A DNA stretch of 64,000 bases from Fulvivirga sp. (lineage in GTDB: Bacteria > Bacteroidota > Bacteroidia > Cytophagales > Cyclobacteriaceae), in contig JANQLQ010000228.1 of assembly GCA_028280565.1 (NCBI GenBank), forward strand, positions 18,549-82,548, given 5' to 3'. Every line of letters starts with the position of its first letter. Position 1 is the first letter of the stretch. The notes beneath the pieces were generated by a model. That model was not told where the DNA came from, ran no database searches, and saw only the letters and a list, made by a program, of their open reading frames with translations. The position numbers and the translations under genes are program-made. Positions 1 to 64,000 of this stretch are shown here, one piece after another.

Positions 1-1578
1 GAAAGGGCATACAGAGCCTCAAACTATACTTTTGACAATATCTTATCCTATGTGACTTCATTGTATAAAAATGAATTCGATTTTACTGCTGGTTACGTTG
101 TACAGAAAGCACGTTTAGATAATTTGTCAGGTAATGGGGAGCAATTTCCAGATGATCTAATCCCCTATCTTTCTGCTGCCAGTGAGACTTCCTCTTCTTC
201 TAATATCGATGGATGGGGGCTCGTGGCCTTTTTGGGAAGAGTCAACTACGCCCATGATCACAAGTATTTACTCTCCGCCTCTTACAGGAGAGAAGGCAGT
301 TCCAGGTTTGGCAAGAACAATAAATGGGGCGATTTTCCTGCTTTTTCATTAGGTTGGAGAGTTTCTGAAGAGGCTTTTTTTCCGCGGAACGCTTTTGTCT
401 CTGACCTCAAGTTAAGAGGTAGTTGGGGGGTAACAGGAAACAACAATATAGGTGATTTCACACACTTGGCTCGCTTATCGGCTAATAATTATGTATTGGG
501 CGGCCAATTGGCAGGAGGAAGAGTAATTTCCAATTTCGGAAACCCCGATTTAAAATGGGAGACATCAAGGCAATGGGATGTAGGATTAGATGTAGGGCTT
601 TTTGATGACAAAATCATGGTGGTGACGGAGTTTTACCAAAGAACAACCGAAGATATGTTATTGCCACTGCAGGTTCCCGCCACTACCGGGTTTGGCAACG
701 CACTTTCCAATATTGGAAAAGTAGAAAATAAAGGTTTTGAACTTGGTATCAATTACAGGGAAACCTTCGGTGATTTCAGGGTTAGAACAAATTTTAATAT
801 CGCATTCAATAGAAATGAAATTTTAGCCTTGGATGGTGATTTGGAAGAGATCTTTGTAAGCAACGATTTCTACGGCGGAAATAATATTTTCAGGGTTGGA
901 CAGCCAATAGGTATGCTTTATGGTTTTAAAAAATTGAAAATATTTGAAACAGAAGAAGAAATCTCCAACGCCCCGTCACATCCGGGAAATACGGTAGGCA
1001 CCTATCAATATGAAGATGTAAATGGTGATGGTCAAATCACTTACGATCGACAGGACTGGACCATTATCGGTAATCCGAACCCGGATTTTACCTGGGGACT
1101 CAATATAAACCTGGAATACAAAAATTTTGATTTAAGTATGAACTTCACCGGAGCACAAAATTATGATTTGTTCAGGAATATAGAACCTTTTACGATGAAT
1201 GTAGACGGGGTGTTCAACGTGGATGCCAGGATGATCAATAGATGGCGGTCTCCCGGTAATCCTGGTATTGGGGAATGGGCTAGCACCGGAAATTTTCAAT
1301 TTACTCGGGAAGCCAGTTCAAGGTTTGTATACGATGCCAGTCACTTGTGGTTTAGGACGCTTACCTTAGGATACAATTTCCCTGAAATCAGCGAAGCATT
1401 TGATCTAAGGTTTTACAGCACCATCGATAACTTTCTTTTATTCACCAATTATCCCGGTAACAACCCGGAATCCAATTCCGGTAATCCTTTTAATCCTCAA
1501 ACAGTTACTATCGGGGTGGACAATGATCACTATCCTGTACCAAGGACATTCTCATTAGGATTAAATATTAACTTTTAA
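1..1578 (+). CDS. SusC/RagA-family TonB-linked outer-membrane transporter, C-terminal part (5' end outside window)
   Basis: This is the C-terminal half of a SusC-type TonB-dependent transporter, which imports oligosaccharides across the outer membrane with a SusD lid. The frame is open from base 1 (the preceding codons read ERAYRASNYTFDN), so the GTG start at 52 in the ORF track is only the first possible start inside the window. Family signs are beta-barrel repeats such as SYRREGSSRFG, LRGSWGVTGN and NKGFELGINYR, and a terminal strand ending in SLGLNINF with a C-terminal Phe. A SusD gene follows after 8 bases, so the two form an operon. The plug and any STN domain cannot be judged because they lie outside the window. 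The substrate is unknown; the downstream GH106 enzymes suggest a rhamnose-containing glycan. Confidence 0.93.
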   Translation, partial: ERAYRASNYTFDNILSYVTSLYKNEFDFTAGYVVQKARLDNLSGNGEQFPDDLIPYLSAASETSSSSNIDGWGLVAFLGRVNYAHDHKYLLSASYRREGSSRFGKNNKWGDFPAFSLGWRVSEEAFFPRNAFVSDLKLRGSWGVTGNNNIGDFTHLARLSANNYVLGGQLAGGRVISNFGNPDLKWETSRQWDVGLDVGLFDDKIMVVTEFYQRTTEDMLLPLQVPATTGFGNALSNIGKVENKGFELGINYRETFGDFRVRTNFNIAFNRNEILALDGDLEEIFVSNDFYGGNNIFRVGQPIGMLYGFKKLKIFETEEEISNAPSHPGNTVGTYQYEDVNGDGQITYDRQDWTIIGNPNPDFTWGLNINLEYKNFDLSMNFTGAQNYDLFRNIEPFTMNVDGVFNVDARMINRWRSPGNPGIGEWASTGNFQFTREASSRFVYDASHLWFRTLTLGYNFPEISEAFDLRFYSTIDNFLLFTNYPGNNPESNSGNPFNPQTVTIGVDNDHYPVPRTFSLGLNINF

Positions 1579-1586
1579 AAAAGTGA

Positions 1587-3101
1587 ATGATGAAAAAGTA
1601 TTTAAGAACATATTTTGTATTTACTATGTCAATAGTATCCTTTTCTTGTACTGGAGATTTTTTGGAAATTGACGACCCGAATAGTGTTATAGTGGGCAAC
1701 TTTTATAGTAATGAAACAGAAGTTGAACAAGCCTTAAACGGTATCTACGGACAACTACAGGGAATCATTGGAGGTCAGTTTGTTTTCAATGAATTGATAA
1801 CAGATAACACAACGATCCACTTGAATGCGCAGGATAGAGGACAGGTAGACCGTATTGAAGCATTTGAAACATGGACCATTGCTTCAGCGAATGTAAATAT
1901 TGATCAAATGTATTCCGGGTATTACAACAGCCTCCATAACATCAATACAACACTAGCCCGAATTAAGGAGTCCGGCTTACAAGGTACGGGTAAGATTGAT
2001 CAATATACAGGGGAATTGTTATTTTTAAGAGCTTATTATTACTATAATTTAGTACACTATTTCGGCCCTGTTATCTTACTTACCGAACCACTGGAATCCG
2101 TTGGAGGTTCTCGAACTTTAACCCGATCTTCCGAAGAAGACACTTATAACCAGGTCATAGCTGATTTAACGGAAGCCAGCGCACTTTTACCTGAAAAACA
2201 AGCCTATCCAGGCAGTGATATCGGAAGAGTTCCCAAGGGGGCAGCATTGACGCTTTTGGGTAAAGTCTTTCTAACACTAGGGAGATACGGTGAAGCTATC
2301 ACTGAATTGGATAAAGTTTTGGGGAACTATAGTTTGCTGCCTGGTTATGAGGATATTTTTGATCCGAATAATAAAAATCATGCAGAATCTATATTTGAAG
2401 TCCAGTTTTTGGGAGGTAATAATTTGGGAGAACATAGTGGTTTTGCCTATACTTTTGCCCCATTATTTTCCAATGGAATTATCACTGGTTTTCCAGCTGT
2501 GGCTACCGGTGGGTTTAATATGCCAACCAATGACCTGATCAACGATTACGAACCGGGTGATCTTAGAAAGGATGCTTCTCTTAGAGAAGGATATACCGAT
2601 AATGGTACATTTGTAAACATCCCTTACATTATAAAGTATACACATGAGCATGCACTTCCGGGAAGAACAGATACTAATTGGCCTGTTTTAAGATATGCAG
2701 ATGTTCTGTTAATGCTTGCCGAGGCCATTAACGAACAATCCGGGCCCACGGGACAAGCCTATGCATACTTGAATGAAGTGAGAAACAGGGCCGGTCTAAG
2801 TAGTTTAAGCGGATTGAATACGGCGTCTTTCAGGGAAGCTGTTTTTCATGAAAGAAGAATTGAACTTGCTTTTGAAAACCATAGATGGTTTGATGTAAGA
2901 AGACAATATTCCAATGCCGAGCTGGTAAGTTTATTCAATCGTCATGGTCAAGATGAATTAGAGAGCCCTACTATTGATCGATCAGGGGTTCCATTCGGTG
3001 GAAATGATTATGATTTCCAGGAATATGAAATTCTGTTCCCAATTCCCGATAGTCAAATTTCATTGCAAAGGGGATCATTGCGGCAAAATCCCGAATACTA
3101 A
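1587..3101 (+). CDS. RagB/SusD family nutrient-uptake outer-membrane lipoprotein
   Basis: This is the surface glycan-binding partner of the SusC upstream. The N-terminus has a signal peptide and a lipobox (IVSFSC, Cys at about residue 21), so it is probably a lipidated surface protein. SusD hallmarks include FLEIDDPNSV after the lipobox, TPR-like helices (LFLRAYYYYNLVHYFG), VLRYADVLLMLAEA, LNEVRNRAGL, FHERRIELAFENHRWFDVRR, and a C-terminal segment reading ILFPIPDSQI. At 504 residues it has the usual family length. Two ATGs stand in tandem (MMKK); the first was kept. The pair SusC-SusD with two GH106-like enzymes after it makes a small polysaccharide utilisation locus. Confidence 0.95.
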   Translation: MMKKYLRTYFVFTMSIVSFSCTGDFLEIDDPNSVIVGNFYSNETEVEQALNGIYGQLQGIIGGQFVFNELITDNTTIHLNAQDRGQVDRIEAFETWTIASANVNIDQMYSGYYNSLHNINTTLARIKESGLQGTGKIDQYTGELLFLRAYYYYNLVHYFGPVILLTEPLESVGGSRTLTRSSEEDTYNQVIADLTEASALLPEKQAYPGSDIGRVPKGAALTLLGKVFLTLGRYGEAITELDKVLGNYSLLPGYEDIFDPNNKNHAESIFEVQFLGGNNLGEHSGFAYTFAPLFSNGIITGFPAVATGGFNMPTNDLINDYEPGDLRKDASLREGYTDNGTFVNIPYIIKYTHEHALPGRTDTNWPVLRYADVLLMLAEAINEQSGPTGQAYAYLNEVRNRAGLSSLSGLNTASFREAVFHERRIELAFENHRWFDVRRQYSNAELVSLFNRHGQDELESPTIDRSGVPFGGNDYDFQEYEILFPIPDSQISLQRGSLRQNPEY

Positions 3102-3237
3102 AACGATGCGTGGAGCATGAAAGTACTTTTAGAAAGCATCTTCATCCTTCACTGATCTTAAACCGTTCATACCGCTTATTTATTCCACCATTTGACGCGG
3201 CTCTAATACAAAAAAACTGAAATTATTTACGCAATTC

Positions 3238-6200
3238 ATGAAATGTATGAAGACGATTATTTGTATGCTTTTTTCTTTGGTTCTACTCTTTTTCACCAAA
3301 GCTCTGTCACAGGAAAAGGTAGATGTTAAAACCTGGAAGTCTGACTTTCAAAATCCTCCCACATCAAGCTGGCCAGGGGTTTATTGGTATTTTATGGACG
3401 GCAATATGTCTGCGAAAGGTATGACAGAAGATTTGGAATCGATGAAAAACTCAGGGATATCCAGCGTTATATTTTTGGAAGTAAATGTGGGAGTGCCAAG
3501 AGGTAATGTGGAATTTTTGAGCGAGGAATGGCAAAACCTGTTTGTTCACGCAGTAAATGAATGCAAGAGGCTTGGGATCGAGATGATCCTGGGTGTCGGT
3601 CCCGGGTGGACAGGGAGCGGAGGGCCATGGGTACAGGCCAAAGAGTCCATGCAACACCTTGTAGCTAGTAGCCTGGAGGTGGATCACACCACCGAATTTC
3701 CCTTGAGCCTTCCTACACCACAACCTAAAAAACCCTATTTTGGAGAGAATAGCCTCACCTCGAAGCTGGCAGAGAAAAGGTTGGAATATTACAAGGACGT
3801 CGCTGTTTTGGCCTTTCCAAAATCTTTAAAGGAAATTGACCCTATAAAGAATATAGACGAGAAAGCACTGTATTACCGGGCTCCTTATACTTCCGTACCG
3901 GGTACAAGGCAATTCATCCCCTTTAAAAGGAATTTTAAGGAACCCTCCGGGAATTCCGTCATTCAATTTGATGAAATGGTAGATCTATCTGGTCAACTCA
4001 ACCAGGAAGGCATTCTAAACTGGCGTCCCCCGGATGATCGTATATGGACTATCATGCGATTTGGCGCTAGAAACAATGGAGCCATTACAAGGCCCGCGCC
4101 TGTTCCTGGCCTAGGTTTTGAATCGGACAAATTCGACACGGTTGCCATTAAAAATCATTTGGATAACTATGTGGGAAAATTATTCAAAAAGCTGGAATTC
4201 ACCTCGGCCGAAGGAAAAGGAGGACTAAAGCGACTTCATATGGATAGCTGGGAGATGGGAGCACAGAATTGGACCGGAAGTTTCAGGGAGGAGTTCACAA
4301 ATCGCAGGGGATACGATCCGCTGTTCTATTTTCCGGTTTATGCCGGACATGTCGTTGGCAACGAAGAGATCAGTGAACGTTTTTTATGGGATCTTCGCCA
4401 GACATCACAAGAGCTAATTTTGGAAAGGCATGCTCAATATACCAGGGATTACGCGCATAGTTACGGTTTAAAGCTTTCAATTGAGCCCTATGATATGAAT
4501 CCCACAGCGGATTTGGAATTAGGTAACATTGCCGATGTGATCATGGCAGAATTTTGGAGTGATGGCTTTGGATTCAACAGTGCCTTTTCAGTGATAGAAG
4601 CAGCTTCAATAGCCCATATAAAAGGGCAAGCTATCCTGCCGGCCGAGTCTTTTACTTCACAAGGGGAAGGATTCAGGCAATTTCCCGGTTCCATGAAAAA
4701 TCAAACGGATTGGGCCTTTGCACAGGGCATAAATAAGCTAATGTTTCACACCTTCCAACACCAGCCTTTAAATAACACGTTAAAGCCAGGCATGACCATG
4801 GGGCCGTATGGTGTACACTGGAACCGAAACCAGGCCTGGTGGCCAATGGTTGGTGCCTATCACACCTATGTTTCAAGAGTTCAGTATATGCTGAGCAAAG
4901 GCCGTACTTCAGCGGATATTTTATATTTAACCCCTGGGGGTTCGCCTCATGTTTTCAAGGCCCCGCCGTCCGCTCTCATTGCCGCAAATTCGGCTTTGCC
5001 CGATCGCAAAGGTTACAATTTTGATGGTTGTGCGCCGTCGCAGTTAACTTCAGCACAGGTTAAGGATCGTAAAATAGTATTTCCCGGTGGCGCAACATAC
5101 AGCGCGCTGATATTACCCTATACACCAGCTATGACACCTGCGCTTCTTAATAAGATCTATACTCTCTTACTTGATGGGGCCACCGTCATCGGACTTCCAC
5201 CGGAAAGGTCTCCTTCCCTGGCCGACTACCCAAAATGCGATAACGATATTAAGATGCTGGTCAATAAGATCTGGGGTAACACACCGAATCCTTCCCAAAT
5301 TGTATCTAAAACCGTAGGAAAAGGAAAAATTGTTTGGGGCGGTGAAATCAGGATGCCTGGAAATGATACTATTATGTACCCCGGTTATGAAATCACCGGT
5401 AACATTCTCATGAAAATGGACCTCCCGCTCGATTTTGACCCAGACGGAGATGTGCGGTATACACATAGAACTTCAGAGAATTATGATATTTACTTTGTGT
5501 CCAACCGGACGCCAGATAGCCTCTCTGCTAATTGTGTTTTCAGATCCACCAAAGGTAACCCGGAATTATGGGACCCTATCACCGGTGACATTAGGCCGTT
5601 GCCTACATTCCAGGAAAACGAAAATACGACCACTATCCCCATGATATTCGGACCACATACCAGTTACCTGGTCGTGTTTGGAATAAATTCTTCCATAGAT
5701 CGACAGGTTCCAGGAAATTTTCCGGTTCTGTCTGAGTCAGTGAACATAGAAGGCCCCTGGATGGTTTCGTTTGACACCTTATGGGGAGGACCTGGTAATA
5801 TTGAATTTAAAAATCTATTGGATTGGACCAGCAGCGCCGACCCCGGCATAAAATATTACTCGGGAAAGGCTATCTACAAAAAAGCATTCCATATTTCCAA
5901 ACGACAGTTGGCTAACAAGAAGCAGGATTTTTACCTGGATTTGGGAAAACTGGAAAATATTGCCAGGGTATACCTTAATGGCCAAGAAGTTGGCATTGTA
6001 TGGACGAATCATCTATTAAATATCACACGCTATTTGAAAAAAGGAAAAAATAACCTTGAAATAGAAGTGGCAAATCTTTGGGTAAATAGATTAATAGGTG
6101 ATGAAAATTATGAAAATGATCAATCTGAAAATGGCGATTGGCCTTCCTGGTTAGAAAATGGTGAAAAAAGACCCACCAAGCGATATACGTTTGTTACTCA

Positions 6201-6276
6201 CAATTTTTATCGAAGGAATGACCCATTGCTGGCATCGGGGTTAATGGGACCTGTTAGAATACTTATTGGCCGATAA
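3238..6276 (+). CDS. GH106-type glycosyl hydrolase (alpha-L-rhamnosidase-like), secreted
   Basis: This is probably a secreted or periplasmic alpha-L-rhamnosidase of the GH106 type. A Sec signal peptide ends near ALSQ (about residue 25). The typical opening FQNPP followed by PGVYWYFMDGNMS is present. The centre carries LHMDSWEMGAQNW followed by NRRGYDP (from about residue 333) and LPAESFTSQGEGF (about residue 466), both acid-rich motifs that I associate with GH106 active sites. The C-terminal roughly 150 residues look like a GH2-type sugar-binding jelly roll (YYSGKAIYKKAF, LDLGKLENIARVYLNGQEVG). The length of 1012 residues suits the family. It lies 136 bases after SusD and is followed by a second, more distant GH106-like gene. 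The exact linkage and the aglycone sugar cannot be told from sequence. Confidence 0.85.
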   Translation: MKCMKTIICMLFSLVLLFFTKALSQEKVDVKTWKSDFQNPPTSSWPGVYWYFMDGNMSAKGMTEDLESMKNSGISSVIFLEVNVGVPRGNVEFLSEEWQNLFVHAVNECKRLGIEMILGVGPGWTGSGGPWVQAKESMQHLVASSLEVDHTTEFPLSLPTPQPKKPYFGENSLTSKLAEKRLEYYKDVAVLAFPKSLKEIDPIKNIDEKALYYRAPYTSVPGTRQFIPFKRNFKEPSGNSVIQFDEMVDLSGQLNQEGILNWRPPDDRIWTIMRFGARNNGAITRPAPVPGLGFESDKFDTVAIKNHLDNYVGKLFKKLEFTSAEGKGGLKRLHMDSWEMGAQNWTGSFREEFTNRRGYDPLFYFPVYAGHVVGNEEISERFLWDLRQTSQELILERHAQYTRDYAHSYGLKLSIEPYDMNPTADLELGNIADVIMAEFWSDGFGFNSAFSVIEAASIAHIKGQAILPAESFTSQGEGFRQFPGSMKNQTDWAFAQGINKLMFHTFQHQPLNNTLKPGMTMGPYGVHWNRNQAWWPMVGAYHTYVSRVQYMLSKGRTSADILYLTPGGSPHVFKAPPSALIAANSALPDRKGYNFDGCAPSQLTSAQVKDRKIVFPGGATYSALILPYTPAMTPALLNKIYTLLLDGATVIGLPPERSPSLADYPKCDNDIKMLVNKIWGNTPNPSQIVSKTVGKGKIVWGGEIRMPGNDTIMYPGYEITGNILMKMDLPLDFDPDGDVRYTHRTSENYDIYFVSNRTPDSLSANCVFRSTKGNPELWDPITGDIRPLPTFQENENTTTIPMIFGPHTSYLVVFGINSSIDRQVPGNFPVLSESVNIEGPWMVSFDTLWGGPGNIEFKNLLDWTSSADPGIKYYSGKAIYKKAFHISKRQLANKKQDFYLDLGKLENIARVYLNGQEVGIVWTNHLLNITRYLKKGKNNLEIEVANLWVNRLIGDENYENDQSENGDWPSWLENGEKRPTKRYTFVTHNFYRRNDPLLASGLMGPVRILIGR

Positions 6277-6471
6277 AAAGGATGAGTAAGGTACCTTAAA
6301 TAGGCACAACTGTGAGGCAAATAACCATTTTTGCGGATAGCCAAAGATATGTCGACTTGATGGCGCGAGTGCAATTCCTGAGGGATCTAAACAGAGCCCG
6401 TGCTACATTTTATCTATTGCCTTACACGCAGTTATTTTTTTAAAATGGATGTATAATCGATTAAATGACCA

Positions 6472-9306
6472 ATGAAAAGAAGAGATTTTGTTAAAAATAG
6501 CGTCCTTACCACGCCAGGCGTGTTTTTTGTTCATTCGGTTTTAGGAAATGCCAACCCTGTCTTAAAGACCGATAATGTTGATGAGCTTTTTGAAGGATTT
6601 CAAAACCCGCCTGTTGATTCCCGTCTTTTTGTCCGGTGGTGGTGGAATGGGAACAGGCTTGAGAAACAGGAAATTTTGCGTGAGCTGGACGTTATGAAAG
6701 TGGCTGGGATCGGGGGGGTTGAAATTAATCCCATTGCTTTCCCCGGAGATACAGATCCTGTGGGAGTAAAGGCATTGACTATTTTTGAAGATGACTGGCT
6801 GGACATGTTACAAACAGCCCTCCAAGGGGCCAAGGATCGTGGAATGGTTTGTGATATGATCGTAGGTTCCGGTTGGCCTTTTGGGGGTGAATTTCTTAAG
6901 AAAAAGGAGCAGTCACAAATGGTAACGATTGAGACCATAGACCTGGAAGGAGGTAAAAATTATCATTTCAAAGTAAACGAACTGTTGGAAAGGGTAGACC
7001 CTGGGCTCCATTCAAAAAACAAAACCGTTTACAAAGACCTGTTAATGGCACGGATGCTTCCAAAAAATTCAAATGAATTTACTGAGGGAGAGGACCTAAT
7101 GAGCAGCATGAGTGACCAGGAGTTGTCCGTCAGTGTCCCGGAGGGGAGTTATGTGCTATATTATGTGGTGAAACTCACTGGGTACATGGCCGTGATCAAT
7201 GGTGCGCCCGGTGCAGCAGGACCGGTGCTGAACCATTACAGTAAGGCAGCTACGGAAGACTATTTGAATAGGATCTCCGGTTTCATCAACGGGAAGATCG
7301 GGAATATGGGTGACTATATAAGGGCCATGTTTTGCGACAGTATGGAACTGGAAGGCGCCAACTGGAATGACGATCTGCCTAGTGAATTTGAAAAAAGAAG
7401 AGGTTATTCACTACTGCCCTATCTCCCTTTTGTATTAAAAAAAGTGGGACATATGGGAAATCCTCTCAACGAGGAGTATGGAACAAAATTCCCAGGTGAG
7501 GTAACAGAAGTAATAAAACGGGTAGACCTAGATTTTTATCACACCCGGATTGAGCTTTTTAAAGAACGGTTTATAGACACCTTTAATGACTGGTGCCATA
7601 AGAATAATGTAAAATCCCGGATGCAGGCCTACGGCCGAGGCATGCACCCGCTTGAAGCAAGTATGGAAATCGATATTCCAGAGTGCGAAACTTGGTTGTT
7701 TAAAGACGTCGGGAGAGAATATCCCGACACGGGATTAACAGGCCGGGCACCGAGGATGTGTAACAAATATGTTTCCTCCGGGGCTGTACTTGCGGGAAAA
7801 AAGCTAGTGAGCTGCGAGGAGATCACCAATACTGCAATGGCGTTTATGGCCACCCTGGAAAACATCAAAATTGCCGGTGATCAAAGCAATATTTCAGGAG
7901 TCAACCACTCTATATTGCACGGGTTTAACTACTCCCCGCCCGGGGCTGTTTTTCCCGGCTGGATCCGTTACGGGGCTTATTTTAACGAACAGAATACCTG
8001 GTGGCCTCATTTTCGAAAATGGGGAGATTACAAAGCTCGTATTTCCTACCTGCTGCAAAATGCTACTCCCCAGGCGAATGTGGCCATTCTTCAACCGCTT
8101 ACCGACCTGTGGCTGAAGATGGGACCACAGCGTGACCCCTTCCCTCAAAAGTGGTACCCGGAGTATCAGAATAACCTGTGGGAAGCCGTACACCAGAATG
8201 GAGGCGGCTGCGATTATATTAGTGAAAACATCATCAAAAGATCGGCTTTCGAAAAAGGACGGATGGTCTATAACAGCCGTTCCTATCATACCCTTCTTTT
8301 ACCCGAAATTGAGACACTGGACCCGGAAACCACCAAATCACTGGTCGCTTTTGCAAATGCCGGGGGGAAAATCGTTTTCATTGGAAAAAAACCTTTTAAA
8401 TCCCCTGCTTACAAAAATGGAGAAAATAGCGATGCTAGGGTGAAGAGGATAGTGAACGACCTGTTGAACCTCCCCGGTGGGAACGTTATCGAATACCCTT
8501 CACCCCAAGGGGATGTAATTGGATGGTACGGCAAACTACAGGCTGAACTGGGCCTGGCACCTTATGCCAGGTTTAATAAAACCCACAAATTTTTAAGCCA
8601 ATCGAGCTACCGGGCCGGGGAGAACCCTTTGTTTTTTATTGCCAATACCAGCTTGTCAGAACATATTTCAGTTAAGGCTGATTTCGAGGTACCAGCGGGT
8701 CTATATCCCTGGACCTGGGATCCTGAAACCGGGGAAAAGAAGATTTATCCTACGGATGGAAGCAGAAATAAACTTAACCTGGAGCTTCCCCGGGCCACTT
8801 CAATGTTGATCGTTTTTGAAAGAAGCTCCAGGGGGAAAAAACTTCAACCGTTCGATTTCAAGAGGGAGGGAAAAGAGCTGCCAGGAACATGGCAGTTACA
8901 ACTTAACCATATCAACGGAAAGACACAGCAAATGAAATTAGGTTCTTTAATAGACCTGGTCGAAAACAGCAAGACCAGGGATTTTGCAGGAGATATAATT
9001 TATGAAAAAACAGTCGCCATTGATTCCCACAAATACGAATACCTTGACCTGGGGGACGTGCAAGGCATTTCAGAACTAACCATAAATGGTGAGTACATTG
9101 GAACCAAATGGTACGGTGCACATATATTTCATGTTAAAAATGCGCTGAAAAAAGGAGAAAACAAGATCAGTGTCAAATTGACCACCATCACCGGTAATTA
9201 CCTTAAAAGCCTGGCGGATAATAAGGTAGCTCAAAACTGGACCCGACACCAGGGATATACTTCAATGGGAATTATTGGGCCTGTCAGGATTATACAAGAC
9301 AGATGA
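6472..9306 (+). CDS. Second GH106-like glycosyl hydrolase, Tat-type signal
   Basis: This is a second GH106-like hydrolase, clearly divergent from its upstream neighbour. The N-terminus MKRRDFVKNS resembles a twin-arginine signal rather than a Sec one, which hints at periplasmic delivery after folding. The family opening is altered (FQNPPVDSRLFVRWWWNGNRL). The central motif FCDSMELEGANW followed by KRRGYSLLPYLP (from about residue 286) matches the DSWE...NW...RRGY pattern of the first enzyme. CEEITNT (about residue 447) stands where the first has an Ala-Glu-Ser-Phe motif. A GH2-like sugar-binding domain closes the protein (LDLGDVQGISELTING). The 195-base gap upstream holds no gene. It probably acts with the first enzyme on different rhamnosyl linkages; that division of labour is inference. 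Confidence 0.8.
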   Translation: MKRRDFVKNSVLTTPGVFFVHSVLGNANPVLKTDNVDELFEGFQNPPVDSRLFVRWWWNGNRLEKQEILRELDVMKVAGIGGVEINPIAFPGDTDPVGVKALTIFEDDWLDMLQTALQGAKDRGMVCDMIVGSGWPFGGEFLKKKEQSQMVTIETIDLEGGKNYHFKVNELLERVDPGLHSKNKTVYKDLLMARMLPKNSNEFTEGEDLMSSMSDQELSVSVPEGSYVLYYVVKLTGYMAVINGAPGAAGPVLNHYSKAATEDYLNRISGFINGKIGNMGDYIRAMFCDSMELEGANWNDDLPSEFEKRRGYSLLPYLPFVLKKVGHMGNPLNEEYGTKFPGEVTEVIKRVDLDFYHTRIELFKERFIDTFNDWCHKNNVKSRMQAYGRGMHPLEASMEIDIPECETWLFKDVGREYPDTGLTGRAPRMCNKYVSSGAVLAGKKLVSCEEITNTAMAFMATLENIKIAGDQSNISGVNHSILHGFNYSPPGAVFPGWIRYGAYFNEQNTWWPHFRKWGDYKARISYLLQNATPQANVAILQPLTDLWLKMGPQRDPFPQKWYPEYQNNLWEAVHQNGGGCDYISENIIKRSAFEKGRMVYNSRSYHTLLLPEIETLDPETTKSLVAFANAGGKIVFIGKKPFKSPAYKNGENSDARVKRIVNDLLNLPGGNVIEYPSPQGDVIGWYGKLQAELGLAPYARFNKTHKFLSQSSYRAGENPLFFIANTSLSEHISVKADFEVPAGLYPWTWDPETGEKKIYPTDGSRNKLNLELPRATSMLIVFERSSRGKKLQPFDFKREGKELPGTWQLQLNHINGKTQQMKLGSLIDLVENSKTRDFAGDIIYEKTVAIDSHKYEYLDLGDVQGISELTINGEYIGTKWYGAHIFHVKNALKKGENKISVKLTTITGNYLKSLADNKVAQNWTRHQGYTSMGIIGPVRIIQDR

Positions 9307-9779
9307 AATGAATTCTCTGCTTTGCACGTGCTGTAGAAAATAAAACAAGACAAGGTCTTAAAAACAACATAGAACATCTCTGAAAATTCAAGTGACGTAT
9401 GGAGGGGAGACATCCAGGAACAGCTTGGCACATTTTAGGCCTGCGGGCAAGCGGCCTATAAGGGTTGGATAGCGCGTTTTGAGGGAAAATGGGCTGGGTT
9501 GTCTGCGCCCTTTTCTTTTATTTCGTTTTCTTTCTCCGAAGGGATGCCTATGGCATGGGCGTACAAAAGAAAATGAAAACTGGACTTAGAACCTCAAAAT
9601 CCCGCTTAAACTGCTCATTTTGAGGCTGGCATTACCCTATAACATTTCAAAAATGTAATCGTATTTGCCAAAATTAAACGCTTAACTATCACAGCTAATT
9701 TTCAAGAACGCCCAACATAAATTCAGACCTACTGGCACGATATCACACCAGGGATGCAGCGTATTTGCCAATCTCATAC
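9307..9779. other. Convergent intergenic region between the rhamnoside and mannan loci
   Basis: No gene is visible here. The region separates the + strand GH106 operon from the 3' end of the - strand mannan locus. It contains a short palindrome TAGGCC...GGCCTA at 9436-9458 and a terminator-like hairpin at 9486-9520. The short ORFs in the track here have no family features and were left out. Confidence 0.6.
9486..9520. terminator. Candidate bidirectional intrinsic terminator
   Basis: AAAA(t)GGGC, a 12-base loop and GCCCTTTT form an 8-bp stem with one bulged T, followed by CTTTTA. The flanking A-run and T-run would let it work on both strands, which suits its place between two convergent operons. 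Confidence 0.5.
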
Positions 9780-10757
9780 TCAGAATTTACTCAAGGGATT
9801 CATTTGTACCCCTTCAAAAGTGAGCTTGACAGGTTTTATGAAACCGTTATCATCAAATTGTACCTTTTCCATACAAATCACCCGGTGATTATGATGTGTT
9901 TCTGTTAATGGGCGTCTATGATAAACAATGTACCACTCATCTTTACCGGGCACTTTGATCATTGAGTGATGTCCGGCCCCGGTTGCTACCTTAGGATCCT
10001 GCTGAAGCACAATACCGATCCGTTCAAAAGGCCCAAAAGGAGAATCAGCAATAGCATAGGCCACTTTGTAACCAGGACCACCCCAGGCGCCTTCCGACCA
10101 CATGAAGTAGTATTTACCATTCCTAATAAACATAAAAGGACCTTCTACATAGCCTCCAGGGGTAATCTCCTTAAAAATGCTGTTATCCTTATAACGCTCA
10201 AAACCTGTAAAATCATTTTTTAATTTTACAATATTGCAGTGTCGCCAGCCTCCGTAGATCATGTAATATTGACCGTCTTTATCCTCGAAGACAAACTGGT
10301 CAATAGGCTGTGCTCCATTATGGATTTCCCCTAATAGAGGCCTGCCTAAATAATCTTTAAACGGCCCCCCAGATTTGTCTGCTACTGCAACCCCGATACC
10401 TCCCAAAGCCTCATTACTCTGAATATCATTGGCAGCAAAAAATAGAAAATAACGATCTTGTTTTTTGATAATTGAAGGAGCCCACATGGCACTATCTGCC
10501 CATGAGATGGCAGCAGTATCAACGATTCGAGTATGTTTTTCCCATTTGACCAGGTCTTTAGACGAAAACGCATCTATAAACACCTGTTTCTCATAGGTAT
10601 CTGAATAAGTTGGATAGATCCAGTATTGATTGTCAAAAATGATCCCCGCAGGATCAGCATACCATCCGTCCAGTATTGGGTTGCCAGCAGTTTTAACCTC
10701 TTGGGCATTGAGTGCTCCGAACGTAAGAAATAATACCGGGATTAGTAATTGCTTCAT
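9780..10757 (-). CDS. GH43-family glycoside hydrolase, secreted
   Basis: This is a five-bladed beta-propeller hydrolase of the GH43 clan, which acts on arabinofuranosides, xylosides or related sugars. A signal peptide ends at LNAQ (about residue 19). The catalytic-base region reads GWYADPAG with Asp about residue 35. The middle Asp (pKa modulator) fits VFEDKDGQYYMIYGG at about residue 158, and the general acid Glu fits GGYVEGPFMF at about residue 204. MWAPSII is also typical. It is the last gene of the mannan locus, starting 9 bases after the GH92 stop, so it is co-transcribed. The subfamily cannot be fixed by eye. In a mannan locus it may remove furanosyl decorations, which is inference. Confidence 0.87.
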   Translation of the reverse strand: MKQLLIPVLFLTFGALNAQEVKTAGNPILDGWYADPAGIIFDNQYWIYPTYSDTYEKQVFIDAFSSKDLVKWEKHTRIVDTAAISWADSAMWAPSIIKKQDRYFLFFAANDIQSNEALGGIGVAVADKSGGPFKDYLGRPLLGEIHNGAQPIDQFVFEDKDGQYYMIYGGWRHCNIVKLKNDFTGFERYKDNSIFKEITPGGYVEGPFMFIRNGKYYFMWSEGAWGGPGYKVAYAIADSPFGPFERIGIVLQQDPKVATGAGHHSMIKVPGKDEWYIVYHRRPLTETHHNHRVICMEKVQFDDNGFIKPVKLTFEGVQMNPLSKF

Positions 10758-10766
10758 TTTTTCAAT

Positions 10767-13070
10767 TTAATTACCGGGCTTATCAGCCATATAAAAAGTG
10801 AGCTTGCCGCCATTTTGAATATCTGAATGGGTGATGTATCTTCTCTTTAGCACTTTGCCATTCAACTCCACTTTCTTTACATATACATTCTTATCCTGCT
10901 GATTTTTTGTACTCACGGCAAAATTCCTCCCATTCTCCAAATGGATGGTAGCTGAGACTACGGAAGGACTACCTAGCATATACTGGTCAGATCCGGGTGC
11001 TACGGGATAAAAACCCAATGAACTAAAGAGATACCAGGCACTCATTTGTCCAAAATCATCGTTACCACCCAACCCATTGGGAGCGGGTTTGTACATGGTC
11101 TTTAAGATCATCCTAGTCTTGTCCTGGGTTTTCCACGGCTGATCCGTCCAGTTGTAGAGATAGGCCACATGGTGTGAGGGTTCATTACCGTGCACGTAGT
11201 TGCCTATGATCCCATCCCTCGAAATGTCCTCGGTATGTTCAAAATACCTGTCCGGGAGCTCCATAGAAAAAAGAGAGTCCAGGTGCTGTGCAAACTTTTG
11301 TTTTCCTCCCATCATCTTTATCATCGTCGCCGGATCATGCGGCACATAGAGACTGTAGTTCCATGAGTTCCCTTCAATAAATCCCTGCCAGTGTGTATCC
11401 AGCGGATCAAACTCCTTCACCCACTCTCCACTGGCTAACCTGGGCCTCATAAACCCTGTTTCCGGATCAAAAACATTTTTATAGCTCTTAGAACGCCTGG
11501 TAAATTCTTTATAGATATCTTCTTTTCCCATTTTTTTGGCCATTTGTGCAATACACCAGTCGTCATAGGCGTACTCCAGCGTTTTAGAGACGGACGCCCG
11601 GCTCTTATCTTCCGGAACATATCCCCTGTCGACGTATTCGCCGATGCCATCAAAATAGCGGACATTAGCAGTTTCCACACACGCCTGTAACGCATGCTCC
11701 GCGTCGAAATCGGTATTGCCTTTGACGATGGCATCTGCGATCAGCGATACACTATGGTAGCCGATCATGCACCAGTTCTCATTGGCATGATGGGACCAGA
11801 CCGGTAGCATGTGATGAACACTCTGATCATAATGGGCCAGCATGGACCGGATCATATCCTGGTTACGGGCAGGCTGCAGGATATTGAATATAGGGTGTAA
11901 AGCACGATAGGTATCCCACAATGAGAAGCTAGTGTAATTGATGAAGCCATCCGCAGTGTGGATATTCTGATCCAACCCCTTATATTGACTATCTACATCC
12001 ATATAAACCGTGGGGCCGAGGAATGCATGATACATAGCGGTATAAAAATTGATCATCTCTCCTTCGCTGCCGGCGTCGGCCGTTACTTTATTTAGTTCTT
12101 TATTCCAGGCATGTTGGGTTTGGGATCTCACGGCATCAAAATCCCAGCCGGGGACTTCCGCCTGCATGTTCCGGATGGCTCCTTCTGTACTTACCGGGGA
12201 TAAAGCAAACTTGATCTTGATCTTCTCCCCTGCCCCAGTCTCAAAATCAAAATGTGCCCTGATCTTCTCATTGGCTGCCTCGGGAAAGTTACTCTGCTGG
12301 TCGAATCTTCCCCAAAAACCTTTATAAGGGTGCTTTTCGTAACTTACAAATCCATAGGATCTGACCGGTTTGCTGAACGCCATAGCAAAGTATTGCGTCC
12401 TCGTCCTGGCCCACCCGTTGGTGGATCTGTACCCCGTCACTAACGTATCGTTTTCCATGCGTATGAATGCCCAGGTGGTCTTTTCATCATAGTTGTAAAT
12501 ACCATGCATCATATCCAGGATAATATGGGCGTTCTGGGTGGCAGGGAATGTATATTGATGCATCCCGACACGTGTAGTTGCGGTAAGCTCTGCGGTAATG
12601 TTGTGATCCTCCAGCTTTACCTTGTAATACCCTGCTTCAGCCGTTTCGTTATCATGGGAAAAAGCGGATCGATATCCACTTCCGGGCTTACCTGCCGTGC
12701 CCGGGTCAAGCTGCAGCTTACCGGTGGTAGGCATGATCAAAAAATCTCCTAGGTCCGAATGCCCCGTGCCACTAAAGTGCGTATGACTGAAGCCGACGAT
12801 GGTTTTATCCTCATACTGGTATCCTGCACAATACTTGTAAACATCCCCGGTATATTTCCCATTCACGGCATAGGGAATTGTATCCGTATCCGGGCTGAGC
12901 TGTACCATTCCAAAAGGTGCTGTAGCACCGGGATAGGTGTGACCCATTCGTGCCGTACCGATCATAGGATCGACATACCGGATCAGATCCGGGCTTTGGA
13001 TATCCTGTCCTTTGCTGATGAACCCAACAAGAGTCAAAAACAAAATGTATGGATAAATCCTGGTATTCAT
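10767..13070 (-). CDS. GH92 alpha-mannosidase (candidate alpha-1,2 type)
   Basis: This is a calcium-dependent exo-alpha-mannosidase of family GH92. The track start (13100) gives an odd charged leader; ATG at 13070 (MNTRIYPYILFLTL) gives a clean signal peptide and was chosen. Landmarks are YVDPMIGTA at the N-terminus, GYQYEDKTIVGFSHTHFSGTGHSDLGD split over two strands, EGNSWNYSLYVPHDP (about residue 565), HGNEPSHHVAYLYN (about 625) and GNDDFGQMSAWY (about 668), which holds the family Asp pair. The HGNE motif is the version that, from memory of the BT3990 structure, goes with alpha-1,2 specificity. About 40 bases separate it from the next GH92 upstream and 9 from the GH43 downstream. Confidence 0.94.
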   Translation of the reverse strand: MNTRIYPYILFLTLVGFISKGQDIQSPDLIRYVDPMIGTARMGHTYPGATAPFGMVQLSPDTDTIPYAVNGKYTGDVYKYCAGYQYEDKTIVGFSHTHFSGTGHSDLGDFLIMPTTGKLQLDPGTAGKPGSGYRSAFSHDNETAEAGYYKVKLEDHNITAELTATTRVGMHQYTFPATQNAHIILDMMHGIYNYDEKTTWAFIRMENDTLVTGYRSTNGWARTRTQYFAMAFSKPVRSYGFVSYEKHPYKGFWGRFDQQSNFPEAANEKIRAHFDFETGAGEKIKIKFALSPVSTEGAIRNMQAEVPGWDFDAVRSQTQHAWNKELNKVTADAGSEGEMINFYTAMYHAFLGPTVYMDVDSQYKGLDQNIHTADGFINYTSFSLWDTYRALHPIFNILQPARNQDMIRSMLAHYDQSVHHMLPVWSHHANENWCMIGYHSVSLIADAIVKGNTDFDAEHALQACVETANVRYFDGIGEYVDRGYVPEDKSRASVSKTLEYAYDDWCIAQMAKKMGKEDIYKEFTRRSKSYKNVFDPETGFMRPRLASGEWVKEFDPLDTHWQGFIEGNSWNYSLYVPHDPATMIKMMGGKQKFAQHLDSLFSMELPDRYFEHTEDISRDGIIGNYVHGNEPSHHVAYLYNWTDQPWKTQDKTRMILKTMYKPAPNGLGGNDDFGQMSAWYLFSSLGFYPVAPGSDQYMLGSPSVVSATIHLENGRNFAVSTKNQQDKNVYVKKVELNGKVLKRRYITHSDIQNGGKLTFYMADKPGN

Positions 13071-13109
13071 TGCTATCTTTTTCGTTTTCGGGTCCGGCAA
13101 GATAATATC

Positions 13110-15395
13110 TTATTTCTCAATTGAGAAAGAATAAGGAAAATCTTCCTTATCAGTCCCCCTATTCCTGTTGGGTTCGTCCTTCATATCAAATTCCAGGGTA
13201 CCTCCTTTCATCAGCTCGTTGTGATCCAGGTAATTTTTGGTGCTTACCTTACCGTTGATCTTTAATTCATTCACATAACGGTTTTGAGCGTTATTTCCCG
13301 GAGCATTGATCACAAGTTCGTTTCCATTCTCCAACTGCAGTGTAACTTTCTGAAAAAGCGGGGCTCCTACGACATACTCGTTTACTCCAGGGCATACCGG
13401 ATAAAATCCCATAGCTGAGAATACATACCAAGCAGAGGTCTGTCCGTTGTCTTCATCTCCGCAATACCCATCCGGCATAGGCAGGTACATCCTGTTCATG
13501 GTTTCCCGCACCCAATACTGGGCTTTCCACGGCACCCCGGCATAGTTGTAAAGGTATATCATGTGCTGGATAGGCTGGTTACCATGAGCGTATTGTCCCA
13601 TATCCGCGATCTGCATTTCCCTGATCTCATGTATAACCCCACCGTAATAGCTTTCATCAAATATGGGTGGCAGGTCAAATACTGAATCGAGTTTCATTAC
13701 AAAGTTTTCCTTGCCCCCCATCAGGTCAATAAGGCCCTGCACATCATGGAATACAGACCAGCTATAATGCCAGCTATTACCCTCTGTGAAAGCGTCGCCC
13801 CATTTAAAGGGGTTGAAAGGGGACTGGAACGAACCGTCCTTATTTTTTCCACGCATCAGGCCCGAGGATGGATCGAACAGCTTTTTGTAGTTAAGCGATC
13901 GTTCCGCGTAGTAGTTGATCTCTTTCTTTGGTTTCTTCAACGCTTTGGCTAATTGGTAAATGGTAAAGTCATCATAGGCGTATTCCAGTGTCCTAGCGGC
14001 ACTTTCGTTGATCCCCACATCATACGGCACATAACCCAGCGTTTTGTAATATTCCGCTCCTGCCCTGCCTACTGCGGTCATGGGCCCGGCATTGTTGGCG
14101 CCGTGTATCAGCGCTTCATAAAGTATTTCGATATCGTAGCCTCTCAGGCCTTTGATGTAGGCGTCCGATACCACGGAAGCGGAGTTGTTGCCTACCATGA
14201 TATTGGCATAACCGGGGCTGGACCACTCCGGTAACCAACCTCCTTCCTTAAAATCATTCACTAAACCTGCCTGCATTTCCTTGTTGATAGAAGGGTAAAC
14301 GAGGTTTAGAAACGGGTATAACGCCCTGAATGTATCCCAGAAGCCGGTGCCCGCAAACATATAGCCAGGGAGTATCTTCCCGTTATAGGGACTCCAGTGT
14401 ATCCTCTCATTCTTTTCGTTGATCTCATAAAGCTTGTTCGGAAAGAAAAGGGTCCGGTAGAGACACGAATAAAATGTACTTACCTGGTCAATGGTGCCGC
14501 CCGACACTTTTATCCTGCCCAGCTTATCATTCCAAAGGTCCCTGGCTTTCTTTTTGGTAGTGTCAAAATCATCCTGGGCCAGCTCCCTTTCCAGGTTTAA
14601 CTCAGCCTGCTCTAAACTGATGAAAGAAGAGGCTACCCTTACGTTGATCGTTTCCTGCTTTGAGGTTTTAAAACCAACAATAGCCCCGGCGTGGTTGCCT
14701 TCCATTTCTGTTACACCCTCGGCCAGGTTCTTCCCTTCCCAGGTATGAACATTGTCAAAAGCCTTGTCAAATTTGAGTACAAAATAGTTTTTGAAGTTGA
14801 CCAGTTTGCCCCTGGCGTATTTAGTGGTATACCCGGTGATCTTGTTCTCTTCCGGGATCACTTTCACCCAGGACCCTTTGTCGAAGGGGTCTACCACCAG
14901 GTAAGCACTATCCGATGCCGGAAAGGTAATTTTGAACTGCGCAGCTCTCTCCGTGGGCGTGAGTTCCACGGTCACATCGTGATCGGCCAGGTAGACTTTA
15001 TAATAGTAAGGTTTTGCTATCTCCGCTTTATGAGAGAACCAACTGGCCCGCTCGTCCTGGTCGAACTTCATACCAATGACCGGCATGATCGCGAACTGGC
15101 CGTAGTCATTCATCCATGGTGAAGGCTGGTGGGTTTGCTTAAACCCCCTGATCTTATAGGCATCATAGGTGTACGCCCAGCCATGCCCCATCTTCCCCGT
15201 TTGTGGGGTCCACAAATTCATACCCCAAGGCACCCCTATGGCAGGGTACGTATTACCATTGGATAGACCAGGTTCCGAATCCGTTCCCATCAGTGGGTTT
15301 ACATAGTCAACGGGATCGGAAATTTCGTTTATTATTTGCCCGTAGCCGGATAGGCTTATGGCAAGGAAAAAGAGTAGATGATAATTGAGCCTCAT
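13110..15395 (-). CDS. GH92 alpha-mannosidase (HGNQ variant)
   Basis: This is the second GH92 of the locus, 761 residues. The signal peptide MRLNYHLLFFLAISLSGYGQ is followed by DYVNPLMGTDS. Catalytic-region motifs are TEGNSWHYSWSVFHDV (about residue 537), AHGNQPIQHMIYLYNY (about 602) and CGDEDNGQTSAWYVFSAMGF (about 648). Compared with its neighbour, Glu of HGNE is replaced by Gln, and the GNDD motif becomes GDEDN. This suggests a different linkage preference such as alpha-1,3 or alpha-1,4, or another aglycone (inference). A 245-base gap separates it from the metallopeptidase gene upstream and shows no further gene, so it may carry its own promoter. Confidence 0.93.
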   Translation of the reverse strand: MRLNYHLLFFLAISLSGYGQIINEISDPVDYVNPLMGTDSEPGLSNGNTYPAIGVPWGMNLWTPQTGKMGHGWAYTYDAYKIRGFKQTHQPSPWMNDYGQFAIMPVIGMKFDQDERASWFSHKAEIAKPYYYKVYLADHDVTVELTPTERAAQFKITFPASDSAYLVVDPFDKGSWVKVIPEENKITGYTTKYARGKLVNFKNYFVLKFDKAFDNVHTWEGKNLAEGVTEMEGNHAGAIVGFKTSKQETINVRVASSFISLEQAELNLERELAQDDFDTTKKKARDLWNDKLGRIKVSGGTIDQVSTFYSCLYRTLFFPNKLYEINEKNERIHWSPYNGKILPGYMFAGTGFWDTFRALYPFLNLVYPSINKEMQAGLVNDFKEGGWLPEWSSPGYANIMVGNNSASVVSDAYIKGLRGYDIEILYEALIHGANNAGPMTAVGRAGAEYYKTLGYVPYDVGINESAARTLEYAYDDFTIYQLAKALKKPKKEINYYAERSLNYKKLFDPSSGLMRGKNKDGSFQSPFNPFKWGDAFTEGNSWHYSWSVFHDVQGLIDLMGGKENFVMKLDSVFDLPPIFDESYYGGVIHEIREMQIADMGQYAHGNQPIQHMIYLYNYAGVPWKAQYWVRETMNRMYLPMPDGYCGDEDNGQTSAWYVFSAMGFYPVCPGVNEYVVGAPLFQKVTLQLENGNELVINAPGNNAQNRYVNELKINGKVSTKNYLDHNELMKGGTLEFDMKDEPNRNRGTDKEDFPYSFSIEK

Positions 15396-15640
15396 ATAAA
15401 TTTCAGATTATTAAAAAAGAATAGGTTTGGTATTGTTCATGCTTTGATCGCAGAGGGGAAATATGAAATCAGGGGAGGAAAATCAGAAAATACCGTCATC
15501 CTGAAAACCATGCACCGGGTTTGAATTTATCCGTTTTCATAATCCTGATTTCTCACAGAGTCCAGGAGACTGATTTCATTGGTAAAGTTGTTGGTCTTGA
15601 TCCTTGATCAAAGCAGGGTTCTGTTTAACAGCAAATCGGC

Positions 15641-16324
15641 CTATAAGGCAGGGTTTTTACCATACTGTTTCCAGAGTTCGTTTATGTTTCTACCTGTTAG
15701 TTTCTTCCATATTCCATCGGAAAAGTTCCCTGTGCGCATGGCATGATCAAGCCGCTTGACAAATCCCGGGCTTACTTTATTTTCTATCCACAAAAAGAAC
15801 CGGGCAGTGACACGATAGCCATTGTTATAATTCTGATCCGGACTATAACCAGGAAGGAACCAACCGCCCCTGGCGTTATCGCATCCGTACACATACCGCA
15901 CATAGTCAGCTATGCCCTCGGTTACCCACCATGGACCAGCCTGACCAGGATAGGATTGTACAAGGTGCATGACTTCATGGGTTACCAGGTCAAAATCAGC
16001 AGGATGATCCTTTAGCCAATGCGGACTTATCCTCACTCTTCCCCCACCGGCTTCTGCCACTCCCTTGTATTCAGGATCAATTATAAACTCTACTTCCCTG
16101 GCAGTATTTTCATTGTAGTACCTGGCAAGCACCGGATATACGGTAAAGAATGTTTCCACGAGACTATTCTTGACAGCGCCATCAAGACCAACCGCCTTGT
16201 TCACCACAGTCAATGTATATCCTTTCCGCTCATAAACTTCATTGCCGTCCTCTTTGTAGATGAAGGAAACGACAATGAATGATATGAGAACAGATGAAAT
16301 CAGTAATGCATTTTTATTTTTCAT
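15641..16324 (-). CDS. Basic secretory protein (BSP) family putative metallopeptidase
   Basis: This resembles the basic secretory protein family of plants and bacteria, thought to be zinc peptidases. The N-terminus is a membrane-targeting or signal segment (LLISSVLISFIVVSFIY). The core carries THEVMHLVQ at about residues 113-121, an HExxH zinc motif, followed by WVTEGIADYVRY, where the Glu and Asp could complete the metal site. The later segment YRVTARFFLWIENK is also typical. At 227 residues it is the usual size. It sits between a glutaminase-domain gene (43-base gap) and two GH92 genes. BSP proteins recur in Bacteroidota glycan loci, and here the protein may cut the peptide backbone of mannoproteins. 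The substrate is inferred, not shown. Confidence 0.85.
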   Translation of the reverse strand: MKNKNALLISSVLISFIVVSFIYKEDGNEVYERKGYTLTVVNKAVGLDGAVKNSLVETFFTVYPVLARYYNENTAREVEFIIDPEYKGVAEAGGGRVRISPHWLKDHPADFDLVTHEVMHLVQSYPGQAGPWWVTEGIADYVRYVYGCDNARGGWFLPGYSPDQNYNNGYRVTARFFLWIENKVSPGFVKRLDHAMRTGNFSDGIWKKLTGRNINELWKQYGKNPAL

Positions 16325-16367
16325 AATAGAGATGAGTTGCTGTGTGTTGGGTCATAGGAGCAGTTAT

Positions 16368-18845
16368 TTATTCTTCCAGCATTTTAATAAAGTAACCTCC
16401 CACTACGGAGCGAGCCTGGAAGCCAACCTGTTTGGCATCCGGTGTCTCGTACCAATCAGACATTGGCACTCTATCCGGCGTATTCTCTACATAAGCATGC
16501 AATGGATCGATAAATCTTTCAAAAGTTTGCCGGTCATCCGCTAATGTAGCGGTCCATACGATCCAATCTGATTTTGTGTAGGTTTTTCGATTATCCAATG
16601 GCAATCCGTATTGGTTCTGAACCTTGAGGTAATGCGGTATCTCTTTCTTTACAATATTCACTGGGAAGATCTCAAAACCCAGGAGTTTATCCCATACCAG
16701 GTTATACTTCTGACTCCAGGTATTTTCCTTATCAAACGTTAACCGATAGTGATCACCATCATCTGCCATTTTTTCCCATTCCACAGCCATGCGTTTAGCC
16801 TCATTTCCATAGGTTTTAGCCACGTCCTCCATGCCTAGCAAACCGGCCAGCATGCTGTAGCTGGCAATCCCCATGATAGCCTTCACCGAGAGGTTTGCAT
16901 TATGCGCAAAGTGACCGGCAAAATCATCCGTACAAAGTTGATTCTCCGGGTCCAATCCATTTTCCATGAGGTAGTTGGCCCAGGTGGTCAGTACTTCCCA
17001 GTGTTCCTTTGCGTAGTTTGCATTCCCCTCTCTTTGAGCGATAGCTGCGGTGAGGATCAGCATATTACCGCACTCTTCTACAGGCATATCTCCACCATAG
17101 GTTTGCCCGTTGGCTTTTGGGTATGTCCCCACATCATGCGCTGCGAAAGGTTTGTCCCACCGGCCGCTTTCGGAATAATAAAAGATCGGGTTCAGCATTC
17201 CTTTGAGTAACCCCGGGTTATACTTAAGGAAGAGTGGCGCTGAAGGATAGGTCACATCAACAGTTCCGATAGATCCGTTGCTGAAGTTCTCCTTGGACAG
17301 AAACAGTATATTCCCCTGCGTATCTTTTGTTAATTTATGCGCTGCTACCGATTGCCTGTAAGCCAGGACACACAGATCGGCATATTTTTTACCCCCGGCT
17401 TCCAATGCTTCATACCAAAGCTTGTTATCGAATTGCCGGCAGTCATAGATCAGTTGCTCATGCTGGATGCCTGCTTTTTGTAATGCCTGGTCCATAGTGG
17501 TGCCCTCCTGTGCCCACCACGCCTTGAGATTTTCTCCAAAATACTGGATCGAATAAAGATCATCATAGCCGATCATGATATATCCGGATGATCCCTCGGC
17601 ATCAATAGCCCCCAGGTCCCGGGTATAGGTTAGTACGGGCATATTTTTAGTCATGATCGCCCTGGTACTCCCGGAGCCCTGGACATTTCCTGTGTTTACA
17701 AATTGCTCTTTTGCATCGAAGTATTCGGAAATGGCCAAAGAGGATCGATCATCTTCTGCCGCCGCGAGGTAGGCATATCCCCAATCGATACGCACGTCAT
17801 CCCCTTTTTTCTCCAGTACGGGCTGCTCCGTAGTACCTGTCTTTAAATAATGTACATCTCCTGTTGAGCCACTGGTGACCTCCACTTCCTGGTGTACTTC
17901 ATTCACTGCCCATTGCGGGGTCATCTCAAAATACAACTGGACATCGTGTTGCCTGCCATCCAGGGAGCTGACCTTATAGTCCATATAGTTGACCGGCCGG
18001 GACAATACTTCCAGGTTATTTGGAAGAAGTGGTGCCGTAAACTTAAGATCGAGTTCAACCGGGCCACACGTAAATTTATACAAGGTAGAAGTAGCAGAAA
18101 GGGCAACATACTCCTGTACAGCGGTCCTGTTCAGTACATCCTTTCGTCCGCTTTCAGCATAGATCCCAAAATCAACGTAGGCGAGGCCGCCACGGTCCTG
18201 ACAATGCGCCGCAAATACATTTTCACCGTCTTCTTTGAGTAAAGAAGCATCAATTTCAACCACTATTTCGTGTTTTGCACGATTGCCGGTGTTGAGAATT
18301 TCCGTTCCGTTCAGATACAATTCAAGATCATCATCATGCGAATAGACCAGGTAAAGGGGTGTCCCAGTGTTTGTGAAGGTAAAAGACCTTCTCACCCATA
18401 TTTCATCATCTTCCCAAACGGTACCAATGGCTTTCATACCCTGGGACCCAAACGCTGCATCACCGGTAAGCCAGGAATCTGCGTTATAGCCAGGTTGCTC
18501 CCACCCGGATGCAGGCCTTTCGAAAGTATAAGACCCGGTCCATGATTCGTCTTTGGCCATGGGTACTACTCGGGCCAACGGTATCTCTTCTTTACCGAGA
18601 AACCTGTATACCTCACCATCTACCCGGGCCGCACCGATAAGCGAATGAACCTTCCCGGTCCAGTGTTTCACGGGCACATCGTACAAATGATCTGCCATTG
18701 ACCAGGCGCTGGTATACGGGTCAATGGTGATCAAAGGATAGGCCGGGGCTCTAATGCGTGTAGTCTCATGATCTATATCCGGACTGGTGCAGGCGTAAGT
18801 CACCGCCAGCCATAAAAAACAAGTAATTCTATTTAAATCCTTCAT
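16368..18845 (-). CDS. GtaA-like glutaminase-domain lipoprotein (DUF5127/DUF4965/DUF1793 architecture)
   Basis: This large exported protein has the architecture annotated as glutaminase A-like in fungi and Bacteroidota. A lipobox (WLAVTYAC, Cys about residue 19) points to a lipoprotein. The first domain opens with PAYPLITIDPYTSAWSM, followed by a galactose-binding-like insertion (DEIWVRRSFTF, LYLNGTEIL). The central part holds the DUF4965-like region (YDDLYSIQYFGENLKAWW, NGSIGTVDVTYPSAPLFLKYNP). The C-terminal alpha/alpha region includes MPVEECGNMLILTAAIA, NLSVKAIMGI and FEIFPVNIVKKEIPHY. True glutaminase activity is not established for such PUL members; the toroid resembles glycosidase folds, so a glycan substrate is equally possible. 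It is co-transcribed with the BSP peptidase. Confidence 0.85.
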   Translation of the reverse strand: MKDLNRITCFLWLAVTYACTSPDIDHETTRIRAPAYPLITIDPYTSAWSMADHLYDVPVKHWTGKVHSLIGAARVDGEVYRFLGKEEIPLARVVPMAKDESWTGSYTFERPASGWEQPGYNADSWLTGDAAFGSQGMKAIGTVWEDDEIWVRRSFTFTNTGTPLYLVYSHDDDLELYLNGTEILNTGNRAKHEIVVEIDASLLKEDGENVFAAHCQDRGGLAYVDFGIYAESGRKDVLNRTAVQEYVALSATSTLYKFTCGPVELDLKFTAPLLPNNLEVLSRPVNYMDYKVSSLDGRQHDVQLYFEMTPQWAVNEVHQEVEVTSGSTGDVHYLKTGTTEQPVLEKKGDDVRIDWGYAYLAAAEDDRSSLAISEYFDAKEQFVNTGNVQGSGSTRAIMTKNMPVLTYTRDLGAIDAEGSSGYIMIGYDDLYSIQYFGENLKAWWAQEGTTMDQALQKAGIQHEQLIYDCRQFDNKLWYEALEAGGKKYADLCVLAYRQSVAAHKLTKDTQGNILFLSKENFSNGSIGTVDVTYPSAPLFLKYNPGLLKGMLNPIFYYSESGRWDKPFAAHDVGTYPKANGQTYGGDMPVEECGNMLILTAAIAQREGNANYAKEHWEVLTTWANYLMENGLDPENQLCTDDFAGHFAHNANLSVKAIMGIASYSMLAGLLGMEDVAKTYGNEAKRMAVEWEKMADDGDHYRLTFDKENTWSQKYNLVWDKLLGFEIFPVNIVKKEIPHYLKVQNQYGLPLDNRKTYTKSDWIVWTATLADDRQTFERFIDPLHAYVENTPDRVPMSDWYETPDAKQVGFQARSVVGGYFIKMLEE

Positions 18846-19005
18846 TCAAAAATTGATTGGTAATGTTTTTATTCCTTTGATCTTTGGATTTTCAGAGTTC
18901 CGTATCACATTTTAATGAATCCCAAACCATAAAACCCAAAGCCCCGGTCGCTCCTGGTTTTGACTTTCCCAAGCTGGCAGTGTTTATTTCACATTTCCAT
19001 TACTT

Positions 19006-20136
19006 TTACCCCGGGGGACAAACCTGCATGATCCCGACAGCGCTACTGGCCTCATAAGATTGAAAATCACCTTCCGGACATTTTACCCTATAGTCGCGAA
19101 ACATTAAGTTTCGTGCGGTATCCCGGTTTGACCAGGCCAAAGACGCATTTTTCCTCAACCATGCTTCATATTGTTCCTCTCCTTCGTCGATCAGCATATA
19201 TGCATACCGGGCAAAGATCGCTTTCAGAACGCCCTGTTCATTCCAATCTCCTTCGGCTGGCAGAATGCCATCACTATCTGACATTGTACTGTAGGTATAA
19301 TCTGCTGCCAACCTGGCATCATTTAAATAAGACTTACTTCCTGTTATTCTGTACAACATTACAGCCGCACCAATACATACCCCCTGGTTGTACGTATAAT
19401 CCTCAAACCCCGGGGGACTACCATCCACTATATGGTCGGCAACACGGCCAGTCGTCTCCTGGAAGAGTGTTTTTTGGGCCCAGCTATAAATATTCTTCGC
19501 TTTGGCAAGGTATGTATCTTTGCCGGTTATATTGTACAAATACATTGCTGCAATAACCGTTGGGTAATTGATAGCAGCGACTTTTCCTTCTACTTTCCAA
19601 CTCCACCTCATGCCACCATTTACTGCATCAAAAGCCTCTTCCCATACAAAATCAAACCCGTCAATTGCTTTGTCGAGGTATTCCTGGTCTGCTGTAATTC
19701 CGTACCCCCTTGCCAATGCTATTACCCACCACATCATGTCGTCATAAATGAAATCGTTTACGGTTTTGACGTCATTCCAATTAAAATCTGAATATGCATG
19801 GTTCCCGCCCTCATATATTTCCCTGATCATTTCAAGATACCCAGGGTTTTCCGTCCGGAGGTAAGCGTCCATCACAATATCCCAAAATACCGCCTGTGTC
19901 CATCCCTGTGCCAGCTGATCCCGTTTTGTTGTACTGTGATACAGTTTGGCATCCGTATCATAGAAATACTTATTAAATGCATCAAACGCCGTAGTGGCAT
20001 CTTTAGCAGTAAAAGAAACTATTTCCTCCTGGCCTGGGACCTGGGGCCCCGGTCCCTGCTTTTCATCCTTAACATCACCACAACTTGCCCCTATCAAAAG
20101 GCTAAAAATCAATGGGTTAATCTTTCGTGAAATCAT
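19006..20136 (-). CDS. GH76 endo-alpha-1,6-mannanase, lipoprotein
   Basis: This is a GH76 endo-acting alpha-1,6-mannanase, which cuts the backbone of yeast-type mannan. The track start at 20166 precedes ATG 20136 (MISRKINPLIFSLLIGASC), which gives a proper lipoprotein signal with Cys about residue 19; 20136 was chosen. The catalytic Asp pair lies in NDFIYDDMMWW (about residue 130). Supporting motifs are GWTQAVFWDIVMDAYLR, TYNQGVCIGAAVMLYRITG and GILPAEGDWNEQGVLKAIFARY. The lipobox suggests surface display, where it would make oligosaccharides for the SusCD pair upstream. It lies 58 bases after the PorP/SprF gene. Confidence 0.93.
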   Translation of the reverse strand: MISRKINPLIFSLLIGASCGDVKDEKQGPGPQVPGQEEIVSFTAKDATTAFDAFNKYFYDTDAKLYHSTTKRDQLAQGWTQAVFWDIVMDAYLRTENPGYLEMIREIYEGGNHAYSDFNWNDVKTVNDFIYDDMMWWVIALARGYGITADQEYLDKAIDGFDFVWEEAFDAVNGGMRWSWKVEGKVAAINYPTVIAAMYLYNITGKDTYLAKAKNIYSWAQKTLFQETTGRVADHIVDGSPPGFEDYTYNQGVCIGAAVMLYRITGSKSYLNDARLAADYTYSTMSDSDGILPAEGDWNEQGVLKAIFARYAYMLIDEGEEQYEAWLRKNASLAWSNRDTARNLMFRDYRVKCPEGDFQSYEASSAVGIMQVCPPG

Positions 20137-20194
20137 ATTGGTACTCTTATTTATTAGTCTTAACATACCCGGGTGTATTGTATACCAGGTGGGA

Positions 20195-21118
20195 TCAATC
20201 TAGTCTTAGCTGTAATGCAAACTCGAAAGTGCTACCGGCATCTCCATCATATTCCGTTGATTGCGTGGTAAACACTGAGTTAAAAACAACAAGGTCTCTT
20301 ATTTCTACTCCCACGCCGAACGTAGCACTTTTAGAAGTGTGATACATGGTAAAAAAACTCAGCTTTTCATCTAAAAAGTTGATTTGTGCCCCAATATCCA
20401 CTATTTCCTCGTACTCCCTCACTTTCCGATAGAGTGCCCTTGGGGTTAGACCAATAGCATTCACCCCCTCTTTCAACAAAAATTTATAACCGGCAGCTAC
20501 AAAAACCGCAGGCTGTCTTATGGTGGTGATCATGTTTTCCCCATTATCATAGACCAGGGAGCCCAGGTGCAATGCCGAAACCTGGATATTGAGTTTATTC
20601 ATAGTGTATGACACTCCAAAATCGCCATCCAGTTGTATCCCGGTATCGTTAAAATCTGCCACCAACTGATCTCCAGGATCCCCGATTATTTCATCTACAT
20701 TTATAGTTTCATCAACCGCCCCGAAAGACAACCCGAAAGAAAGGTTTTCATGATCTGATAAAGGCAAATGATACGAATAATTAGCCATGAAGCGTGTTCC
20801 TTCCAATATCCCCATCTCCTGTCTGAATACTGCTATGCCCAGACCTACACGCTCGCTGTAACCATAGTCTGCCGTGACGTATTGTGTGTTTGTACCGGAA
20901 CCAATACTGCTGGCTTGCTGCCGGTATGATAATGTGACCTTAAGATCCTCCTCTACACCTGACATGGCAGGATTAATAGCGAACGGATTGAGAAAGTAAA
21001 CAGACCCTGGTGAACTTACCTGGGCATTTCCTTTATGAGCAAAAAACAGCATAAGCAGGCATATGATCACCGACTTAAGGCCCCTGTCGAATACAGATGT
21101 ATATATATGATGTTGCAT
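20195..21118 (-). CDS. PorP/SprF family T9SS-associated outer-membrane protein
   Basis: This is an outer-membrane beta-barrel of the PorP/SprF family, which in Flavobacterium and Porphyromonas helps secretion or surface anchoring of T9SS type B substrates. The signal peptide ends at KGNAQ, and the family opening YFLNPFAINPAMSGV follows. Strands such as VTLSYRQQ, VGLGIAVFRQEMG and LSFGLSFGAVDETINVDEI fit a barrel of about 300 residues. It starts 10 bases after the stop of a gene carrying a type B (gliding-associated) C-terminal domain, which is the classical substrate and partner arrangement. Its placement inside a mannan locus suggests a dedicated translocation or anchoring partner for that surface protein. 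Confidence 0.9.
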   Translation of the reverse strand: MQHHIYTSVFDRGLKSVIICLLMLFFAHKGNAQVSSPGSVYFLNPFAINPAMSGVEEDLKVTLSYRQQASSIGSGTNTQYVTADYGYSERVGLGIAVFRQEMGILEGTRFMANYSYHLPLSDHENLSFGLSFGAVDETINVDEIIGDPGDQLVADFNDTGIQLDGDFGVSYTMNKLNIQVSALHLGSLVYDNGENMITTIRQPAVFVAAGYKFLLKEGVNAIGLTPRALYRKVREYEEIVDIGAQINFLDEKLSFFTMYHTSKSATFGVGVEIRDLVVFNSVFTTQSTEYDGDAGSTFEFALQLRLD

Positions 21119-21128
21119 TTTTTATCGA

Positions 21129-23780
21129 TTAATAATGAAGAATGGTTAATGTTCCCTTAACTATGGGAATACCGGAACCTAAATTGATGATGTAGTAATA
21201 AGTTCCCGGGGATAGTGTGCTTCCCTGGAATGTACCGTCCCAGCTGTTATCATAATCTTCCCGATCAAATACAACACGACCTTCCGGGTCATACACCCTG
21301 ACATGATTGCCCGGATAGGTATTGATATTCCACACAACCCAGGTATCATTTCTTGTATCGCCATTTGGCGTAAGAATATTGCTTGACTCTATGATATAAG
21401 GGCTGCCTTCCATCTGGACAACTGACGTTGCTTCTTTGGTACAACCTTCTGATGTACTGGCCTGCACAGTATATACATGATTTTGATTCGGCTTTATGGT
21501 AATAGCTTCATCGTTCAGGTCACTTAAAATGCCAGGGCCATCCTGCCATATATAGTCGTAATCTCCATCCCCCGTTACGGTCAGCTCTATGATATCGCCT
21601 CGTGGTACCTTCTCTGTGTTATAACTTTTTGTAATATCAATACCTAGCTCATAGGCCGTGACCTTAAACACCCTGCTAAGGCTATCGGTACCGCCATTCA
21701 ATGTTCCTCCATCATCTTTGACGGTTACGGTGACATTTGCCTCTCCCACGATCCCTTCGTTAAGCTTATAGGTGACATCCCCCTTTCCCTCTTTCACTTC
21801 ACTGGCGGAAAGGTTGCTGAACAGGCTGCCATTATCAGTGGTCACCGCCAAACTCAGTTCCTGGTAAGTTTCAGGCCCGGGCGTCAATCCTTCCAGGGGA
21901 ACGGTATAGGTATCCGTATAATTGCAGTTATTTTGATCCGCTAACCCGGCCATGGTTGGTGCCTGGTTAGCTCCCAATGTAGTCACCTGCACCACGGACG
22001 TATAAGGGACCTCCTGGTCTGAGCCGAGACTATAGTCATTGAATGGCCTGACCCTATAGTAGTACAAAGTTGCCACCGTTGCTTCATTGTCAGTATAGGA
22101 AGTACTATTTTCCCCTAACGAAACCACCACTGTGAAATCCTCACCGTCCAAGGAGCGCTCAATATCAAAACCTGTTTCATTATGAGCATTATCTGTCCAG
22201 CTTAATTCTACTTCGGTTTCCGATAACGGTGTCGCGATCAACGACCCGGCCGGGAGGGGAAGGTTTTCATCATAAACAGTGGTGGCTTCTACAATGGATG
22301 AGTAAATAGAATTTCCCGAAGCACCGATCGCCCTGGCTTTGTAATAATAAGTGGTTAATAAATCAAGGTTGTTTTCTGTAAAAAAACTCACATCTATATC
22401 CACGGTATCAATAACTGTAAACGTACTTCCATCGGTGGACCTGGCTATTTCATAACCGGATTCATTGTTTGCCACATCATCCCAGCTGATAGAAATAGTG
22501 TATTCGGTAACCCCTGTAACCATTAAATTGGCTGGTGTGGCAGGTGCATCCAAAGGTATCCCAAATATTTGCCACTCCGCCACCTGGTAGGCATCAGACC
22601 CATGATTTTCGGTCATATTCAGCCGGTAGTATTGATACAGATCGCTATTTGCAAAGGTGAAAGAGCGCTCCTGGAACCGGGATGGAAAACTTTGATCGGT
22701 TTGGGTATCAAGGATTACCCAGTCTGCCCCGTCATTTGACCCCTCAAACGTCCAGTCCCTGGGGTCTCTTGACGGAGCGTCATTTGCGGAAGTAATGCTA
22801 TACTTGGTAACCAGGTGGTTTGAAAACGCAGATTCGGACTCATACTGTGTCCATAAAGTGGGTGTGAATCCTACTAAAAACTTAGTGTTTATATCATTAT
22901 CAATAAATTTCGGAGAGTTTTCATTTTCATTATCGTTCTCCTTGGATACGGTCAATGTACCTCCATCATCGGTGATATCAATAAAGGCACCACTATAATT
23001 CAATGTAGTTACTTCGGTTACCGGGGTAAAATCAGAAGTGCCAAAGGAATTGTAACTGCGGACCTGGTAGTAATAGGTAGTGCCCTGGCTGAGGCCATTA
23101 TCATAATAATTTATTTCATTGGCATTGAGATCAGCGATCTTTTGGAAGGTGATATTATCGGCAGATCTTTCCAGTTCGAAACCACTTTCTACTATACTGT
23201 TATCAGCCCAGGCCAGGAATACTTCATTCCCGGCGGATGATACAGCACTTAGGTTGGTGGGTGCTTCGGGCACCTTTGCCTCCAGCAACCGCCACTCACC
23301 CAACTGAAAAGTACCGGAACCATTCAGTACAGTGATATGTAACCGATAATACTCGTAAGCCACACTGTTTTCAATTTCAAATGCTGTCGTGTTGAATCTC
23401 TCACCCAGCTGCATATTGGAACGGGTATCCAAAACTGTCCAGTCTGTACCATTAAGCGAACCTTCCAGGATCCAGTCCTTGGGATCTCTTTCAGGAGCAT
23501 CATTACCTGTGGTGAGTGTGTATATACCCACTACTGCGGGTGTATTGAGCTGAAATTGTATCCACTGCAGGCCGGGAAAATGCGAAAGGAATTTTGTATT
23601 GATATCATTATCGATCACTTTGGTTGATCCTTCTCCCGCATCGCTACCGCCACCATTTTCTTCGTGAACAGTAAGTGTACCTCCAGTGGCTGTAATATCC
23701 TGCGAGAAACCTTGTAAACCTGCTGCTATGGAAACAGTAGTATTCAGGATGATGTATATTATATGTTTATAAATTCTCAT
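21129..23780 (-). CDS. Discoidin/fibronectin-III multidomain surface protein with T9SS type B C-terminal domain
   Basis: This is a modular secreted protein likely to bind surface glycans. The start at 23780 (MRIYKHIIYIILN) gives a signal peptide; the longer track start adds nine residues. Order of modules: discoidin (F5/8C)-like domain with RDPKDWILEGSLNGTDW (about 30-170), FN3 (about 175-265), a second discoidin-like domain with RDPRDWTFEGSNDGADW (about 270-415), two FN3 domains (about 420-600), a cadherin/Big-like domain (VTVTVKDDGG, to about 705), an Ig/PKD-like segment, and a gliding-motility type C-terminal domain starting SSNILTPNGDTRNDTW (about 797-883). No catalytic domain is visible. 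It lies between SusD and PorP/SprF and may act as a glycan-capturing adhesin. Confidence 0.88.
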   Translation of the reverse strand: MRIYKHIIYIILNTTVSIAAGLQGFSQDITATGGTLTVHEENGGGSDAGEGSTKVIDNDINTKFLSHFPGLQWIQFQLNTPAVVGIYTLTTGNDAPERDPKDWILEGSLNGTDWTVLDTRSNMQLGERFNTTAFEIENSVAYEYYRLHITVLNGSGTFQLGEWRLLEAKVPEAPTNLSAVSSAGNEVFLAWADNSIVESGFELERSADNITFQKIADLNANEINYYDNGLSQGTTYYYQVRSYNSFGTSDFTPVTEVTTLNYSGAFIDITDDGGTLTVSKENDNENENSPKFIDNDINTKFLVGFTPTLWTQYESESAFSNHLVTKYSITSANDAPSRDPRDWTFEGSNDGADWVILDTQTDQSFPSRFQERSFTFANSDLYQYYRLNMTENHGSDAYQVAEWQIFGIPLDAPATPANLMVTGVTEYTISISWDDVANNESGYEIARSTDGSTFTVIDTVDIDVSFFTENNLDLLTTYYYKARAIGASGNSIYSSIVEATTVYDENLPLPAGSLIATPLSETEVELSWTDNAHNETGFDIERSLDGEDFTVVVSLGENSTSYTDNEATVATLYYYRVRPFNDYSLGSDQEVPYTSVVQVTTLGANQAPTMAGLADQNNCNYTDTYTVPLEGLTPGPETYQELSLAVTTDNGSLFSNLSASEVKEGKGDVTYKLNEGIVGEANVTVTVKDDGGTLNGGTDSLSRVFKVTAYELGIDITKSYNTEKVPRGDIIELTVTGDGDYDYIWQDGPGILSDLNDEAITIKPNQNHVYTVQASTSEGCTKEATSVVQMEGSPYIIESSNILTPNGDTRNDTWVVWNINTYPGNHVRVYDPEGRVVFDREDYDNSWDGTFQGSTLSPGTYYYIINLGSGIPIVKGTLTILHY

Positions 23781-23845
23781 TTGTTTGGATTTTATTCGAA
23801 AGAACATAAACTACGCGGGTATGGTAGTTAGTGCCGGTGTGCTCC

Positions 23846-25660
23846 TTACCAACCCGTGTTCTGCACCAGTTTTGTATTTATATTGATCTCGTCCTGTGGA
23901 ATGGGCCACAGATAGTGACGTTTATCAAAAATTCGGGTTTCGAATGGGACCTTATTATAAAAATTATTGATATCCGGAGCATTGATATCCAGGCCGATAG
24001 TAGGTCCGTCAAAAACTTCCTCGGCTATTTTCCATCGTCGTGCGTCGAAATAGCGTACATTTTCAAAAGCTAATTCCACTCTTCGTTCTTTCCTGATAGC
24101 TTCCCGCATGGCGTCTTTGCCGACGGGGGCTTCCAGCTCACTGGAGCCGTATTCCGGAACACCTGCCCTGTTCCTGACCAGGTTAATATACTCCAGGACC
24201 TCCGGGTCCCCTGGAGACGATTCATTAAGCGCTTCTGCATAATCCAGGTAAATTTCAGCCAGCCGCAACATGCTATTGGCCCTGTTCCCACTGGACCAGG
24301 CGCCGAGCCCCATATTCTTCCTAGCAATGTATCCTGTCGGGGAGTAATCATTCCCCCCGGCTTTTCTTCCCGAATTACCCTCAAACCACGTACGTGTGAT
24401 GATATCGCCTGTATTCCGGTTGAGCCATAAGGTATTATCAAAAGTAATACTGGCGTAAAAACGTGGCTCGCGATCCACCCATTGATTAAATATTTCGCGT
24501 TCCGTGAAATCGTAGGGTACCCGGAAACTGGAAAATCCGGATGTTTTATATCCTGATTGTGGGTCGTCGATAGATCTGCCATTGGCCATAAAATATGCAT
24601 CAACCATGGCCTGGGTAGCTCCCAACCCACCACTACCGCGGGCTTCACTTGAGCTGCCCGAATGAAATGGTGTCATTTCATACTGTCTTGATCCTATATC
24701 AGATGCAGGACGGGCCAAAATAATTTCCTCATTCCACTCATCAAGCATTACATCCCTGGTCGATAGATAGGGATCAAACTGTCCCTGGCTGTTGCTCTTT
24801 CTATACAGGTTAAAGGTACCCGGCACAAATTCCGTGATAAACTGCCGGTAGGACTCCGCGGCAGCTCCCCATTTGTCTTCATCATAGCCCTGGCTGATCA
24901 AATGTGCGCCATCATCATTCACCAGGTTGGCATAGTCTGGATTTCCGTTAAACAAAGGGCTGGCTGCCAGTAGTAAAGCCTGTGATCGGATAGCCATGGC
25001 ATAGGGCCTGGTAATTCTCCCATAGGCATCGTCATTCCGGGGAACATTTGGCAGGCCAAGCATGGCTTCGTTCAACTCGCTGACAATGTATTCCACACAT
25101 TCATCAAATGTATTCCTGGGAAGATGGATCTGCTCTACCGGCGCATCAGGTGGAATAGGCGTATCCCCCATCAGTACCACCGGGCCAAATAAGCGTATAA
25201 GATGATAGTAAAAAATGGCCCGCAATGCCCGTGCTTCCGCATGATATTGAAGTTCCAGTTGCGGAACACAATCCTGGCATTCGTATACATTCTGCATAAA
25301 ATAACTTGCATTACGGATCCCCCGGTAAAAATTAGTCCACTTGTCATTGACAAATCCTGTTGTAGGGTTCCAAGTCCCGATGTTCATTTCATTGCTCGAA
25401 ACAAATGACCATACATATTCTGCTTCATCAGACCCACCCGTCCATGGGCCTGCATTGTTGGACAAAAACCTTTGGGATAACTCATCAGGAAGTACGGAAT
25501 AGACGTTGGCCAGGTACTGCTCTACCGTATTCTCCGTGGCAAAGGTCTGATCCAGGGTGAGCCGGTCATCCGGTACCTGGTCCAGGAAATCATTACATGA
25601 AGTAATCAAAGTGATAATAAATACTGTAGTTACTAGTACATATATTTTCATCGTTTTCAT
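23846..25660 (-). CDS. RagB/SusD family surface glycan-binding lipoprotein (mannan locus 1)
   Basis: SusD partner of the adjacent SusC; the genes are 4 bases apart. The lipobox is in IITLITSC (Cys about residue 22), followed by NDFLDQVPDDRLTLDQTF. Other hallmarks are YHAEARALRAIFYYHLIRLFGPVVLMGD, LRLAEIYLDYAEALNES, YINLVRNRAGVP, RKERRVELAFENVRYFDARRWK and the C-terminal YLWPIPQDEININ. At 604 residues it is somewhat longer than the average SusD. The first ATG gives MKTMKIYVLV; starting at the second ATG would trim three residues. The protein should bind mannan fragments at the cell surface and deliver them to SusC. Confidence 0.95.
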   Translation of the reverse strand: MKTMKIYVLVTTVFIITLITSCNDFLDQVPDDRLTLDQTFATENTVEQYLANVYSVLPDELSQRFLSNNAGPWTGGSDEAEYVWSFVSSNEMNIGTWNPTTGFVNDKWTNFYRGIRNASYFMQNVYECQDCVPQLELQYHAEARALRAIFYYHLIRLFGPVVLMGDTPIPPDAPVEQIHLPRNTFDECVEYIVSELNEAMLGLPNVPRNDDAYGRITRPYAMAIRSQALLLAASPLFNGNPDYANLVNDDGAHLISQGYDEDKWGAAAESYRQFITEFVPGTFNLYRKSNSQGQFDPYLSTRDVMLDEWNEEIILARPASDIGSRQYEMTPFHSGSSSEARGSGGLGATQAMVDAYFMANGRSIDDPQSGYKTSGFSSFRVPYDFTEREIFNQWVDREPRFYASITFDNTLWLNRNTGDIITRTWFEGNSGRKAGGNDYSPTGYIARKNMGLGAWSSGNRANSMLRLAEIYLDYAEALNESSPGDPEVLEYINLVRNRAGVPEYGSSELEAPVGKDAMREAIRKERRVELAFENVRYFDARRWKIAEEVFDGPTIGLDINAPDINNFYNKVPFETRIFDKRHYLWPIPQDEININTKLVQNTGW

Positions 25661-25664
25661 GTTA

Positions 25665-28600
25665 TTAAAATTGTAAGTTGAGACCTAGCGAATAGATTGT
25701 GCTGTTGGGGTATCGTGCACCATTGGAAGTGAACAGTTCAGGGTCCCAGGTATCGAATTTGCTGAATGTGAGAAGGTTTACACCTCTCATGTATATGCGC
25801 GCATTTTTCATCTTCAGGACCTGGGCAACATGTACGGGTAAGGTATACCCCAGCTCAGCTGTTTTAAGACGCAGAAAGTCAATATCCCTGAGCCACCACG
25901 TGCTCGCCTGGGTATTGTTACCCTGTCCTATTGCTGAAGAGCCATAAGACAGCCTAGGATACATGGCATTGGGGTCAGGATCTTCTTCCGTCCACCTGTC
26001 CAGCGCTACCTTATACAGGTTGGCTCCTCCTCCATCTCCCTGGAATGGAATTATCCCAGTGCCACTCATGATTATATCTGCCTCCGCCTGCCCCTGGAAA
26101 AACAAGCTCATATCAAAATTACGATAGCCTAAACTGATGCCAAAGCCATAGGTAAGCGCCGGAACATCTCCCTGCCCGATCCGCGAAATATCATAGGCAT
26201 CAATGCGGCCATCTTCATTAAGATCCTTGTATTTGATATCCCCGGGCATTACTTCTCCGAATTGCTCCGCGAACCCCCCATCCTCCGGAGTTATAAAACC
26301 ATCACCATTAGCATCATCTTCAAAAGTAAATAGTCTCTCTGCGGTAAATCCATAGCGCGCCAGTACCGGGTCACCCCTGCGTTCCATCCATGGGTATTGC
26401 TGTCCAGGCTGGCCGTTCTCCAGTATTTTATTCCGGTTGTAGGAAAACGTTCCTCTGAAACCCACGATCAGGTTCCTGAAACTCTTATCAAAATTGATCG
26501 AACCATCAAATCCCTTGTTTTCAACAATACCTATGTTGCCAAAGGGATCAGCATTTAAGCCGATGTAATTCGGTATATCAGCCCTCCCTAAAAAGGCCCC
26601 TTCGGTATATTCCTTAAACACATCAAATATGATCCCCAGGCGATAATTGAACATGTTGATCTCTACCCCCAGGTCCTGCTTGCGCGCCTCTGCCCATGTG
26701 ACATCCACGGCATAGGAATTTTCAAAAATACCATCATACCCGATCCTGTTCTTCCCATAGGTATATCCTCTATCTCCTGCCCTGACCACCTCCCCAATGT
26801 AGGCAAACCTGCCCGCCCCGGAAGCGGACCCTACTTTACCGTCCGTATACCTGATCTTAAGAAAATCAATTACGCCGCCGACAAGAGGCTTAAAGAATTT
26901 CTCATTGGAAATTGCCCAGCCTACCCCGAAAGCCGGGAAGAATCCGTACCTCTGGGAGGGTGCAAAATTCTCAGACCCGTTATAGCCTGCGTTAAACTCA
27001 ACAAAGTACCGGTCATCGTAGGCGTAGGTAACCCTTCCGGCCAATCCCTGGTTTCTGAAGGGTATGGATTCCGTGAAATTATCTGCAAATGCATTTAAAT
27101 AGTCGGTTTTATTGAACAGTAGTAATCCCCCTAAACGATGCTTGTCAAAAGCCCTATCGTAATTGAAGGAGGCTTCCATATAAAACCGCCTGTTTCCTCC
27201 ATTGGAACGTTCATAACCTAGGAAATTTTGTCCCTGGAACGTGGGTACCGTACCCAAGTTCAGGGTCCCGTCCGGGTGCCTTGGGTTATTTACATCTACA
27301 ATCCACGTGTCTTCACGTTTTCCCCTCTGAATGCGATGTTCATTATAGGCATCAAAAGCAAACATGGCCGTGGCGGAAAGTCCTTCGGTTAAACCATCCA
27401 GGTCCTGTGTTACCCGCAGGTTTGAATACAACTGGTTACGATCATGATTCTGATACCCCCTGAGTGTTGCATCAGCATAGGGATTTCTCATACCACCATT
27501 CGGACTTCTTCCGGGAACAAATCCGCCGGGATACATGACCGGATACTCCACCGGGCTCACCTCAAGCGCGCCATTGAATATCGTGTTGGCCGATTCCCCG
27601 GGATAATTACCCACGGACAAATAACCCTGGATCCCCAGGTCCACCTTAGTTGTGGAAGTCAGGTCCATCGTGACATTGGTAGTGACATTGTACCTTGTGA
27701 AACGGGCTTTTGAGTCATATTGCGCCAGGGCGTCAGTATTGTACAGGCCTGTTTCATCGTAATAACCCAATGACACATAATACTTTGAAGTAGCTGAACC
27801 ACCATTTACATTCATGGTGGCCTGCCGGTTGTACCCATAGTCCCTGAACACCTCGTCCATCCAATTGACGTCGGGGTAAACAAACGGGTCATATTTACTT
27901 TCTGTTCTTTCAATGACCTCCTGGCTGAATCTCGGGGCTTCCCCCCTGGTAGTAAGCGCCTCATTGGATAGTTTCATGTAATCGACACCTCCAAGTAGTT
28001 CAGGTGTCTGTGTAAAACGGGTAACGCCCTGGTTAAAATCAAACGTGATCGTTGGCCTGCCTTCCTTTCCTTTTTTGGTATTTATCAGGATCACCCCATT
28101 GGCTCCCCTGACACCATACACCGCGGTGGCTGAGGCGTCTTTTAGAATACTGAAGGATTCAATATCCTGGGGGTCTATATTATTCATCGACCGTTCCACG
28201 CCATCCACAAGGACCAGTGGACTACTACCCCCGCTCATGGTGGAAATACCCCTGATCCATATATCCGCCCCATCATAACCCGGCTCTCCCGATCTCTGGA
28301 CACCGGTTATGCCTGCAAGGCGTCCTGCCAGCATGGTACTGATATTGGCCACGGGATGATCCAGTTCACGGGCAGGAATACTGGATTGGGCACCAGTAAA
28401 GCTGATCTTTCTCTGTTCTCCAAAGCCTACTACAATGACCTCTTCGAGTGACTGGATATCCTGTACTAGGCTGACATCTATGCTATTTCGGTTTGCAATG
28501 GGTATTTCCTCCACCTGGTACCCAACAAAACTGAAAATCAAAACCCCATCAGCCGGCGCTTCGAGCGAATACCTGCCATCTGAATTGGTAATAGTGCCCA

Positions 28601-29078
28601 GGTTGGTGTCTTTTATCCGCACGTTGACACCGGGTATTCCTTCACCATTGTCTGTTACGGTACCCGTAACCATTATATTTTGAAAAACAACCTCTATATT
28701 GCCTTTTGAATAGGCATTTTTCATTTTTTTAACGTTTATGAGGTTGTTGACTTGTCTGAAACGCAGATCGGTGACCCGCGAAATTTTTACCAGGATGTCA
28801 TTAACAGAAAGCTTTCCGGATATATCAATCCGGGCTTTACGATCTACGTGGCTTTTGTCATAGATAAAGCTGAATTCTGTTTCCTTTTCTATGGTTTTAA
28901 ATATCTCAAGGATAGAAGCACTCCTGGCATCCATTTCTACAAATACCTCCTTGACGCTCCTGTTCTGTGCCTTTCCGTTACTCGCCGCCAGGACCCCCGC
29001 AAAAAATATTTGTAAAAAAAAACCATACAACAATAATTTCGAGCTCATTATAAGTAAGAACTGTAGATGATTTCTCAT
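25665..29078 (-). CDS. SusC/RagA TonB-linked transporter with STN domain (mannan locus 1)
   Basis: This is a full-length SusC-type transporter (1137 residues) of the signalling subtype. After a signal peptide (FFAGVLAASNGKAQ) comes an STN domain (about 45-115, EIFKTIEKETEFSFIYDKSHVDR), which contacts FecR. A carboxypeptidase-D-like domain follows (VTGTVTDNGEGIPGVNVRIKDT), then a TonB box (EEVIVVGFGEQRK, about residue 215), plug motifs (DADIWIRG-like segment, SILKDASATAVYGVRGANGVILINTKKG) and the barrel ending in YSLGLNLQF. STN together with the upstream FecR and sigma genes means induction by trans-envelope signalling when substrate binds. The 148-base gap to FecR contains hairpins and a possible antisense RNA. 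Confidence 0.96.
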   Translation of the reverse strand: MRNHLQFLLIMSSKLLLYGFFLQIFFAGVLAASNGKAQNRSVKEVFVEMDARSASILEIFKTIEKETEFSFIYDKSHVDRKARIDISGKLSVNDILVKISRVTDLRFRQVNNLINVKKMKNAYSKGNIEVVFQNIMVTGTVTDNGEGIPGVNVRIKDTNLGTITNSDGRYSLEAPADGVLIFSFVGYQVEEIPIANRNSIDVSLVQDIQSLEEVIVVGFGEQRKISFTGAQSSIPARELDHPVANISTMLAGRLAGITGVQRSGEPGYDGADIWIRGISTMSGGSSPLVLVDGVERSMNNIDPQDIESFSILKDASATAVYGVRGANGVILINTKKGKEGRPTITFDFNQGVTRFTQTPELLGGVDYMKLSNEALTTRGEAPRFSQEVIERTESKYDPFVYPDVNWMDEVFRDYGYNRQATMNVNGGSATSKYYVSLGYYDETGLYNTDALAQYDSKARFTRYNVTTNVTMDLTSTTKVDLGIQGYLSVGNYPGESANTIFNGALEVSPVEYPVMYPGGFVPGRSPNGGMRNPYADATLRGYQNHDRNQLYSNLRVTQDLDGLTEGLSATAMFAFDAYNEHRIQRGKREDTWIVDVNNPRHPDGTLNLGTVPTFQGQNFLGYERSNGGNRRFYMEASFNYDRAFDKHRLGGLLLFNKTDYLNAFADNFTESIPFRNQGLAGRVTYAYDDRYFVEFNAGYNGSENFAPSQRYGFFPAFGVGWAISNEKFFKPLVGGVIDFLKIRYTDGKVGSASGAGRFAYIGEVVRAGDRGYTYGKNRIGYDGIFENSYAVDVTWAEARKQDLGVEINMFNYRLGIIFDVFKEYTEGAFLGRADIPNYIGLNADPFGNIGIVENKGFDGSINFDKSFRNLIVGFRGTFSYNRNKILENGQPGQQYPWMERRGDPVLARYGFTAERLFTFEDDANGDGFITPEDGGFAEQFGEVMPGDIKYKDLNEDGRIDAYDISRIGQGDVPALTYGFGISLGYRNFDMSLFFQGQAEADIIMSGTGIIPFQGDGGGANLYKVALDRWTEEDPDPNAMYPRLSYGSSAIGQGNNTQASTWWLRDIDFLRLKTAELGYTLPVHVAQVLKMKNARIYMRGVNLLTFSKFDTWDPELFTSNGARYPNSTIYSLGLNLQF

Positions 29079-29085
29079 ACTTTTG
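29078..29085 (+). promoter_or_regulatory. Candidate -7 box of an antisense RNA opposite the susC leader (locus 1)
   Basis: TACTTTTG matches the Bacteroidota -7 consensus TAnnTTTG on the + strand. It begins on the complement of the A of the susC ATG. No good -33 TTTG was found at the expected spacing, so support comes mainly from the terminator downstream at 29172 and from the same layout in locus 2. Confidence 0.3.
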
Positions 29086-29114
29086 AAGTGTTAAAAGTTG
29101 TCAATCGATTAATG

Positions 29115-29160
29115 ATCAATCCGTTCTGCGAATCGCCAAATTCCATACAGAAGGATTGAT
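29115..29160. promoter_or_regulatory. Long imperfect hairpin in the FecR-SusC gap
   Basis: ATCAATCC-g-TTCTG pairs with CAGAA-GGATTGAT, giving 13 base pairs with one bulged base around a 19-base loop. In the sense (-) transcript it sits in the susC 5' leader; in a + strand transcript it would form the body of a small RNA. No protein-binding assignment can be made. Confidence 0.5.
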
Positions 29161-29171
29161 GAAGATTAGAT

Positions 29172-29206
29172 AACCCGGGGGTTGTATAGCTCCCGGTTTT
29201 TTTCTG
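29172..29206 (+). terminator. Orphan + strand intrinsic terminator between FecR and SusC
   Basis: AACC(c)GGG, a 12-base loop and CCCGGTT form a 7-bp stem with one bulge, followed by a seven-T run on the + strand. On the - strand the stem is followed by TTATCTAATC, a poor U-tract. No + strand gene lies upstream, so the terminator probably serves an antisense RNA that starts near the susC start codon. Confidence 0.55.
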
Positions 29207-29226
29207 TAGATCGTCAGTTCATAGGC

Positions 29227-30273
29227 TTAAAATTTAAGTTCAACATTTTTTCCAGTGATCTCGAACTCCAGGTCGTACGTAAAACCCAAGCTATTCAAGA
29301 CCTGCTCCAAGGTCTTATTTTCAAAACGCCCGTTCACCTTCCATTGCGAGTGAGGCTGACCGCTAGTTTTGATCTTTACTCCATACCACCGCTCAAGTGT
29401 TACAATTACTTCTTGCAGGCTGTTATCCTTAAATACCAGGATACCATCTTTCCAACCGAATGTGATCAGTGGATCAATCCTCACCTTTTCGATCTTATTG
29501 CCACCCTGGGAGATCATCAACCCCTCTCCAGGATCCAATACTTGTCCCTGGGAGTTGCTGTCGTTTAGTTTTTTGACTTTCACCTTACCGGTTTTTAGTG
29601 ATATCTCCAGGCGGTCCTCACCATCGAAAGCCCTTACATTGAAGGAAGTTCCTAGCGCGGTGGTCACGATATCCCTGCTGATCACGTTAAATGGCCTGCT
29701 TACGTCGGGTTTTACCTCGAAAAAGGCCTCTCCCTCCACTCTTACCGTTCTGCTGTGTTTCCCGTAGTCAGAATCATAGGTTAGCCTGCTGTCAGCGTTA
29801 AGGATTACCCGGGTCCTGTCAGGAAGTAGTATAGTGGATTTACGCCCCTGCGGATTTTCCTTTTTAATTATGGCCAGTTGCTCATTTGCGTTCTCACTTG
29901 TTTCCTGTAGTGAACTCTTCCACCAAAGGACACCCAGGCAAATCAGCAGGAATGACGCTGCTATTTTGTAAAATAATTTCGTTGATCGCAGGCGCTTTCT
30001 TTTAGGATCAAACTCCGAAGGACCTGTTTTTATCGAAGTTTGGGCGATAATATTCGACAGGATCTTATCTTTATCCCCAGGCTTAAGCGGGAACTTCCGG
30101 TACTCCAAAGACCTTAAAAACTCGCGGGCAGCATTTACCAACTCCACTTTATCCGGGTTATTCTCAAGCCGCTTGTTCCAAAAGAGATCCCGTTCGTAGG
30201 TAGGTTCCAGGATCCACTTTCTAAAGTCTTCATTGGCAAGCAACTCGATCAATGTGTCTTTGTCGTTCTTCAT
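29227..30273 (-). CDS. FecR-family anti-sigma factor (mannan locus 1)
   Basis: This inner-membrane anti-sigma regulator would hold or activate the cognate ECF sigma factor and receive the signal from the STN domain of SusC. The N-terminal cytoplasmic part (1-100) is followed by a single membrane helix (LFYKIAASFLLICLGVLWW, about 108-126). The periplasmic FecR domain carries RTVRVEGEAFFEVKPDVSRPFNV and TTALGTSFNVRAFD. The C-terminal DUF4974-like part carries LQEVIVTLERWYGVKI and the terminal FEITGKNVELKF. The 348 residues are normal. Unusually, a TlpA-like gene stands between it and the sigma factor. The 5' leader (30283-30375) is duplicated in front of that TlpA gene. Confidence 0.95.
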   Translation of the reverse strand: MKNDKDTLIELLANEDFRKWILEPTYERDLFWNKRLENNPDKVELVNAAREFLRSLEYRKFPLKPGDKDKILSNIIAQTSIKTGPSEFDPKRKRLRSTKLFYKIAASFLLICLGVLWWKSSLQETSENANEQLAIIKKENPQGRKSTILLPDRTRVILNADSRLTYDSDYGKHSRTVRVEGEAFFEVKPDVSRPFNVISRDIVTTALGTSFNVRAFDGEDRLEISLKTGKVKVKKLNDSNSQGQVLDPGEGLMISQGGNKIEKVRIDPLITFGWKDGILVFKDNSLQEVIVTLERWYGVKIKTSGQPHSQWKVNGRFENKTLEQVLNSLGFTYDLEFEITGKNVELKF

Positions 30274-30282
30274 ATAATGGAG

Positions 30283-30375
30283 GGTTCATCTCTATAAGTG
30301 CTCGACATGGAAAAGGACCTCAAAAAAATCAGAAAAATAAGGATGCCTGTCAAAAAGAATAGATTGAAGCCATAG
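30283..30375 (-). repeat. FecR leader copy A of a duplicated regulatory segment
   Basis: About 93 bases directly upstream of the FecR start align with 31786-31879 upstream of the TlpA gene. Shared blocks are CATCTCTATAAG, CCTCAAAAAA, AAAAAAT(A)AGGAT and GTaAAAAG (read on the + strand). On the coding strand this reads T-rich blocks followed by CTTATAGAGATG, a plausible ECF-type promoter or leader signal. Confidence 0.65.
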
Positions 30376-30516
30376 CCTTGATAATCAGCAGTAAAATAGC
30401 ACTACCATGAGGAAAAACGGGTAAGCAAACACTAACGAAAATTCTCCTGCTCCCCTCCTTGAATGCCTTTCTTTTCAAAAGACCGGCTTAAAAGCCTGGG
30501 CTGCAGCTGAGTGTTG

Positions 30517-31659
30517 TTACCTGATTTCAGTGATATCAACGTGTAAAAGAGCAGGAACCAGCTCCAGCCCGTAGGTTGTTAGCAAATAGTTTTTGGCGCT
30601 GTCAAAAGACGCATGGGGAAACCTGAATTCAAATAAGCCATTTAATTTGGTTTTATCAGTAATATAGGTTCCAAATCTGTTTTCCAGTTCCCTCGCTAAA
30701 TCCATCACCCCCACACCTTCCCCTTTCCAAAAGGTTCGACCAGCAGAAACCCCGGTACCATTATATACGTGTCTATGATTGATCGCATTGGCCCTAAAAG
30801 CACTGTCATTGCTTAATACCAGGTCAAAACCATTTACCTGCTTTGGTTTGATCTTCATTTCAAGAGATAGCTCATCCAATAAAGCCCTAGTAATTGCCTT
30901 TTTAACATCAGCCCGTGATAATTCCTTTGGAATTTTAAAACGAATATCATAACGATTCATATCCGCGACGAGGATCCTGCTTTTGCTTTTTTGAAGAAGA
31001 AATTCCAATACCTGGTCAAGCGATTGATTAACGATGCTTAATTCCGTCGGGTTGAACTGCATACCCGACGCTCCTTCCATATAGTTATTTTTGGAGATGG
31101 TAATGGGGTAACGAGGCTCCTGGTCCAATTCACTGACCCAATTTGATACAGAGGTACTTTCAAAGGTTAGCACTTTTGAATAATACTGTTTTTCGAGTAC
31201 CACATCGATCAGCCCGGTGTCCAGGTGCGAGGGATACCCTGCCCACCGCAAAATGCCCTCTTTATCGATCAGAAAGGTCGTAGGATAACCCCCTACCTCA
31301 AAGGCTTTTATCGTTTTGTAGGTACTGTCCACGCCTATGTTCGCAAACATGATCTTCTTAGAAAGAAACTCCTGTATCCCAGGCCTTTTTTCATAGGTAA
31401 TCGCAACGAAAACTATACTATCGTCTTTATAACGTTCGGCTAGTTCGTTCAAATGAGGGATGGTGTAAACACATGGGGCACAATGTGTGAACCAAAAATC
31501 CAAAACCACCGCCTGGCCTTCCATTTTCTTAAAGTCCTGGTGCGGATTATCGATCCATTCGTCTACCAGGATTGCAGGAGCCTTTTTGCCAATTTCTGTT
31601 TGAGCAAGAACATCCAAGGCAATCAATACTAAAATATTCGTGAGTATACTTCTTGTCAT
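30517..31659 (-). CDS. TlpA-like thioredoxin fused to a DUF3738-like C-terminal domain
   Basis: This is an exported thioredoxin-fold protein. The signal peptide ends near LDVLAQ. The TlpA domain (about 20-165) has VLDFWFTHCAPCVYTIP with the CAPC redox site at about residues 60-63 and a cis-Pro region GGYPTTFLID. The C-terminal half resembles the DUF3738/TIGR03435 domain: FDLVLSNDS, then GVGVMDLARELENRFGTYITDKTKLNGLFEFRF. The gene lies between the ECF sigma gene (32769) and FecR (30273) on the same strand and is preceded by a copy of the FecR leader. This suggests it belongs to the same regulon and may influence the signalling step or folding of cysteine-containing PUL proteins. Its function here is unknown. 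Confidence 0.85.
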   Translation of the reverse strand: MTRSILTNILVLIALDVLAQTEIGKKAPAILVDEWIDNPHQDFKKMEGQAVVLDFWFTHCAPCVYTIPHLNELAERYKDDSIVFVAITYEKRPGIQEFLSKKIMFANIGVDSTYKTIKAFEVGGYPTTFLIDKEGILRWAGYPSHLDTGLIDVVLEKQYYSKVLTFESTSVSNWVSELDQEPRYPITISKNNYMEGASGMQFNPTELSIVNQSLDQVLEFLLQKSKSRILVADMNRYDIRFKIPKELSRADVKKAITRALLDELSLEMKIKPKQVNGFDLVLSNDSAFRANAINHRHVYNGTGVSAGRTFWKGEGVGVMDLARELENRFGTYITDKTKLNGLFEFRFPHASFDSAKNYLLTTYGLELVPALLHVDITEIR

Positions 31660-32070
31660 GATTACTTAAAGATCAATTTGTATTGTGTTACGCTTTTCTT
31701 TTTATTTTGCCAACTTTAGATTGGTAATGTTCTATTGTTTGCTCAATAAGCCTTTAGAATAAATACAAAACTTCCAATTAATAAAGGCTCCATCTCTATA
31801 AGCGCAAAACAGCTAAAAAGGCCTCAAAAAATTTAAAAAATCAGGATAGCTGGTAAAAAGGGCAAATCGAAGCTTTAGAATGAACTTAGTTCGATTTAAT
31901 ATCATGGTAGCCTAGGCTTAACATAATTCACAGTCTTTAAATTGGGGGGTAGCTTCTGTTCGTTCTACGACACGGCAGATCCCGGCTCTCGCAATGAGCC
32001 TTCCTACAGCCACCGGCGCGGAATGACGTTCCTTTTTTAACCGAGTTCAGGTTAATGGTAATAAACCTTT
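31660..32070. other. Intergenic region between sigma factor and TlpA gene
   Basis: There is no gene in these 411 bases. The region contains the second copy of the FecR leader (31786-31879). Near 31958-32028 lies a GC-richer stretch (ACGGCAGATCCCGGCTCTCGC ... GCGGAATGACG) resembling a dispersed intergenic repeat; GGAATGACG recurs at 51348-51356. Confidence 0.6.
31786..31879 (-). repeat. Leader copy B upstream of the TlpA gene
   Basis: This is the partner of 30283-30375. It ends 127 bases upstream of the TlpA start, whereas copy A ends 10 bases upstream of FecR. The CTTATAG(A)GATG block and the T-rich blocks are kept, while the connecting bases have drifted, so the duplication is not recent. 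Confidence 0.65.
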
Positions 32071-32769
32071 TTAATCACCCGGACTGTCGATCATATACAT
32101 CAACAAAGGTAAGATAGCAGGACTCTCTGCCGCAGCCATGAAAACAGCAATAACAAAAAGTTCTTTTAATTTTCCCAAGGCTTTATAAAGCAAACTCCTC
32201 GCAGATTTTACATGCTCATATCCCATGAGCTCTGCGATGGATCGATAATCCATATTTTGATAGTAGAAATAATAGATTATCTCTCTTTCTTTGAAGGAAA
32301 GCTTTTTAATGCTCATTCTCAGACGCTCTTCCCTTAATTCCCTGGTCTGAAGATTAACAATATTTTCTTCCGTAGAAGGTACGGGAACAAACATGTTTCC
32401 CTTCACAGCGTCCATGGATTTATGAGTAAGATCTTTTTTAAGGTAAGACATTAGCCTGTTCCTACAAGATCTGAGTAAATAGAGCTTGATGTTATCCGTA
32501 ACGGAAATAGATTCTCTTTTACTCCTGGTAAAGATAAAAAGGTCCTGCACGCAGTCTTTGATGAGGTCCTCGTTTTGTGTAAACTGGTAACAATAGTTAA
32601 CCAGCAGCTCAAAATACTGCTGGTAGATAAAAACAAAAGCAGCCTCATCCCCACGCTTAAAGGCTTTCCATATTTCAATATCGCTTTTACCTTGCTGGCT
32701 TTTTTTCCCATGGCGTAGATCACGGGCGTTTCCGCCGAGGGTCAAATGATGTTTCTTTTTATCATTCAT
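32071..32769 (-). CDS. ECF-type RNA polymerase sigma factor (mannan locus 1)
   Basis: This sigma-70 family extracytoplasmic-function factor probably drives locus 1 under FecR control. Region 2 is seen in FVFIYQQYFELLVNYCYQFTQNEDLIKDCVQDLFIFTRSK (about 55-95), and region 4 in MSIKKLSFKEREIIYYFYYQNMDYRSIAELMGYEHVKSARSLLYKALGKLKE (about 153-205). At 232 residues it is longer than average, with a charged N-terminal extension (KKKHHLTLGGNARDLRHGKKSQQGK). After region 4 it has a hydrophobic tail of about 28 residues (VIAVFMAAAESPAILPLLMYM) that could touch the membrane or FecR. It is separated from FecR by the TlpA gene. Confidence 0.92.
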   Translation of the reverse strand: MNDKKKHHLTLGGNARDLRHGKKSQQGKSDIEIWKAFKRGDEAAFVFIYQQYFELLVNYCYQFTQNEDLIKDCVQDLFIFTRSKRESISVTDNIKLYLLRSCRNRLMSYLKKDLTHKSMDAVKGNMFVPVPSTEENIVNLQTRELREERLRMSIKKLSFKEREIIYYFYYQNMDYRSIAELMGYEHVKSARSLLYKALGKLKELFVIAVFMAAAESPAILPLLMYMIDSPGD

Positions 32770-33059
32770 TCACCAACCAGGTTTTTATTCTTTGGATTTG
32801 TCGCAGCAAGCCTATAATTGGTTTGATAACAACAAGATAATCAATATTTTACAAATATTACATTTGTATCATAGGACACCCGGATGCTATCCCCGGGTAA
32901 ATAAACATCAGCACCTCCCGTACCCCCTGGATACCCAATATAAACAAAGCAAATCAAGGGGACAACAAATAATAACTGCACGCTTCCGGCCAGGTCAGTA
33001 ATTATGCCCTGTGTGGCGTTGACACTTTTGTGTAGTGGCTATTGGCGACATAACTGTCT

Positions 33060-33947
33060 TTAGCAGTGTCTAAGGCCTGAAATTTGAAAATACCTGTTGC
33101 AGGCTGCCCCGACGATGGTCGCTTTCTCACCCAAATAGGAGATCTCAATGGGTATTGAACAGCCATATTTTTCCAGTTCTATTTTTAATGTGGGCAGAAA
33201 ATAGTGGTGAGCCTTAGCGATGTTTCCCCCGATAACAATGACTTCCGGGTGATCCATTTTAATGAAAATCCCTAGAAATGCAGCCAGGTTCCCAGCAAAC
33301 TCCTTAAAGATCAGCTCCAATATAGTATCGTCCTTGCTTTGCTCTATCATCTCCTTGACCCCACTGATTATTCGACCCGTTTTCTCATGATAAGACCGGA
33401 CAAACCACCGGGTAGAAATGTATTCTTCTATAATGCTTTCCTTGAAGGGGATACACCATAGATCGGCGTCTTCTGCCATGCCTTTATGAAATCGTGCACT
33501 ACCAAGGCCTGTTCCCAGGGTGAGACCAATGGCACTGGCAGCCTCTTTTGCCGCCCCACAAGCCGTTTCCCCCAAAAGATAACATGCCGCATCGTTGGCA
33601 AAAGAGATGCTGTCAGCTGATATGTCCAAGGCATGCGCCAACAGTATTTTAACATTTTGCTGGTATAGCACATCATATTTACCCTGGTCTTTCACCAGGG
33701 CAATACCTTCCTTGTAATTGAAAGGCCCGGGAATCGCTATACCAATCCCACTGCCGATCTCCTGCACAGGACGAACCTCTTTGATACACGTGGCCCATGT
33801 AGATATGATCTCCTCAATGCTGCCAAAGGCATTGACTGATCTACGTCGTAAGGATTTACCAGGACACTTTTTCTCATTTATATCCACTAGCCCGGCGGTA
33901 ATGTGAGAACCGCCTATATCTACTCCAATCACCTTGTTATCTTTCAT
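33060..33947 (-). CDS. ROK-family sugar kinase (candidate mannokinase/glucokinase)
   Basis: This cytoplasmic ROK kinase would phosphorylate the hexose released by the locus. The start was set at the internal ATG (MKDNKVIGVDIGGSH); the track start adds six residues. The ATP-binding phosphate-1 motif is GVDIGGSHITAG. The catalytic Asp fits FANDAACYLLGE (about residue 110), and TLGTGLGSA and VIVIGGNIAKA are further ROK motifs. The zinc motif CxCGxxGCxE of classical ROK proteins is missing; the site reads DLWCIPFKESIIEEYIS instead, so this is a zinc-finger-less subgroup. It is the last gene of locus 2, with a 63-base gap after the T9SS fragment. Mannose as substrate is inferred from context. Confidence 0.88.
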   Translation of the reverse strand: MKDNKVIGVDIGGSHITAGLVDINEKKCPGKSLRRRSVNAFGSIEEIISTWATCIKEVRPVQEIGSGIGIAIPGPFNYKEGIALVKDQGKYDVLYQQNVKILLAHALDISADSISFANDAACYLLGETACGAAKEAASAIGLTLGTGLGSARFHKGMAEDADLWCIPFKESIIEEYISTRWFVRSYHEKTGRIISGVKEMIEQSKDDTILELIFKEFAGNLAAFLGIFIKMDHPEVIVIGGNIAKAHHYFLPTLKIELEKYGCSIPIEISYLGEKATIVGAACNRYFQISGLRHC

Positions 33948-34028
33948 ATTGTTACTATTTGTCATCTTTCAATCTTATTGGCCTGTAACCGATTGATCTT
34001 TTTGCCATTAAGGGATATCTCTTTTACA

Positions 34029-34329
34029 TTATCTCACAATTACTTTGCGTAGCTCTACCATATTATGGAGCACCAATTGCAGCAGGTAAGTACCTGGAGC
34101 TAAATTGCCGGTCAGGATCGAAACTCCAGGGCTGAAAGCTGTGGGCCTCGAAAACACACTTTCTCCCAGAAGATCCGGTACGTGAAACTCTGCGTGATCA
34201 GCGTCAGCTCTCAATTGTATCTTGAGGGAATACCCTTTACTGACAGGATTAGGATAAACCTGCGCGAGATTGTTCGTAGCCGTAATGTGATTATGGTTTA
34301 TCCCGATCACAACCGGATCAAATAACTAT
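34029..34329 (-). pseudogene. T9SS type A sorting domain split from the GH78 gene by a frameshift
   Basis: These codons encode a normal T9SS type A C-terminal domain: NNLAQVYPNPVSKG, then GTYLLQLVLHN and the terminal VELRKVIVR. There is no signal peptide. The frame is +1 relative to the end of the GH78 gene and is open from 34329, overlapping the GH78 stop (TGA at 34318-34320). Skipping one T in ATTTGATCC would give TTSIVI-DPVVIGINHNH, i.e. an uninterrupted fusion. A sorting domain alone has no use, so this is best seen as the detached 3' end of the GH78 gene, through mutation or a sequencing error. The GTG start in the track is probably not used. Confidence 0.8.
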
Positions 34330-37155
34330 CGAGGTTGTCTTATCATTGAATCCATCATCTACCAAACACAAATTATTATCCAACAGGACCTGGGTACTGC
34401 CTTTAAAATTATCATGCTCGTACAAAACAGCATGATAACCGCTTTGTACTTTGACGGATGACAACTGATTGTCCATAATACCCAATGCCTGTAGCTGGCT
34501 AAGGGTATAACTTCCCGTACCCAGTGAAACAGCAGATCCACCGTAGGAGCAGTCTTCATACAACGTAACAGGATGAAAGACAGATACTATGGTCCAATTC
34601 CCGGGCTGGAACCGGTATTTGATATACTGACCGTCCTCTGAATCGTAGCTTACGCCAGGAACACCTTGTACAGATTGCCCGTTTTGCCAGGTCACTTCGC
34701 CATTAACCTCGATCTTCGATACGGAGCCTGGGGCACCTGGGATGTTCCTGGGGATCCCCACTACGGCTTCAGTATTAGGAGGAGAGACCAGGGTCTGGGT
34801 AAAAGTACCCTCATCATTTTTAACATAAGAGGCGGTGATATTACCTTTTACTGTAGGAATAACACTGGATATTTCGCTAAGCCCCGCATCCTGTGGCTCG
34901 AAAATATACTCGGAGTATGCAGCTTGGGCTGGACGGATCCCAAGGGTAAATGCACTCATATGATACAGCGGACCAGCGGACCAGGCATGATTGTTACTGT
35001 TCTTGGCGGGAAATTCCTCCCAAAGCGTTGAAGACCAGCTGCTGATCATGTCAGAGAATCTCGCTCTCATACGGTCAAGTGCCCCAACTGGGTCTAGCCT
35101 TGACATGGCCAGTTCTACATACATTTCCTGGTACGGGCTTGCATCATAACGTGTTTCCAGCACATCCAGGACACCGGCCTTTTTTGACTCATCCACCCTC
35201 CTGGCCAGGACTGCCCAGGCATTGCTCCGGTCATCAACAACGGCCGACTGTTGTCCGTTCAGATTATGAAAACAGTACGCGCTACCATTCCAGAAGTAGT
35301 CATTGAAGTTGTTTTTTACAGGTGTTAGAAGATTTTCATAATAGGAAACATCTGCTGTTTGGCCCAGTGCCTCAGCAATCTTCATCATATTTTCCAACAA
35401 TACGATGTAGCTGGCATTCACCACAGTATTCGCACTTCCGGTTACCACATCCTTGTTATCCCCCCAGTCGATCCAGTTCCATAAGTCCCAGCCTTGTCCA
35501 GGCTGAAGGATCAGCATGCCATCACTGTTGGCTGTACTGACACAGTATTCAATGAATGTTTTGGTTTGTGGATAAACCTCCTGGAGTAAGGCCAGGTCAC
35601 CGGTATACAAGTAATACTCCCATAATATGGCTACTGCCGCAATATTCTGATCCGGTAAATGAAATTTATTTCCCGGGGCCGTTGTATAAAGAGAGCCATT
35701 TGCTTTTTGCGTGTTAAATAACTCACGAAAACCCTTTTGGGCAAGCTGGTTGCTTCGTTCGTCATACAGGTAAAAAGAATAGAGGATCTGCTCCGATACA
35801 TCACCCCACCACTGGCCCCGTTCCCGGTTGGGGCAATCGTAAAAGATATCACGCATACATACGTAAGAGGTGTTTTTACATTTTGTCCAAAGCAGGTTTA
35901 ACTGGGGGTCGCTACTGGAAAAGTTTCCTACAATATCAGCGTCATACCCGGTCTGCCTGAACTTCAGGTCCATGATACTTACAGGGCCTGTCACATTGGT
36001 AAATTCATATTTTACTGTATGATCACTTGAGTTTTGCCAGGCAAAGCATTCAAACTCCTGTACACCGTCTTTGGTTATGTATTCCTGGTGGTAAAACTCA
36101 TTCAAAATAATCCTGATCCTTACTCCAGCCGGGGCATCTACTTTTAGGTAAGGATTCCCCTGGATATTGATGCCCAGATCACCAGTAATTGTACCATCCG
36201 CGCTGACTGTCGCTGGCAGATCAGCTTGATTAAGATATGCTGACAGTCCAAAATCTTTCCAAAGGGGTATGGTACGATGGACGAGGTTATTCCACGGAGT
36301 TACAGGAGGCACGCCTTTGCTTACGGCACTACCCCATGAATCATCGTTGAATCCCAAGGTATACCAACCTGGCATTTCACCCTGTGCATCATAGTTCACA
36401 GGCCATGCTACCCATTTGAAATCGTTCCATTGTCTCATTTGATTATTTTCGGAACCATAGCGCACGTCTGACAACCCGGGCAGGGCAAATGATTCATTTT
36501 CATTGGCACACAGGAGCCATTCACTGGTACCTTCAAGCCGGTAATACCCTTGTTTTACAACGCCAAAGATCGGATCCCCAAAAGTCGCATTGTCAAAAGT
36601 GATAGTTCCCGTGACATCATTGAGATAACTGAACGTTCCTCTTACAAATGCAGGATGCTCCGTTACCTTCCATGAATCATCCGAAATGACCTGGGACGGA
36701 CTCGATCCCACTAAATCGGATTGAAACAAAAACCCTCCATGGCCTGTCAGTATATGTGAATAGCCCTCTTCACCTCCCTTGTGCCAGGCCAGGGCAGCAA
36801 TAATGTTATCCCCGTCCTGCAAATAGGCTGATAAGTCTATTTCATCATAGTACGTATTGTTTAGGTCCGGACGGGCATCAAGCCCTCCACCCCTGACCAC
36901 TAGCTGGCCATTAACATACAACCAGTAGTTGTTCTCTGCTGCAATTTTTGTTATGGCACTTGTGGGCTGGCCACTGAGTGTTACTTTCTTTCTTAAGGCC
37001 AGCCATGTATTGTTGGGGCCCTGTGCTGAAGTCCATATCCAATGGGCGGACCAATCGACCTGCGCTGACGCTCCGGGGAAATTAAATACACATGAAGCAC
37101 ATATGACTGTCGCAATCGTTAGCGCTTGTACTAAAAATTCGTTTCGCTTTTTCAT
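34318..37155 (-). CDS. GH78-family alpha-L-rhamnosidase-like enzyme with crystallin-type C-terminal domain
   Basis: This is a large exported GH78-type glycosidase. The ORF track start (37278) reads through the upstream relic; ATG 37155 (MKKRNEFLVQALTIATVICASC) gives the signal peptide and was chosen. The N-terminal domain opens WSAHWIWTSAQGPNNTW, then LYVNGQLVVRGGG. The alpha/alpha catalytic core includes FYDCPNRERGQWWGDVSEQ, GWDLWNWIDWGDN and NHAWSAGPLYHMSAFTLGI. The last roughly 80 residues (VTLYEDCSYGGSAVSLGTG, AVLYEHDNFKGSTQVLL) form a beta/gamma-crystallin-like domain. It stops just before a T9SS sorting domain in another frame, so secretion may be impaired. In a mannan locus it may remove rhamnose or a related side sugar (inference). 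Confidence 0.88.
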   Translation of the reverse strand: MKKRNEFLVQALTIATVICASCVFNFPGASAQVDWSAHWIWTSAQGPNNTWLALRKKVTLSGQPTSAITKIAAENNYWLYVNGQLVVRGGGLDARPDLNNTYYDEIDLSAYLQDGDNIIAALAWHKGGEEGYSHILTGHGGFLFQSDLVGSSPSQVISDDSWKVTEHPAFVRGTFSYLNDVTGTITFDNATFGDPIFGVVKQGYYRLEGTSEWLLCANENESFALPGLSDVRYGSENNQMRQWNDFKWVAWPVNYDAQGEMPGWYTLGFNDDSWGSAVSKGVPPVTPWNNLVHRTIPLWKDFGLSAYLNQADLPATVSADGTITGDLGINIQGNPYLKVDAPAGVRIRIILNEFYHQEYITKDGVQEFECFAWQNSSDHTVKYEFTNVTGPVSIMDLKFRQTGYDADIVGNFSSSDPQLNLLWTKCKNTSYVCMRDIFYDCPNRERGQWWGDVSEQILYSFYLYDERSNQLAQKGFRELFNTQKANGSLYTTAPGNKFHLPDQNIAAVAILWEYYLYTGDLALLQEVYPQTKTFIEYCVSTANSDGMLILQPGQGWDLWNWIDWGDNKDVVTGSANTVVNASYIVLLENMMKIAEALGQTADVSYYENLLTPVKNNFNDYFWNGSAYCFHNLNGQQSAVVDDRSNAWAVLARRVDESKKAGVLDVLETRYDASPYQEMYVELAMSRLDPVGALDRMRARFSDMISSWSSTLWEEFPAKNSNNHAWSAGPLYHMSAFTLGIRPAQAAYSEYIFEPQDAGLSEISSVIPTVKGNITASYVKNDEGTFTQTLVSPPNTEAVVGIPRNIPGAPGSVSKIEVNGEVTWQNGQSVQGVPGVSYDSEDGQYIKYRFQPGNWTIVSVFHPVTLYEDCSYGGSAVSLGTGSYTLSQLQALGIMDNQLSSVKVQSGYHAVLYEHDNFKGSTQVLLDNNLCLVDDGFNDKTTSIVI

Positions 37156-37208
37156 AGGTAATAGGGTCAGAATGATGGGTTTACTATTTTCTATTTTAGA
37201 ATTACACG

Positions 37209-37553
37209 CTACTTTATGATCACTTGGCTCGTATTGATCCGGCCACCGTTCTCTGCCAGGTAAAGAATACTGCTCCAACTGTTGACAAGAGTATTCATAC
37301 GGGTTACATACTTGCCATCATTCGTTCGTAGATAAGCATCCACCAACACATCCCGTGCATGGGCATTCCACCAGTAATGAAAATAGGTATTGCCGGTTCC
37401 GCTGTTCTCGATATAGTAGCTGCCCTTGGATGATCTGAATGAATTGTGCGGCTTATCCTGCGCAAGGTCAGCCAGCGTGGCATAACTTTCGTTTTGAGCG
37501 ATGGCAGTCTTACTTAGCATGATCCCCATTAACAAAGGGTAATTTTTTTTCAT
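37209..37553 (-). pseudogene. Truncated GH76 (N-terminal relic, no catalytic Asp pair)
   Basis: The ORF begins with a good signal peptide (MKKNYPLLMGIMLSKTAIAQ), then a segment matching the GH76 start of this locus: YFHYWWNAHARDVLVDAYLRTNDGKYVTRMNTLV against FNYWWNAHMVDVLLDGYLRTQNDVYISRIKALV in the intact gene at 41519-42655. It ends after ENGGRINTSQVIIK, just where GH76 should continue with the NDFxDDM catalytic motif. At 114 residues it has lost about 70 percent of the protein. It sits 44 bases after the GH125 stop in operon order. Deletion between this gene and the GH78 gene would explain it. It may still be translated but cannot be a mannanase. Confidence 0.82.
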
Positions 37554-37597
37554 GGTCCCAGGTTTTTGTGTAACATATTTTCATTCCATACCCCTCA

Positions 37598-39034
37598 TCA
37601 AATTGAGTCTAGGAGTACGGGTTTTTCATTGTAAAGCTTCACGATCAACTCCCCGAACAGGGTATTCGCCCACGCAAACCACGAGCGGGAAAATTTCGAG
37701 GCATCATCTTTATGGAAGGTTTCATGCATAAAGCCCTTGCCGGCGTGGGTATTCATTAGCATTTTGACGCAGAATACAATTTCTTCATCATCAGTGCTTG
37801 TCATCGCTCTCAGGATAATGCCCATAGGCCAGATGGTGTCCTTGCCCGCATGAGGACCACCTTGACCCTCCCCGGCTTTGCCTTTGAAGTAATACGGGTT
37901 ATCCTCGCTTAAGAGGTATTTCCGGGTGTTTTGATAGACTGTTTCGTCGTAGTATCCAGGCTTCAATAAATACCGCGTAGCTACCAGCGATGGGATATTC
38001 GGATCATCGATAAAGACCTTATTGCCAAAGCCATCTACCTCATAAGCATAGATCCTGCCGTAACTCAAATGCTCCGTGATCGCATAGGTTTCTACGGCTG
38101 CCTTTACTTCTTCCGAAAAATCTGCGCATTCCTTGCCAAAGGCAGTATCGCCAATAGCGTCTTTGTAGATCTCACTAAGTTCCGAAAGGGCTTGTACGGC
38201 AAAAAGGTTAGAAGGGATCAAGAAGGGGTACATAGTACCATCGTCAGAAGGACGGAAGATACTGGCGATGAGCCCTACCGGTTTTATAGGTCTGCCCGTA
38301 CCCCTGAACGGTTCGCCAACTGAGTCATTCCATCGTTCCCGTTCAAAACTGTAGGGCGAAGTACCGTCTTTGCGCTGCTCCGTTCTCAAGGTCTGAACAA
38401 CCAGCCTGGAAGCCTTTTTCCATCTCTCATCAAAAACAGAAGTGTCCCCGGTCTGCTTGTAGTAACCATAGGCCAGTCGAATGGCATAACACAGTGAGTC
38501 TATCTCCCATTTGCGTTCATGCACACCGGGTTTGGGTTTGGGTCTATCGTTTTTCCATTCGGTTTCCTTATTGACATCCTTGAAAAATGCATTGGCATAG
38601 GGGTCCAGCAGTATGCATTTGGCCTGGCGATTGATCAGGCCTTTAAAGAGGTTTTTCAATGGCTCGTCCTGTGTCACAAGGGGTAAATACGGCCATACCT
38701 GGGCGGTGGAATCCCGTAACCACATGGCATCAATATCACCTGTGATGATAAAGGCATCCGGTTTGCCATTGATCACTTCATAATCGACCGTTGTGTCCAG
38801 TGTATTGGGAAAGCAATTCTCAAACATCCACGATAGCTCGGGATTGGAAATACCTTTTTTCACTTTCCTGATAGTCTTCTCTACTGCCTTGCTTACGAAA
38901 GTCCTGTCGCCCGGCGCGGGACGGTTCGTAACGTAATTGTCCGTACCAATAGCCCAGACTGACGTATCGGCCAGCACAGACATTGCCGTTGCGGTAACGG
39001 CAGTCTTTTTTATAAATTGTCTTCTATTGTCCAT
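37598..39034 (-). CDS. GH125 exo-alpha-1,6-mannosidase, Tat-type signal
   Basis: This is a metal-independent exo-alpha-1,6-mannosidase of family GH125, which removes single mannoses from the backbone fragments made by GH76. The N-terminus MDNRRQFIKKTAVTATAMSVLA is a twin-arginine-like signal. Family motifs are WMFENCFPNTLDTTV, GDIDAMWLRDSTAQVWPYL (about 98-116), RKWEIDSLCYAIRLAYGYY, GPHAGKDTIWPMGIILRA and GKGFMHETFHKDD, followed by FSRSWFAWANTLFGELI. The Glu in FMHE matches the position I recall as catalytic base. At 478 residues it is full length. It lies 47 bases after the GH92 gene. A relic of a second GH125 gene lies at 41358-41480. Confidence 0.93.
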   Translation of the reverse strand: MDNRRQFIKKTAVTATAMSVLADTSVWAIGTDNYVTNRPAPGDRTFVSKAVEKTIRKVKKGISNPELSWMFENCFPNTLDTTVDYEVINGKPDAFIITGDIDAMWLRDSTAQVWPYLPLVTQDEPLKNLFKGLINRQAKCILLDPYANAFFKDVNKETEWKNDRPKPKPGVHERKWEIDSLCYAIRLAYGYYKQTGDTSVFDERWKKASRLVVQTLRTEQRKDGTSPYSFERERWNDSVGEPFRGTGRPIKPVGLIASIFRPSDDGTMYPFLIPSNLFAVQALSELSEIYKDAIGDTAFGKECADFSEEVKAAVETYAITEHLSYGRIYAYEVDGFGNKVFIDDPNIPSLVATRYLLKPGYYDETVYQNTRKYLLSEDNPYYFKGKAGEGQGGPHAGKDTIWPMGIILRAMTSTDDEEIVFCVKMLMNTHAGKGFMHETFHKDDASKFSRSWFAWANTLFGELIVKLYNEKPVLLDSI

Positions 39035-39081
39035 ATTTTATTATTGCGTCTTGTTTTTACTTTATATGAAAAATGTACCGG

Positions 39082-41265
39082 TCACTCTCCTGTGAAAATT
39101 TCAACACTTGCTCCCTTCTTAAACCATTCATGTGGAATGAAATACCCTGTATGCGCCTCTCCATTGATCCGTATTTCTTCGAGAGAACGCCCTTCACCCG
39201 AATGTACTATTGACAGCTTTTTACCTTCGGATGACTCCCAGGCCACCTTATCGAACAAGGGGACAGTAACGAGGTATTCGTCATCGGCAGGGGAAAAAGG
39301 ATACAAACCTGCGGCACTGAATACATACCAGGCTGACATTTCTCCTGCATCATCCATTCCACATAGCGCAAGCCCCGTGTCCCCAGTACCGTACATGTCG
39401 TTCAGGATCCGGTCTATGATCTGCTGTGATTTTTCCGGCTTGCCAATAAAGTACCACGAAAAGGGTGCTTCATGCCCCGGCTGGTTGCCATGACAGTACT
39501 GGCCGATAAAACCTGATACATTCCGGGCTATGTACCCCGGGTCCCACGTGAGGCTGAACAAAGAATCCAGCTTTGTTTCAAAACGCCCGGGCCCTCCGTA
39601 CAGATCGATCAGCCCCATCATATCATGCGGCGCAAAGAAGGAAACGTGCCATGCATTAGCTTCCCTGTACATGTATTCATAATAGGGGTACTGAGGGTTG
39701 AAATCATCTACCCAACTGCCATCCTCTAGCCGTCCTCTCATGAAGCCCGTTACCGGGTCAAATACATGCCTGTAGTTTTTTGATCGTTCTGTGAGTTTCT
39801 GATAGTTTGTGGAATCACCGAGAGCCCTGGCCAGGAGAGAAAGCGCATGATCATCATAGGCATATTCCAGTGTTTTTGAAACGCCTGCTTTGGCCCTGGT
39901 CTCCACATGTGCCGAATCCACTACGGGTGTAGAGATATAGCCTTTTTCGATGTATTCCAGGATATGCGGCCTTGTTCCTCCTTCTTTGGTAGCATTGTTT
40001 AGCAACAGTTCGTACGTTGATCTTACGTCGAAATCCCGAACCCCTCTTTGATAAGCGCCGGCAATAAAGGCTGCAGCATGATCGCCATGAAAAAAAGTCG
40101 GGATGAATCCGGTGTTAAGCCCCCTGTCATGCAAGGACCTGATGACATCGGCGGTGACATCCGGTGAGAGAAGGGACAGCAACACCAATTTATTCCTGTA
40201 AGTATCCCAAAGCGAGGGCTTCGTGTAATAGCGAAAACCTTTATTCTGTACCTCTCCCTTTATGTCCCGGTACTCTCCGTTCACGTCACTTCTCAATGCC
40301 GGCCATAGGAAGGCCCTGTACAGCGAGCTGTAAAAGAGCTCCCTTTGTTTCCTGGTACCGCCGTAAACCTGTATCTTGGATAAAAGTTCTTCCCATCGGG
40401 AAGTGGCATCGCCCCGTACCTCTTCAAAGGTTTTATTGAGCAGTTCATGCTCCAGGTTCTTCCGGGCGTTTTCTACACTGACAAAAGACAAGCCTATTTT
40501 CATGGATACCGGATCATTTAGACCATCTTCTATGCTGATCACAGCACTTCCGTCGGCTGTTCCTTCGGCATACACATCAATTTCTGTGATGTGTTTGTCG
40601 AGTAATGCATAAAAAAAGATGGTCTCTCCCGGCACTTCCTGGAAGCCTTGCAACTCCTTTGGGCCTACCCGCTCAATGACCCAGTTACGCACGCGCTGGT
40701 TGGCTTTGCCCAGGTCAAAAAGGATCTTCCTGTCCTTTCCTGAAGCATACTGATAGTGATGAAAGCCACACCTGGGTGTTGAGGTGAGCTTTACAGCAAT
40801 AGTATCATCTTCCAATACCACTTCATAGAACCCGGGCGTTGAAGATTCTGTTAAATGTGAGAACCTGGAACCATGGACCTCGTCCGGGTCAACGTTCCCT
40901 GCTATGGGCAGTACCGGTACGTTGCATAAATTCCAGTGCCCTTTGTTGGTGTGGGTAAATGCATGTATCAATGTATCTTCGTACTCATATCCCGCACCGG
41001 ATCCAAATTCAGTGATGGGGCTTAGCTGCACCATAGCATTGGGCAAGGAAGTACCAGGGTAAGTAAGACCAGCCCATACCCGCCAGTTTTTTGGTGGAGT
41101 ATACCCGATCTGTTCCGGATCGGTAAGTGGTGCGGTACCTATGAAGGTATTCACGTACTGAGTATATTTAACCGTGTTTTCCTTGCTGTAGGGCACGGAA
41201 CAGGCAGCCCATAAAACAGCCGCCAGGAAGAGTATTATTATATATTTAAGTTGGCTCATAAACAT
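39082..41265 (-). CDS. GH92 alpha-mannosidase, lipoprotein (EAN/HGNQ variant)
   Basis: This is the third GH92. It is a lipoprotein (LAAVLWAAC, Cys about residue 22), so probably surface or outer-membrane attached, unlike the Sec-only GH92 enzymes of locus 1. Landmarks are YVNTFIGTAPLTDP, HAFTHTNKGHWNLCNVP (replacing the GTGHSDLGD type), YREANAWHVSFFAPHDM (about 536), HGNQPGHEAPFSWYFIG (about 592) and CGMDDAGEMSAWYVFSAAGLYP (about 638). The EGNSW motif is changed to EANAW and HGNE to HGNQ. The combination is typical of another GH92 branch, and I would not assign a linkage. Starting at the second ATG would drop two residues. Confidence 0.93.
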   Translation of the reverse strand: MFMSQLKYIIILFLAAVLWAACSVPYSKENTVKYTQYVNTFIGTAPLTDPEQIGYTPPKNWRVWAGLTYPGTSLPNAMVQLSPITEFGSGAGYEYEDTLIHAFTHTNKGHWNLCNVPVLPIAGNVDPDEVHGSRFSHLTESSTPGFYEVVLEDDTIAVKLTSTPRCGFHHYQYASGKDRKILFDLGKANQRVRNWVIERVGPKELQGFQEVPGETIFFYALLDKHITEIDVYAEGTADGSAVISIEDGLNDPVSMKIGLSFVSVENARKNLEHELLNKTFEEVRGDATSRWEELLSKIQVYGGTRKQRELFYSSLYRAFLWPALRSDVNGEYRDIKGEVQNKGFRYYTKPSLWDTYRNKLVLLSLLSPDVTADVIRSLHDRGLNTGFIPTFFHGDHAAAFIAGAYQRGVRDFDVRSTYELLLNNATKEGGTRPHILEYIEKGYISTPVVDSAHVETRAKAGVSKTLEYAYDDHALSLLARALGDSTNYQKLTERSKNYRHVFDPVTGFMRGRLEDGSWVDDFNPQYPYYEYMYREANAWHVSFFAPHDMMGLIDLYGGPGRFETKLDSLFSLTWDPGYIARNVSGFIGQYCHGNQPGHEAPFSWYFIGKPEKSQQIIDRILNDMYGTGDTGLALCGMDDAGEMSAWYVFSAAGLYPFSPADDEYLVTVPLFDKVAWESSEGKKLSIVHSGEGRSLEEIRINGEAHTGYFIPHEWFKKGASVEIFTGE

Positions 41266-41357
41266 TGTGTTTGCAGCTTTCTGCCGCCAGGTTACAGCTT
41301 TGCCATATTGTTCACCAGGAGAGTATTCCCGTGGCCTGGACTTCCCTGGTGAACCCT

Positions 41358-41480
41358 TTATAAAAAATCTTTAAACATTACATTTGCCCATGCAAACAAG
41401 GATCTGATAAAATTCCCGGAATAGTCTTAATGGAAAACCAAATGCATAAAACCTGTACCGGCAACTGTTGATATAAGTGT
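41358..41480 (-). pseudogene. GH125 C-terminal relic
   Basis: This is not in the ORF track because it contains a stop. Reading the - strand gives TLISTVAGTGFMHLVFH, then TAA, then DYSGNFIRSLFAWANVMFKDFL and a final TAA. It aligns with the end of the intact GH125 at 37598-39034 (NTHAGKGFMHETFHKDD...SRSWFAWANTLFGEL). The stop stands where the intact gene has Lys, and the Glu after FMH, a likely catalytic residue, is Leu. Nothing recognisable of the gene remains upstream of 41481. It lies between the GH76 and GH92 genes. A whole GH125 gene must once have stood here and was deleted down to its last 40 codons. Confidence 0.8.
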
Positions 41481-41518
41481 CTATTTACATGACTTTTGAT
41501 GGGTCTTTTCGTTGCGGC

Positions 41519-42655
41519 TTATTCCAACCTGGTGGCAGCTTCTATGAGCATTATCCCACTGAGCAGGGTGGAGAAGTCAACCGGACCTTCCGGACGCCTT
41601 CGCCAGTTAGGTCCACAGAGCATCGAAGGTCTGCTTATTCCCTTTTCATAAAGTGTTTCAGCATTGAACTGAAAGAACCTGAGGAAATTCTTTTTATCGC
41701 TATCATCTAGGCCAGGTAACTGGATCAATTCAGTAAAGTACCTCACTAGTATTCCCTTAAAGAGCCCACCATCTCCTTGGCCTTCGTCCCTAAGTAGCCC
41801 TTCTGTTGTGAGTTTGGGACTTGTCATCATGGAAGTAGCCGTTTTTACTGCCTCGTTAAGATAAAACCCATCGCCTGTTACTTTATACAATTCTGTAGCT
41901 GCGCCGATATAGGTTCCGATATTGTAGGTAAAGATCCAGTCCTTATTGATCTTCACCTCGCCGTCCACGAGGTCAATATTGTCCCATACCAGGCCTGTCA
42001 CCGGGTCAACCAATGTGTTTTTTTGCCATGAAAATATGTCTTTGGCCCATTGGAGGTTCTCTTCATCCCCCTCGATATTATACAGTCTCATTGCCAAAAT
42101 AGCCGCCGGGGCATTAGAAGTAGCATTTTTACCGTTGGGTGTATTGATCTTCCAGGTGATCCCTCCGCCATAAAGATCGCTCCAGCTTTTTTTGATCTCC
42201 TCCCACAGTAATTTGGCAATGTCCAGGTAGAATGGATCGTCTGTAGCCTTGTACACCCTGGTACAGGCCAGTGCCAGCCACTGCATATCATCATTAAAAT
42301 CATTGGGATATTTCCCTCCGTTCCGCACTTCTATGCCCTGGACGAGGGCCTTGATCCTGGAGATATACACGTCATTTTGGGTACGTAAATAACCATCCAG
42401 CAGTACATCTACCATATGAGCATTCCACCAATAGTTAAAAAACTCGTCGCCCTGGTTATTATGCCTGAAGGTACCGTCGGACGCCAGGTAAGTGGTGTAG
42501 GCAGCTTCCTGCATGGAATCTGCCGTAGCCGACCAGGTGTATTCGATCTCCACCCGGGAAGTTGGGTCCCGCAACGGGCCCAAGTCTTCATCGGCGCAGG
42601 CTCCGCAAAGAATTACGATCAAAAGAACTAGTATATAAGTATCTGAAAACTTCAT
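41519..42655 (-). CDS. GH76 endo-alpha-1,6-mannanase, lipoprotein (mannan locus 2)
   Basis: This GH76 backbone-cleaving mannanase is probably surface-exposed: the lipobox LIVILCGAC places the acylated Cys at about residue 20. Family features are FFNYWWNAHMVDVLLDGYLRTQN, the catalytic Asp pair in NDFNDDMQWLALAC (about residue 122), GGGITWKINTPNGKNATSNAPAAILAMRLY, FTYNIGTYIGAATELYKVTG, LRDEGQGDGGLFKGILVRYF and the terminal GIMLIEAATRLE. At 378 residues it is complete. It follows the SusE-like gene after 96 bases and precedes the GH125 relic. It is distinct from the GH76 of locus 1, which ends in a different C-terminal segment. Confidence 0.93.
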   Translation of the reverse strand: MKFSDTYILVLLIVILCGACADEDLGPLRDPTSRVEIEYTWSATADSMQEAAYTTYLASDGTFRHNNQGDEFFNYWWNAHMVDVLLDGYLRTQNDVYISRIKALVQGIEVRNGGKYPNDFNDDMQWLALACTRVYKATDDPFYLDIAKLLWEEIKKSWSDLYGGGITWKINTPNGKNATSNAPAAILAMRLYNIEGDEENLQWAKDIFSWQKNTLVDPVTGLVWDNIDLVDGEVKINKDWIFTYNIGTYIGAATELYKVTGDGFYLNEAVKTATSMMTSPKLTTEGLLRDEGQGDGGLFKGILVRYFTELIQLPGLDDSDKKNFLRFFQFNAETLYEKGISRPSMLCGPNWRRRPEGPVDFSTLLSGIMLIEAATRLE

Positions 42656-42751
42656 TTATCTGGAATTTTTTAATTGTCAACAGGCTTTGTGAATTCTATC
42701 TGGATGGAAGCACCTTCCAAATGGATCTTCCGCCAAACCCTATGAATCATA

Positions 42752-43873
42752 TTACTGGGGCTCTACAACATGCGTATACTCCGGCACGGATGTGTTATAG
42801 ACAATGGATATGTCGGCGTTGCTATTGTCGACTGGTGTCGCAAATTTGAAACAGTTATTCCAATAGTCATCCGTGACAGGCACCATATACCAGAACGCCT
42901 CCGGCGTTGATTCATCCGGGCGTGAGTTGTCTCCGTTGACGCTGCCGAACCATTCATAGGATGTTTCACCCCCCTGGCTGACGGTAAACCTGAACTTATA
43001 TCGTTCGTCGCGTCCCCATGACTCCTCCTTGAATTCAATAGGTGTGTCTTCTATTTTCCACGTGCCATTGCCCACATAGGGCAGGCTAAACAGGAACGAT
43101 CCCAGGGGTGGGAACCAAAGTTCGATAAGGTCGATGGTGGCGACCTCAGTAGTTCCGTTGCTGAAATTTACCCTGACCCGGTATACCTGTTCATCGCCGG
43201 TAACTTCCGTGGTACCCTCGGCCCCCAGTTTTTCTCCATCAATGTAGTACGTTTTGGGCTCGCCGGAATTACGCTCGGCAAAGTAGTAACTCCCGGGCTT
43301 TAATGAAGTGTATATCTCGAATGTATTTACACTTGTCTTTTTCATCAGCAGACCATCGGCCAGGTTATCGCCGGCCTCCGTGGCAGTACCTACAAGGTAG
43401 AGCTCATCCGGGGGAGGAAAACCGGCGGGGCGCTCAACTTCAACTATTCTTGAAGTCATGGAAGGCTGTGTATTGATCCCTTTGGAGCTTAGTACCGTCC
43501 AGCCCAGTTTACCTATACCTTCGGGCTGTATCCCAGCCAGGATGGCGATCTTGTTCAAGTCAGAAAACGGTAAAGTAAGTGTTCGCTGAATTCCATTTCC
43601 ATCGGAAGGGAGTTTATAAACAGGTGTAGAAAAATCTCCCCCCTCCTCGTCAAATACTACCTCATAAAGTACCACGCCATTATCTGCAGCTTTGGCAGCA
43701 GCCCATTCGAATACTGCTGTACTTTGTGCTTCCAGGTTAAAAAATGCATTATTTTCAGGAGCATACAGATCAGTAACAGGGGTTACCTCTGTGTGGCTCA
43801 GTTCATCGTCATCACATCCGGCGATTGTCGTACCGATGAACAACCCGATAAGTATATAATATATATTTTTCAT
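42752..43873 (-). CDS. SusE/SusF-like outer-membrane glycan-binding lipoprotein
   Basis: This auxiliary surface glycan-binding protein is in the SusE position. The lipobox is GTTIAGC (Cys about residue 20), followed by a SusE-type N-terminal domain (VTPVTDLYAPENNAFFNLEAQSTAVFEWAAAK), an Ig-like strand set ending VLSSKGINTQPSMTSRIVEVER, and two further beta domains with DELYLVGTATEAGDNLADG and GSYYFAERNSGEPKTYYIDG. The C-terminal domain is rich in aromatic residues (FWYMVPVTDDYWNN) that could stack on sugar rings. It follows SusD after 39 bases. It has no catalytic motif. The name SusE is by position and architecture; sequence conservation in this class is low. Confidence 0.82.
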   Translation of the reverse strand: MKNIYYILIGLFIGTTIAGCDDDELSHTEVTPVTDLYAPENNAFFNLEAQSTAVFEWAAAKAADNGVVLYEVVFDEEGGDFSTPVYKLPSDGNGIQRTLTLPFSDLNKIAILAGIQPEGIGKLGWTVLSSKGINTQPSMTSRIVEVERPAGFPPPDELYLVGTATEAGDNLADGLLMKKTSVNTFEIYTSLKPGSYYFAERNSGEPKTYYIDGEKLGAEGTTEVTGDEQVYRVRVNFSNGTTEVATIDLIELWFPPLGSFLFSLPYVGNGTWKIEDTPIEFKEESWGRDERYKFRFTVSQGGETSYEWFGSVNGDNSRPDESTPEAFWYMVPVTDDYWNNCFKFATPVDNSNADISIVYNTSVPEYTHVVEPQ

Positions 43874-43912
43874 TTTATTAAAGTGTTAAAGTATTAAGAG
43901 ATGGCAGCACAA

Positions 43913-45538
43913 TTACTCCCATCCCTGGTTTTGTCCCAGGTTAGGATTGAGATTACGTTCATCACGGGGCACAGGCCATAGATAGTGTTTTGAAGGATTG
44001 AATGTTCGGTTGTCCACTCTCAGGTAGCCATTGTCTATTTCCGAAGGGCCAAACCGGGCGCCATGAGCCCAGCCATTCAATACATTCTCAGCGATCCTCC
44101 ATCGCCTTATATCAAATATCCTGAGGCCTTCCATAGCCAGCTCCACTCTTCGCTCATTGCGTATAATGGTCCTGATCTCGTCCTGGGTAAGGGCTGCATT
44201 AAAATCCAATGCCGGGGCATCAGTAAACCCGGCCCGGGCGCGCAACTCGCGGATGGTCAGATCCCAATCATTCGCACTAAGGGTGCTAATCTCATTTTGT
44301 GCTTCAGCATACATAAGCAGCACATCCGCATACCTGATAAGCATCAGGTTAAGTCCTGAGGCAAACCCCGGTAGATGAGTTGGATCAAAATACTTGCGCC
44401 AGTAATAACCTGTAGTGGTAGATGAGGACCCGGGTACATACTCGTCCAGTGCGCCACCGGGATCACTGCCGGGTTCAATGTAAATGGTATGTGTAGCCCC
44501 ATCGGTTCCTTTCCACTCAAACCCGTGGTAAACTACCGTGTAGGTAAGTCTCGGATCCCTGTTGCTGTAAGGATCATTCTCGTCAAAACCGGAGCCCGCC
44601 TCAACAATCCGGCGGCCATTCAACATTAAATAGCTATCCACTAATTCCTGGGTAGGCGCCATGGCGTTGAGCCTAGCCCCCGCAGACAGCGGGGCTAAAT
44701 CAAAGTACTGCCCCCAGGTCCTGAACTGAGGCACAAACTGCAGGCTCAATATGTCCTCACTATTGTATTCATTTACCGGAAGGAACAATTCCTCATAGGA
44801 AGGATACAAGCTGTAGGTTCCAAAGTCACTACCGTTCATAAGCCGCTCACACTCCGCTACCACACCTTCCCAGTCACTTTCGTAAAGCAGCACCCTGGCT
44901 TTCAACGCTACGGCCGCCCCACGTGTGATCTTGCCTGATTCCTCCACGTCATACTCCGCATTGGAGGGCAGTATGTTTACCACACTTTCAAGTTCGTCAA
45001 GTACAAATTCAAGCACCAGCTCTCGTGGTGTTCGTTTAAGTGTTTGTGCCTCCTCTATTTTGATATCCCTGTCCAGCAGGGGTACATCACCGAACCACGT
45101 CATTGACTGGAAGTGCTGAAAAGCCCTGAGGAACCTGGCTTCCGCTTTCATCTGTTCACGACGCTCTTCGTCCATATCGGTAACCCTGTCAATGTTCTCA
45201 AGGAGGATATTACAGGTTTTGATCCCCTGGTAGTGAAAGTTCCATTCGTCTTTTATCCTCTCCAATGAAGGGTCATAGGTGCCGCTGGCCAAAGATGCGG
45301 CTCCTTGTACATCCCCTCTGCCATTGTATGCATTATCCGACAGGGCTTCGTTGTAAAAGAAATATTCGGAGCTGAACATCTGCGAATACGCGGTATTCAA
45401 TACACTTTGCGCCTTCGCCTCGGAGGTCCAGTACGTTAGATCAGTGAAAGAATTTTCAGGAGCAAGATCCAACTCCTTACAACCTATAAAAAGCAATGTA
45501 AGGAGATTAGCGAATGCATATTTGTATAGATTTTTCAT
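43913..45538 (-). CDS. RagB/SusD family surface glycan-binding lipoprotein (mannan locus 2)
   Basis: SusD partner of the SusC at 45550-48930, 11 bases away. The signal peptide carries a lipobox (LTLLFIGC, Cys about residue 20) followed by KELDLAPENSFTDLTYW. SusD helices are clear: KAEARFLRAFQHFQSMTWFGDVPLLD, AAVALKARVLLYESDW, MLIRYADVLLMYAEAQNE, IRELRARAGF, IRNERRVELAMEGLRIFDIRRWR and the terminal HYLWPVPRDERNLNPNL. At 541 residues it has the usual length. It should capture mannan oligosaccharides produced by the lipoprotein GH76 of the same operon. Confidence 0.95.
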   Translation of the reverse strand: MKNLYKYAFANLLTLLFIGCKELDLAPENSFTDLTYWTSEAKAQSVLNTAYSQMFSSEYFFYNEALSDNAYNGRGDVQGAASLASGTYDPSLERIKDEWNFHYQGIKTCNILLENIDRVTDMDEERREQMKAEARFLRAFQHFQSMTWFGDVPLLDRDIKIEEAQTLKRTPRELVLEFVLDELESVVNILPSNAEYDVEESGKITRGAAVALKARVLLYESDWEGVVAECERLMNGSDFGTYSLYPSYEELFLPVNEYNSEDILSLQFVPQFRTWGQYFDLAPLSAGARLNAMAPTQELVDSYLMLNGRRIVEAGSGFDENDPYSNRDPRLTYTVVYHGFEWKGTDGATHTIYIEPGSDPGGALDEYVPGSSSTTTGYYWRKYFDPTHLPGFASGLNLMLIRYADVLLMYAEAQNEISTLSANDWDLTIRELRARAGFTDAPALDFNAALTQDEIRTIIRNERRVELAMEGLRIFDIRRWRIAENVLNGWAHGARFGPSEIDNGYLRVDNRTFNPSKHYLWPVPRDERNLNPNLGQNQGWE

Positions 45539-45549
45539 GATTTTCCGAT

Positions 45550-48500
45550 TTAAAACGTCACATCCAATCCAGCTCCGTAAAAGATCATCGTAGGGTAGGC
45601 CCTGCCGCTGTTGGCTCCTGAGCTTGAAAGATCGCTGTCAAATTCTGTAAGTTCAGGGTCAACAAACTTAATTTTAGAAAGGGTGAACAGGTTCTGACCC
45701 GATAGGTAAGCACGTATCTTTTGCGCCCCGGCTTTTTGAGCAATGCTGGCCGGCAACGTGTAACCTATCTGCACATTCTTTACTCTCAGGTACGCGGCAT
45801 CGAACAAGTACATGTCGGAGCCCCTTCTAAAGTTATTGGTGTTGGACTGGCTGCCATTGTCTGCCAACCTGGGATAATCCGCACCAGGGCTCTGGGGTGT
45901 CCAGTAATCCAGTTGATGCTTGTACATAGTCATGCCGTAGTTGAAATGAAAAGGCTCCACCAACTCTCCACGCAACATCATGATCCGTCTCCCAACCCCT
46001 TGCAGGAATATGTTAACATCAAATCCCTTGAATGTCAAGTCGTAAGTAAGGCCAAACGTAAGTCTTGGAAATGGATTGCCGAATATAAAATTGTCCTCAT
46101 CATTGATCACTCCGTCATCATTGATATCCACATATTTGTTGTCCCCGGGCTGAAGATCGGTGAGCCCTTCGGGTTTGGCGCTGTTTTCAACATCTTCCAG
46201 GTTTTGAAAATAGCCATCCCGCTTAAGCCCGACATAAGAATGATAGGGATATCCCTCCCGGAGTAAGAGCTGAAGCTCTTCCCGCCCGGTCAGTCGTTCT
46301 TCATCCTGGAAATCCAGGACCTCATTCCACGAATCCGCCAGGTTGAATGCAACCTGGTGTGACAGCAATCTACCCTGGTGACGGTAGGACAAAGATATCT
46401 CCCATCCCTGGTTACCTACTTTACCTGCATTAAAGTCGGGAAGGTCCGTCCCAAACACCCCGGGTACTGCGGGTGGTACCAGGATATCTGAAGTAACTTT
46501 GTTAAAGTAATCCAGCGACAGGGAAAGATTTGTATTAAAGAAATCCATATCCACACCCACATTGAAGGTCGCTGCCCTTTCCCACCGGATATTGGCATTG
46601 GCAAAGTTGTATCCTGTACCGCCTACCACAGAATTGTTAAACCCATAGGCATCGGGAAAGGTAAAATAGGTGGTTTGGTATTGATAATTATCCACATTCT
46701 GATTTCCCAATACTCCGTAGGACGCCCGCACTTTCAAGCTTCCGAAACGATCCCTGTAACCCCTCATGAATGACTCTTTGGTGAGAAGATATCCCAGCGA
46801 TCCGGACGGGAAGAACCCCCAACGGTTTCCCTCACTGAATTTGGAGGACCCGTCATACCTGAAATTAAATTCAGCAAAGTACTTGTCACCAAAAGCATAG
46901 GAAGCACGTCCGAACAATGAATTCAAACTATTTTCACTTGAGCTCTGATTAGAGGTGTAGGAATCAGGGCTCACCACAGTTTCAGTCACTGGCGTACCCA
47001 GTTCAAGGTCTGTAAATGTTTTGTAGATCCCTGTACCGCGATCTGTATGATTTTCATTAGACACCCCGACCAACACGTTCAAAGAGTGCTTTTCAAACAG
47101 TGTTTTGGAAAACTCAGCCATCAACTGTGTATTCAGATCCAGGCTTTTGCGACTTTCATCATAGGTATTTCTCTCATCCCCATAAACCCCTTTAGGGAAA
47201 AAGTCGACCTGGAGTGTTCTTCCAAACTGGTGGTTCGCATACAAACTACCGCCGAAGACCCCTTTTAGCTTTATGTCATCGGTAATCCTGAATTCCGCAG
47301 CGAGATTACCAAATACGTTGTCATCATCGTATTCACGAAAGCCCCCCTTCTCCAGGACACCCAATGAGTTGAACTGCTGTAGCACATCGTTGGTAAGATA
47401 ACGGCCAAGCGAGTCCTTTTGACTGTAGATCAAGGGTACCCGGCTTGCGTCCACCATAAGTGTGGAAGTATTAAAGGAATGATCCTTTATTTCCCGCCTG
47501 ACGTAGGAGAGCATGGAAGTAAGTTTGAACCGTCCCACTTCGTTGGTCAGATTCACACGGTAGTTATACCGTTTCAGTCCTCTTCCAGGTCCTACAAAGT
47601 TGCTCTGCTGATCTACGTACCCCAGTGAAATGAAATAGGTAGACCGGTCATTGCCCCCGGAAAGGCTCAAGTTATGATTTTGCTGTAGCGCCGATCGTGT
47701 AATTTCATCGGCAAACCATTCTTCATCACCGTTTTCACGGAATTGCCTTATCTCTTCCGGGGTGTAAACGACTGAACTTTTACCGGCATTAAAAGCAGAT
47801 TCATTCCTGAGTATGGCATTTTCATAGCCACTTACCGGCTCCATGAAAAAATGAGGTACATTCAAACCCAACAGCCCGTTATAGGTCACGGACATGGCCT
47901 TATTCTTCTCGCCTTTCCTGGTCGTGATCAGGATCACTCCATTGTTGGCACGGGATCCGTAGATGGCAGCACTACCTGCATCTTTGAGTACCGAGATGTT
48001 TTCTATGTCCGAAGGGTTAAGCAAGTTAATATCGGCACCTATAATGCCATCAATGACGATCAAGGGGCTGTTATTCCCCAGTGTGCTGATCCCGCGAATA
48101 TTCAGGTTTACCCCTGCGCCGGGTTCAGAGTTTGCCTGTTGTACGATCAAATTAGGTGATACTCCTTGCAGCGCTTGTGATACGTTAACATTCGGTCTCC
48201 CGTTCAACTGCTCAACCCCTACCTGGTCCACAGCTCCTACTACGTTGGACCTGCGTTGTGTGCCATACCCCAGGACCACGATCTCCTCTAAATTGTATAT
48301 ATCGGGTTCCAGTTGTATGTAAATTTCCAACTGGTCACCCACGGTTATCTCTTGCGCACTGTAACCCACGAAGGAGACGAGTAGTATGGCTCCTTTGGGC
48401 ACCGCCAGGCTAAAGTTCCCATCCACATCGGTGACTGTGCCGTTGGTGGTCCCCTTCTCTATGATGGCAGCCCCCGGCAGGGGCTCTCCATTTTCATCTG

Positions 48501-48930
48501 TGACTTTCCCTGTGACCCGGGCCTGCTCTATGGTCACGTCAATGCCTTTTTCGTGCCGGCCGTTGACATTGACTTTAACGCTGATGCGATCATTGACTTG
48601 TCGAAAACCTACATTCGCCTGCCGGGAGATCTGCAGTAAGACTTTTTCCAGCGTATTTTTCTTCGATTTAACCGTTACAGTCCGCTGGCCTGCCAGTTGA
48701 CCAGGATCATATACAAACTTATAGTTGGTTTTTTGCTCAATTAACCTGAATACATTAATTAGTGTCTCATTGGAAACGTCCAGGGTTAGGGTCACTTCCT
48801 TTACACTTACCACCTTTTGCGCCGAACTATCATTAGCCAGGGCGACGGAGAGAAACATCACACTAAAGGCGTAGGTGTAGGCGACATATTTTCCGAGCAT
48901 TACTAAAGAGTAGTAATGGTTATTTTTCAT
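45550..48930 (-). CDS. SusC/RagA TonB-linked transporter with STN domain (mannan locus 2)
   Basis: Full-length signalling SusC of 1126 residues. A signal peptide (FLSVALANDSSAQ) is followed by an STN domain (about 45-115, NVFRLIEQKTNYKFVYDPGQLAG). The carboxypeptidase-D-like domain has VTGKVTDENGEPLPGAAIIEKGT, the TonB box region has EEIVVLGYGTQRRSN, and the plug has NISVLKDAGSAAIYGSRANNGVILITTRKG. The barrel carries the usual RYDGSSKFSEGNRWGFFPSGS motif and ends FYGAGLDVTF. The STN domain matches the FecR gene 209 bases upstream, so induction by substrate is expected through FecR and the divergent sigma gene at 50409. It shares only family-level similarity with the SusC of locus 1. Confidence 0.96.
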   Translation of the reverse strand: MKNNHYYSLVMLGKYVAYTYAFSVMFLSVALANDSSAQKVVSVKEVTLTLDVSNETLINVFRLIEQKTNYKFVYDPGQLAGQRTVTVKSKKNTLEKVLLQISRQANVGFRQVNDRISVKVNVNGRHEKGIDVTIEQARVTGKVTDENGEPLPGAAIIEKGTTNGTVTDVDGNFSLAVPKGAILLVSFVGYSAQEITVGDQLEIYIQLEPDIYNLEEIVVLGYGTQRRSNVVGAVDQVGVEQLNGRPNVNVSQALQGVSPNLIVQQANSEPGAGVNLNIRGISTLGNNSPLIVIDGIIGADINLLNPSDIENISVLKDAGSAAIYGSRANNGVILITTRKGEKNKAMSVTYNGLLGLNVPHFFMEPVSGYENAILRNESAFNAGKSSVVYTPEEIRQFRENGDEEWFADEITRSALQQNHNLSLSGGNDRSTYFISLGYVDQQSNFVGPGRGLKRYNYRVNLTNEVGRFKLTSMLSYVRREIKDHSFNTSTLMVDASRVPLIYSQKDSLGRYLTNDVLQQFNSLGVLEKGGFREYDDDNVFGNLAAEFRITDDIKLKGVFGGSLYANHQFGRTLQVDFFPKGVYGDERNTYDESRKSLDLNTQLMAEFSKTLFEKHSLNVLVGVSNENHTDRGTGIYKTFTDLELGTPVTETVVSPDSYTSNQSSSENSLNSLFGRASYAFGDKYFAEFNFRYDGSSKFSEGNRWGFFPSGSLGYLLTKESFMRGYRDRFGSLKVRASYGVLGNQNVDNYQYQTTYFTFPDAYGFNNSVVGGTGYNFANANIRWERAATFNVGVDMDFFNTNLSLSLDYFNKVTSDILVPPAVPGVFGTDLPDFNAGKVGNQGWEISLSYRHQGRLLSHQVAFNLADSWNEVLDFQDEERLTGREELQLLLREGYPYHSYVGLKRDGYFQNLEDVENSAKPEGLTDLQPGDNKYVDINDDGVINDEDNFIFGNPFPRLTFGLTYDLTFKGFDVNIFLQGVGRRIMMLRGELVEPFHFNYGMTMYKHQLDYWTPQSPGADYPRLADNGSQSNTNNFRRGSDMYLFDAAYLRVKNVQIGYTLPASIAQKAGAQKIRAYLSGQNLFTLSKIKFVDPELTEFDSDLSSSGANSGRAYPTMIFYGAGLDVTF

Positions 48931-48937
48931 AGATTTG
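48930..48937 (+). promoter_or_regulatory. Candidate -7 box of an antisense RNA opposite the susC leader (locus 2)
   Basis: TAGATTTG matches TAnnTTTG on the + strand and, exactly as in locus 1, begins on the complement of the A of the susC ATG (CATAGATTTG here, CATACTTTTG in locus 1). A -33 TTTG was not seen at the proper distance. Confidence 0.33.
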
Positions 48938-48968
48938 TTTGGATTTAGTTAAGTCTAATTATTTCCAG

Positions 48969-49017
48969 GGCTCTCCGTGATCTGTTGGCGCATATTACGA
49001 GAGCCTTTACTTTTTCT
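48969..49017 (+). terminator. Orphan + strand terminator-like hairpin between FecR and SusC (locus 2)
   Basis: GGCTCTC(c)GT and ACGAGAGCC pair as a 9-bp stem with one bulge around a loop of about 18 bases, followed on the + strand by TTTACTTTTTCTT. The - strand side reads CTGGAAATAA, a poor U-tract. No + strand gene lies upstream, mirroring locus 1. Confidence 0.45.
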
Positions 49018-49139
49018 TGTATCATGTCAAGCCCGGAACGTTGGATCATGGGATTTTAGATCTTACAGGATCTTTTAGCCATGCAGAGATCCCGCAGAAG
49101 CCCCCCCGGATCAACCCTTACACGGAACTTAACATAACA

Positions 49140-50210
49140 CTAAGGAAAGGTTATGTGAACCCGCTCTTTATCGATTTCATAGTCAAATTCATGTGTGTAG
49201 CTTATACTGTTTAAAACATTGGCCAGGTAATCATTGTCGAATCTCCCAGACACCTTCAGAGTTTTACCCGGATCCAACCCCCTCACCAAGAACTCTACTC
49301 CATACCATTGTTCAAGGGTCTCAAAACACTCCTCCAGTGGTGTACTATCGAAATAAATGATCCCTTCCTTCCACAACACCTTGGTGAGCACATCGAACTT
49401 CGCTGTACTCAACGCTCCGTCACGAAGTATAATTTCTTCCCCAGGTTCGAGGTAGTTGACCAAATCAGTATCCTGGGGTACAACTTTAACTTTTCCTGTG
49501 ACCAGGCTTATTTGCTGATGGTCATCATCATAAGCCCTGATGTTAAATGAAGTACCTAACGCTGTTGTGTTGAGTTTCGATGTGCTCACCACGAAAGGTT
49601 TCTTCTCGTCGTGGGCAACTTCAAAAAATACCTCTCCCTGCATCTGTACAGACCTGGTGGTGCCTGTAAACTTCTTTGGATAGGTGATGGAGCTACTGGC
49701 ATTTAAAATCGCTACTGATCCGTCACCGAGGTGGATCGTCAGTTTCTGGCCTGGTTCCGTGCTCTTGGTCTGCAGGATACCCGGCTTCAGCACTACTTCC
49801 CGGTTTTCCTGCGCTAAGTGGTGACTTATATAAAAATAGGCACCCCCTGACACGAGGACCAGTGCGATAGCAGCAGCTAGTTTTGAGAACATAAAACTCT
49901 TTTTCCTGTGCCGGGTGGATAACTCCAGGGATGTTTCCTGTTGAGCACTGATGATTTCTTTTATAAGTTTTTCCTCTTTGATACGATCATGGACCTTGAC
50001 CAGTACTTCATCAGCATCCAATGTCACGTTACCAGCATAGGATCCATGTTCAAAGGCCTCAAAGGCTTCGCGAAATTCCTTTTCTCCCCCGGGTGTATTG
50101 ATCCAAACGAGGATCTCATGCACCTGTTCCGGGGTACACTCCCCCTTAAAAAACTTCTGTAATACTTCTGCTCTCAAAATTTCTGCGCCATTTGTTAGTA
50201 TTACTTTCAC
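49140..50210 (-). CDS. FecR-family anti-sigma factor (mannan locus 2)
   Basis: This is the inner-membrane anti-sigma partner of the divergent ECF sigma gene. The cytoplasmic part (1-105) includes VHEILVWINTPGGEKEFREAFEAFEHG. A single membrane helix follows (LAAAIALVLVSGGAYFYI, about 110-128). The periplasmic FecR domain shows RSVQMQGEVFFEVAHDEKKPFVVST and TTALGTSFNIRAYDDD, and the C-terminal part shows PLEECFETLEQWYGVEFLV with YEIDKERVHITFP at the end. At 356 residues it is typical. The 192-base space to the sigma start (50409) must contain both promoters; no clear consensus could be assigned there. Confidence 0.95.
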   Translation of the reverse strand: MKVILTNGAEILRAEVLQKFFKGECTPEQVHEILVWINTPGGEKEFREAFEAFEHGSYAGNVTLDADEVLVKVHDRIKEEKLIKEIISAQQETSLELSTRHRKKSFMFSKLAAAIALVLVSGGAYFYISHHLAQENREVVLKPGILQTKSTEPGQKLTIHLGDGSVAILNASSSITYPKKFTGTTRSVQMQGEVFFEVAHDEKKPFVVSTSKLNTTALGTSFNIRAYDDDHQQISLVTGKVKVVPQDTDLVNYLEPGEEIILRDGALSTAKFDVLTKVLWKEGIIYFDSTPLEECFETLEQWYGVEFLVRGLDPGKTLKVSGRFDNDYLANVLNSISYTHEFDYEIDKERVHITFP

Positions 50211-50408
50211 ACGGCCAACAACCCCGGCTGGAATTTCATTTTTTTTATTATTCTTATCTTTTGGGTCCTTTTTTTATTAAATTGATATTTTTCTTAGGCT
50301 AATGCTGAGCAATTTGCACCTTGCAGTACTTTCGATAAATTGAATTCCTATCCAAAGCCGGTGGTGAAATGAATATTTTTCTACATTAGCCCCGAAGGCC
50401 AGTTGATT

Positions 50409-50996
50409 ATGTCACTGAAAAAAATGATACAAAAAATGAAAAACAATGATCAGGATGGATTTGATCAGTTGTTTAAAATGTATCATAAAAAGATCTACTA
50501 CTTCAGTCTTCATTATGGCCTTAGCCCCGCGGATTCGCAGGAGATCGTACAGGAGGTCTTTGTCAAACTCTGGCATTCCCGGGGTAAAATTGATCCCTCC
50601 GGAAATGTACAGGCCTACCTCTACAAGATCGCCAAGAATGTGATCCTCGATGAGTTCAAAAGAAGGATTAAACAGAAAGCCGCAGAAGACTATCAACTGC
50701 GATTATTACAAGCCGAAAATTATACGCAAAATACGGTAGCTTACAATGAATTGGAACGCCTCGTGACGAAAATACTAAAGGAACTCCCTGGAAAAAGGCG
50801 ACTAGCCTTTGAGCTCTCCAGGTACAAAGGGCTAAGTAACAAAGAGATCGCCCGGGAGATGGGCATTTCCGTAAAAACGGTAGAAACCCACCTGGCACTT
50901 GCACTCCAGGATTTCAGAGCCGCTTTCAAGCAGGCCGAGATCATGGTATACCCATCGGGTATGATACTATTCGAGGCGATAAGTTCTTCATTTTGA
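50409..50996 (+). CDS. ECF-type RNA polymerase sigma factor (mannan locus 2)
   Basis: This extracytoplasmic-function sigma factor is divergent from FecR. The track begins at TTG 50403; ATG 50409 (MSLKKMIQKMKNNDQDGF) is more likely. Region 2 reads FDQLFKMYHKKIYYFSLHYGLSPADSQEIVQEVFVKLWHSRGKI (about 18-62), and region 4 reads LPGKRRLAFELSRYKGLSNKEIAREMGISVKTVETHLALALQDFR (about 122-168). The length of 195 residues is usual. The two mannan loci thus have separate sigma/FecR pairs with little similarity, arranged differently: this one divergent, the other collinear with a TlpA gene in between. Confidence 0.94.
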   Translation: MSLKKMIQKMKNNDQDGFDQLFKMYHKKIYYFSLHYGLSPADSQEIVQEVFVKLWHSRGKIDPSGNVQAYLYKIAKNVILDEFKRRIKQKAAEDYQLRLLQAENYTQNTVAYNELERLVTKILKELPGKRRLAFELSRYKGLSNKEIAREMGISVKTVETHLALALQDFRAAFKQAEIMVYPSGMILFEAISSSF

Positions 50997-51702
50997 CCAG
51001 GCGGCAATGACGGCGTTCCATCAATAGATCATCATTTTTGATCCATCTTTCCTCGTACCCGGGGAAATACCAGTGTTACTTAGCCACATTCAATTATTTG
51101 ATAAACCGGCATTTAACGATAATGGAGCCCGTTGGGTACCCTCATTAAGAACGGAAAAAATCTTCTTTATCGTCATTCTGCCGGCCTTGCACGGTAGCTA
51201 CGTGCGAGAGCAGCAACCTGCTTTATCGTTTATCGCTAATCGTCCTATTTGTACATGTACCGGGGCTTTCGTTCGGCGACTTCGCAGATTCCCACGTAGT
51301 GATCCCTTTGGGGCTTGTCACACACATCCCTATGCTATGGCTGCAAGGAATGACGATGCTGTATATGGGTTTTGGATGGATTTGGAACAGGATGTTGATC
51401 ACCAATCCTTAGTAGCTAGCTGGCAACGAGGGTTAAAAATAAAAACCTGGTTATCCATTATTTAAATCTAAAAAAGCAGGACTATTATCAAGTTAAGTGT
51501 AATTGGACGGTTAGCTATTTTTTCTAATCCCGTTCTTAAAGTCGGCAGTTAGTAGTGTCCAATCGGCAAACCTATATATTTTGCCTACTGCCCTTTGCCT
51601 GTTGCCGACTGGTCAATACCTCGAACATAGCTCATCCTGTACCCAATACGTCATTTGAGGCTTAACTTAACATTAGTTTAGCCGGGTGCCAGTAATTTAT
51701 GA
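50997..51702. other. Non-coding region with repeats between sigma factor and CBM6 protein
   Basis: There is no credible gene in these 706 bases. The + strand ORF at 51073-51465 lacks family motifs and covers repeat-like sequence. TCGTCATTC (51170-51178) and GAATGACGA (51348-51356) form inverted ends about 190 bp apart. A second structure lies at 51541-51609. Confidence 0.6.
51541..51609. repeat. Palindromic GTCGGCA...TGCCGAC intergenic repeat
   Basis: GTCGGCA at 51541 and TGCCGAC ending at 51609 form a 7-bp inverted repeat enclosing degenerate copies of TGCC(T/G) units (TTGCCTACTGCCCTTTGCCTGTTGCC). It looks like a simple, locally expanded intergenic repeat of the kind seen in large Cytophagales genomes. 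Confidence 0.5.
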
Positions 51703-53490
51703 TCACTCAATGTGTACTCTCTTCGTAACCGTATGATCTGAAAACTGTAATTGTAACATATACAGTCCCCGGTCAATCCCCGGCACATCAATACTATATT
51801 CCCCGTCATTTGCTTTTACAGGTATCACGGGTATTGTTAATCCCTGCATGGAAATCAAATTTGCACTTTTTATCGTACCCGCCTCATTGATCCCTGCTAT
51901 GGTTAGTTTGCCATCCTGCGAGGGGTTAGGATAGACAAGTACTGGCGTTGTGTATCCAGTTGCACCCGGCTCGAGGGTGGTGTTTGTGTTGTTACTGGTG
52001 GCTTTTGACTTGCTATTGGTTTTACTGCCGTATTTTACGATCAGCCTAGGTTGGTATAATTCGTTAGAAACATTATCGGAATACACCTTAATATCGTTTC
52101 CATTTTTGTGCTCGATGACAAAAGATATTGTGCCATTCCTGGTCACTGCCCGGGTTACGTCAAACGTTAGCTCCTCGCCTCCCGTGATGCTATAATCTTC
52201 GTATTCATCCAACAAACTACCTGATCTACCCGGAAGCTTTTTTGCATCCCTCGTAGCATTACTCCACTGGCTATGCCCTGCTTTATAGACTTTGAAGCTA
52301 CCACTCCCCCACTCGCTACCTTCATTTTTTAACCACAGGGTGGCCTCGGTGATAACGCCGCAAATGTTGCTCACATCGAATTGTAAGTAGCTTCTTCTTC
52401 TATTTTCCTCGATCCTTAAGACATTGGTATCCCTTACCTTCCTGTTTTGTTTATAAACCCCGTGTTGTGCTGTAAAGACACTTGTGGAGGGCAAACAAGA
52501 TGGTGAGTTTTTGTCCACAAATTCTACAACGTCCAGGTCAAACCCTCCCCCATTCACATACTCCAGGCGCAGGACTTTATTGTTTCCCCCGCTCACATGG
52601 ACATCACGTATCACCACCGTAGTAAAATCATACCAACCTGCAGTAGGTTCCAGGTCGGTAAAAGTGGCCAATTCATGACCATCCAAGGAAATTTTCAAGT
52701 CTCCTAATTTAAAACGGGAACCAGAAGCATACCTAAACTTAATATCATACAGGCCATGCTTTACTCCTGATATGGTGTAATCCAGCCATTCTCCACTTTG
52801 AGAGTAACCCACGGATACGCCGTTACTCGCATCTGATTTATCCACGAGGTCTACCATATCTTGTGTGCGATATAAAAAGCCACCCTCCCTGGTATCATCA
52901 TCGCGGTAGGATAGTCCCATGCCCCCCATATCATAATGCTCACTCTCGATCTTGCCGGGTATGGTGTGTGTTCTAAACGCTTCTTTGGTGACCACTTTAT
53001 AGGTAGCCTCTACCGTGGCGGCCCTGGCGGGCATCGTTAATACCGTCTGTGGAGACCATATATCCTCCAAGTATTCTACATCCCCTATCCATTTGTCAAA
53101 TACAACTTCGGTGGCATTCCTGTGCATACGGGAGGGAGCATCATCCGCAATGACGTCTATTTCTTCCCCTGCTTTATAATTACCTGATCCCCTTCCATTG
53201 ATCACCCTAAGAAGAAACAACTCTCCCCATGTGTTTTCTTGGTTAATGGTGTACTTTTCAGTTTCTATTTCCCTAGTTGTGCTATGTGAGGGGTTTTCTT
53301 TTTTAGTGATACCGGGATCATATACGAATGATAAATTCTCTTCGAGCAGCGGGCCGCAGTACTTTCCCGGGCTTGTGGAGGAAGACAAAGGTTTTGGGGC
53401 AAGGCACAAGGCGGCTAAAAAGAACGCCTTTATTAAGGTATTAAACCCCTGTTTTTTAAAGGTAGAGCAGTAGTCAACGTAGAATTTCAT
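51703..53490 (-). CDS. Secreted CBM6 and DNRLRE (CBM96-like) domain protein with T9SS type A signal
   Basis: This is an exported multidomain carbohydrate-binding protein with no catalytic domain. ATG 53490 (MKFYVDYCSTFKKQ) gives a signal segment (TLIKAFFLAALCLAP); the longer track start would overlap an upstream palindrome. Domains in order: a divergent InlB-type repeat (GSGNYKAGEEIDVIADD to VEATYKV, about 100-170), a CBM6 module (IPGKIESEHYDMGGMGLSYRDDD to FDLDVVEFVD, about 180-320), a DNRLRE domain (LRIEENRRRSYLQFDVSN to RLIVKYG, about 330-485) and a T9SS type A domain (VLVYPNPSQDGKLTI, terminal HTVTKRVHIE). It shares an upstream palindrome with the heme protein gene. Its ligand is unknown. 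Confidence 0.85.
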   Translation of the reverse strand: MKFYVDYCSTFKKQGFNTLIKAFFLAALCLAPKPLSSSTSPGKYCGPLLEENLSFVYDPGITKKENPSHSTTREIETEKYTINQENTWGELFLLRVINGRGSGNYKAGEEIDVIADDAPSRMHRNATEVVFDKWIGDVEYLEDIWSPQTVLTMPARAATVEATYKVVTKEAFRTHTIPGKIESEHYDMGGMGLSYRDDDTREGGFLYRTQDMVDLVDKSDASNGVSVGYSQSGEWLDYTISGVKHGLYDIKFRYASGSRFKLGDLKISLDGHELATFTDLEPTAGWYDFTTVVIRDVHVSGGNNKVLRLEYVNGGGFDLDVVEFVDKNSPSCLPSTSVFTAQHGVYKQNRKVRDTNVLRIEENRRRSYLQFDVSNICGVITEATLWLKNEGSEWGSGSFKVYKAGHSQWSNATRDAKKLPGRSGSLLDEYEDYSITGGEELTFDVTRAVTRNGTISFVIEHKNGNDIKVYSDNVSNELYQPRLIVKYGSKTNSKSKATSNNTNTTLEPGATGYTTPVLVYPNPSQDGKLTIAGINEAGTIKSANLISMQGLTIPVIPVKANDGEYSIDVPGIDRGLYMLQLQFSDHTVTKRVHIE

Positions 53491-53585
53491 GGTTATCAAG
53501 GTTATTTGTACTTTCTTCCTAGTATGGCAGAGATCCACCAAAACGAAAATCACGGGTAAACTAATAGGGTTAAGGATATGGCGCA

Positions 53586-53603
53586 ATAGAGGTTATCCTC
53601 TAT
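53586..53603. promoter_or_regulatory. Palindrome ATAGAGG-N4-CCTCTAT upstream of the CBM6 gene
   Basis: A perfect 7-bp inverted repeat with a 4-base spacer lies 96 bases before the ATG at 53490. The same element, including the preceding CA and spacer TTxx, lies upstream of the heme-protein gene (55504-55521). Candidate operator of an unknown regulator. Confidence 0.55.
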
Positions 53604-53772
53604 ATGGCTTAAAAATCCCGGGCCCTGATCATACTGCTTTAGAGTACGCCAACCCTTTTAAAGGGTCCAAATCACCGTTTTCCGGGTTAGAATAGTAAAA
53701 AAGTTTTAACCAGTAACCTCCCCACGAGGCTACCGGCTAAAACGTAGTAAAACAACCTGACCACCATAATTT

Positions 53773-55428
53773 CTATCGATACGAGAGGATCAAATTTTTT
53801 GTATCCCTGTACAATTCCATATTAAAGTTATAATACTCTGTAGGTCGCTGGGAAAAGAATTTTTTCATCTTTTCTAATTCGTCTAACCAATCGTCCACCC
53901 TGCCTGAATACTTATCTTCGGGAAATCCTTTTGTTAAGATCTCATCCTGCATCAGGTACATCATAAGACGATAGCTATTCCCGACCATAAAATCATACAA
54001 CGCTGCGCGTTCTGTTTCGTGACTTTCAGGGCCCCACTGCCAATCGCGGTCATAGCGATTAAAATTGGTGTATTTGATCTTAGGTGGGAATTCAGAATTG
54101 GGAATAACCTCCCTTTCCATGGTTACCGAAGGGTCAAAGTTATCGGTCACGATCTTTTTAGTGATCATATACACATTATGGAGGGAATATCCTGATCTTC
54201 CGTAGCCTTTGGTCCGGAAATCTTCGTTGAGAAACCGGGTAAAGTATTCTCCCGTACGGGTGGAGCCACAGCAGCTTTTTCGTAACGAAGTATCAAACAG
54301 CCATCCGCTCCAGAACCAGGGCACCCGGATCTTCCGTAGTTCCTTCCGCATCGTAGAATTGGGAGAGATCCTCTCTTGCACATCACCCGGTAAGCTAACG
54401 GTTCTCCTCTCGAAGATCCGCGCAAAATCTCCCACCTGCCATACGTCGTTGATCGTATTATCACGTCCTACCCCAGCTGCCGGGTAAAATGCCACGCTAG
54501 GCCGGTCTACAAAGTATCGCCGGCCACTCACCTCCTCGCGGAAGATGTGCTGTGCCGCCAGCACCGACTTGTATTTATCGGTCATTAGTTTACGGCCATT
54601 GCCACTAAAATTTTGGAAGGTATGATCATCCACCGCATCTAACATACGGATCAAATTCTCATCGGTCGGGTCTGCCAAATACTCATCTTGTATCGCGTAC
54701 CAGGTGTCACTTTTCGGCAATCGTGGCAGATCAGGCAGCCAGTCCGCTATTGTTGCATGTTCATCGCCTTTATGCGGATCTTCACTCCAGCGATTGAGCG
54801 GTATCCCTATGGCAATATCCCGTGGGTTAACCCCTAACCACTCCTGTTTTTGTCGCATGGCTTCTTCTTTATCCAGGATCGGGATATTAGCAAACCTAAA
54901 GTTCATATCCACCAATTGCCTGCCAAAGGTAAGGTCGCGTTCCTGTGGGGTGTTCCCCGCGAGTACATATCCTTTGGGCTGGAAGGGTCTATCCACCATA
55001 GGATCTTTATGATCAAAGCTGTATTTTTCTTTTAACCCGCGTATCAGCCCTAAGATAGCATCCATATCCGCCGGGCTGGTCAAATGTGGTTCTATCCTCC
55101 TTTTAATATCACGCTCGGAAAAGTTAAAATACGCAATATCCAATCCATCAGGAGCATGACAATTGGCACATGCCGCACCTTCTTGTATTATTCCTTCTTT
55201 TCTAAACACTTTGAGTCCTTCGGAGATCAGTACATCCACTTCCGCGTTTGAAGTTGCACCGGCGCCCATTCCTGTGTTTGAGTCCTCTTGCAAGGACACA
55301 TACTCGTCAAACTCTTCCGTGTGACAAGAAAAACATAGCAGCGCCAGCAGAAAAGCTATGCCACGTGCAAGGTGGTTCATGAGCTTTTGCATGACAGTAA
55401 CTTTAATTTGTTTTGGGTTTTGTTCCAT
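53773..55428 (-). CDS. c-type-heme lipoprotein of unknown family
   Basis: I do not recognise the family of this exported protein. A signal with lipobox (LLALLCFSC, Cys about residue 35 from the track start) suggests a lipoprotein; ATG 55392 (MQKLMNHLARG) is an alternative start with a more normal n-region. A single heme motif CANCH lies at about residues 87-91 in a cytochrome-c-like context (EGLKVFRKEGIIQEGAACANCHAPDGLD). The remaining 450 residues are rich in Trp, Arg and Tyr (WEGP-type segments such as VPWFWSGWLFD, RDWQWGPESHETERAALYDF) and include a SCCG pair. It may pass electrons to an oxidase outside the cell, but this is only inference. It shares a palindrome with the CBM6 gene downstream. 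Confidence 0.75.
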   Translation of the reverse strand: MEQNPKQIKVTVMQKLMNHLARGIAFLLALLCFSCHTEEFDEYVSLQEDSNTGMGAGATSNAEVDVLISEGLKVFRKEGIIQEGAACANCHAPDGLDIAYFNFSERDIKRRIEPHLTSPADMDAILGLIRGLKEKYSFDHKDPMVDRPFQPKGYVLAGNTPQERDLTFGRQLVDMNFRFANIPILDKEEAMRQKQEWLGVNPRDIAIGIPLNRWSEDPHKGDEHATIADWLPDLPRLPKSDTWYAIQDEYLADPTDENLIRMLDAVDDHTFQNFSGNGRKLMTDKYKSVLAAQHIFREEVSGRRYFVDRPSVAFYPAAGVGRDNTINDVWQVGDFARIFERRTVSLPGDVQERISPNSTMRKELRKIRVPWFWSGWLFDTSLRKSCCGSTRTGEYFTRFLNEDFRTKGYGRSGYSLHNVYMITKKIVTDNFDPSVTMEREVIPNSEFPPKIKYTNFNRYDRDWQWGPESHETERAALYDFMVGNSYRLMMYLMQDEILTKGFPEDKYSGRVDDWLDELEKMKKFFSQRPTEYYNFNMELYRDTKNLILSYR

Positions 55429-55503
55429 AATATGAGTTTTAGAGATTAAGTATTATGGTTATTTGTTTTATGATAAATTTAGAGGAGGGATGCTGTCATC
55501 ACA

Positions 55504-55521
55504 ATAGAGGTTTCCCTCTAT
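55504..55521. promoter_or_regulatory. Palindrome ATAGAGG-N4-CCTCTAT upstream of the heme-protein gene
   Basis: Identical 7-bp arms to 53586-53603, with spacer TTTC instead of TTAT. It lies 76 or 112 bases before the two possible start codons of the heme-lipoprotein gene. Similar position and sequence in front of both genes suggest shared control. Confidence 0.55.
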
Positions 55522-55773
55522 GGGGTCATGGTTTGAAACCGGGTAATTATGATCCTTCTTAAGAAGACGGGTTCCATAAGAAAATAAGGATGGATCAAAT
55601 AGTAAAGAAGATCTCTTGGTGATGCTTTGAGCTTTAGTGCCTTGATGACTAGGGAAGCTCCGCCACCAAGAGGCACAAATGCACGAAGGCACCCCCAGTT
55701 TACTCGCCAAAACTACCCCGGATAACATCCAAGTGATAAATGATTATCGAGTCCAGGTTAAGAAGTAAAGATT

Positions 55774-55998
55774 CCGCCCCGGTTTCTTTGTATCGTAACT
55801 ACTTGCCCTTATAAAAAAGTGATGGATCATTCATGAAAAAATAAGTCAGTTGCTTACAAATGCACAGATTTACAATACGGTCATTTAGTTGAATAAAAGA
55901 TGGGAATGATTTATAAAATACGTTACTTAGTCTAGTACGAGCGGACGCTCTTTCATAGGATTAGGTCGGGGGACCGCTGCGCTTAACCTTGGACCAGG
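55774..55998 (+). repeat. Left direct repeat flanking the AraC-UBP cassette
   Basis: The last 63 bases (TACGAGCGGACGCTCTTTCA onward, 55936-55998) match 59116-59178 with four differences. The first roughly 55 bases (CCGCCCCGGTTTCTTTGTA onward) match 58949 onward more loosely. The spacing between copies is a constant 3180 bases at the right end. The unit contains small inverted repeats (GAGCG/CGCTC). CCTTGGACCAGGC is tandemly repeated just after it (55987 and 56008). Confidence 0.75.
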
Positions 55999-56031
55999 CG
56001 TGTTTGACCTTGGACCAGGCTGGGTTAAAGT

Positions 56032-56946
56032 TTGACTCATTCGACATCAAAAAAATTGAAGACAAAAAAGCTCAAAGCGACACCCTATCATGATATCTCA
56101 TCCATTCTTGAGTTAGACAAGGCGGATGTGCAGGTGCAGTTGCAAAGGCCGACTTTTGGTAAAGAAATGCTAAGTCCGCACAGGGGTTCTTATTACTGTG
56201 TTTTGCTATTGACTAAGGGAGCTGTGAATCATATGGCTAATCTTCAATATTTTCATGCGGAAGAAAATGCTTTGATCTTTTCCAGCCCAGGAATGATCAA
56301 GTGCTGGGATGAACCCTCAGTGGATGTAGAAGGATATTCATTACTCTTTACAGCAGATTTTTTTAAGACGAATGGTCATTCCACTACAAACCTTAGCCAA
56401 TTTCCATTTTTTCAATGGGACGCACGACATTTTTTCCAAACCAGTAAAAAGACCCGCAAAAATCTTGAACCGCTTTTCAAAAAGATCTTGCACGAACTGG
56501 AAGGCAAGAAACTTAAAAACGACTCTGTCATTCAGTCCTATATCAATATCCTTTTGATCGAATTGGAACGGGTTTATTCTGAAATAATTAACAAAGAAGA
56601 CCGCCTGGTCCCCAGGCATGTTAAGCTGGCCAACGAATATAAATGTTTGGTAAGTCATCATTTCCATAAAAACCTTTCAGTAAAAGAGTATGCTGAAATG
56701 CTCAACGTTACCCCCAATCATCTCAATGATACGGTTAAGGCTACCATCGGTAAAACAGCGAGTTCACTCATCCAGGAAATGACCTTGCTCGAGGCCAAAG
56801 TTTTACTGCGCCAAACCCAAATTTCAATTGCCGAAGTTGCCTTTCATTTAAACTTTGAAGACCCTTCCTATTTTGGACGGTTTTTCAAAAAACTCACCGG
56901 GATGACCCCTTTTCAATACCGGAAAAATAACCTGGGCAATCCGTAA
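56032..56946 (+). CDS. AraC-family transcriptional regulator
   Basis: This is an AraC-type activator: a cupin-like N-terminal sensing part (RGSYYCVLLLTKGAVNHMANLQYFHAEENALIFSSPGMIKCWDEP, about 50-100) and a C-terminal double helix-turn-helix (about 205-300). The latter contains LSVKEYAEMLNVTPNHLNDTVKATIGKTASSLIQE and ISIAEVAFHLNFEDPSYFGRFFKKLTGMTPFQYRK, the latter being the family signature. The start is uncertain: TTG 56032 follows closely after an in-frame TAA, and the first ATG is only at about codon 46. It lies 153 bases upstream of the dioxygenase gene on the same strand and probably controls it. Confidence 0.92.
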   Translation: MTHSTSKKLKTKKLKATPYHDISSILELDKADVQVQLQRPTFGKEMLSPHRGSYYCVLLLTKGAVNHMANLQYFHAEENALIFSSPGMIKCWDEPSVDVEGYSLLFTADFFKTNGHSTTNLSQFPFFQWDARHFFQTSKKTRKNLEPLFKKILHELEGKKLKNDSVIQSYINILLIELERVYSEIINKEDRLVPRHVKLANEYKCLVSHHFHKNLSVKEYAEMLNVTPNHLNDTVKATIGKTASSLIQEMTLLEAKVLLRQTQISIAEVAFHLNFEDPSYFGRFFKKLTGMTPFQYRKNNLGNP

Positions 56947-57099
56947 AAAGTACCAGGTTTAAGAATAAAAGTTCGATCAAAGGGCGGAAACATAGCCATA
57001 ACTTTGACCTGTTCCGTAAGTGATGATCCATTCATCGGGATCCTTTGCTGATGATGGGTATGGGTATAGGCATCCTTCAAAAATCAAAACACTAGGGAT

Positions 57100-57888
57100 A
57101 TGAAATACAAGCAGTTTGATCTCGAGGAATTAACTCCGCACTTAGGCGCCATTATTACCGGCATGGACCTGTCCTCCCCCGAATTTAGCAAGGAAATGAG
57201 GGTGGAGCTGTTAGATGCTTTTGAGCGATACCAGCTGTTGCTTTTTAAAGGCAAAGTGCTCGCACCCAAAGAGCAGGTGAGGTTTACCAGGCTATTCGGA
57301 GAATTAGAAATATTTCCTTACAGTCCCACACAGCTTAAAGATTATCCCGAGATTTTCAGGCTGTCTACTGATATAAATGAAGGGCATACCAATGTAGGAT
57401 TTTACTGGCACCAGGATGGCTCTTTTCGGCCTACTCCTTCTGCTACTTCTGTGTTCCACCTCGTCAAGGTACCCCAATCGGGAGGAGATACCCTGTTCGC
57501 TAATGCTTACGAGGCCTATAAAAGAATACCGGGCCATCTTTTAGAAGTAGCCCATAAGCTGAAAACAATACATGAAGGTAACATTCTTCACGACCTGGTG
57601 ATTGAACACCCCAAAACCGGCAGAAGAGCGCTCTACCTTAATATGGGGCTTGTTCGTTCGGTTACAGGTTTTGAAGAAAACGAAAAAGGCAAAGTGGATG
57701 AACTTGTAGGGCTTTTCCAGCCCATATTGGACCATCCATCCGTAATGTACACGCACCGGTGGCAAGAGGGAGACTTGCTGTTATGTGATAATTATTCCGT
57801 TTTTCACCAGGCCACGGAAACGAATTCTAAAGAGGAACGAACCCTTCACCGAACAACGGTAGCCGGTACACTCACCTTAAACCGCTAA
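57100..57888 (+). CDS. TauD/TfdA-family Fe(II)/2-oxoglutarate dioxygenase
   Basis: This is an iron and 2-oxoglutarate dependent dioxygenase of about 262 residues. The facial triad is visible: WHQDGSF (His and Asp, about 104-106) and FHQAT (His about 236). The 2-oxoglutarate-binding Arg fits LHRTTVAG (about 250). The N-terminus has the usual LGAIITGMDLSSP. An AGGGA-like sequence sits before the ATG. Family members hydroxylate taurine, 2,4-D, phosphonates or amino-acid derivatives; the substrate here cannot be told. Followed by a 26-codon ORF and an HD-domain gene, it superficially resembles the dioxygenase plus HD-oxygenase pair PhnY/PhnZ. Confidence 0.93.
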   Translation: MKYKQFDLEELTPHLGAIITGMDLSSPEFSKEMRVELLDAFERYQLLLFKGKVLAPKEQVRFTRLFGELEIFPYSPTQLKDYPEIFRLSTDINEGHTNVGFYWHQDGSFRPTPSATSVFHLVKVPQSGGDTLFANAYEAYKRIPGHLLEVAHKLKTIHEGNILHDLVIEHPKTGRRALYLNMGLVRSVTGFEENEKGKVDELVGLFQPILDHPSVMYTHRWQEGDLLLCDNYSVFHQATETNSKEERTLHRTTVAGTLTLNR

Positions 57889-57889
57889 A

Positions 57890-57970
57890 ATGGAAAAAGA
57901 AAAGAAATCACATCCCCATAAAAACCAGCTATTTGGTCCACCTCATTCCCCGGGAGCCTGCACTATATGA
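57890..57970 (+). CDS. Possible 26-residue peptide coupled to the HD gene
   Basis: A short ORF (MEKEKKSHPHKNQLFGPPHSP...) begins one base after the dioxygenase stop. Its TGA overlaps the ATG of the HD gene as ATGA, which fits translational coupling. It is below the ORF-track limit. It is rich in Lys, His and Pro and matches nothing I know. It could also be a mere spacer that lets ribosomes run on. Confidence 0.35.
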   Translation: MEKEKKSHPHKNQLFGPPHSPGACTI

Positions 57971-58593
57971 ACTTTTCCATAGGTGATCATATGATCAATG
58001 CAATAAAAAATTACGCTACTCAAGCGTTAGAGGACCTGCCGGGGGACCTATTATTTCATAACCTTGAACACACGAAGCAGGTGGTGGCAGCCGTATGGGA
58101 AATAGGCTCTATGTCCGGGCTTTCTACAAAGGAAATAAAGATTATTTTGGCTGCAGCGTGGTTTCATGACCTGGGCCATAAAGTGAAATACATGGATCAT
58201 GAAGAAGAAAGCGTAAAGCTGGCTCACCATTTTTTCACAGCGCAGGAAGTAAACCCGTGCCTGGTACAATGCATCGAAGCGTGTATCCACGCCACGAAAA
58301 TGCCACAACAGCCGAAAGGGCTTTTTCAAGAGGTCCTTTGCGATGCTGACCTCTATCATTTATCAACCCCGGCCTGCTTAGAGAATGGGAAAAAGTTACG
58401 AAAAGAACTGCACTTGAAGTTAGGTAAAGTGGTCGACGATGAATGCTGGGATAGGACTAATCTCCTTTTTCTCAAAAACCATCAATACTTTACTGCTTAC
58501 GGCAAAAAAATACTTCAGCCCAGGAAAGAAAAGTATACGCTGTATAAGCTTAGAAGACAAATTATCAATAGGAGATCAAACCGGGAAAAATAA
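57967..58593 (+). CDS. HD-domain metal-dependent phosphohydrolase or oxygenase
   Basis: This HD-superfamily protein of 208 residues has a full dinuclear-type ligand set: HNLEHT (His about 35), WFHDLGHK (His-Asp about 67-68), MDHEEES (His about 78), CIHATK (His about 108) and CDADLYHL (Asp about 126 or 128). Such sets occur in cyclic-nucleotide phosphodiesterases, nucleotidases and the oxygenase PhnZ. The ATG overlaps the stop of the preceding small ORF. The UBP zinc-finger gene follows after 11 bases. Position next to a TauD/TfdA dioxygenase suggests consecutive steps on one substrate. A second ATG (codon 9, MINAIKNY) is possible as start. Confidence 0.9.
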   Translation: MNFSIGDHMINAIKNYATQALEDLPGDLLFHNLEHTKQVVAAVWEIGSMSGLSTKEIKIILAAAWFHDLGHKVKYMDHEEESVKLAHHFFTAQEVNPCLVQCIEACIHATKMPQQPKGLFQEVLCDADLYHLSTPACLENGKKLRKELHLKLGKVVDDECWDRTNLLFLKNHQYFTAYGKKILQPRKEKYTLYKLRRQIINRRSNREK

Positions 58594-58604
58594 CGATCAA
58601 AACT

Positions 58605-58895
58605 ATGCCTTTAAAGAAGAATGTATGTCATCATATTGCTGACCTCGAATCCCTTAAAAATCCCGGGATCGATTACTGCGAAGAATGCATAAAAACAGGA
58701 GATACCTGGCTTCATTTGAGAGTCTGTCAAACTTGTGGAAAAGTTCATTGCTGCGATTCCTCGCCCAATCGGCACGCCGCGAAACATTATGAAAGTACGG
58801 GGCATGCGGTGGTGATCCCGGCAGAAAAAAATGCCGGCGCTTGGGCTTACTGCTTTGTTCACCAAGCGATGGCCGATGTAAGTCATCTTAAATGA
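58605..58895 (+). CDS. UBP-type zinc-finger protein
   Basis: This small protein of 96 residues consists almost wholly of a UBP-type (ubiquitin-hydrolase) zinc finger. The ligands are visible as VCHHI, DYCEECI, RVCQTCGKVHCCDSSPNRHAAKHYESTGHAVV. In eukaryotes this fold binds the ubiquitin C-terminus; bacteria have stand-alone copies with unknown partners. It starts 11 bases after the HD gene and is followed by a likely terminator, so it is the last gene of the operon. No ubiquitin-like protein is visible in the window. Binding of a free carboxyl terminus of some protein is a possibility only. Confidence 0.9.
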   Translation: MPLKKNVCHHIADLESLKNPGIDYCEECIKTGDTWLHLRVCQTCGKVHCCDSSPNRHAAKHYESTGHAVVIPAEKNAGAWAYCFVHQAMADVSHLK

Positions 58896-58937
58896 TTTTG
58901 CAACCTGGCTCATGTTAATGGCATATTGCTCCTGGGT

Positions 58938-58964
58938 GCCTAGGGCATCCGCCCGGGCTTCTTT
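58938..58964 (+). terminator. Candidate terminator after the UBP zinc-finger gene
   Basis: GCC(ta)GGGC, loop ATCC and GCCC(g)GGC form a seven-pair stem with an internal mismatch, followed by TTCTTTGT. It overlaps the start of the right repeat copy. Confidence 0.4.
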
Positions 58965-59178
58965 GTAAATGACTGCTTTGTCCTATAAAGAAGTGGTGAA
59001 TCTCTAGACGAAGTAAACTCATTGTTTAAAACACGTAGGCTTATTAAAGTCTTGTCCAGGTTGTTTGGAGGAATAGAGGCGATGTGTAGTTTATTGCATG
59101 CGTTGCTGTTCCTAATACGAGCTGACGCTCTTTCATAGGATTAGGTCGGAGGACCGCTGCGCTTAACCTCCGACCAGG
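58949..59178 (+). repeat. Right direct repeat flanking the AraC-UBP cassette
   Basis: Second copy of the unit at 55774-55998. Its right end forms a perfect 9-bp hairpin, GGTCGGAGG...CCTCCGACC (59144-59175 region), which is degenerate in the left copy. CCTAAT (59111) and ATTAGG (about 59140) form a second inverted pair. The copy ends 18 bases before the rloB stop codon, so it also marks the border of the defence pair. Confidence 0.75.
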
Positions 59179-59195
59179 TTTCGAGGTAGGTTCTT

Positions 59196-59798
59196 TTATT
59201 TCAGCTCGTAAATAAATTTAACAAGTTTATCTATTGTTAAATAGGGGTTTAATTCCCATATCGGTACCCCAGAATCAATATCCGCTTGTTTGTATTTTCT
59301 TAACTTTTCTGCATTGTTTACCGCATTGGTGAAAAGGTGCTCCAATTTTGGAAGCAATCTAGTCTTTCCGGGTTCGTAGTTGGCTATGAAATTTTGTTCT
59401 AAGTAATTCTTAACCACATCCCCATTCGTAAATGATCGCGTTGAATACTGGAAGTGAATCAAAAACCAAAACTCAATATTGAAGCTTGAATAAGCAATCT
59501 TAATCGAATTAGACCCTGCCTTATCAAAAGCTTTATTCCTGTTTGGAAGGTTGTCATTATCGAAAACGACCCATATATGGTCATGGGGCGCACTTTCATA
59601 TCTTGCCTTTTGTTTTCTTCTTATTGCTTCGTTGACAAGATTTAAGGGGTCGTTTTTTTTGAAACGCTCAACGTCAATTTTAATCCCTCGCTGTTTTTCA
59701 CGTGGGAGCTTATTTTTAATCTCTAAAAGATAATTTCTTTCAGTTTCTCCTTCGCACAAGATCAAAATTTTTAGATTTAGCTGTCTATTGCGCCTCAA
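59196..59798 (-). CDS. rloB: RloB family protein (Toprim-like; AbiLii-type)
   Basis: This protein of 200 residues matches the RloB family, partner of AAA15-type ATPases in phage-defence loci such as AbiL. The opening LKILILCEGETERNYLLEI has the Toprim-like Glu, and HDHIWVVFDNDNLPNRNKAF supplies the Asp-x-Asp motif. SSFNIEFWFLIHF is a family signature. It lies 8 bases after the ATPase gene, in the same operon. By family it is probably a nuclease-like effector set off by the ATPase. The local base composition looks more AT-rich than in the mannan loci, as expected for a transferred defence module. Confidence 0.88.
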   Translation of the reverse strand: MRRNRQLNLKILILCEGETERNYLLEIKNKLPREKQRGIKIDVERFKKNDPLNLVNEAIRRKQKARYESAPHDHIWVVFDNDNLPNRNKAFDKAGSNSIKIAYSSFNIEFWFLIHFQYSTRSFTNGDVVKNYLEQNFIANYEPGKTRLLPKLEHLFTNAVNNAEKLRKYKQADIDSGVPIWELNPYLTIDKLVKFIYELK

Positions 59799-59806
59799 TC
59801 TTGCTA

Positions 59807-61078
59807 TTAAAAGGTCATTTCCAGTTCATTTATGATAGGAGTCGCTCCAAATTTTCCACTATCGTACCATTTATCATATGGGATATTTGATCGTACTCCA
59901 CTTATATCGGCCATACTGAACAAATCAGTTTCACCTTTTTCGTTTTTCTCAACAAACCAGATTTGATCACGCCTAAAAATATCACTGTCCAATTGTGAAA
60001 GATCATGAGTTGCAAAAATCAATTGAGCATTTTTATCGTTTATTCCGGGATCATGGAATAACTTGATCAGTGATTTTGTGACGTGAGGGTGTAGATTTTT
60101 TTCAAATTCATCCACTATAAGGATGGTCCCATCTTCAAAAGCATCCAGGATAATCCCGGTGAGTATAAATAGACTTTGCGTCCCTTTTGATTCCTCACTT
60201 TTGTCAAACATCGTTTCGCCAACCACTTCATCATTTTCAAAAACTTTATGTACGGTCCTAACCTTCATTTTGAAATCATCCTTGATCCGTTCAGCCACTA
60301 AACCAGGAATATCATCGGGAAGCGGGCTTTTTTCCCAGTCGACCACCTCAGACTTTACTTTCGTAATACCAGTATCTAGGGCACAAATTATTCGATTGAA
60401 TTTTTCACTAAATTCTATATCATCCGTGTCTGCCAATCTCTCGGCGTATAAATGCTGGGTCCTGCTTTCATGAAAATCTTCGAAAAACGGGTATGATGCC
60501 AGCTTTTCCTTGAAAAAATTAAAAACAGGTATCAAAACTTGAACATTATCCAAGACAGCCTTGGACAAGAAAAGTTGGTTAGGAAGTAGCTTTTTTTCAA
60601 TCGACTTCCGATCACCTTTATAGTGGTCACCAAACTTAATCGGAGAGTTGCCAACCCTTGAATAGATGAGCGATGGTTGCTTTTTAGGACGAAATACTAA
60701 TTCTTCTCTTGTTATTTCTTTGTCCCGGTACTCTAAAAAAAGCGTGTACAGAACATCTTCAATGTAAAAATCAAGTTCAAATTTGACAGGTTTCTTTTTA
60801 GAAGTTTTGTCTAATAAATAGGGCTCATAGGGACCAATTCCCTCGTTTGGCGTATGCTTTGCACTTCCCCGGACCAGGAAGTCAATAGCTGAAAAAGCCA
60901 TGAGAATATTGCTTTTTCCAGATGCGTTTGCCCCATAAATCACGGATGATTTCAGGAGCTTTTTTCCATTCAATTCAACAAGGTTATTGTAGTGCTCTTT
61001 AAACGATGTTGCCTCAAATGAGAATTCTATTCGATTCTTTATTGACCTGAAGTTCTCTATTGCAATTCTTGAAAGCAT
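59807..61078 (-). CDS. rloA: RloA-like AAA family ATPase (AAA15/OLD-like, AbiLi-type)
   Basis: This ABC/SMC-like ATPase of defence systems has 423 residues. The N-terminal FRSIKNRIEFSF start is typical of OLD/RecF-like ATPases. Walker A is YGANASGKSN (about 48-57), the ABC-type signature region fits FDKSEESKGTQSLFILTGI (about 290), and Walker B is TILIVDEFEKNLHPH (about 318-332). A H-loop fits LIFATHDLSQLD. The central part is an insertion with a helical arm. It is the first gene of a two-gene operon with rloB. The probable role is sensing phage infection and activating the RloB partner (AbiL/RloAB type); it was not tested here. Confidence 0.9.
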   Translation of the reverse strand: MLSRIAIENFRSIKNRIEFSFEATSFKEHYNNLVELNGKKLLKSSVIYGANASGKSNILMAFSAIDFLVRGSAKHTPNEGIGPYEPYLLDKTSKKKPVKFELDFYIEDVLYTLFLEYRDKEITREELVFRPKKQPSLIYSRVGNSPIKFGDHYKGDRKSIEKKLLPNQLFLSKAVLDNVQVLIPVFNFFKEKLASYPFFEDFHESRTQHLYAERLADTDDIEFSEKFNRIICALDTGITKVKSEVVDWEKSPLPDDIPGLVAERIKDDFKMKVRTVHKVFENDEVVGETMFDKSEESKGTQSLFILTGIILDAFEDGTILIVDEFEKNLHPHVTKSLIKLFHDPGINDKNAQLIFATHDLSQLDSDIFRRDQIWFVEKNEKGETDLFSMADISGVRSNIPYDKWYDSGKFGATPIINELEMTF

Positions 61079-61479
61079 TTCTTAACGTTTATAGGATATA
61101 AATACTAATAACGTAAAAAAAATGCAATTAATTCATCAATTCCTTGTGATTGATTCAATGAAAATGTGTCATGAAGGTAACTGGATAGAACCCATAAACG
61201 ATACATCATTATACTTTCACAACGACATACAAACACCGATCCTTACTATAATTGCCTAACAGGCTCCTGGTGTTTTCCGAATAATTAGCAGCTTCCTACA
61301 CTTCCGCTCGGTCTCTTTCGTAACAATAGTTTAATCCTATAAGTATGATGGACCATATAGAGAAGTAGCCCCACGGCTTAGACTCCGAGCAGGCACAAAA
61401 ACATTGTGGGCAATTCGTTTTTCGATTTCATTTCGATTTTCGCTATTGAAACCCATTTAGGTGCCGTATTTGTTTCCTG
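61079..61479. other. Non-coding region upstream of rloA
   Basis: There is no gene here. It should contain the rloA promoter. A short stretch at 61311-61355 (CTCTTTCGTAAC...CCTATAAGTATGATGGACCAT) loosely resembles the first part of the flanking repeat at 55774 and 58949 and may be a third, decayed copy. Confidence 0.5.
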
Positions 61480-61782
61480 TCATAGAAGCAAATTCAGTTG
61501 TGCCGTGTGATGTTGTACATGTCGCATATTGTAGAGCAAAATTTCGAAAACTGAATAGTTCTTGTAATCATTTATCCAACGGGAATTTGCAATTTCTTCC
61601 GTCATAGTTGAAACCAGGTCAAAACATTTTTTCCTGCTGTATTGGAGGTAGGTAATGAGTTCTTCTTTTGTAAGGGTTCGGCTGGGCATGGCACCGGAAG
61701 GATCAAATTCTGACAATGTATAGGGCGAAGGAGGTTCAAAATTTGCTGGGTCAAGTGTATTATTGGACGTAAATCGTTCTAT
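61480..61782 (-). pseudogene. C-terminal fragment of a DinB-family protein
   Basis: The frame is open from 61782 and reads ...FEPPSPYTLSEFDPSGAMPSRTLTKEELITYLQYSRKKCFDLV, then a terminal helix NMRHVQHHTAQLNLLL. This is the second half of DinB-like (four-helix metal-binding) proteins; the HVQHHTAQL helix carries the third His region. The first half, including the first metal-binding His, is missing, and a stop lies just upstream. The TTG start of the ORF track is not convincing. It is probably a relic of a gene truncated when the defence pair or a neighbour was inserted. Confidence 0.7.
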
Positions 61783-61897
61783 TCACGAGACAAATCAGTG
61801 TCTCACCAGGTAGCCGGGTGGCGGACAAAAGCTTAAAACCAGCAGGTATACTACCTTAAAGTAGTAATATGCCATACTTATTCCCTACCCCCATCAG

Positions 61898-64000
61898 CTA
61901 CCGGGTTACTCCCCATTCTTTATTAGGTTCGGGGCCTAGCGTTAACACCAATTCGCCCCCGTTAGACACAGCCTCATGCGTCAACCTGTAACTGTTCCAT
62001 GCTTTGGCGTTTAAAGATGCGGACTGGATGTAGACATTTTTCTGACCATTGTTTTCAGTACGTATGATGAACTTTTCACCTGGGTAATAATCTTCGTTGA
62101 GCGTGATCACAATTTCATCGAAGATGGGAGAAGTGATCTCATAGGAAGGCTCGAAGGAGGCGCTTCCATCCACGCTAAACAATCCCATAGCCATCAAAGC
62201 CCCGAGGGCGCCCATTTGCCCTTGGTCCTCATCGCCATGATACCCTCCGTAGGGGGTGGTCTCTGCATAAATTTCTTTGACGGCCCTCACCCATTTTTGC
62301 GACAGCCAAGGCGCCCCGGCTTTGTTGAACATGTGGGCCATACCGGTACCGGGTTGATTGCCATAGTCCACCCAATTAGCCGCATGCACTTTGTTAGCCG
62401 CTTTCAGCCAGTCTTGCTCGGCTTTTTGAAAAGCCCCGTCCAAAAACTGTACGTATTCTTCTTGTCCCCCCACAAACTCTACTAGCCCATCGACATCGTG
62501 CGGAACAAAATGGGTGTAGATCGCACCATTGCTTTCGCAAAACCCCCGGGCGTCGAACTCTCCTTCTACCACCGGTGCAAAGTCCTCCATCCAGCTACCG
62601 TCCATTTCCCGCGGGTGCATGAAGCCGGTAGCAGGGTTCCATAGGTTCTTATAGTTTTGGGATCTTTTCATGAAGAACTGGTGATCTTCCTTTTTGCCCA
62701 GCGCTTTAGCGATTTGTGCCAGGCACCAATCTTGGTAGGCGTACTCTAGGGTCATGGAAGCTCCATCGAGGTGAATGCCCTTACTCTCGATACCTTCAGG
62801 CACATACCCCCGCTCCACGTAGTAAGCCATACCACCCCCCAGCGATGTATAATGCTCATAGCCCGCTCGATCCCGTATTCCTCCAACAAATGCGTTCTTT
62901 TTAAGGCCCTCATAAGCTTTCTCCAAGTCGTACGTGCGTATTCCCTTGTTAATAGCCGATGCGAAAAAGGGCACGGACTGGTCCCCGATCATTACAAACG
63001 TATAGTTCCCCCCGGAGGGTCCACGCGGGATCAGGCCCCCGTTTTGGTACATATCCACCATAGTATTACAAAAGGCATCCATGATCTCGGGATAGGCAAG
63101 GGACCATAAAATATTCAAAGACCAATGACTACCCCATAGGGCATCAAAGTTATGATGTGGGAATAAAGGTTTACCTTGGGCATCTAGCGTAACTTGGCGC
63201 ACTACCGGCTGACCTCCCGTGTTGTCGATGTATTGTCCATTGACATCACTCACGATGCGGCGGCCCAATAGCGAACGCCACAGATCCGTGTAGAATTTGA
63301 CCTGTTGCTCGCTTGTACCTCCTTTCACTGCTATTCTTCCTAGCAGCTTATTCCACTGATCAAAGGATTCCTGCTTGACGCGCTCAAAATCCCAGTGGGG
63401 CAGCTCGGTTTCCATATTCAGCCTGGCGTTATCCACGGAGACGTAAGAAATCGCGACTTTCATTTGGATCTTTTCTACTTGAGGCCCGAATTGCACATAA
63501 GCCCCGGCATCTTTACCGCTGACTTGGATAACAGCCCTAGGGAGTTGTTTCCCCTCTTCCCAGGCACCAAATTTCTCGAATGGCTGGTCCAATTTTGCCA
63601 CGAAATAAACGGTGACAGGCTTCGACCTTCTAAACGTTGGCGCCATGATCGCAAAACCTTCTAGCTCGGTATCGGAAACTCGCGTGACCGATGAATGGGA
63701 AGTAGAGTCATGCGCTAAGAAGGCACCTGTATCGAAAAGGATGTTCCGGGGCTGCTTGTCATTGAATTGGTATCGATGATACCCGACCCGGGTAGTAGAA
63801 GTCAGTTCTACCTGCACCTGGTACCGGTCTAAGTCCACCTTGTGGTACCCGGGTTTAGCGACCTCTCCATCATGACTAAATTTTGACTTATAAGCCTCCA
63901 TCCCCAGGTGCCCTTCCATATCACCTGTGGTAGGCATCACAGCAATACCGGACATCTGCCAGGCATGGATGTGGCTGAAACACCGAATGTAGGAGCTATC
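61898..64000 (-). CDS. GH92-family alpha-mannosidase, divergent (N-terminus outside window)
   Basis: This is the fourth GH92, cut by the right edge; the frame stays open through base 64000 (upstream codons read DSSYIRCFSHIHAWQ before the Met of the track). Landmarks are MSGIAVMPTTGD, LTSTTRVGYHRYQF, FDALWGSHWSLNILW, FCESNGAIYTHFVPHDVDGLV, DYGNQPGTGMAHMFNKAGAPW and GYHGDEDQGQMGALGALMAMGLF. The Trp-rich EGNSW and HGNE motifs are replaced by CESNGA and YGNQP, so it belongs to another GH92 branch than the two enzymes of locus 1. Whether it belongs to a further locus to the right cannot be seen. Confidence 0.9.
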   Translation of the reverse strand, partial: DSSYIRCFSHIHAWQMSGIAVMPTTGDMEGHLGMEAYKSKFSHDGEVAKPGYHKVDLDRYQVQVELTSTTRVGYHRYQFNDKQPRNILFDTGAFLAHDSTSHSSVTRVSDTELEGFAIMAPTFRRSKPVTVYFVAKLDQPFEKFGAWEEGKQLPRAVIQVSGKDAGAYVQFGPQVEKIQMKVAISYVSVDNARLNMETELPHWDFERVKQESFDQWNKLLGRIAVKGGTSEQQVKFYTDLWRSLLGRRIVSDVNGQYIDNTGGQPVVRQVTLDAQGKPLFPHHNFDALWGSHWSLNILWSLAYPEIMDAFCNTMVDMYQNGGLIPRGPSGGNYTFVMIGDQSVPFFASAINKGIRTYDLEKAYEGLKKNAFVGGIRDRAGYEHYTSLGGGMAYYVERGYVPEGIESKGIHLDGASMTLEYAYQDWCLAQIAKALGKKEDHQFFMKRSQNYKNLWNPATGFMHPREMDGSWMEDFAPVVEGEFDARGFCESNGAIYTHFVPHDVDGLVEFVGGQEEYVQFLDGAFQKAEQDWLKAANKVHAANWVDYGNQPGTGMAHMFNKAGAPWLSQKWVRAVKEIYAETTPYGGYHGDEDQGQMGALGALMAMGLFSVDGSASFEPSYEITSPIFDEIVITLNEDYYPGEKFIIRTENNGQKNVYIQSASLNAKAWNSYRLTHEAVSNGGELVLTLGPEPNKEWGVTR

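Follow-up and report, generated by a model that had tools for sequence, protein, structure and literature searches.

What is a T9SS type B cargo protein, followed by its own PorP/SprF-family barrel, doing between the susD and GH76 genes of a mannan operon? This question is raised by a 64,000-nucleotide stretch of DNA from Fulvivirga sp., which we call the window. The features that bear on it are as follows.

32071..32769, minus strand: ECF sigma factor (sigma70-ECF TIGR02937, 58.6 bits, cut-off 42.9)
29227..30273, minus strand: FecR-type anti-sigma factor (PF04773 and PF16344)
25665..29078, minus strand: SusC/RagA TonB-dependent transporter (TIGR04056, 994 bits)
23846..25660, minus strand: SusD-family glycan-binding lipoprotein (PF07980, 200 bits)
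21129..23780, minus strand: T9SS type B cargo, 883 aa (Pfam and NCBIfam matches; kept in 8 genomes)
23271..23699, minus strand: CBM32 domain D1 of the cargo, predicted sugar-site residues E50, D94 and R98 (numbered from the ATG at 23780)
22548..22988, minus strand: CBM32 domain D2 of the cargo, predicted sugar-site residues E287, D334 and R338
21141..21389, minus strand: type B C-terminal sorting domain (CTD) of the cargo (CHU_C / TIGR04131)
20195..21118, minus strand: PorP/SprF-family outer-membrane barrel, 307 aa (PF11751, 158 bits; TIGR03519, 153 bits, cut-off 90.55)
19006..20166, minus strand: GH76, endo-alpha-1,6-mannanase family (PF03663, 141 bits)
10767-13100 and 13110-15395, minus strand: two GH92 alpha-mannosidase-family genes (PF07971, 602 and 587 bits)

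Read along the minus strand, the order is ECF sigma factor, thioredoxin/DUF3738, FecR, SusC, SusD, type B cargo, PorP/SprF and GH76, and the same operon continues 3' of GH76 with a GtaA/DUF5127 protein, a BSP-family peptidase, the two GH92 genes and a GH43. The genes at the core of the operon are closely packed, with 4 bp between susC and susD, 10 bp between the cargo gene and porP and 28 bp between porP and GH76; the gap from susD to the cargo gene is 38 or 65 bp, depending on which start codon is chosen for the latter. A promoter and terminator scan placed no minus-strand terminator between any two genes of the run from susC to GH76. Its promoter-like sites were no more frequent than in shuffled sequence, and the scan is uninformative for Bacteroidota promoters. 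The N-terminus of SusC carries a weak STN-like signalling domain, which at E = 0.003 does not reach the Pfam cut-off. In the gene at 30517-31659, which lies between those for the sigma factor and FecR, a thioredoxin/AhpC-TSA domain is fused to DUF3738; this fusion is absent from the other loci read.

The earlier note had described a discoidin/FN3 protein with a type B CTD between susD and GH76, with PorP/SprF 10 bp further on, and the Pfam and NCBIfam searches confirm this. The full open reading frame (21129-23807, minus strand) encodes 892 aa and an internal ATG gives the 883 aa product. Orthologues start at the internal ATG, therefore the end coordinate 23780 is correct, as had been given earlier. 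Pfam finds F5_F8_type_C (38 bits) and two stretches of fn3, while the CTD is matched by CHU_C (72.5 bits, cut-off 27, residues 807-879) and by TIGR04131 of NCBIfam (55.3 bits, cut-off 35), these matches together spanning residues 807-889 of 892. The architecture is thus a signal peptide, CBM32 (D1), FN3, CBM32 (D2), two further FN3 domains, a linker and the type B CTD with which the protein ends; the lipobox cysteine is absent from its N-terminus, MRIYKHIIYIILNTTVSIAAGLQGFSQ. In a full-length model the domains are visible, with the CTD poorly modelled (pLDDT about 40-70), and we left this model out of the fold comparison because its overall confidence is low (pLDDT 71.9, pTM 0.36). The label "adhesin", under which the protein was first noted, is too generic, as the gene lies beside susC and susD in their direction, at the site usual for a surface glycan-binding protein, and is kept there in 8 genomes.

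The type B/PorP pair as such is ordinary. The 9.05-Mb genome contains 19 full PorP/SprF genes, and a type B CTD lies directly upstream of 14 of them. In all, type B CTDs are matched 27 times in the genome and SusD 74 times. By every feature that could be tested, the cargo and PorP of the window appear to belong to this kind. SprA is encoded in the same genome (contig C15, 2514 bits); the PorP sequence has no match in the PDB. In F. johnsoniae, type B cargo requires a cognate SprF-like shuttle (PMC12618676) and SprF is bound by SprB (PMC9143113). By analogy, we propose that this PorP/SprF protein is dedicated to the type B cargo, as its cognate shuttle and its anchor.

What is unusual about this particular pair is its position. 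A profile of the window PorP was run on 297 sampled family genomes and recovers orthologues in 8 of them, and in a PorP tree the eight group together, with an SH-aLRT of only 63. All eight genomes with this PorP clade have the order SusC-SusD-cargo-PorP, with the caveat that the G010 contig stops within susD; wherever the sequence extends far enough, SusC has FecR and sigma genes next to it. The cargo-PorP spacing is 8-11 bp in every locus, and the order is unchanged at identities down to 34% for PorP and 42% for the cargo. By comparison, among 101 further PorP loci, 18 of them from this genome and 83 from seven related genomes, none has SusD within 6.5 kb, the nearest being about 8 kb away; these background loci are separate regions, some cut by contig ends, and SusD was detected in them by profiles grown from window proteins, which a very divergent SusD could escape. 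As the eight genomes are related, the eight loci are not eight independent events. That said, 8/8 against 0/101 rejects chance adjacency and indicates that the pair is specifically and heritably tied to SusCD. The earlier note had weighed its occurring equally in unrelated contexts, and this is not what is seen for this PorP clade. The telling point is that the SusCD-cargo-PorP order persists while the downstream genes change: GH76 follows the module in four of the eight loci, and elsewhere a rhamnosidase-type gene (G194), an HExxH lipoprotein or an unassigned protein is found.

Some further genes of these loci deserve mention. The BSP-family peptidase of the window (15641-16324, PF04450) lies inside the mannan operon and recurs in the orthologous loci of G010, G004, G212 and G191, as well as in loci of the lipoprotein type, described below, in G580 and G995, and the G656 copy forms a fusion with the CBM32. 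Its recurrence suggests mannoprotein or N-glycoprotein substrates. The HExxH lipoprotein, of about 310-320 aa with the motif HEIGH or HEVGH, is found in related mannan loci of G004, G1011 and G995 (L076:682-1611 on the minus strand, L222:14557-15522 and L223:7771-8742), and adjoins the BSP-family peptidase in G004 and G995. It has no NCBIfam match, the G004 copy has no Pfam match either, and it is possibly an uncharacterised metallopeptidase acting on mannoproteins. The window also holds a second SusC-SusD pair with two further genes (41519-48930). Homologues of all four lie near the G004 copy of the cassette and, in G572, next to GH92, so this locus and the mannan locus may have related glycan targets. 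In G463, which belongs to another family, a very large type B cargo (>3000 aa), PorP, SusC, SusD and GH92 run in one direction (L095:1889-21442). This PorP lies outside the clade of the window PorP, and here a type B/PorP pair may have become linked to a GH92 locus a second time, independently.

What might the cargo bind? Each of the eight orthologues has both discoidin domains. A profile built from these 16 domains matched a single PDB sequence, the GH92 alpha-1,2-mannosidase NnGH92 (7nsn), at both of its CBM32s (122 and 91 bits, 211 bits in all). Structure prediction for the discoidin domains gave D1 a CBM32 fold (pLDDT 89.8) that is nearest to the same protein: the top Foldseek match is 7nsn_A (TM 0.91, E 1e-15, 38% identity), and several further CBM32 structures are among the next matches. 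In the crystal structure, the N-terminal CBM32 of NnGH92 holds mannoimidazole, a mimic of mannose, through contacts with Glu105, Asp148 and Arg152 and stacking on Phe122, while its authors could not demonstrate mannan binding by the NnGH92 CBM32s in solution (PMC10167667). Equivalents of Glu105, Asp148 and Arg152 are found in all eight D1 domains and in all eight D2 domains, except for one Glu-to-Gln change. Both domains therefore have an intact predicted sugar site, and given the solution result for NnGH92 the conserved residues amount to a site prediction.

The specificity of CBM32 domains varies. The glycan capture supposed by the earlier note fits the company that this subfamily keeps, as it is found on mannose-active enzymes and on lipoproteins of mannan loci. 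At E 1e-10 it is matched in 12 of 396 genomes across the phylum, its hosts including GH38, GH85 and GH18/EndoS-like enzymes and the lipoproteins of GH92/GH76 loci. The note had also read the RDPxDW block shared by D1 and D2 as a sign of internal duplication, which is unsupported. Although D1 and D2 are the sole matches to the profile in the Fulvivirga genome, a tree with related CBM32s does not unite the 16 domains in a single clade (AU p = 0.022); the test, on short domains with long branches, leans against duplication and no more. Nearly all relatives have the block in question (NDAxxRDPxxW), to which the Asp and Arg that contact the sugar belong, and a subfamily-wide motif is no sign of duplication within one protein.

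A further comparison comes from related Bacteroidota whose SusD is 46-60% identical to that of the window, and where a lipoprotein with the same CBM32 adjoins SusCD. For example, G596 has FecR, SusC, SusD, a CBM32 lipoprotein (183 aa, lipobox VSTC) and GH76 in a row, as well as GH92. Its SusD is 60% identical to that of the window, higher than those of the cassette-bearing G212 and G191 (56%). A lipoprotein combining BT_3987-like_N with CBM32 lies 3' of SusD in G580, and in G1011 and G995 SusC is preceded by a CBM32 protein of 186 aa whose N-terminus resembles that of a lipoprotein. The T9SS and lipoprotein states are interleaved on the SusD tree, whose well-supported branches require two or more changes between them; changes of anchor in either direction and gene transfer fit this tree equally. 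As both anchors are seen within a single CBM32 subfamily and a single SusCD lineage, the anchor looks like an exchangeable part.

Gene content, order and conservation, the identity of the domains, their site residues and the CBM32 lipoproteins of related loci were observed directly. From these we infer how export, anchoring, binding, cooperation with SusCD and regulation could fit together. In our judgement the cargo is probably a surface glycan-binding protein that has type B T9SS export and a shuttle of its own instead of a lipid anchor. The cargo would be exported by Sec and its CTD recognised at the SprA translocon; the PorP/SprF barrel would then pick it up and hold it non-covalently in the outer membrane. 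It should be displayed there, by analogy with F. johnsoniae and P. gingivalis, because type B cargo stays bound to its shuttle and SprA is present. The two CBM32 domains, spaced by FN3, may bind mannan or mannoprotein by its mannose ends close to SusCD; GH76 and GH92 would trim the chain and SusCD would import the products. Induction of the locus would probably run through SusC, FecR and the ECF sigma factor, as in trans-envelope induction. Points against this reading are the varied specificity of CBM32 domains, the solution result for NnGH92, the change of enzyme next to the module, as in G194, and the poor modelling of the CTD.

One alternative is that the cargo is a mobile gliding adhesin whose expression is tied to mannan, its CTD riding on a moving track and serving attachment or gliding on mannan-rich surfaces rather than feeding SusCD. 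In F. johnsoniae, type B cargo is static when its operon includes a PorE homologue, and the cargo proteins seen moving lack one (PMC12618676). A PorE-like neighbour is found at 0 of the 8 orthologous loci and 35 of 108 other PorP loci (one locus counted twice), a weak contrast, the more so since the eight are related, which is suggestive of a mobile cargo and compatible with it, not decisive. The genome has a GldJ-like gene, although even its top match to GldJ falls short of the curated cut-off. We consider this reading unlikely, as the lipoprotein counterparts, having neither CTD nor PorP, argue that the shared role is binding near SusCD. A structural scaffold that organises SusCD and the enzymes on the surface, with CBM32s adding little glycan binding, seems to us quite unlikely. 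Deletion of CBM32 in NnGH92 damaged the enzyme rather than clearly lowering mannan binding (PMC10167667), and for CHU_1279 of C. hutchinsonii the presence of the protein matters more than its binding; on the other hand, the sugar-contacting residues are kept in both domains across 8 genomes. The cargo might also ride the T9SS/gliding track via its dedicated PorP and sweep mannan chains along the cell to SusCD. If true, such a capture protein would join the motility machinery to polysaccharide uptake, and we hold this to be very unlikely. That a type B/PorP cassette landed beside SusCD without any functional tie is highly improbable: the spread is patchy and such pairs are common, but order and tight spacing hold at 34-42% identity while the downstream genes differ, and the CBM32 type appears to fit the substrate of the neighbouring enzymes.

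Returning to a surface glycan-binding protein exported by the T9SS, both halves of this arrangement are known. In a search of mainly open-access literature, no paper was found to describe them together as a type B/PorP pair within a SusCD locus. Accounts of characterised loci generally present surface glycan-binding proteins (SGBPs) as lipoproteins, and the type B T9SS cargo characterised to date is described as adhesins.

The pairs SprB/SprF and Fjoh_3952/Fjoh_3951 of F. johnsoniae and PG1035/PorP of P. gingivalis likewise consist of a type B CTD cargo and a PorP/SprF protein, with the barrel of the F. johnsoniae pairs encoded directly downstream, as here (PMC12618676, PMC9143113). In the accessible parts of these sources, the studied pairs are gliding or attachment adhesins or have no known role, and linkage to SusCD is not mentioned. 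The window cargo differs in having CBM32 domains and in lying inside a SusCD/GH76 operon, and its predicted sites suggest alpha-linked mannose as a ligand for a type B cargo. The chitin locus of F. johnsoniae also encodes a T9SS cargo inside a PUL (PMC5127042), but ChiA is a soluble enzyme, was later assigned a type C CTD (PMC10202324) and is not part of a type B/PorP pair. The N-terminal CBM32 of NnGH92 is the closest solved structure and has the same sugar-contacting Glu, Asp and Arg, although it is part of a Neobacillus novalis enzyme and not a separate surface protein.

The SGBPs of Bacteroidota PULs, and CHU_1279, are alike in their SusD-adjacent position, modular all-beta build and glycan-binding domain; the window cargo has type B T9SS export and a dedicated PorP in place of a lipid anchor, and so probably works like an SGBP without being a classical lipoprotein one. 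The CBM32 lipoproteins of G596, G580, G1011 and G995 belong to the same subfamily and lie beside related SusC/SusD, with GH76, GH92 or the BSP-family peptidase in most. They differ in having a single CBM32, a lipobox-like N-terminus and neither CTD nor PorP, and in G1011 and G995 they lie upstream of SusCD, not downstream. The window and G596 thus form a matched natural pair for asking what T9SS export adds, be it reach, size, release or movement. The slot that a small lipid-anchored sugar-binding protein fills in relatives here holds a larger T9SS-type protein with its escort, an arrangement kept across several genera.
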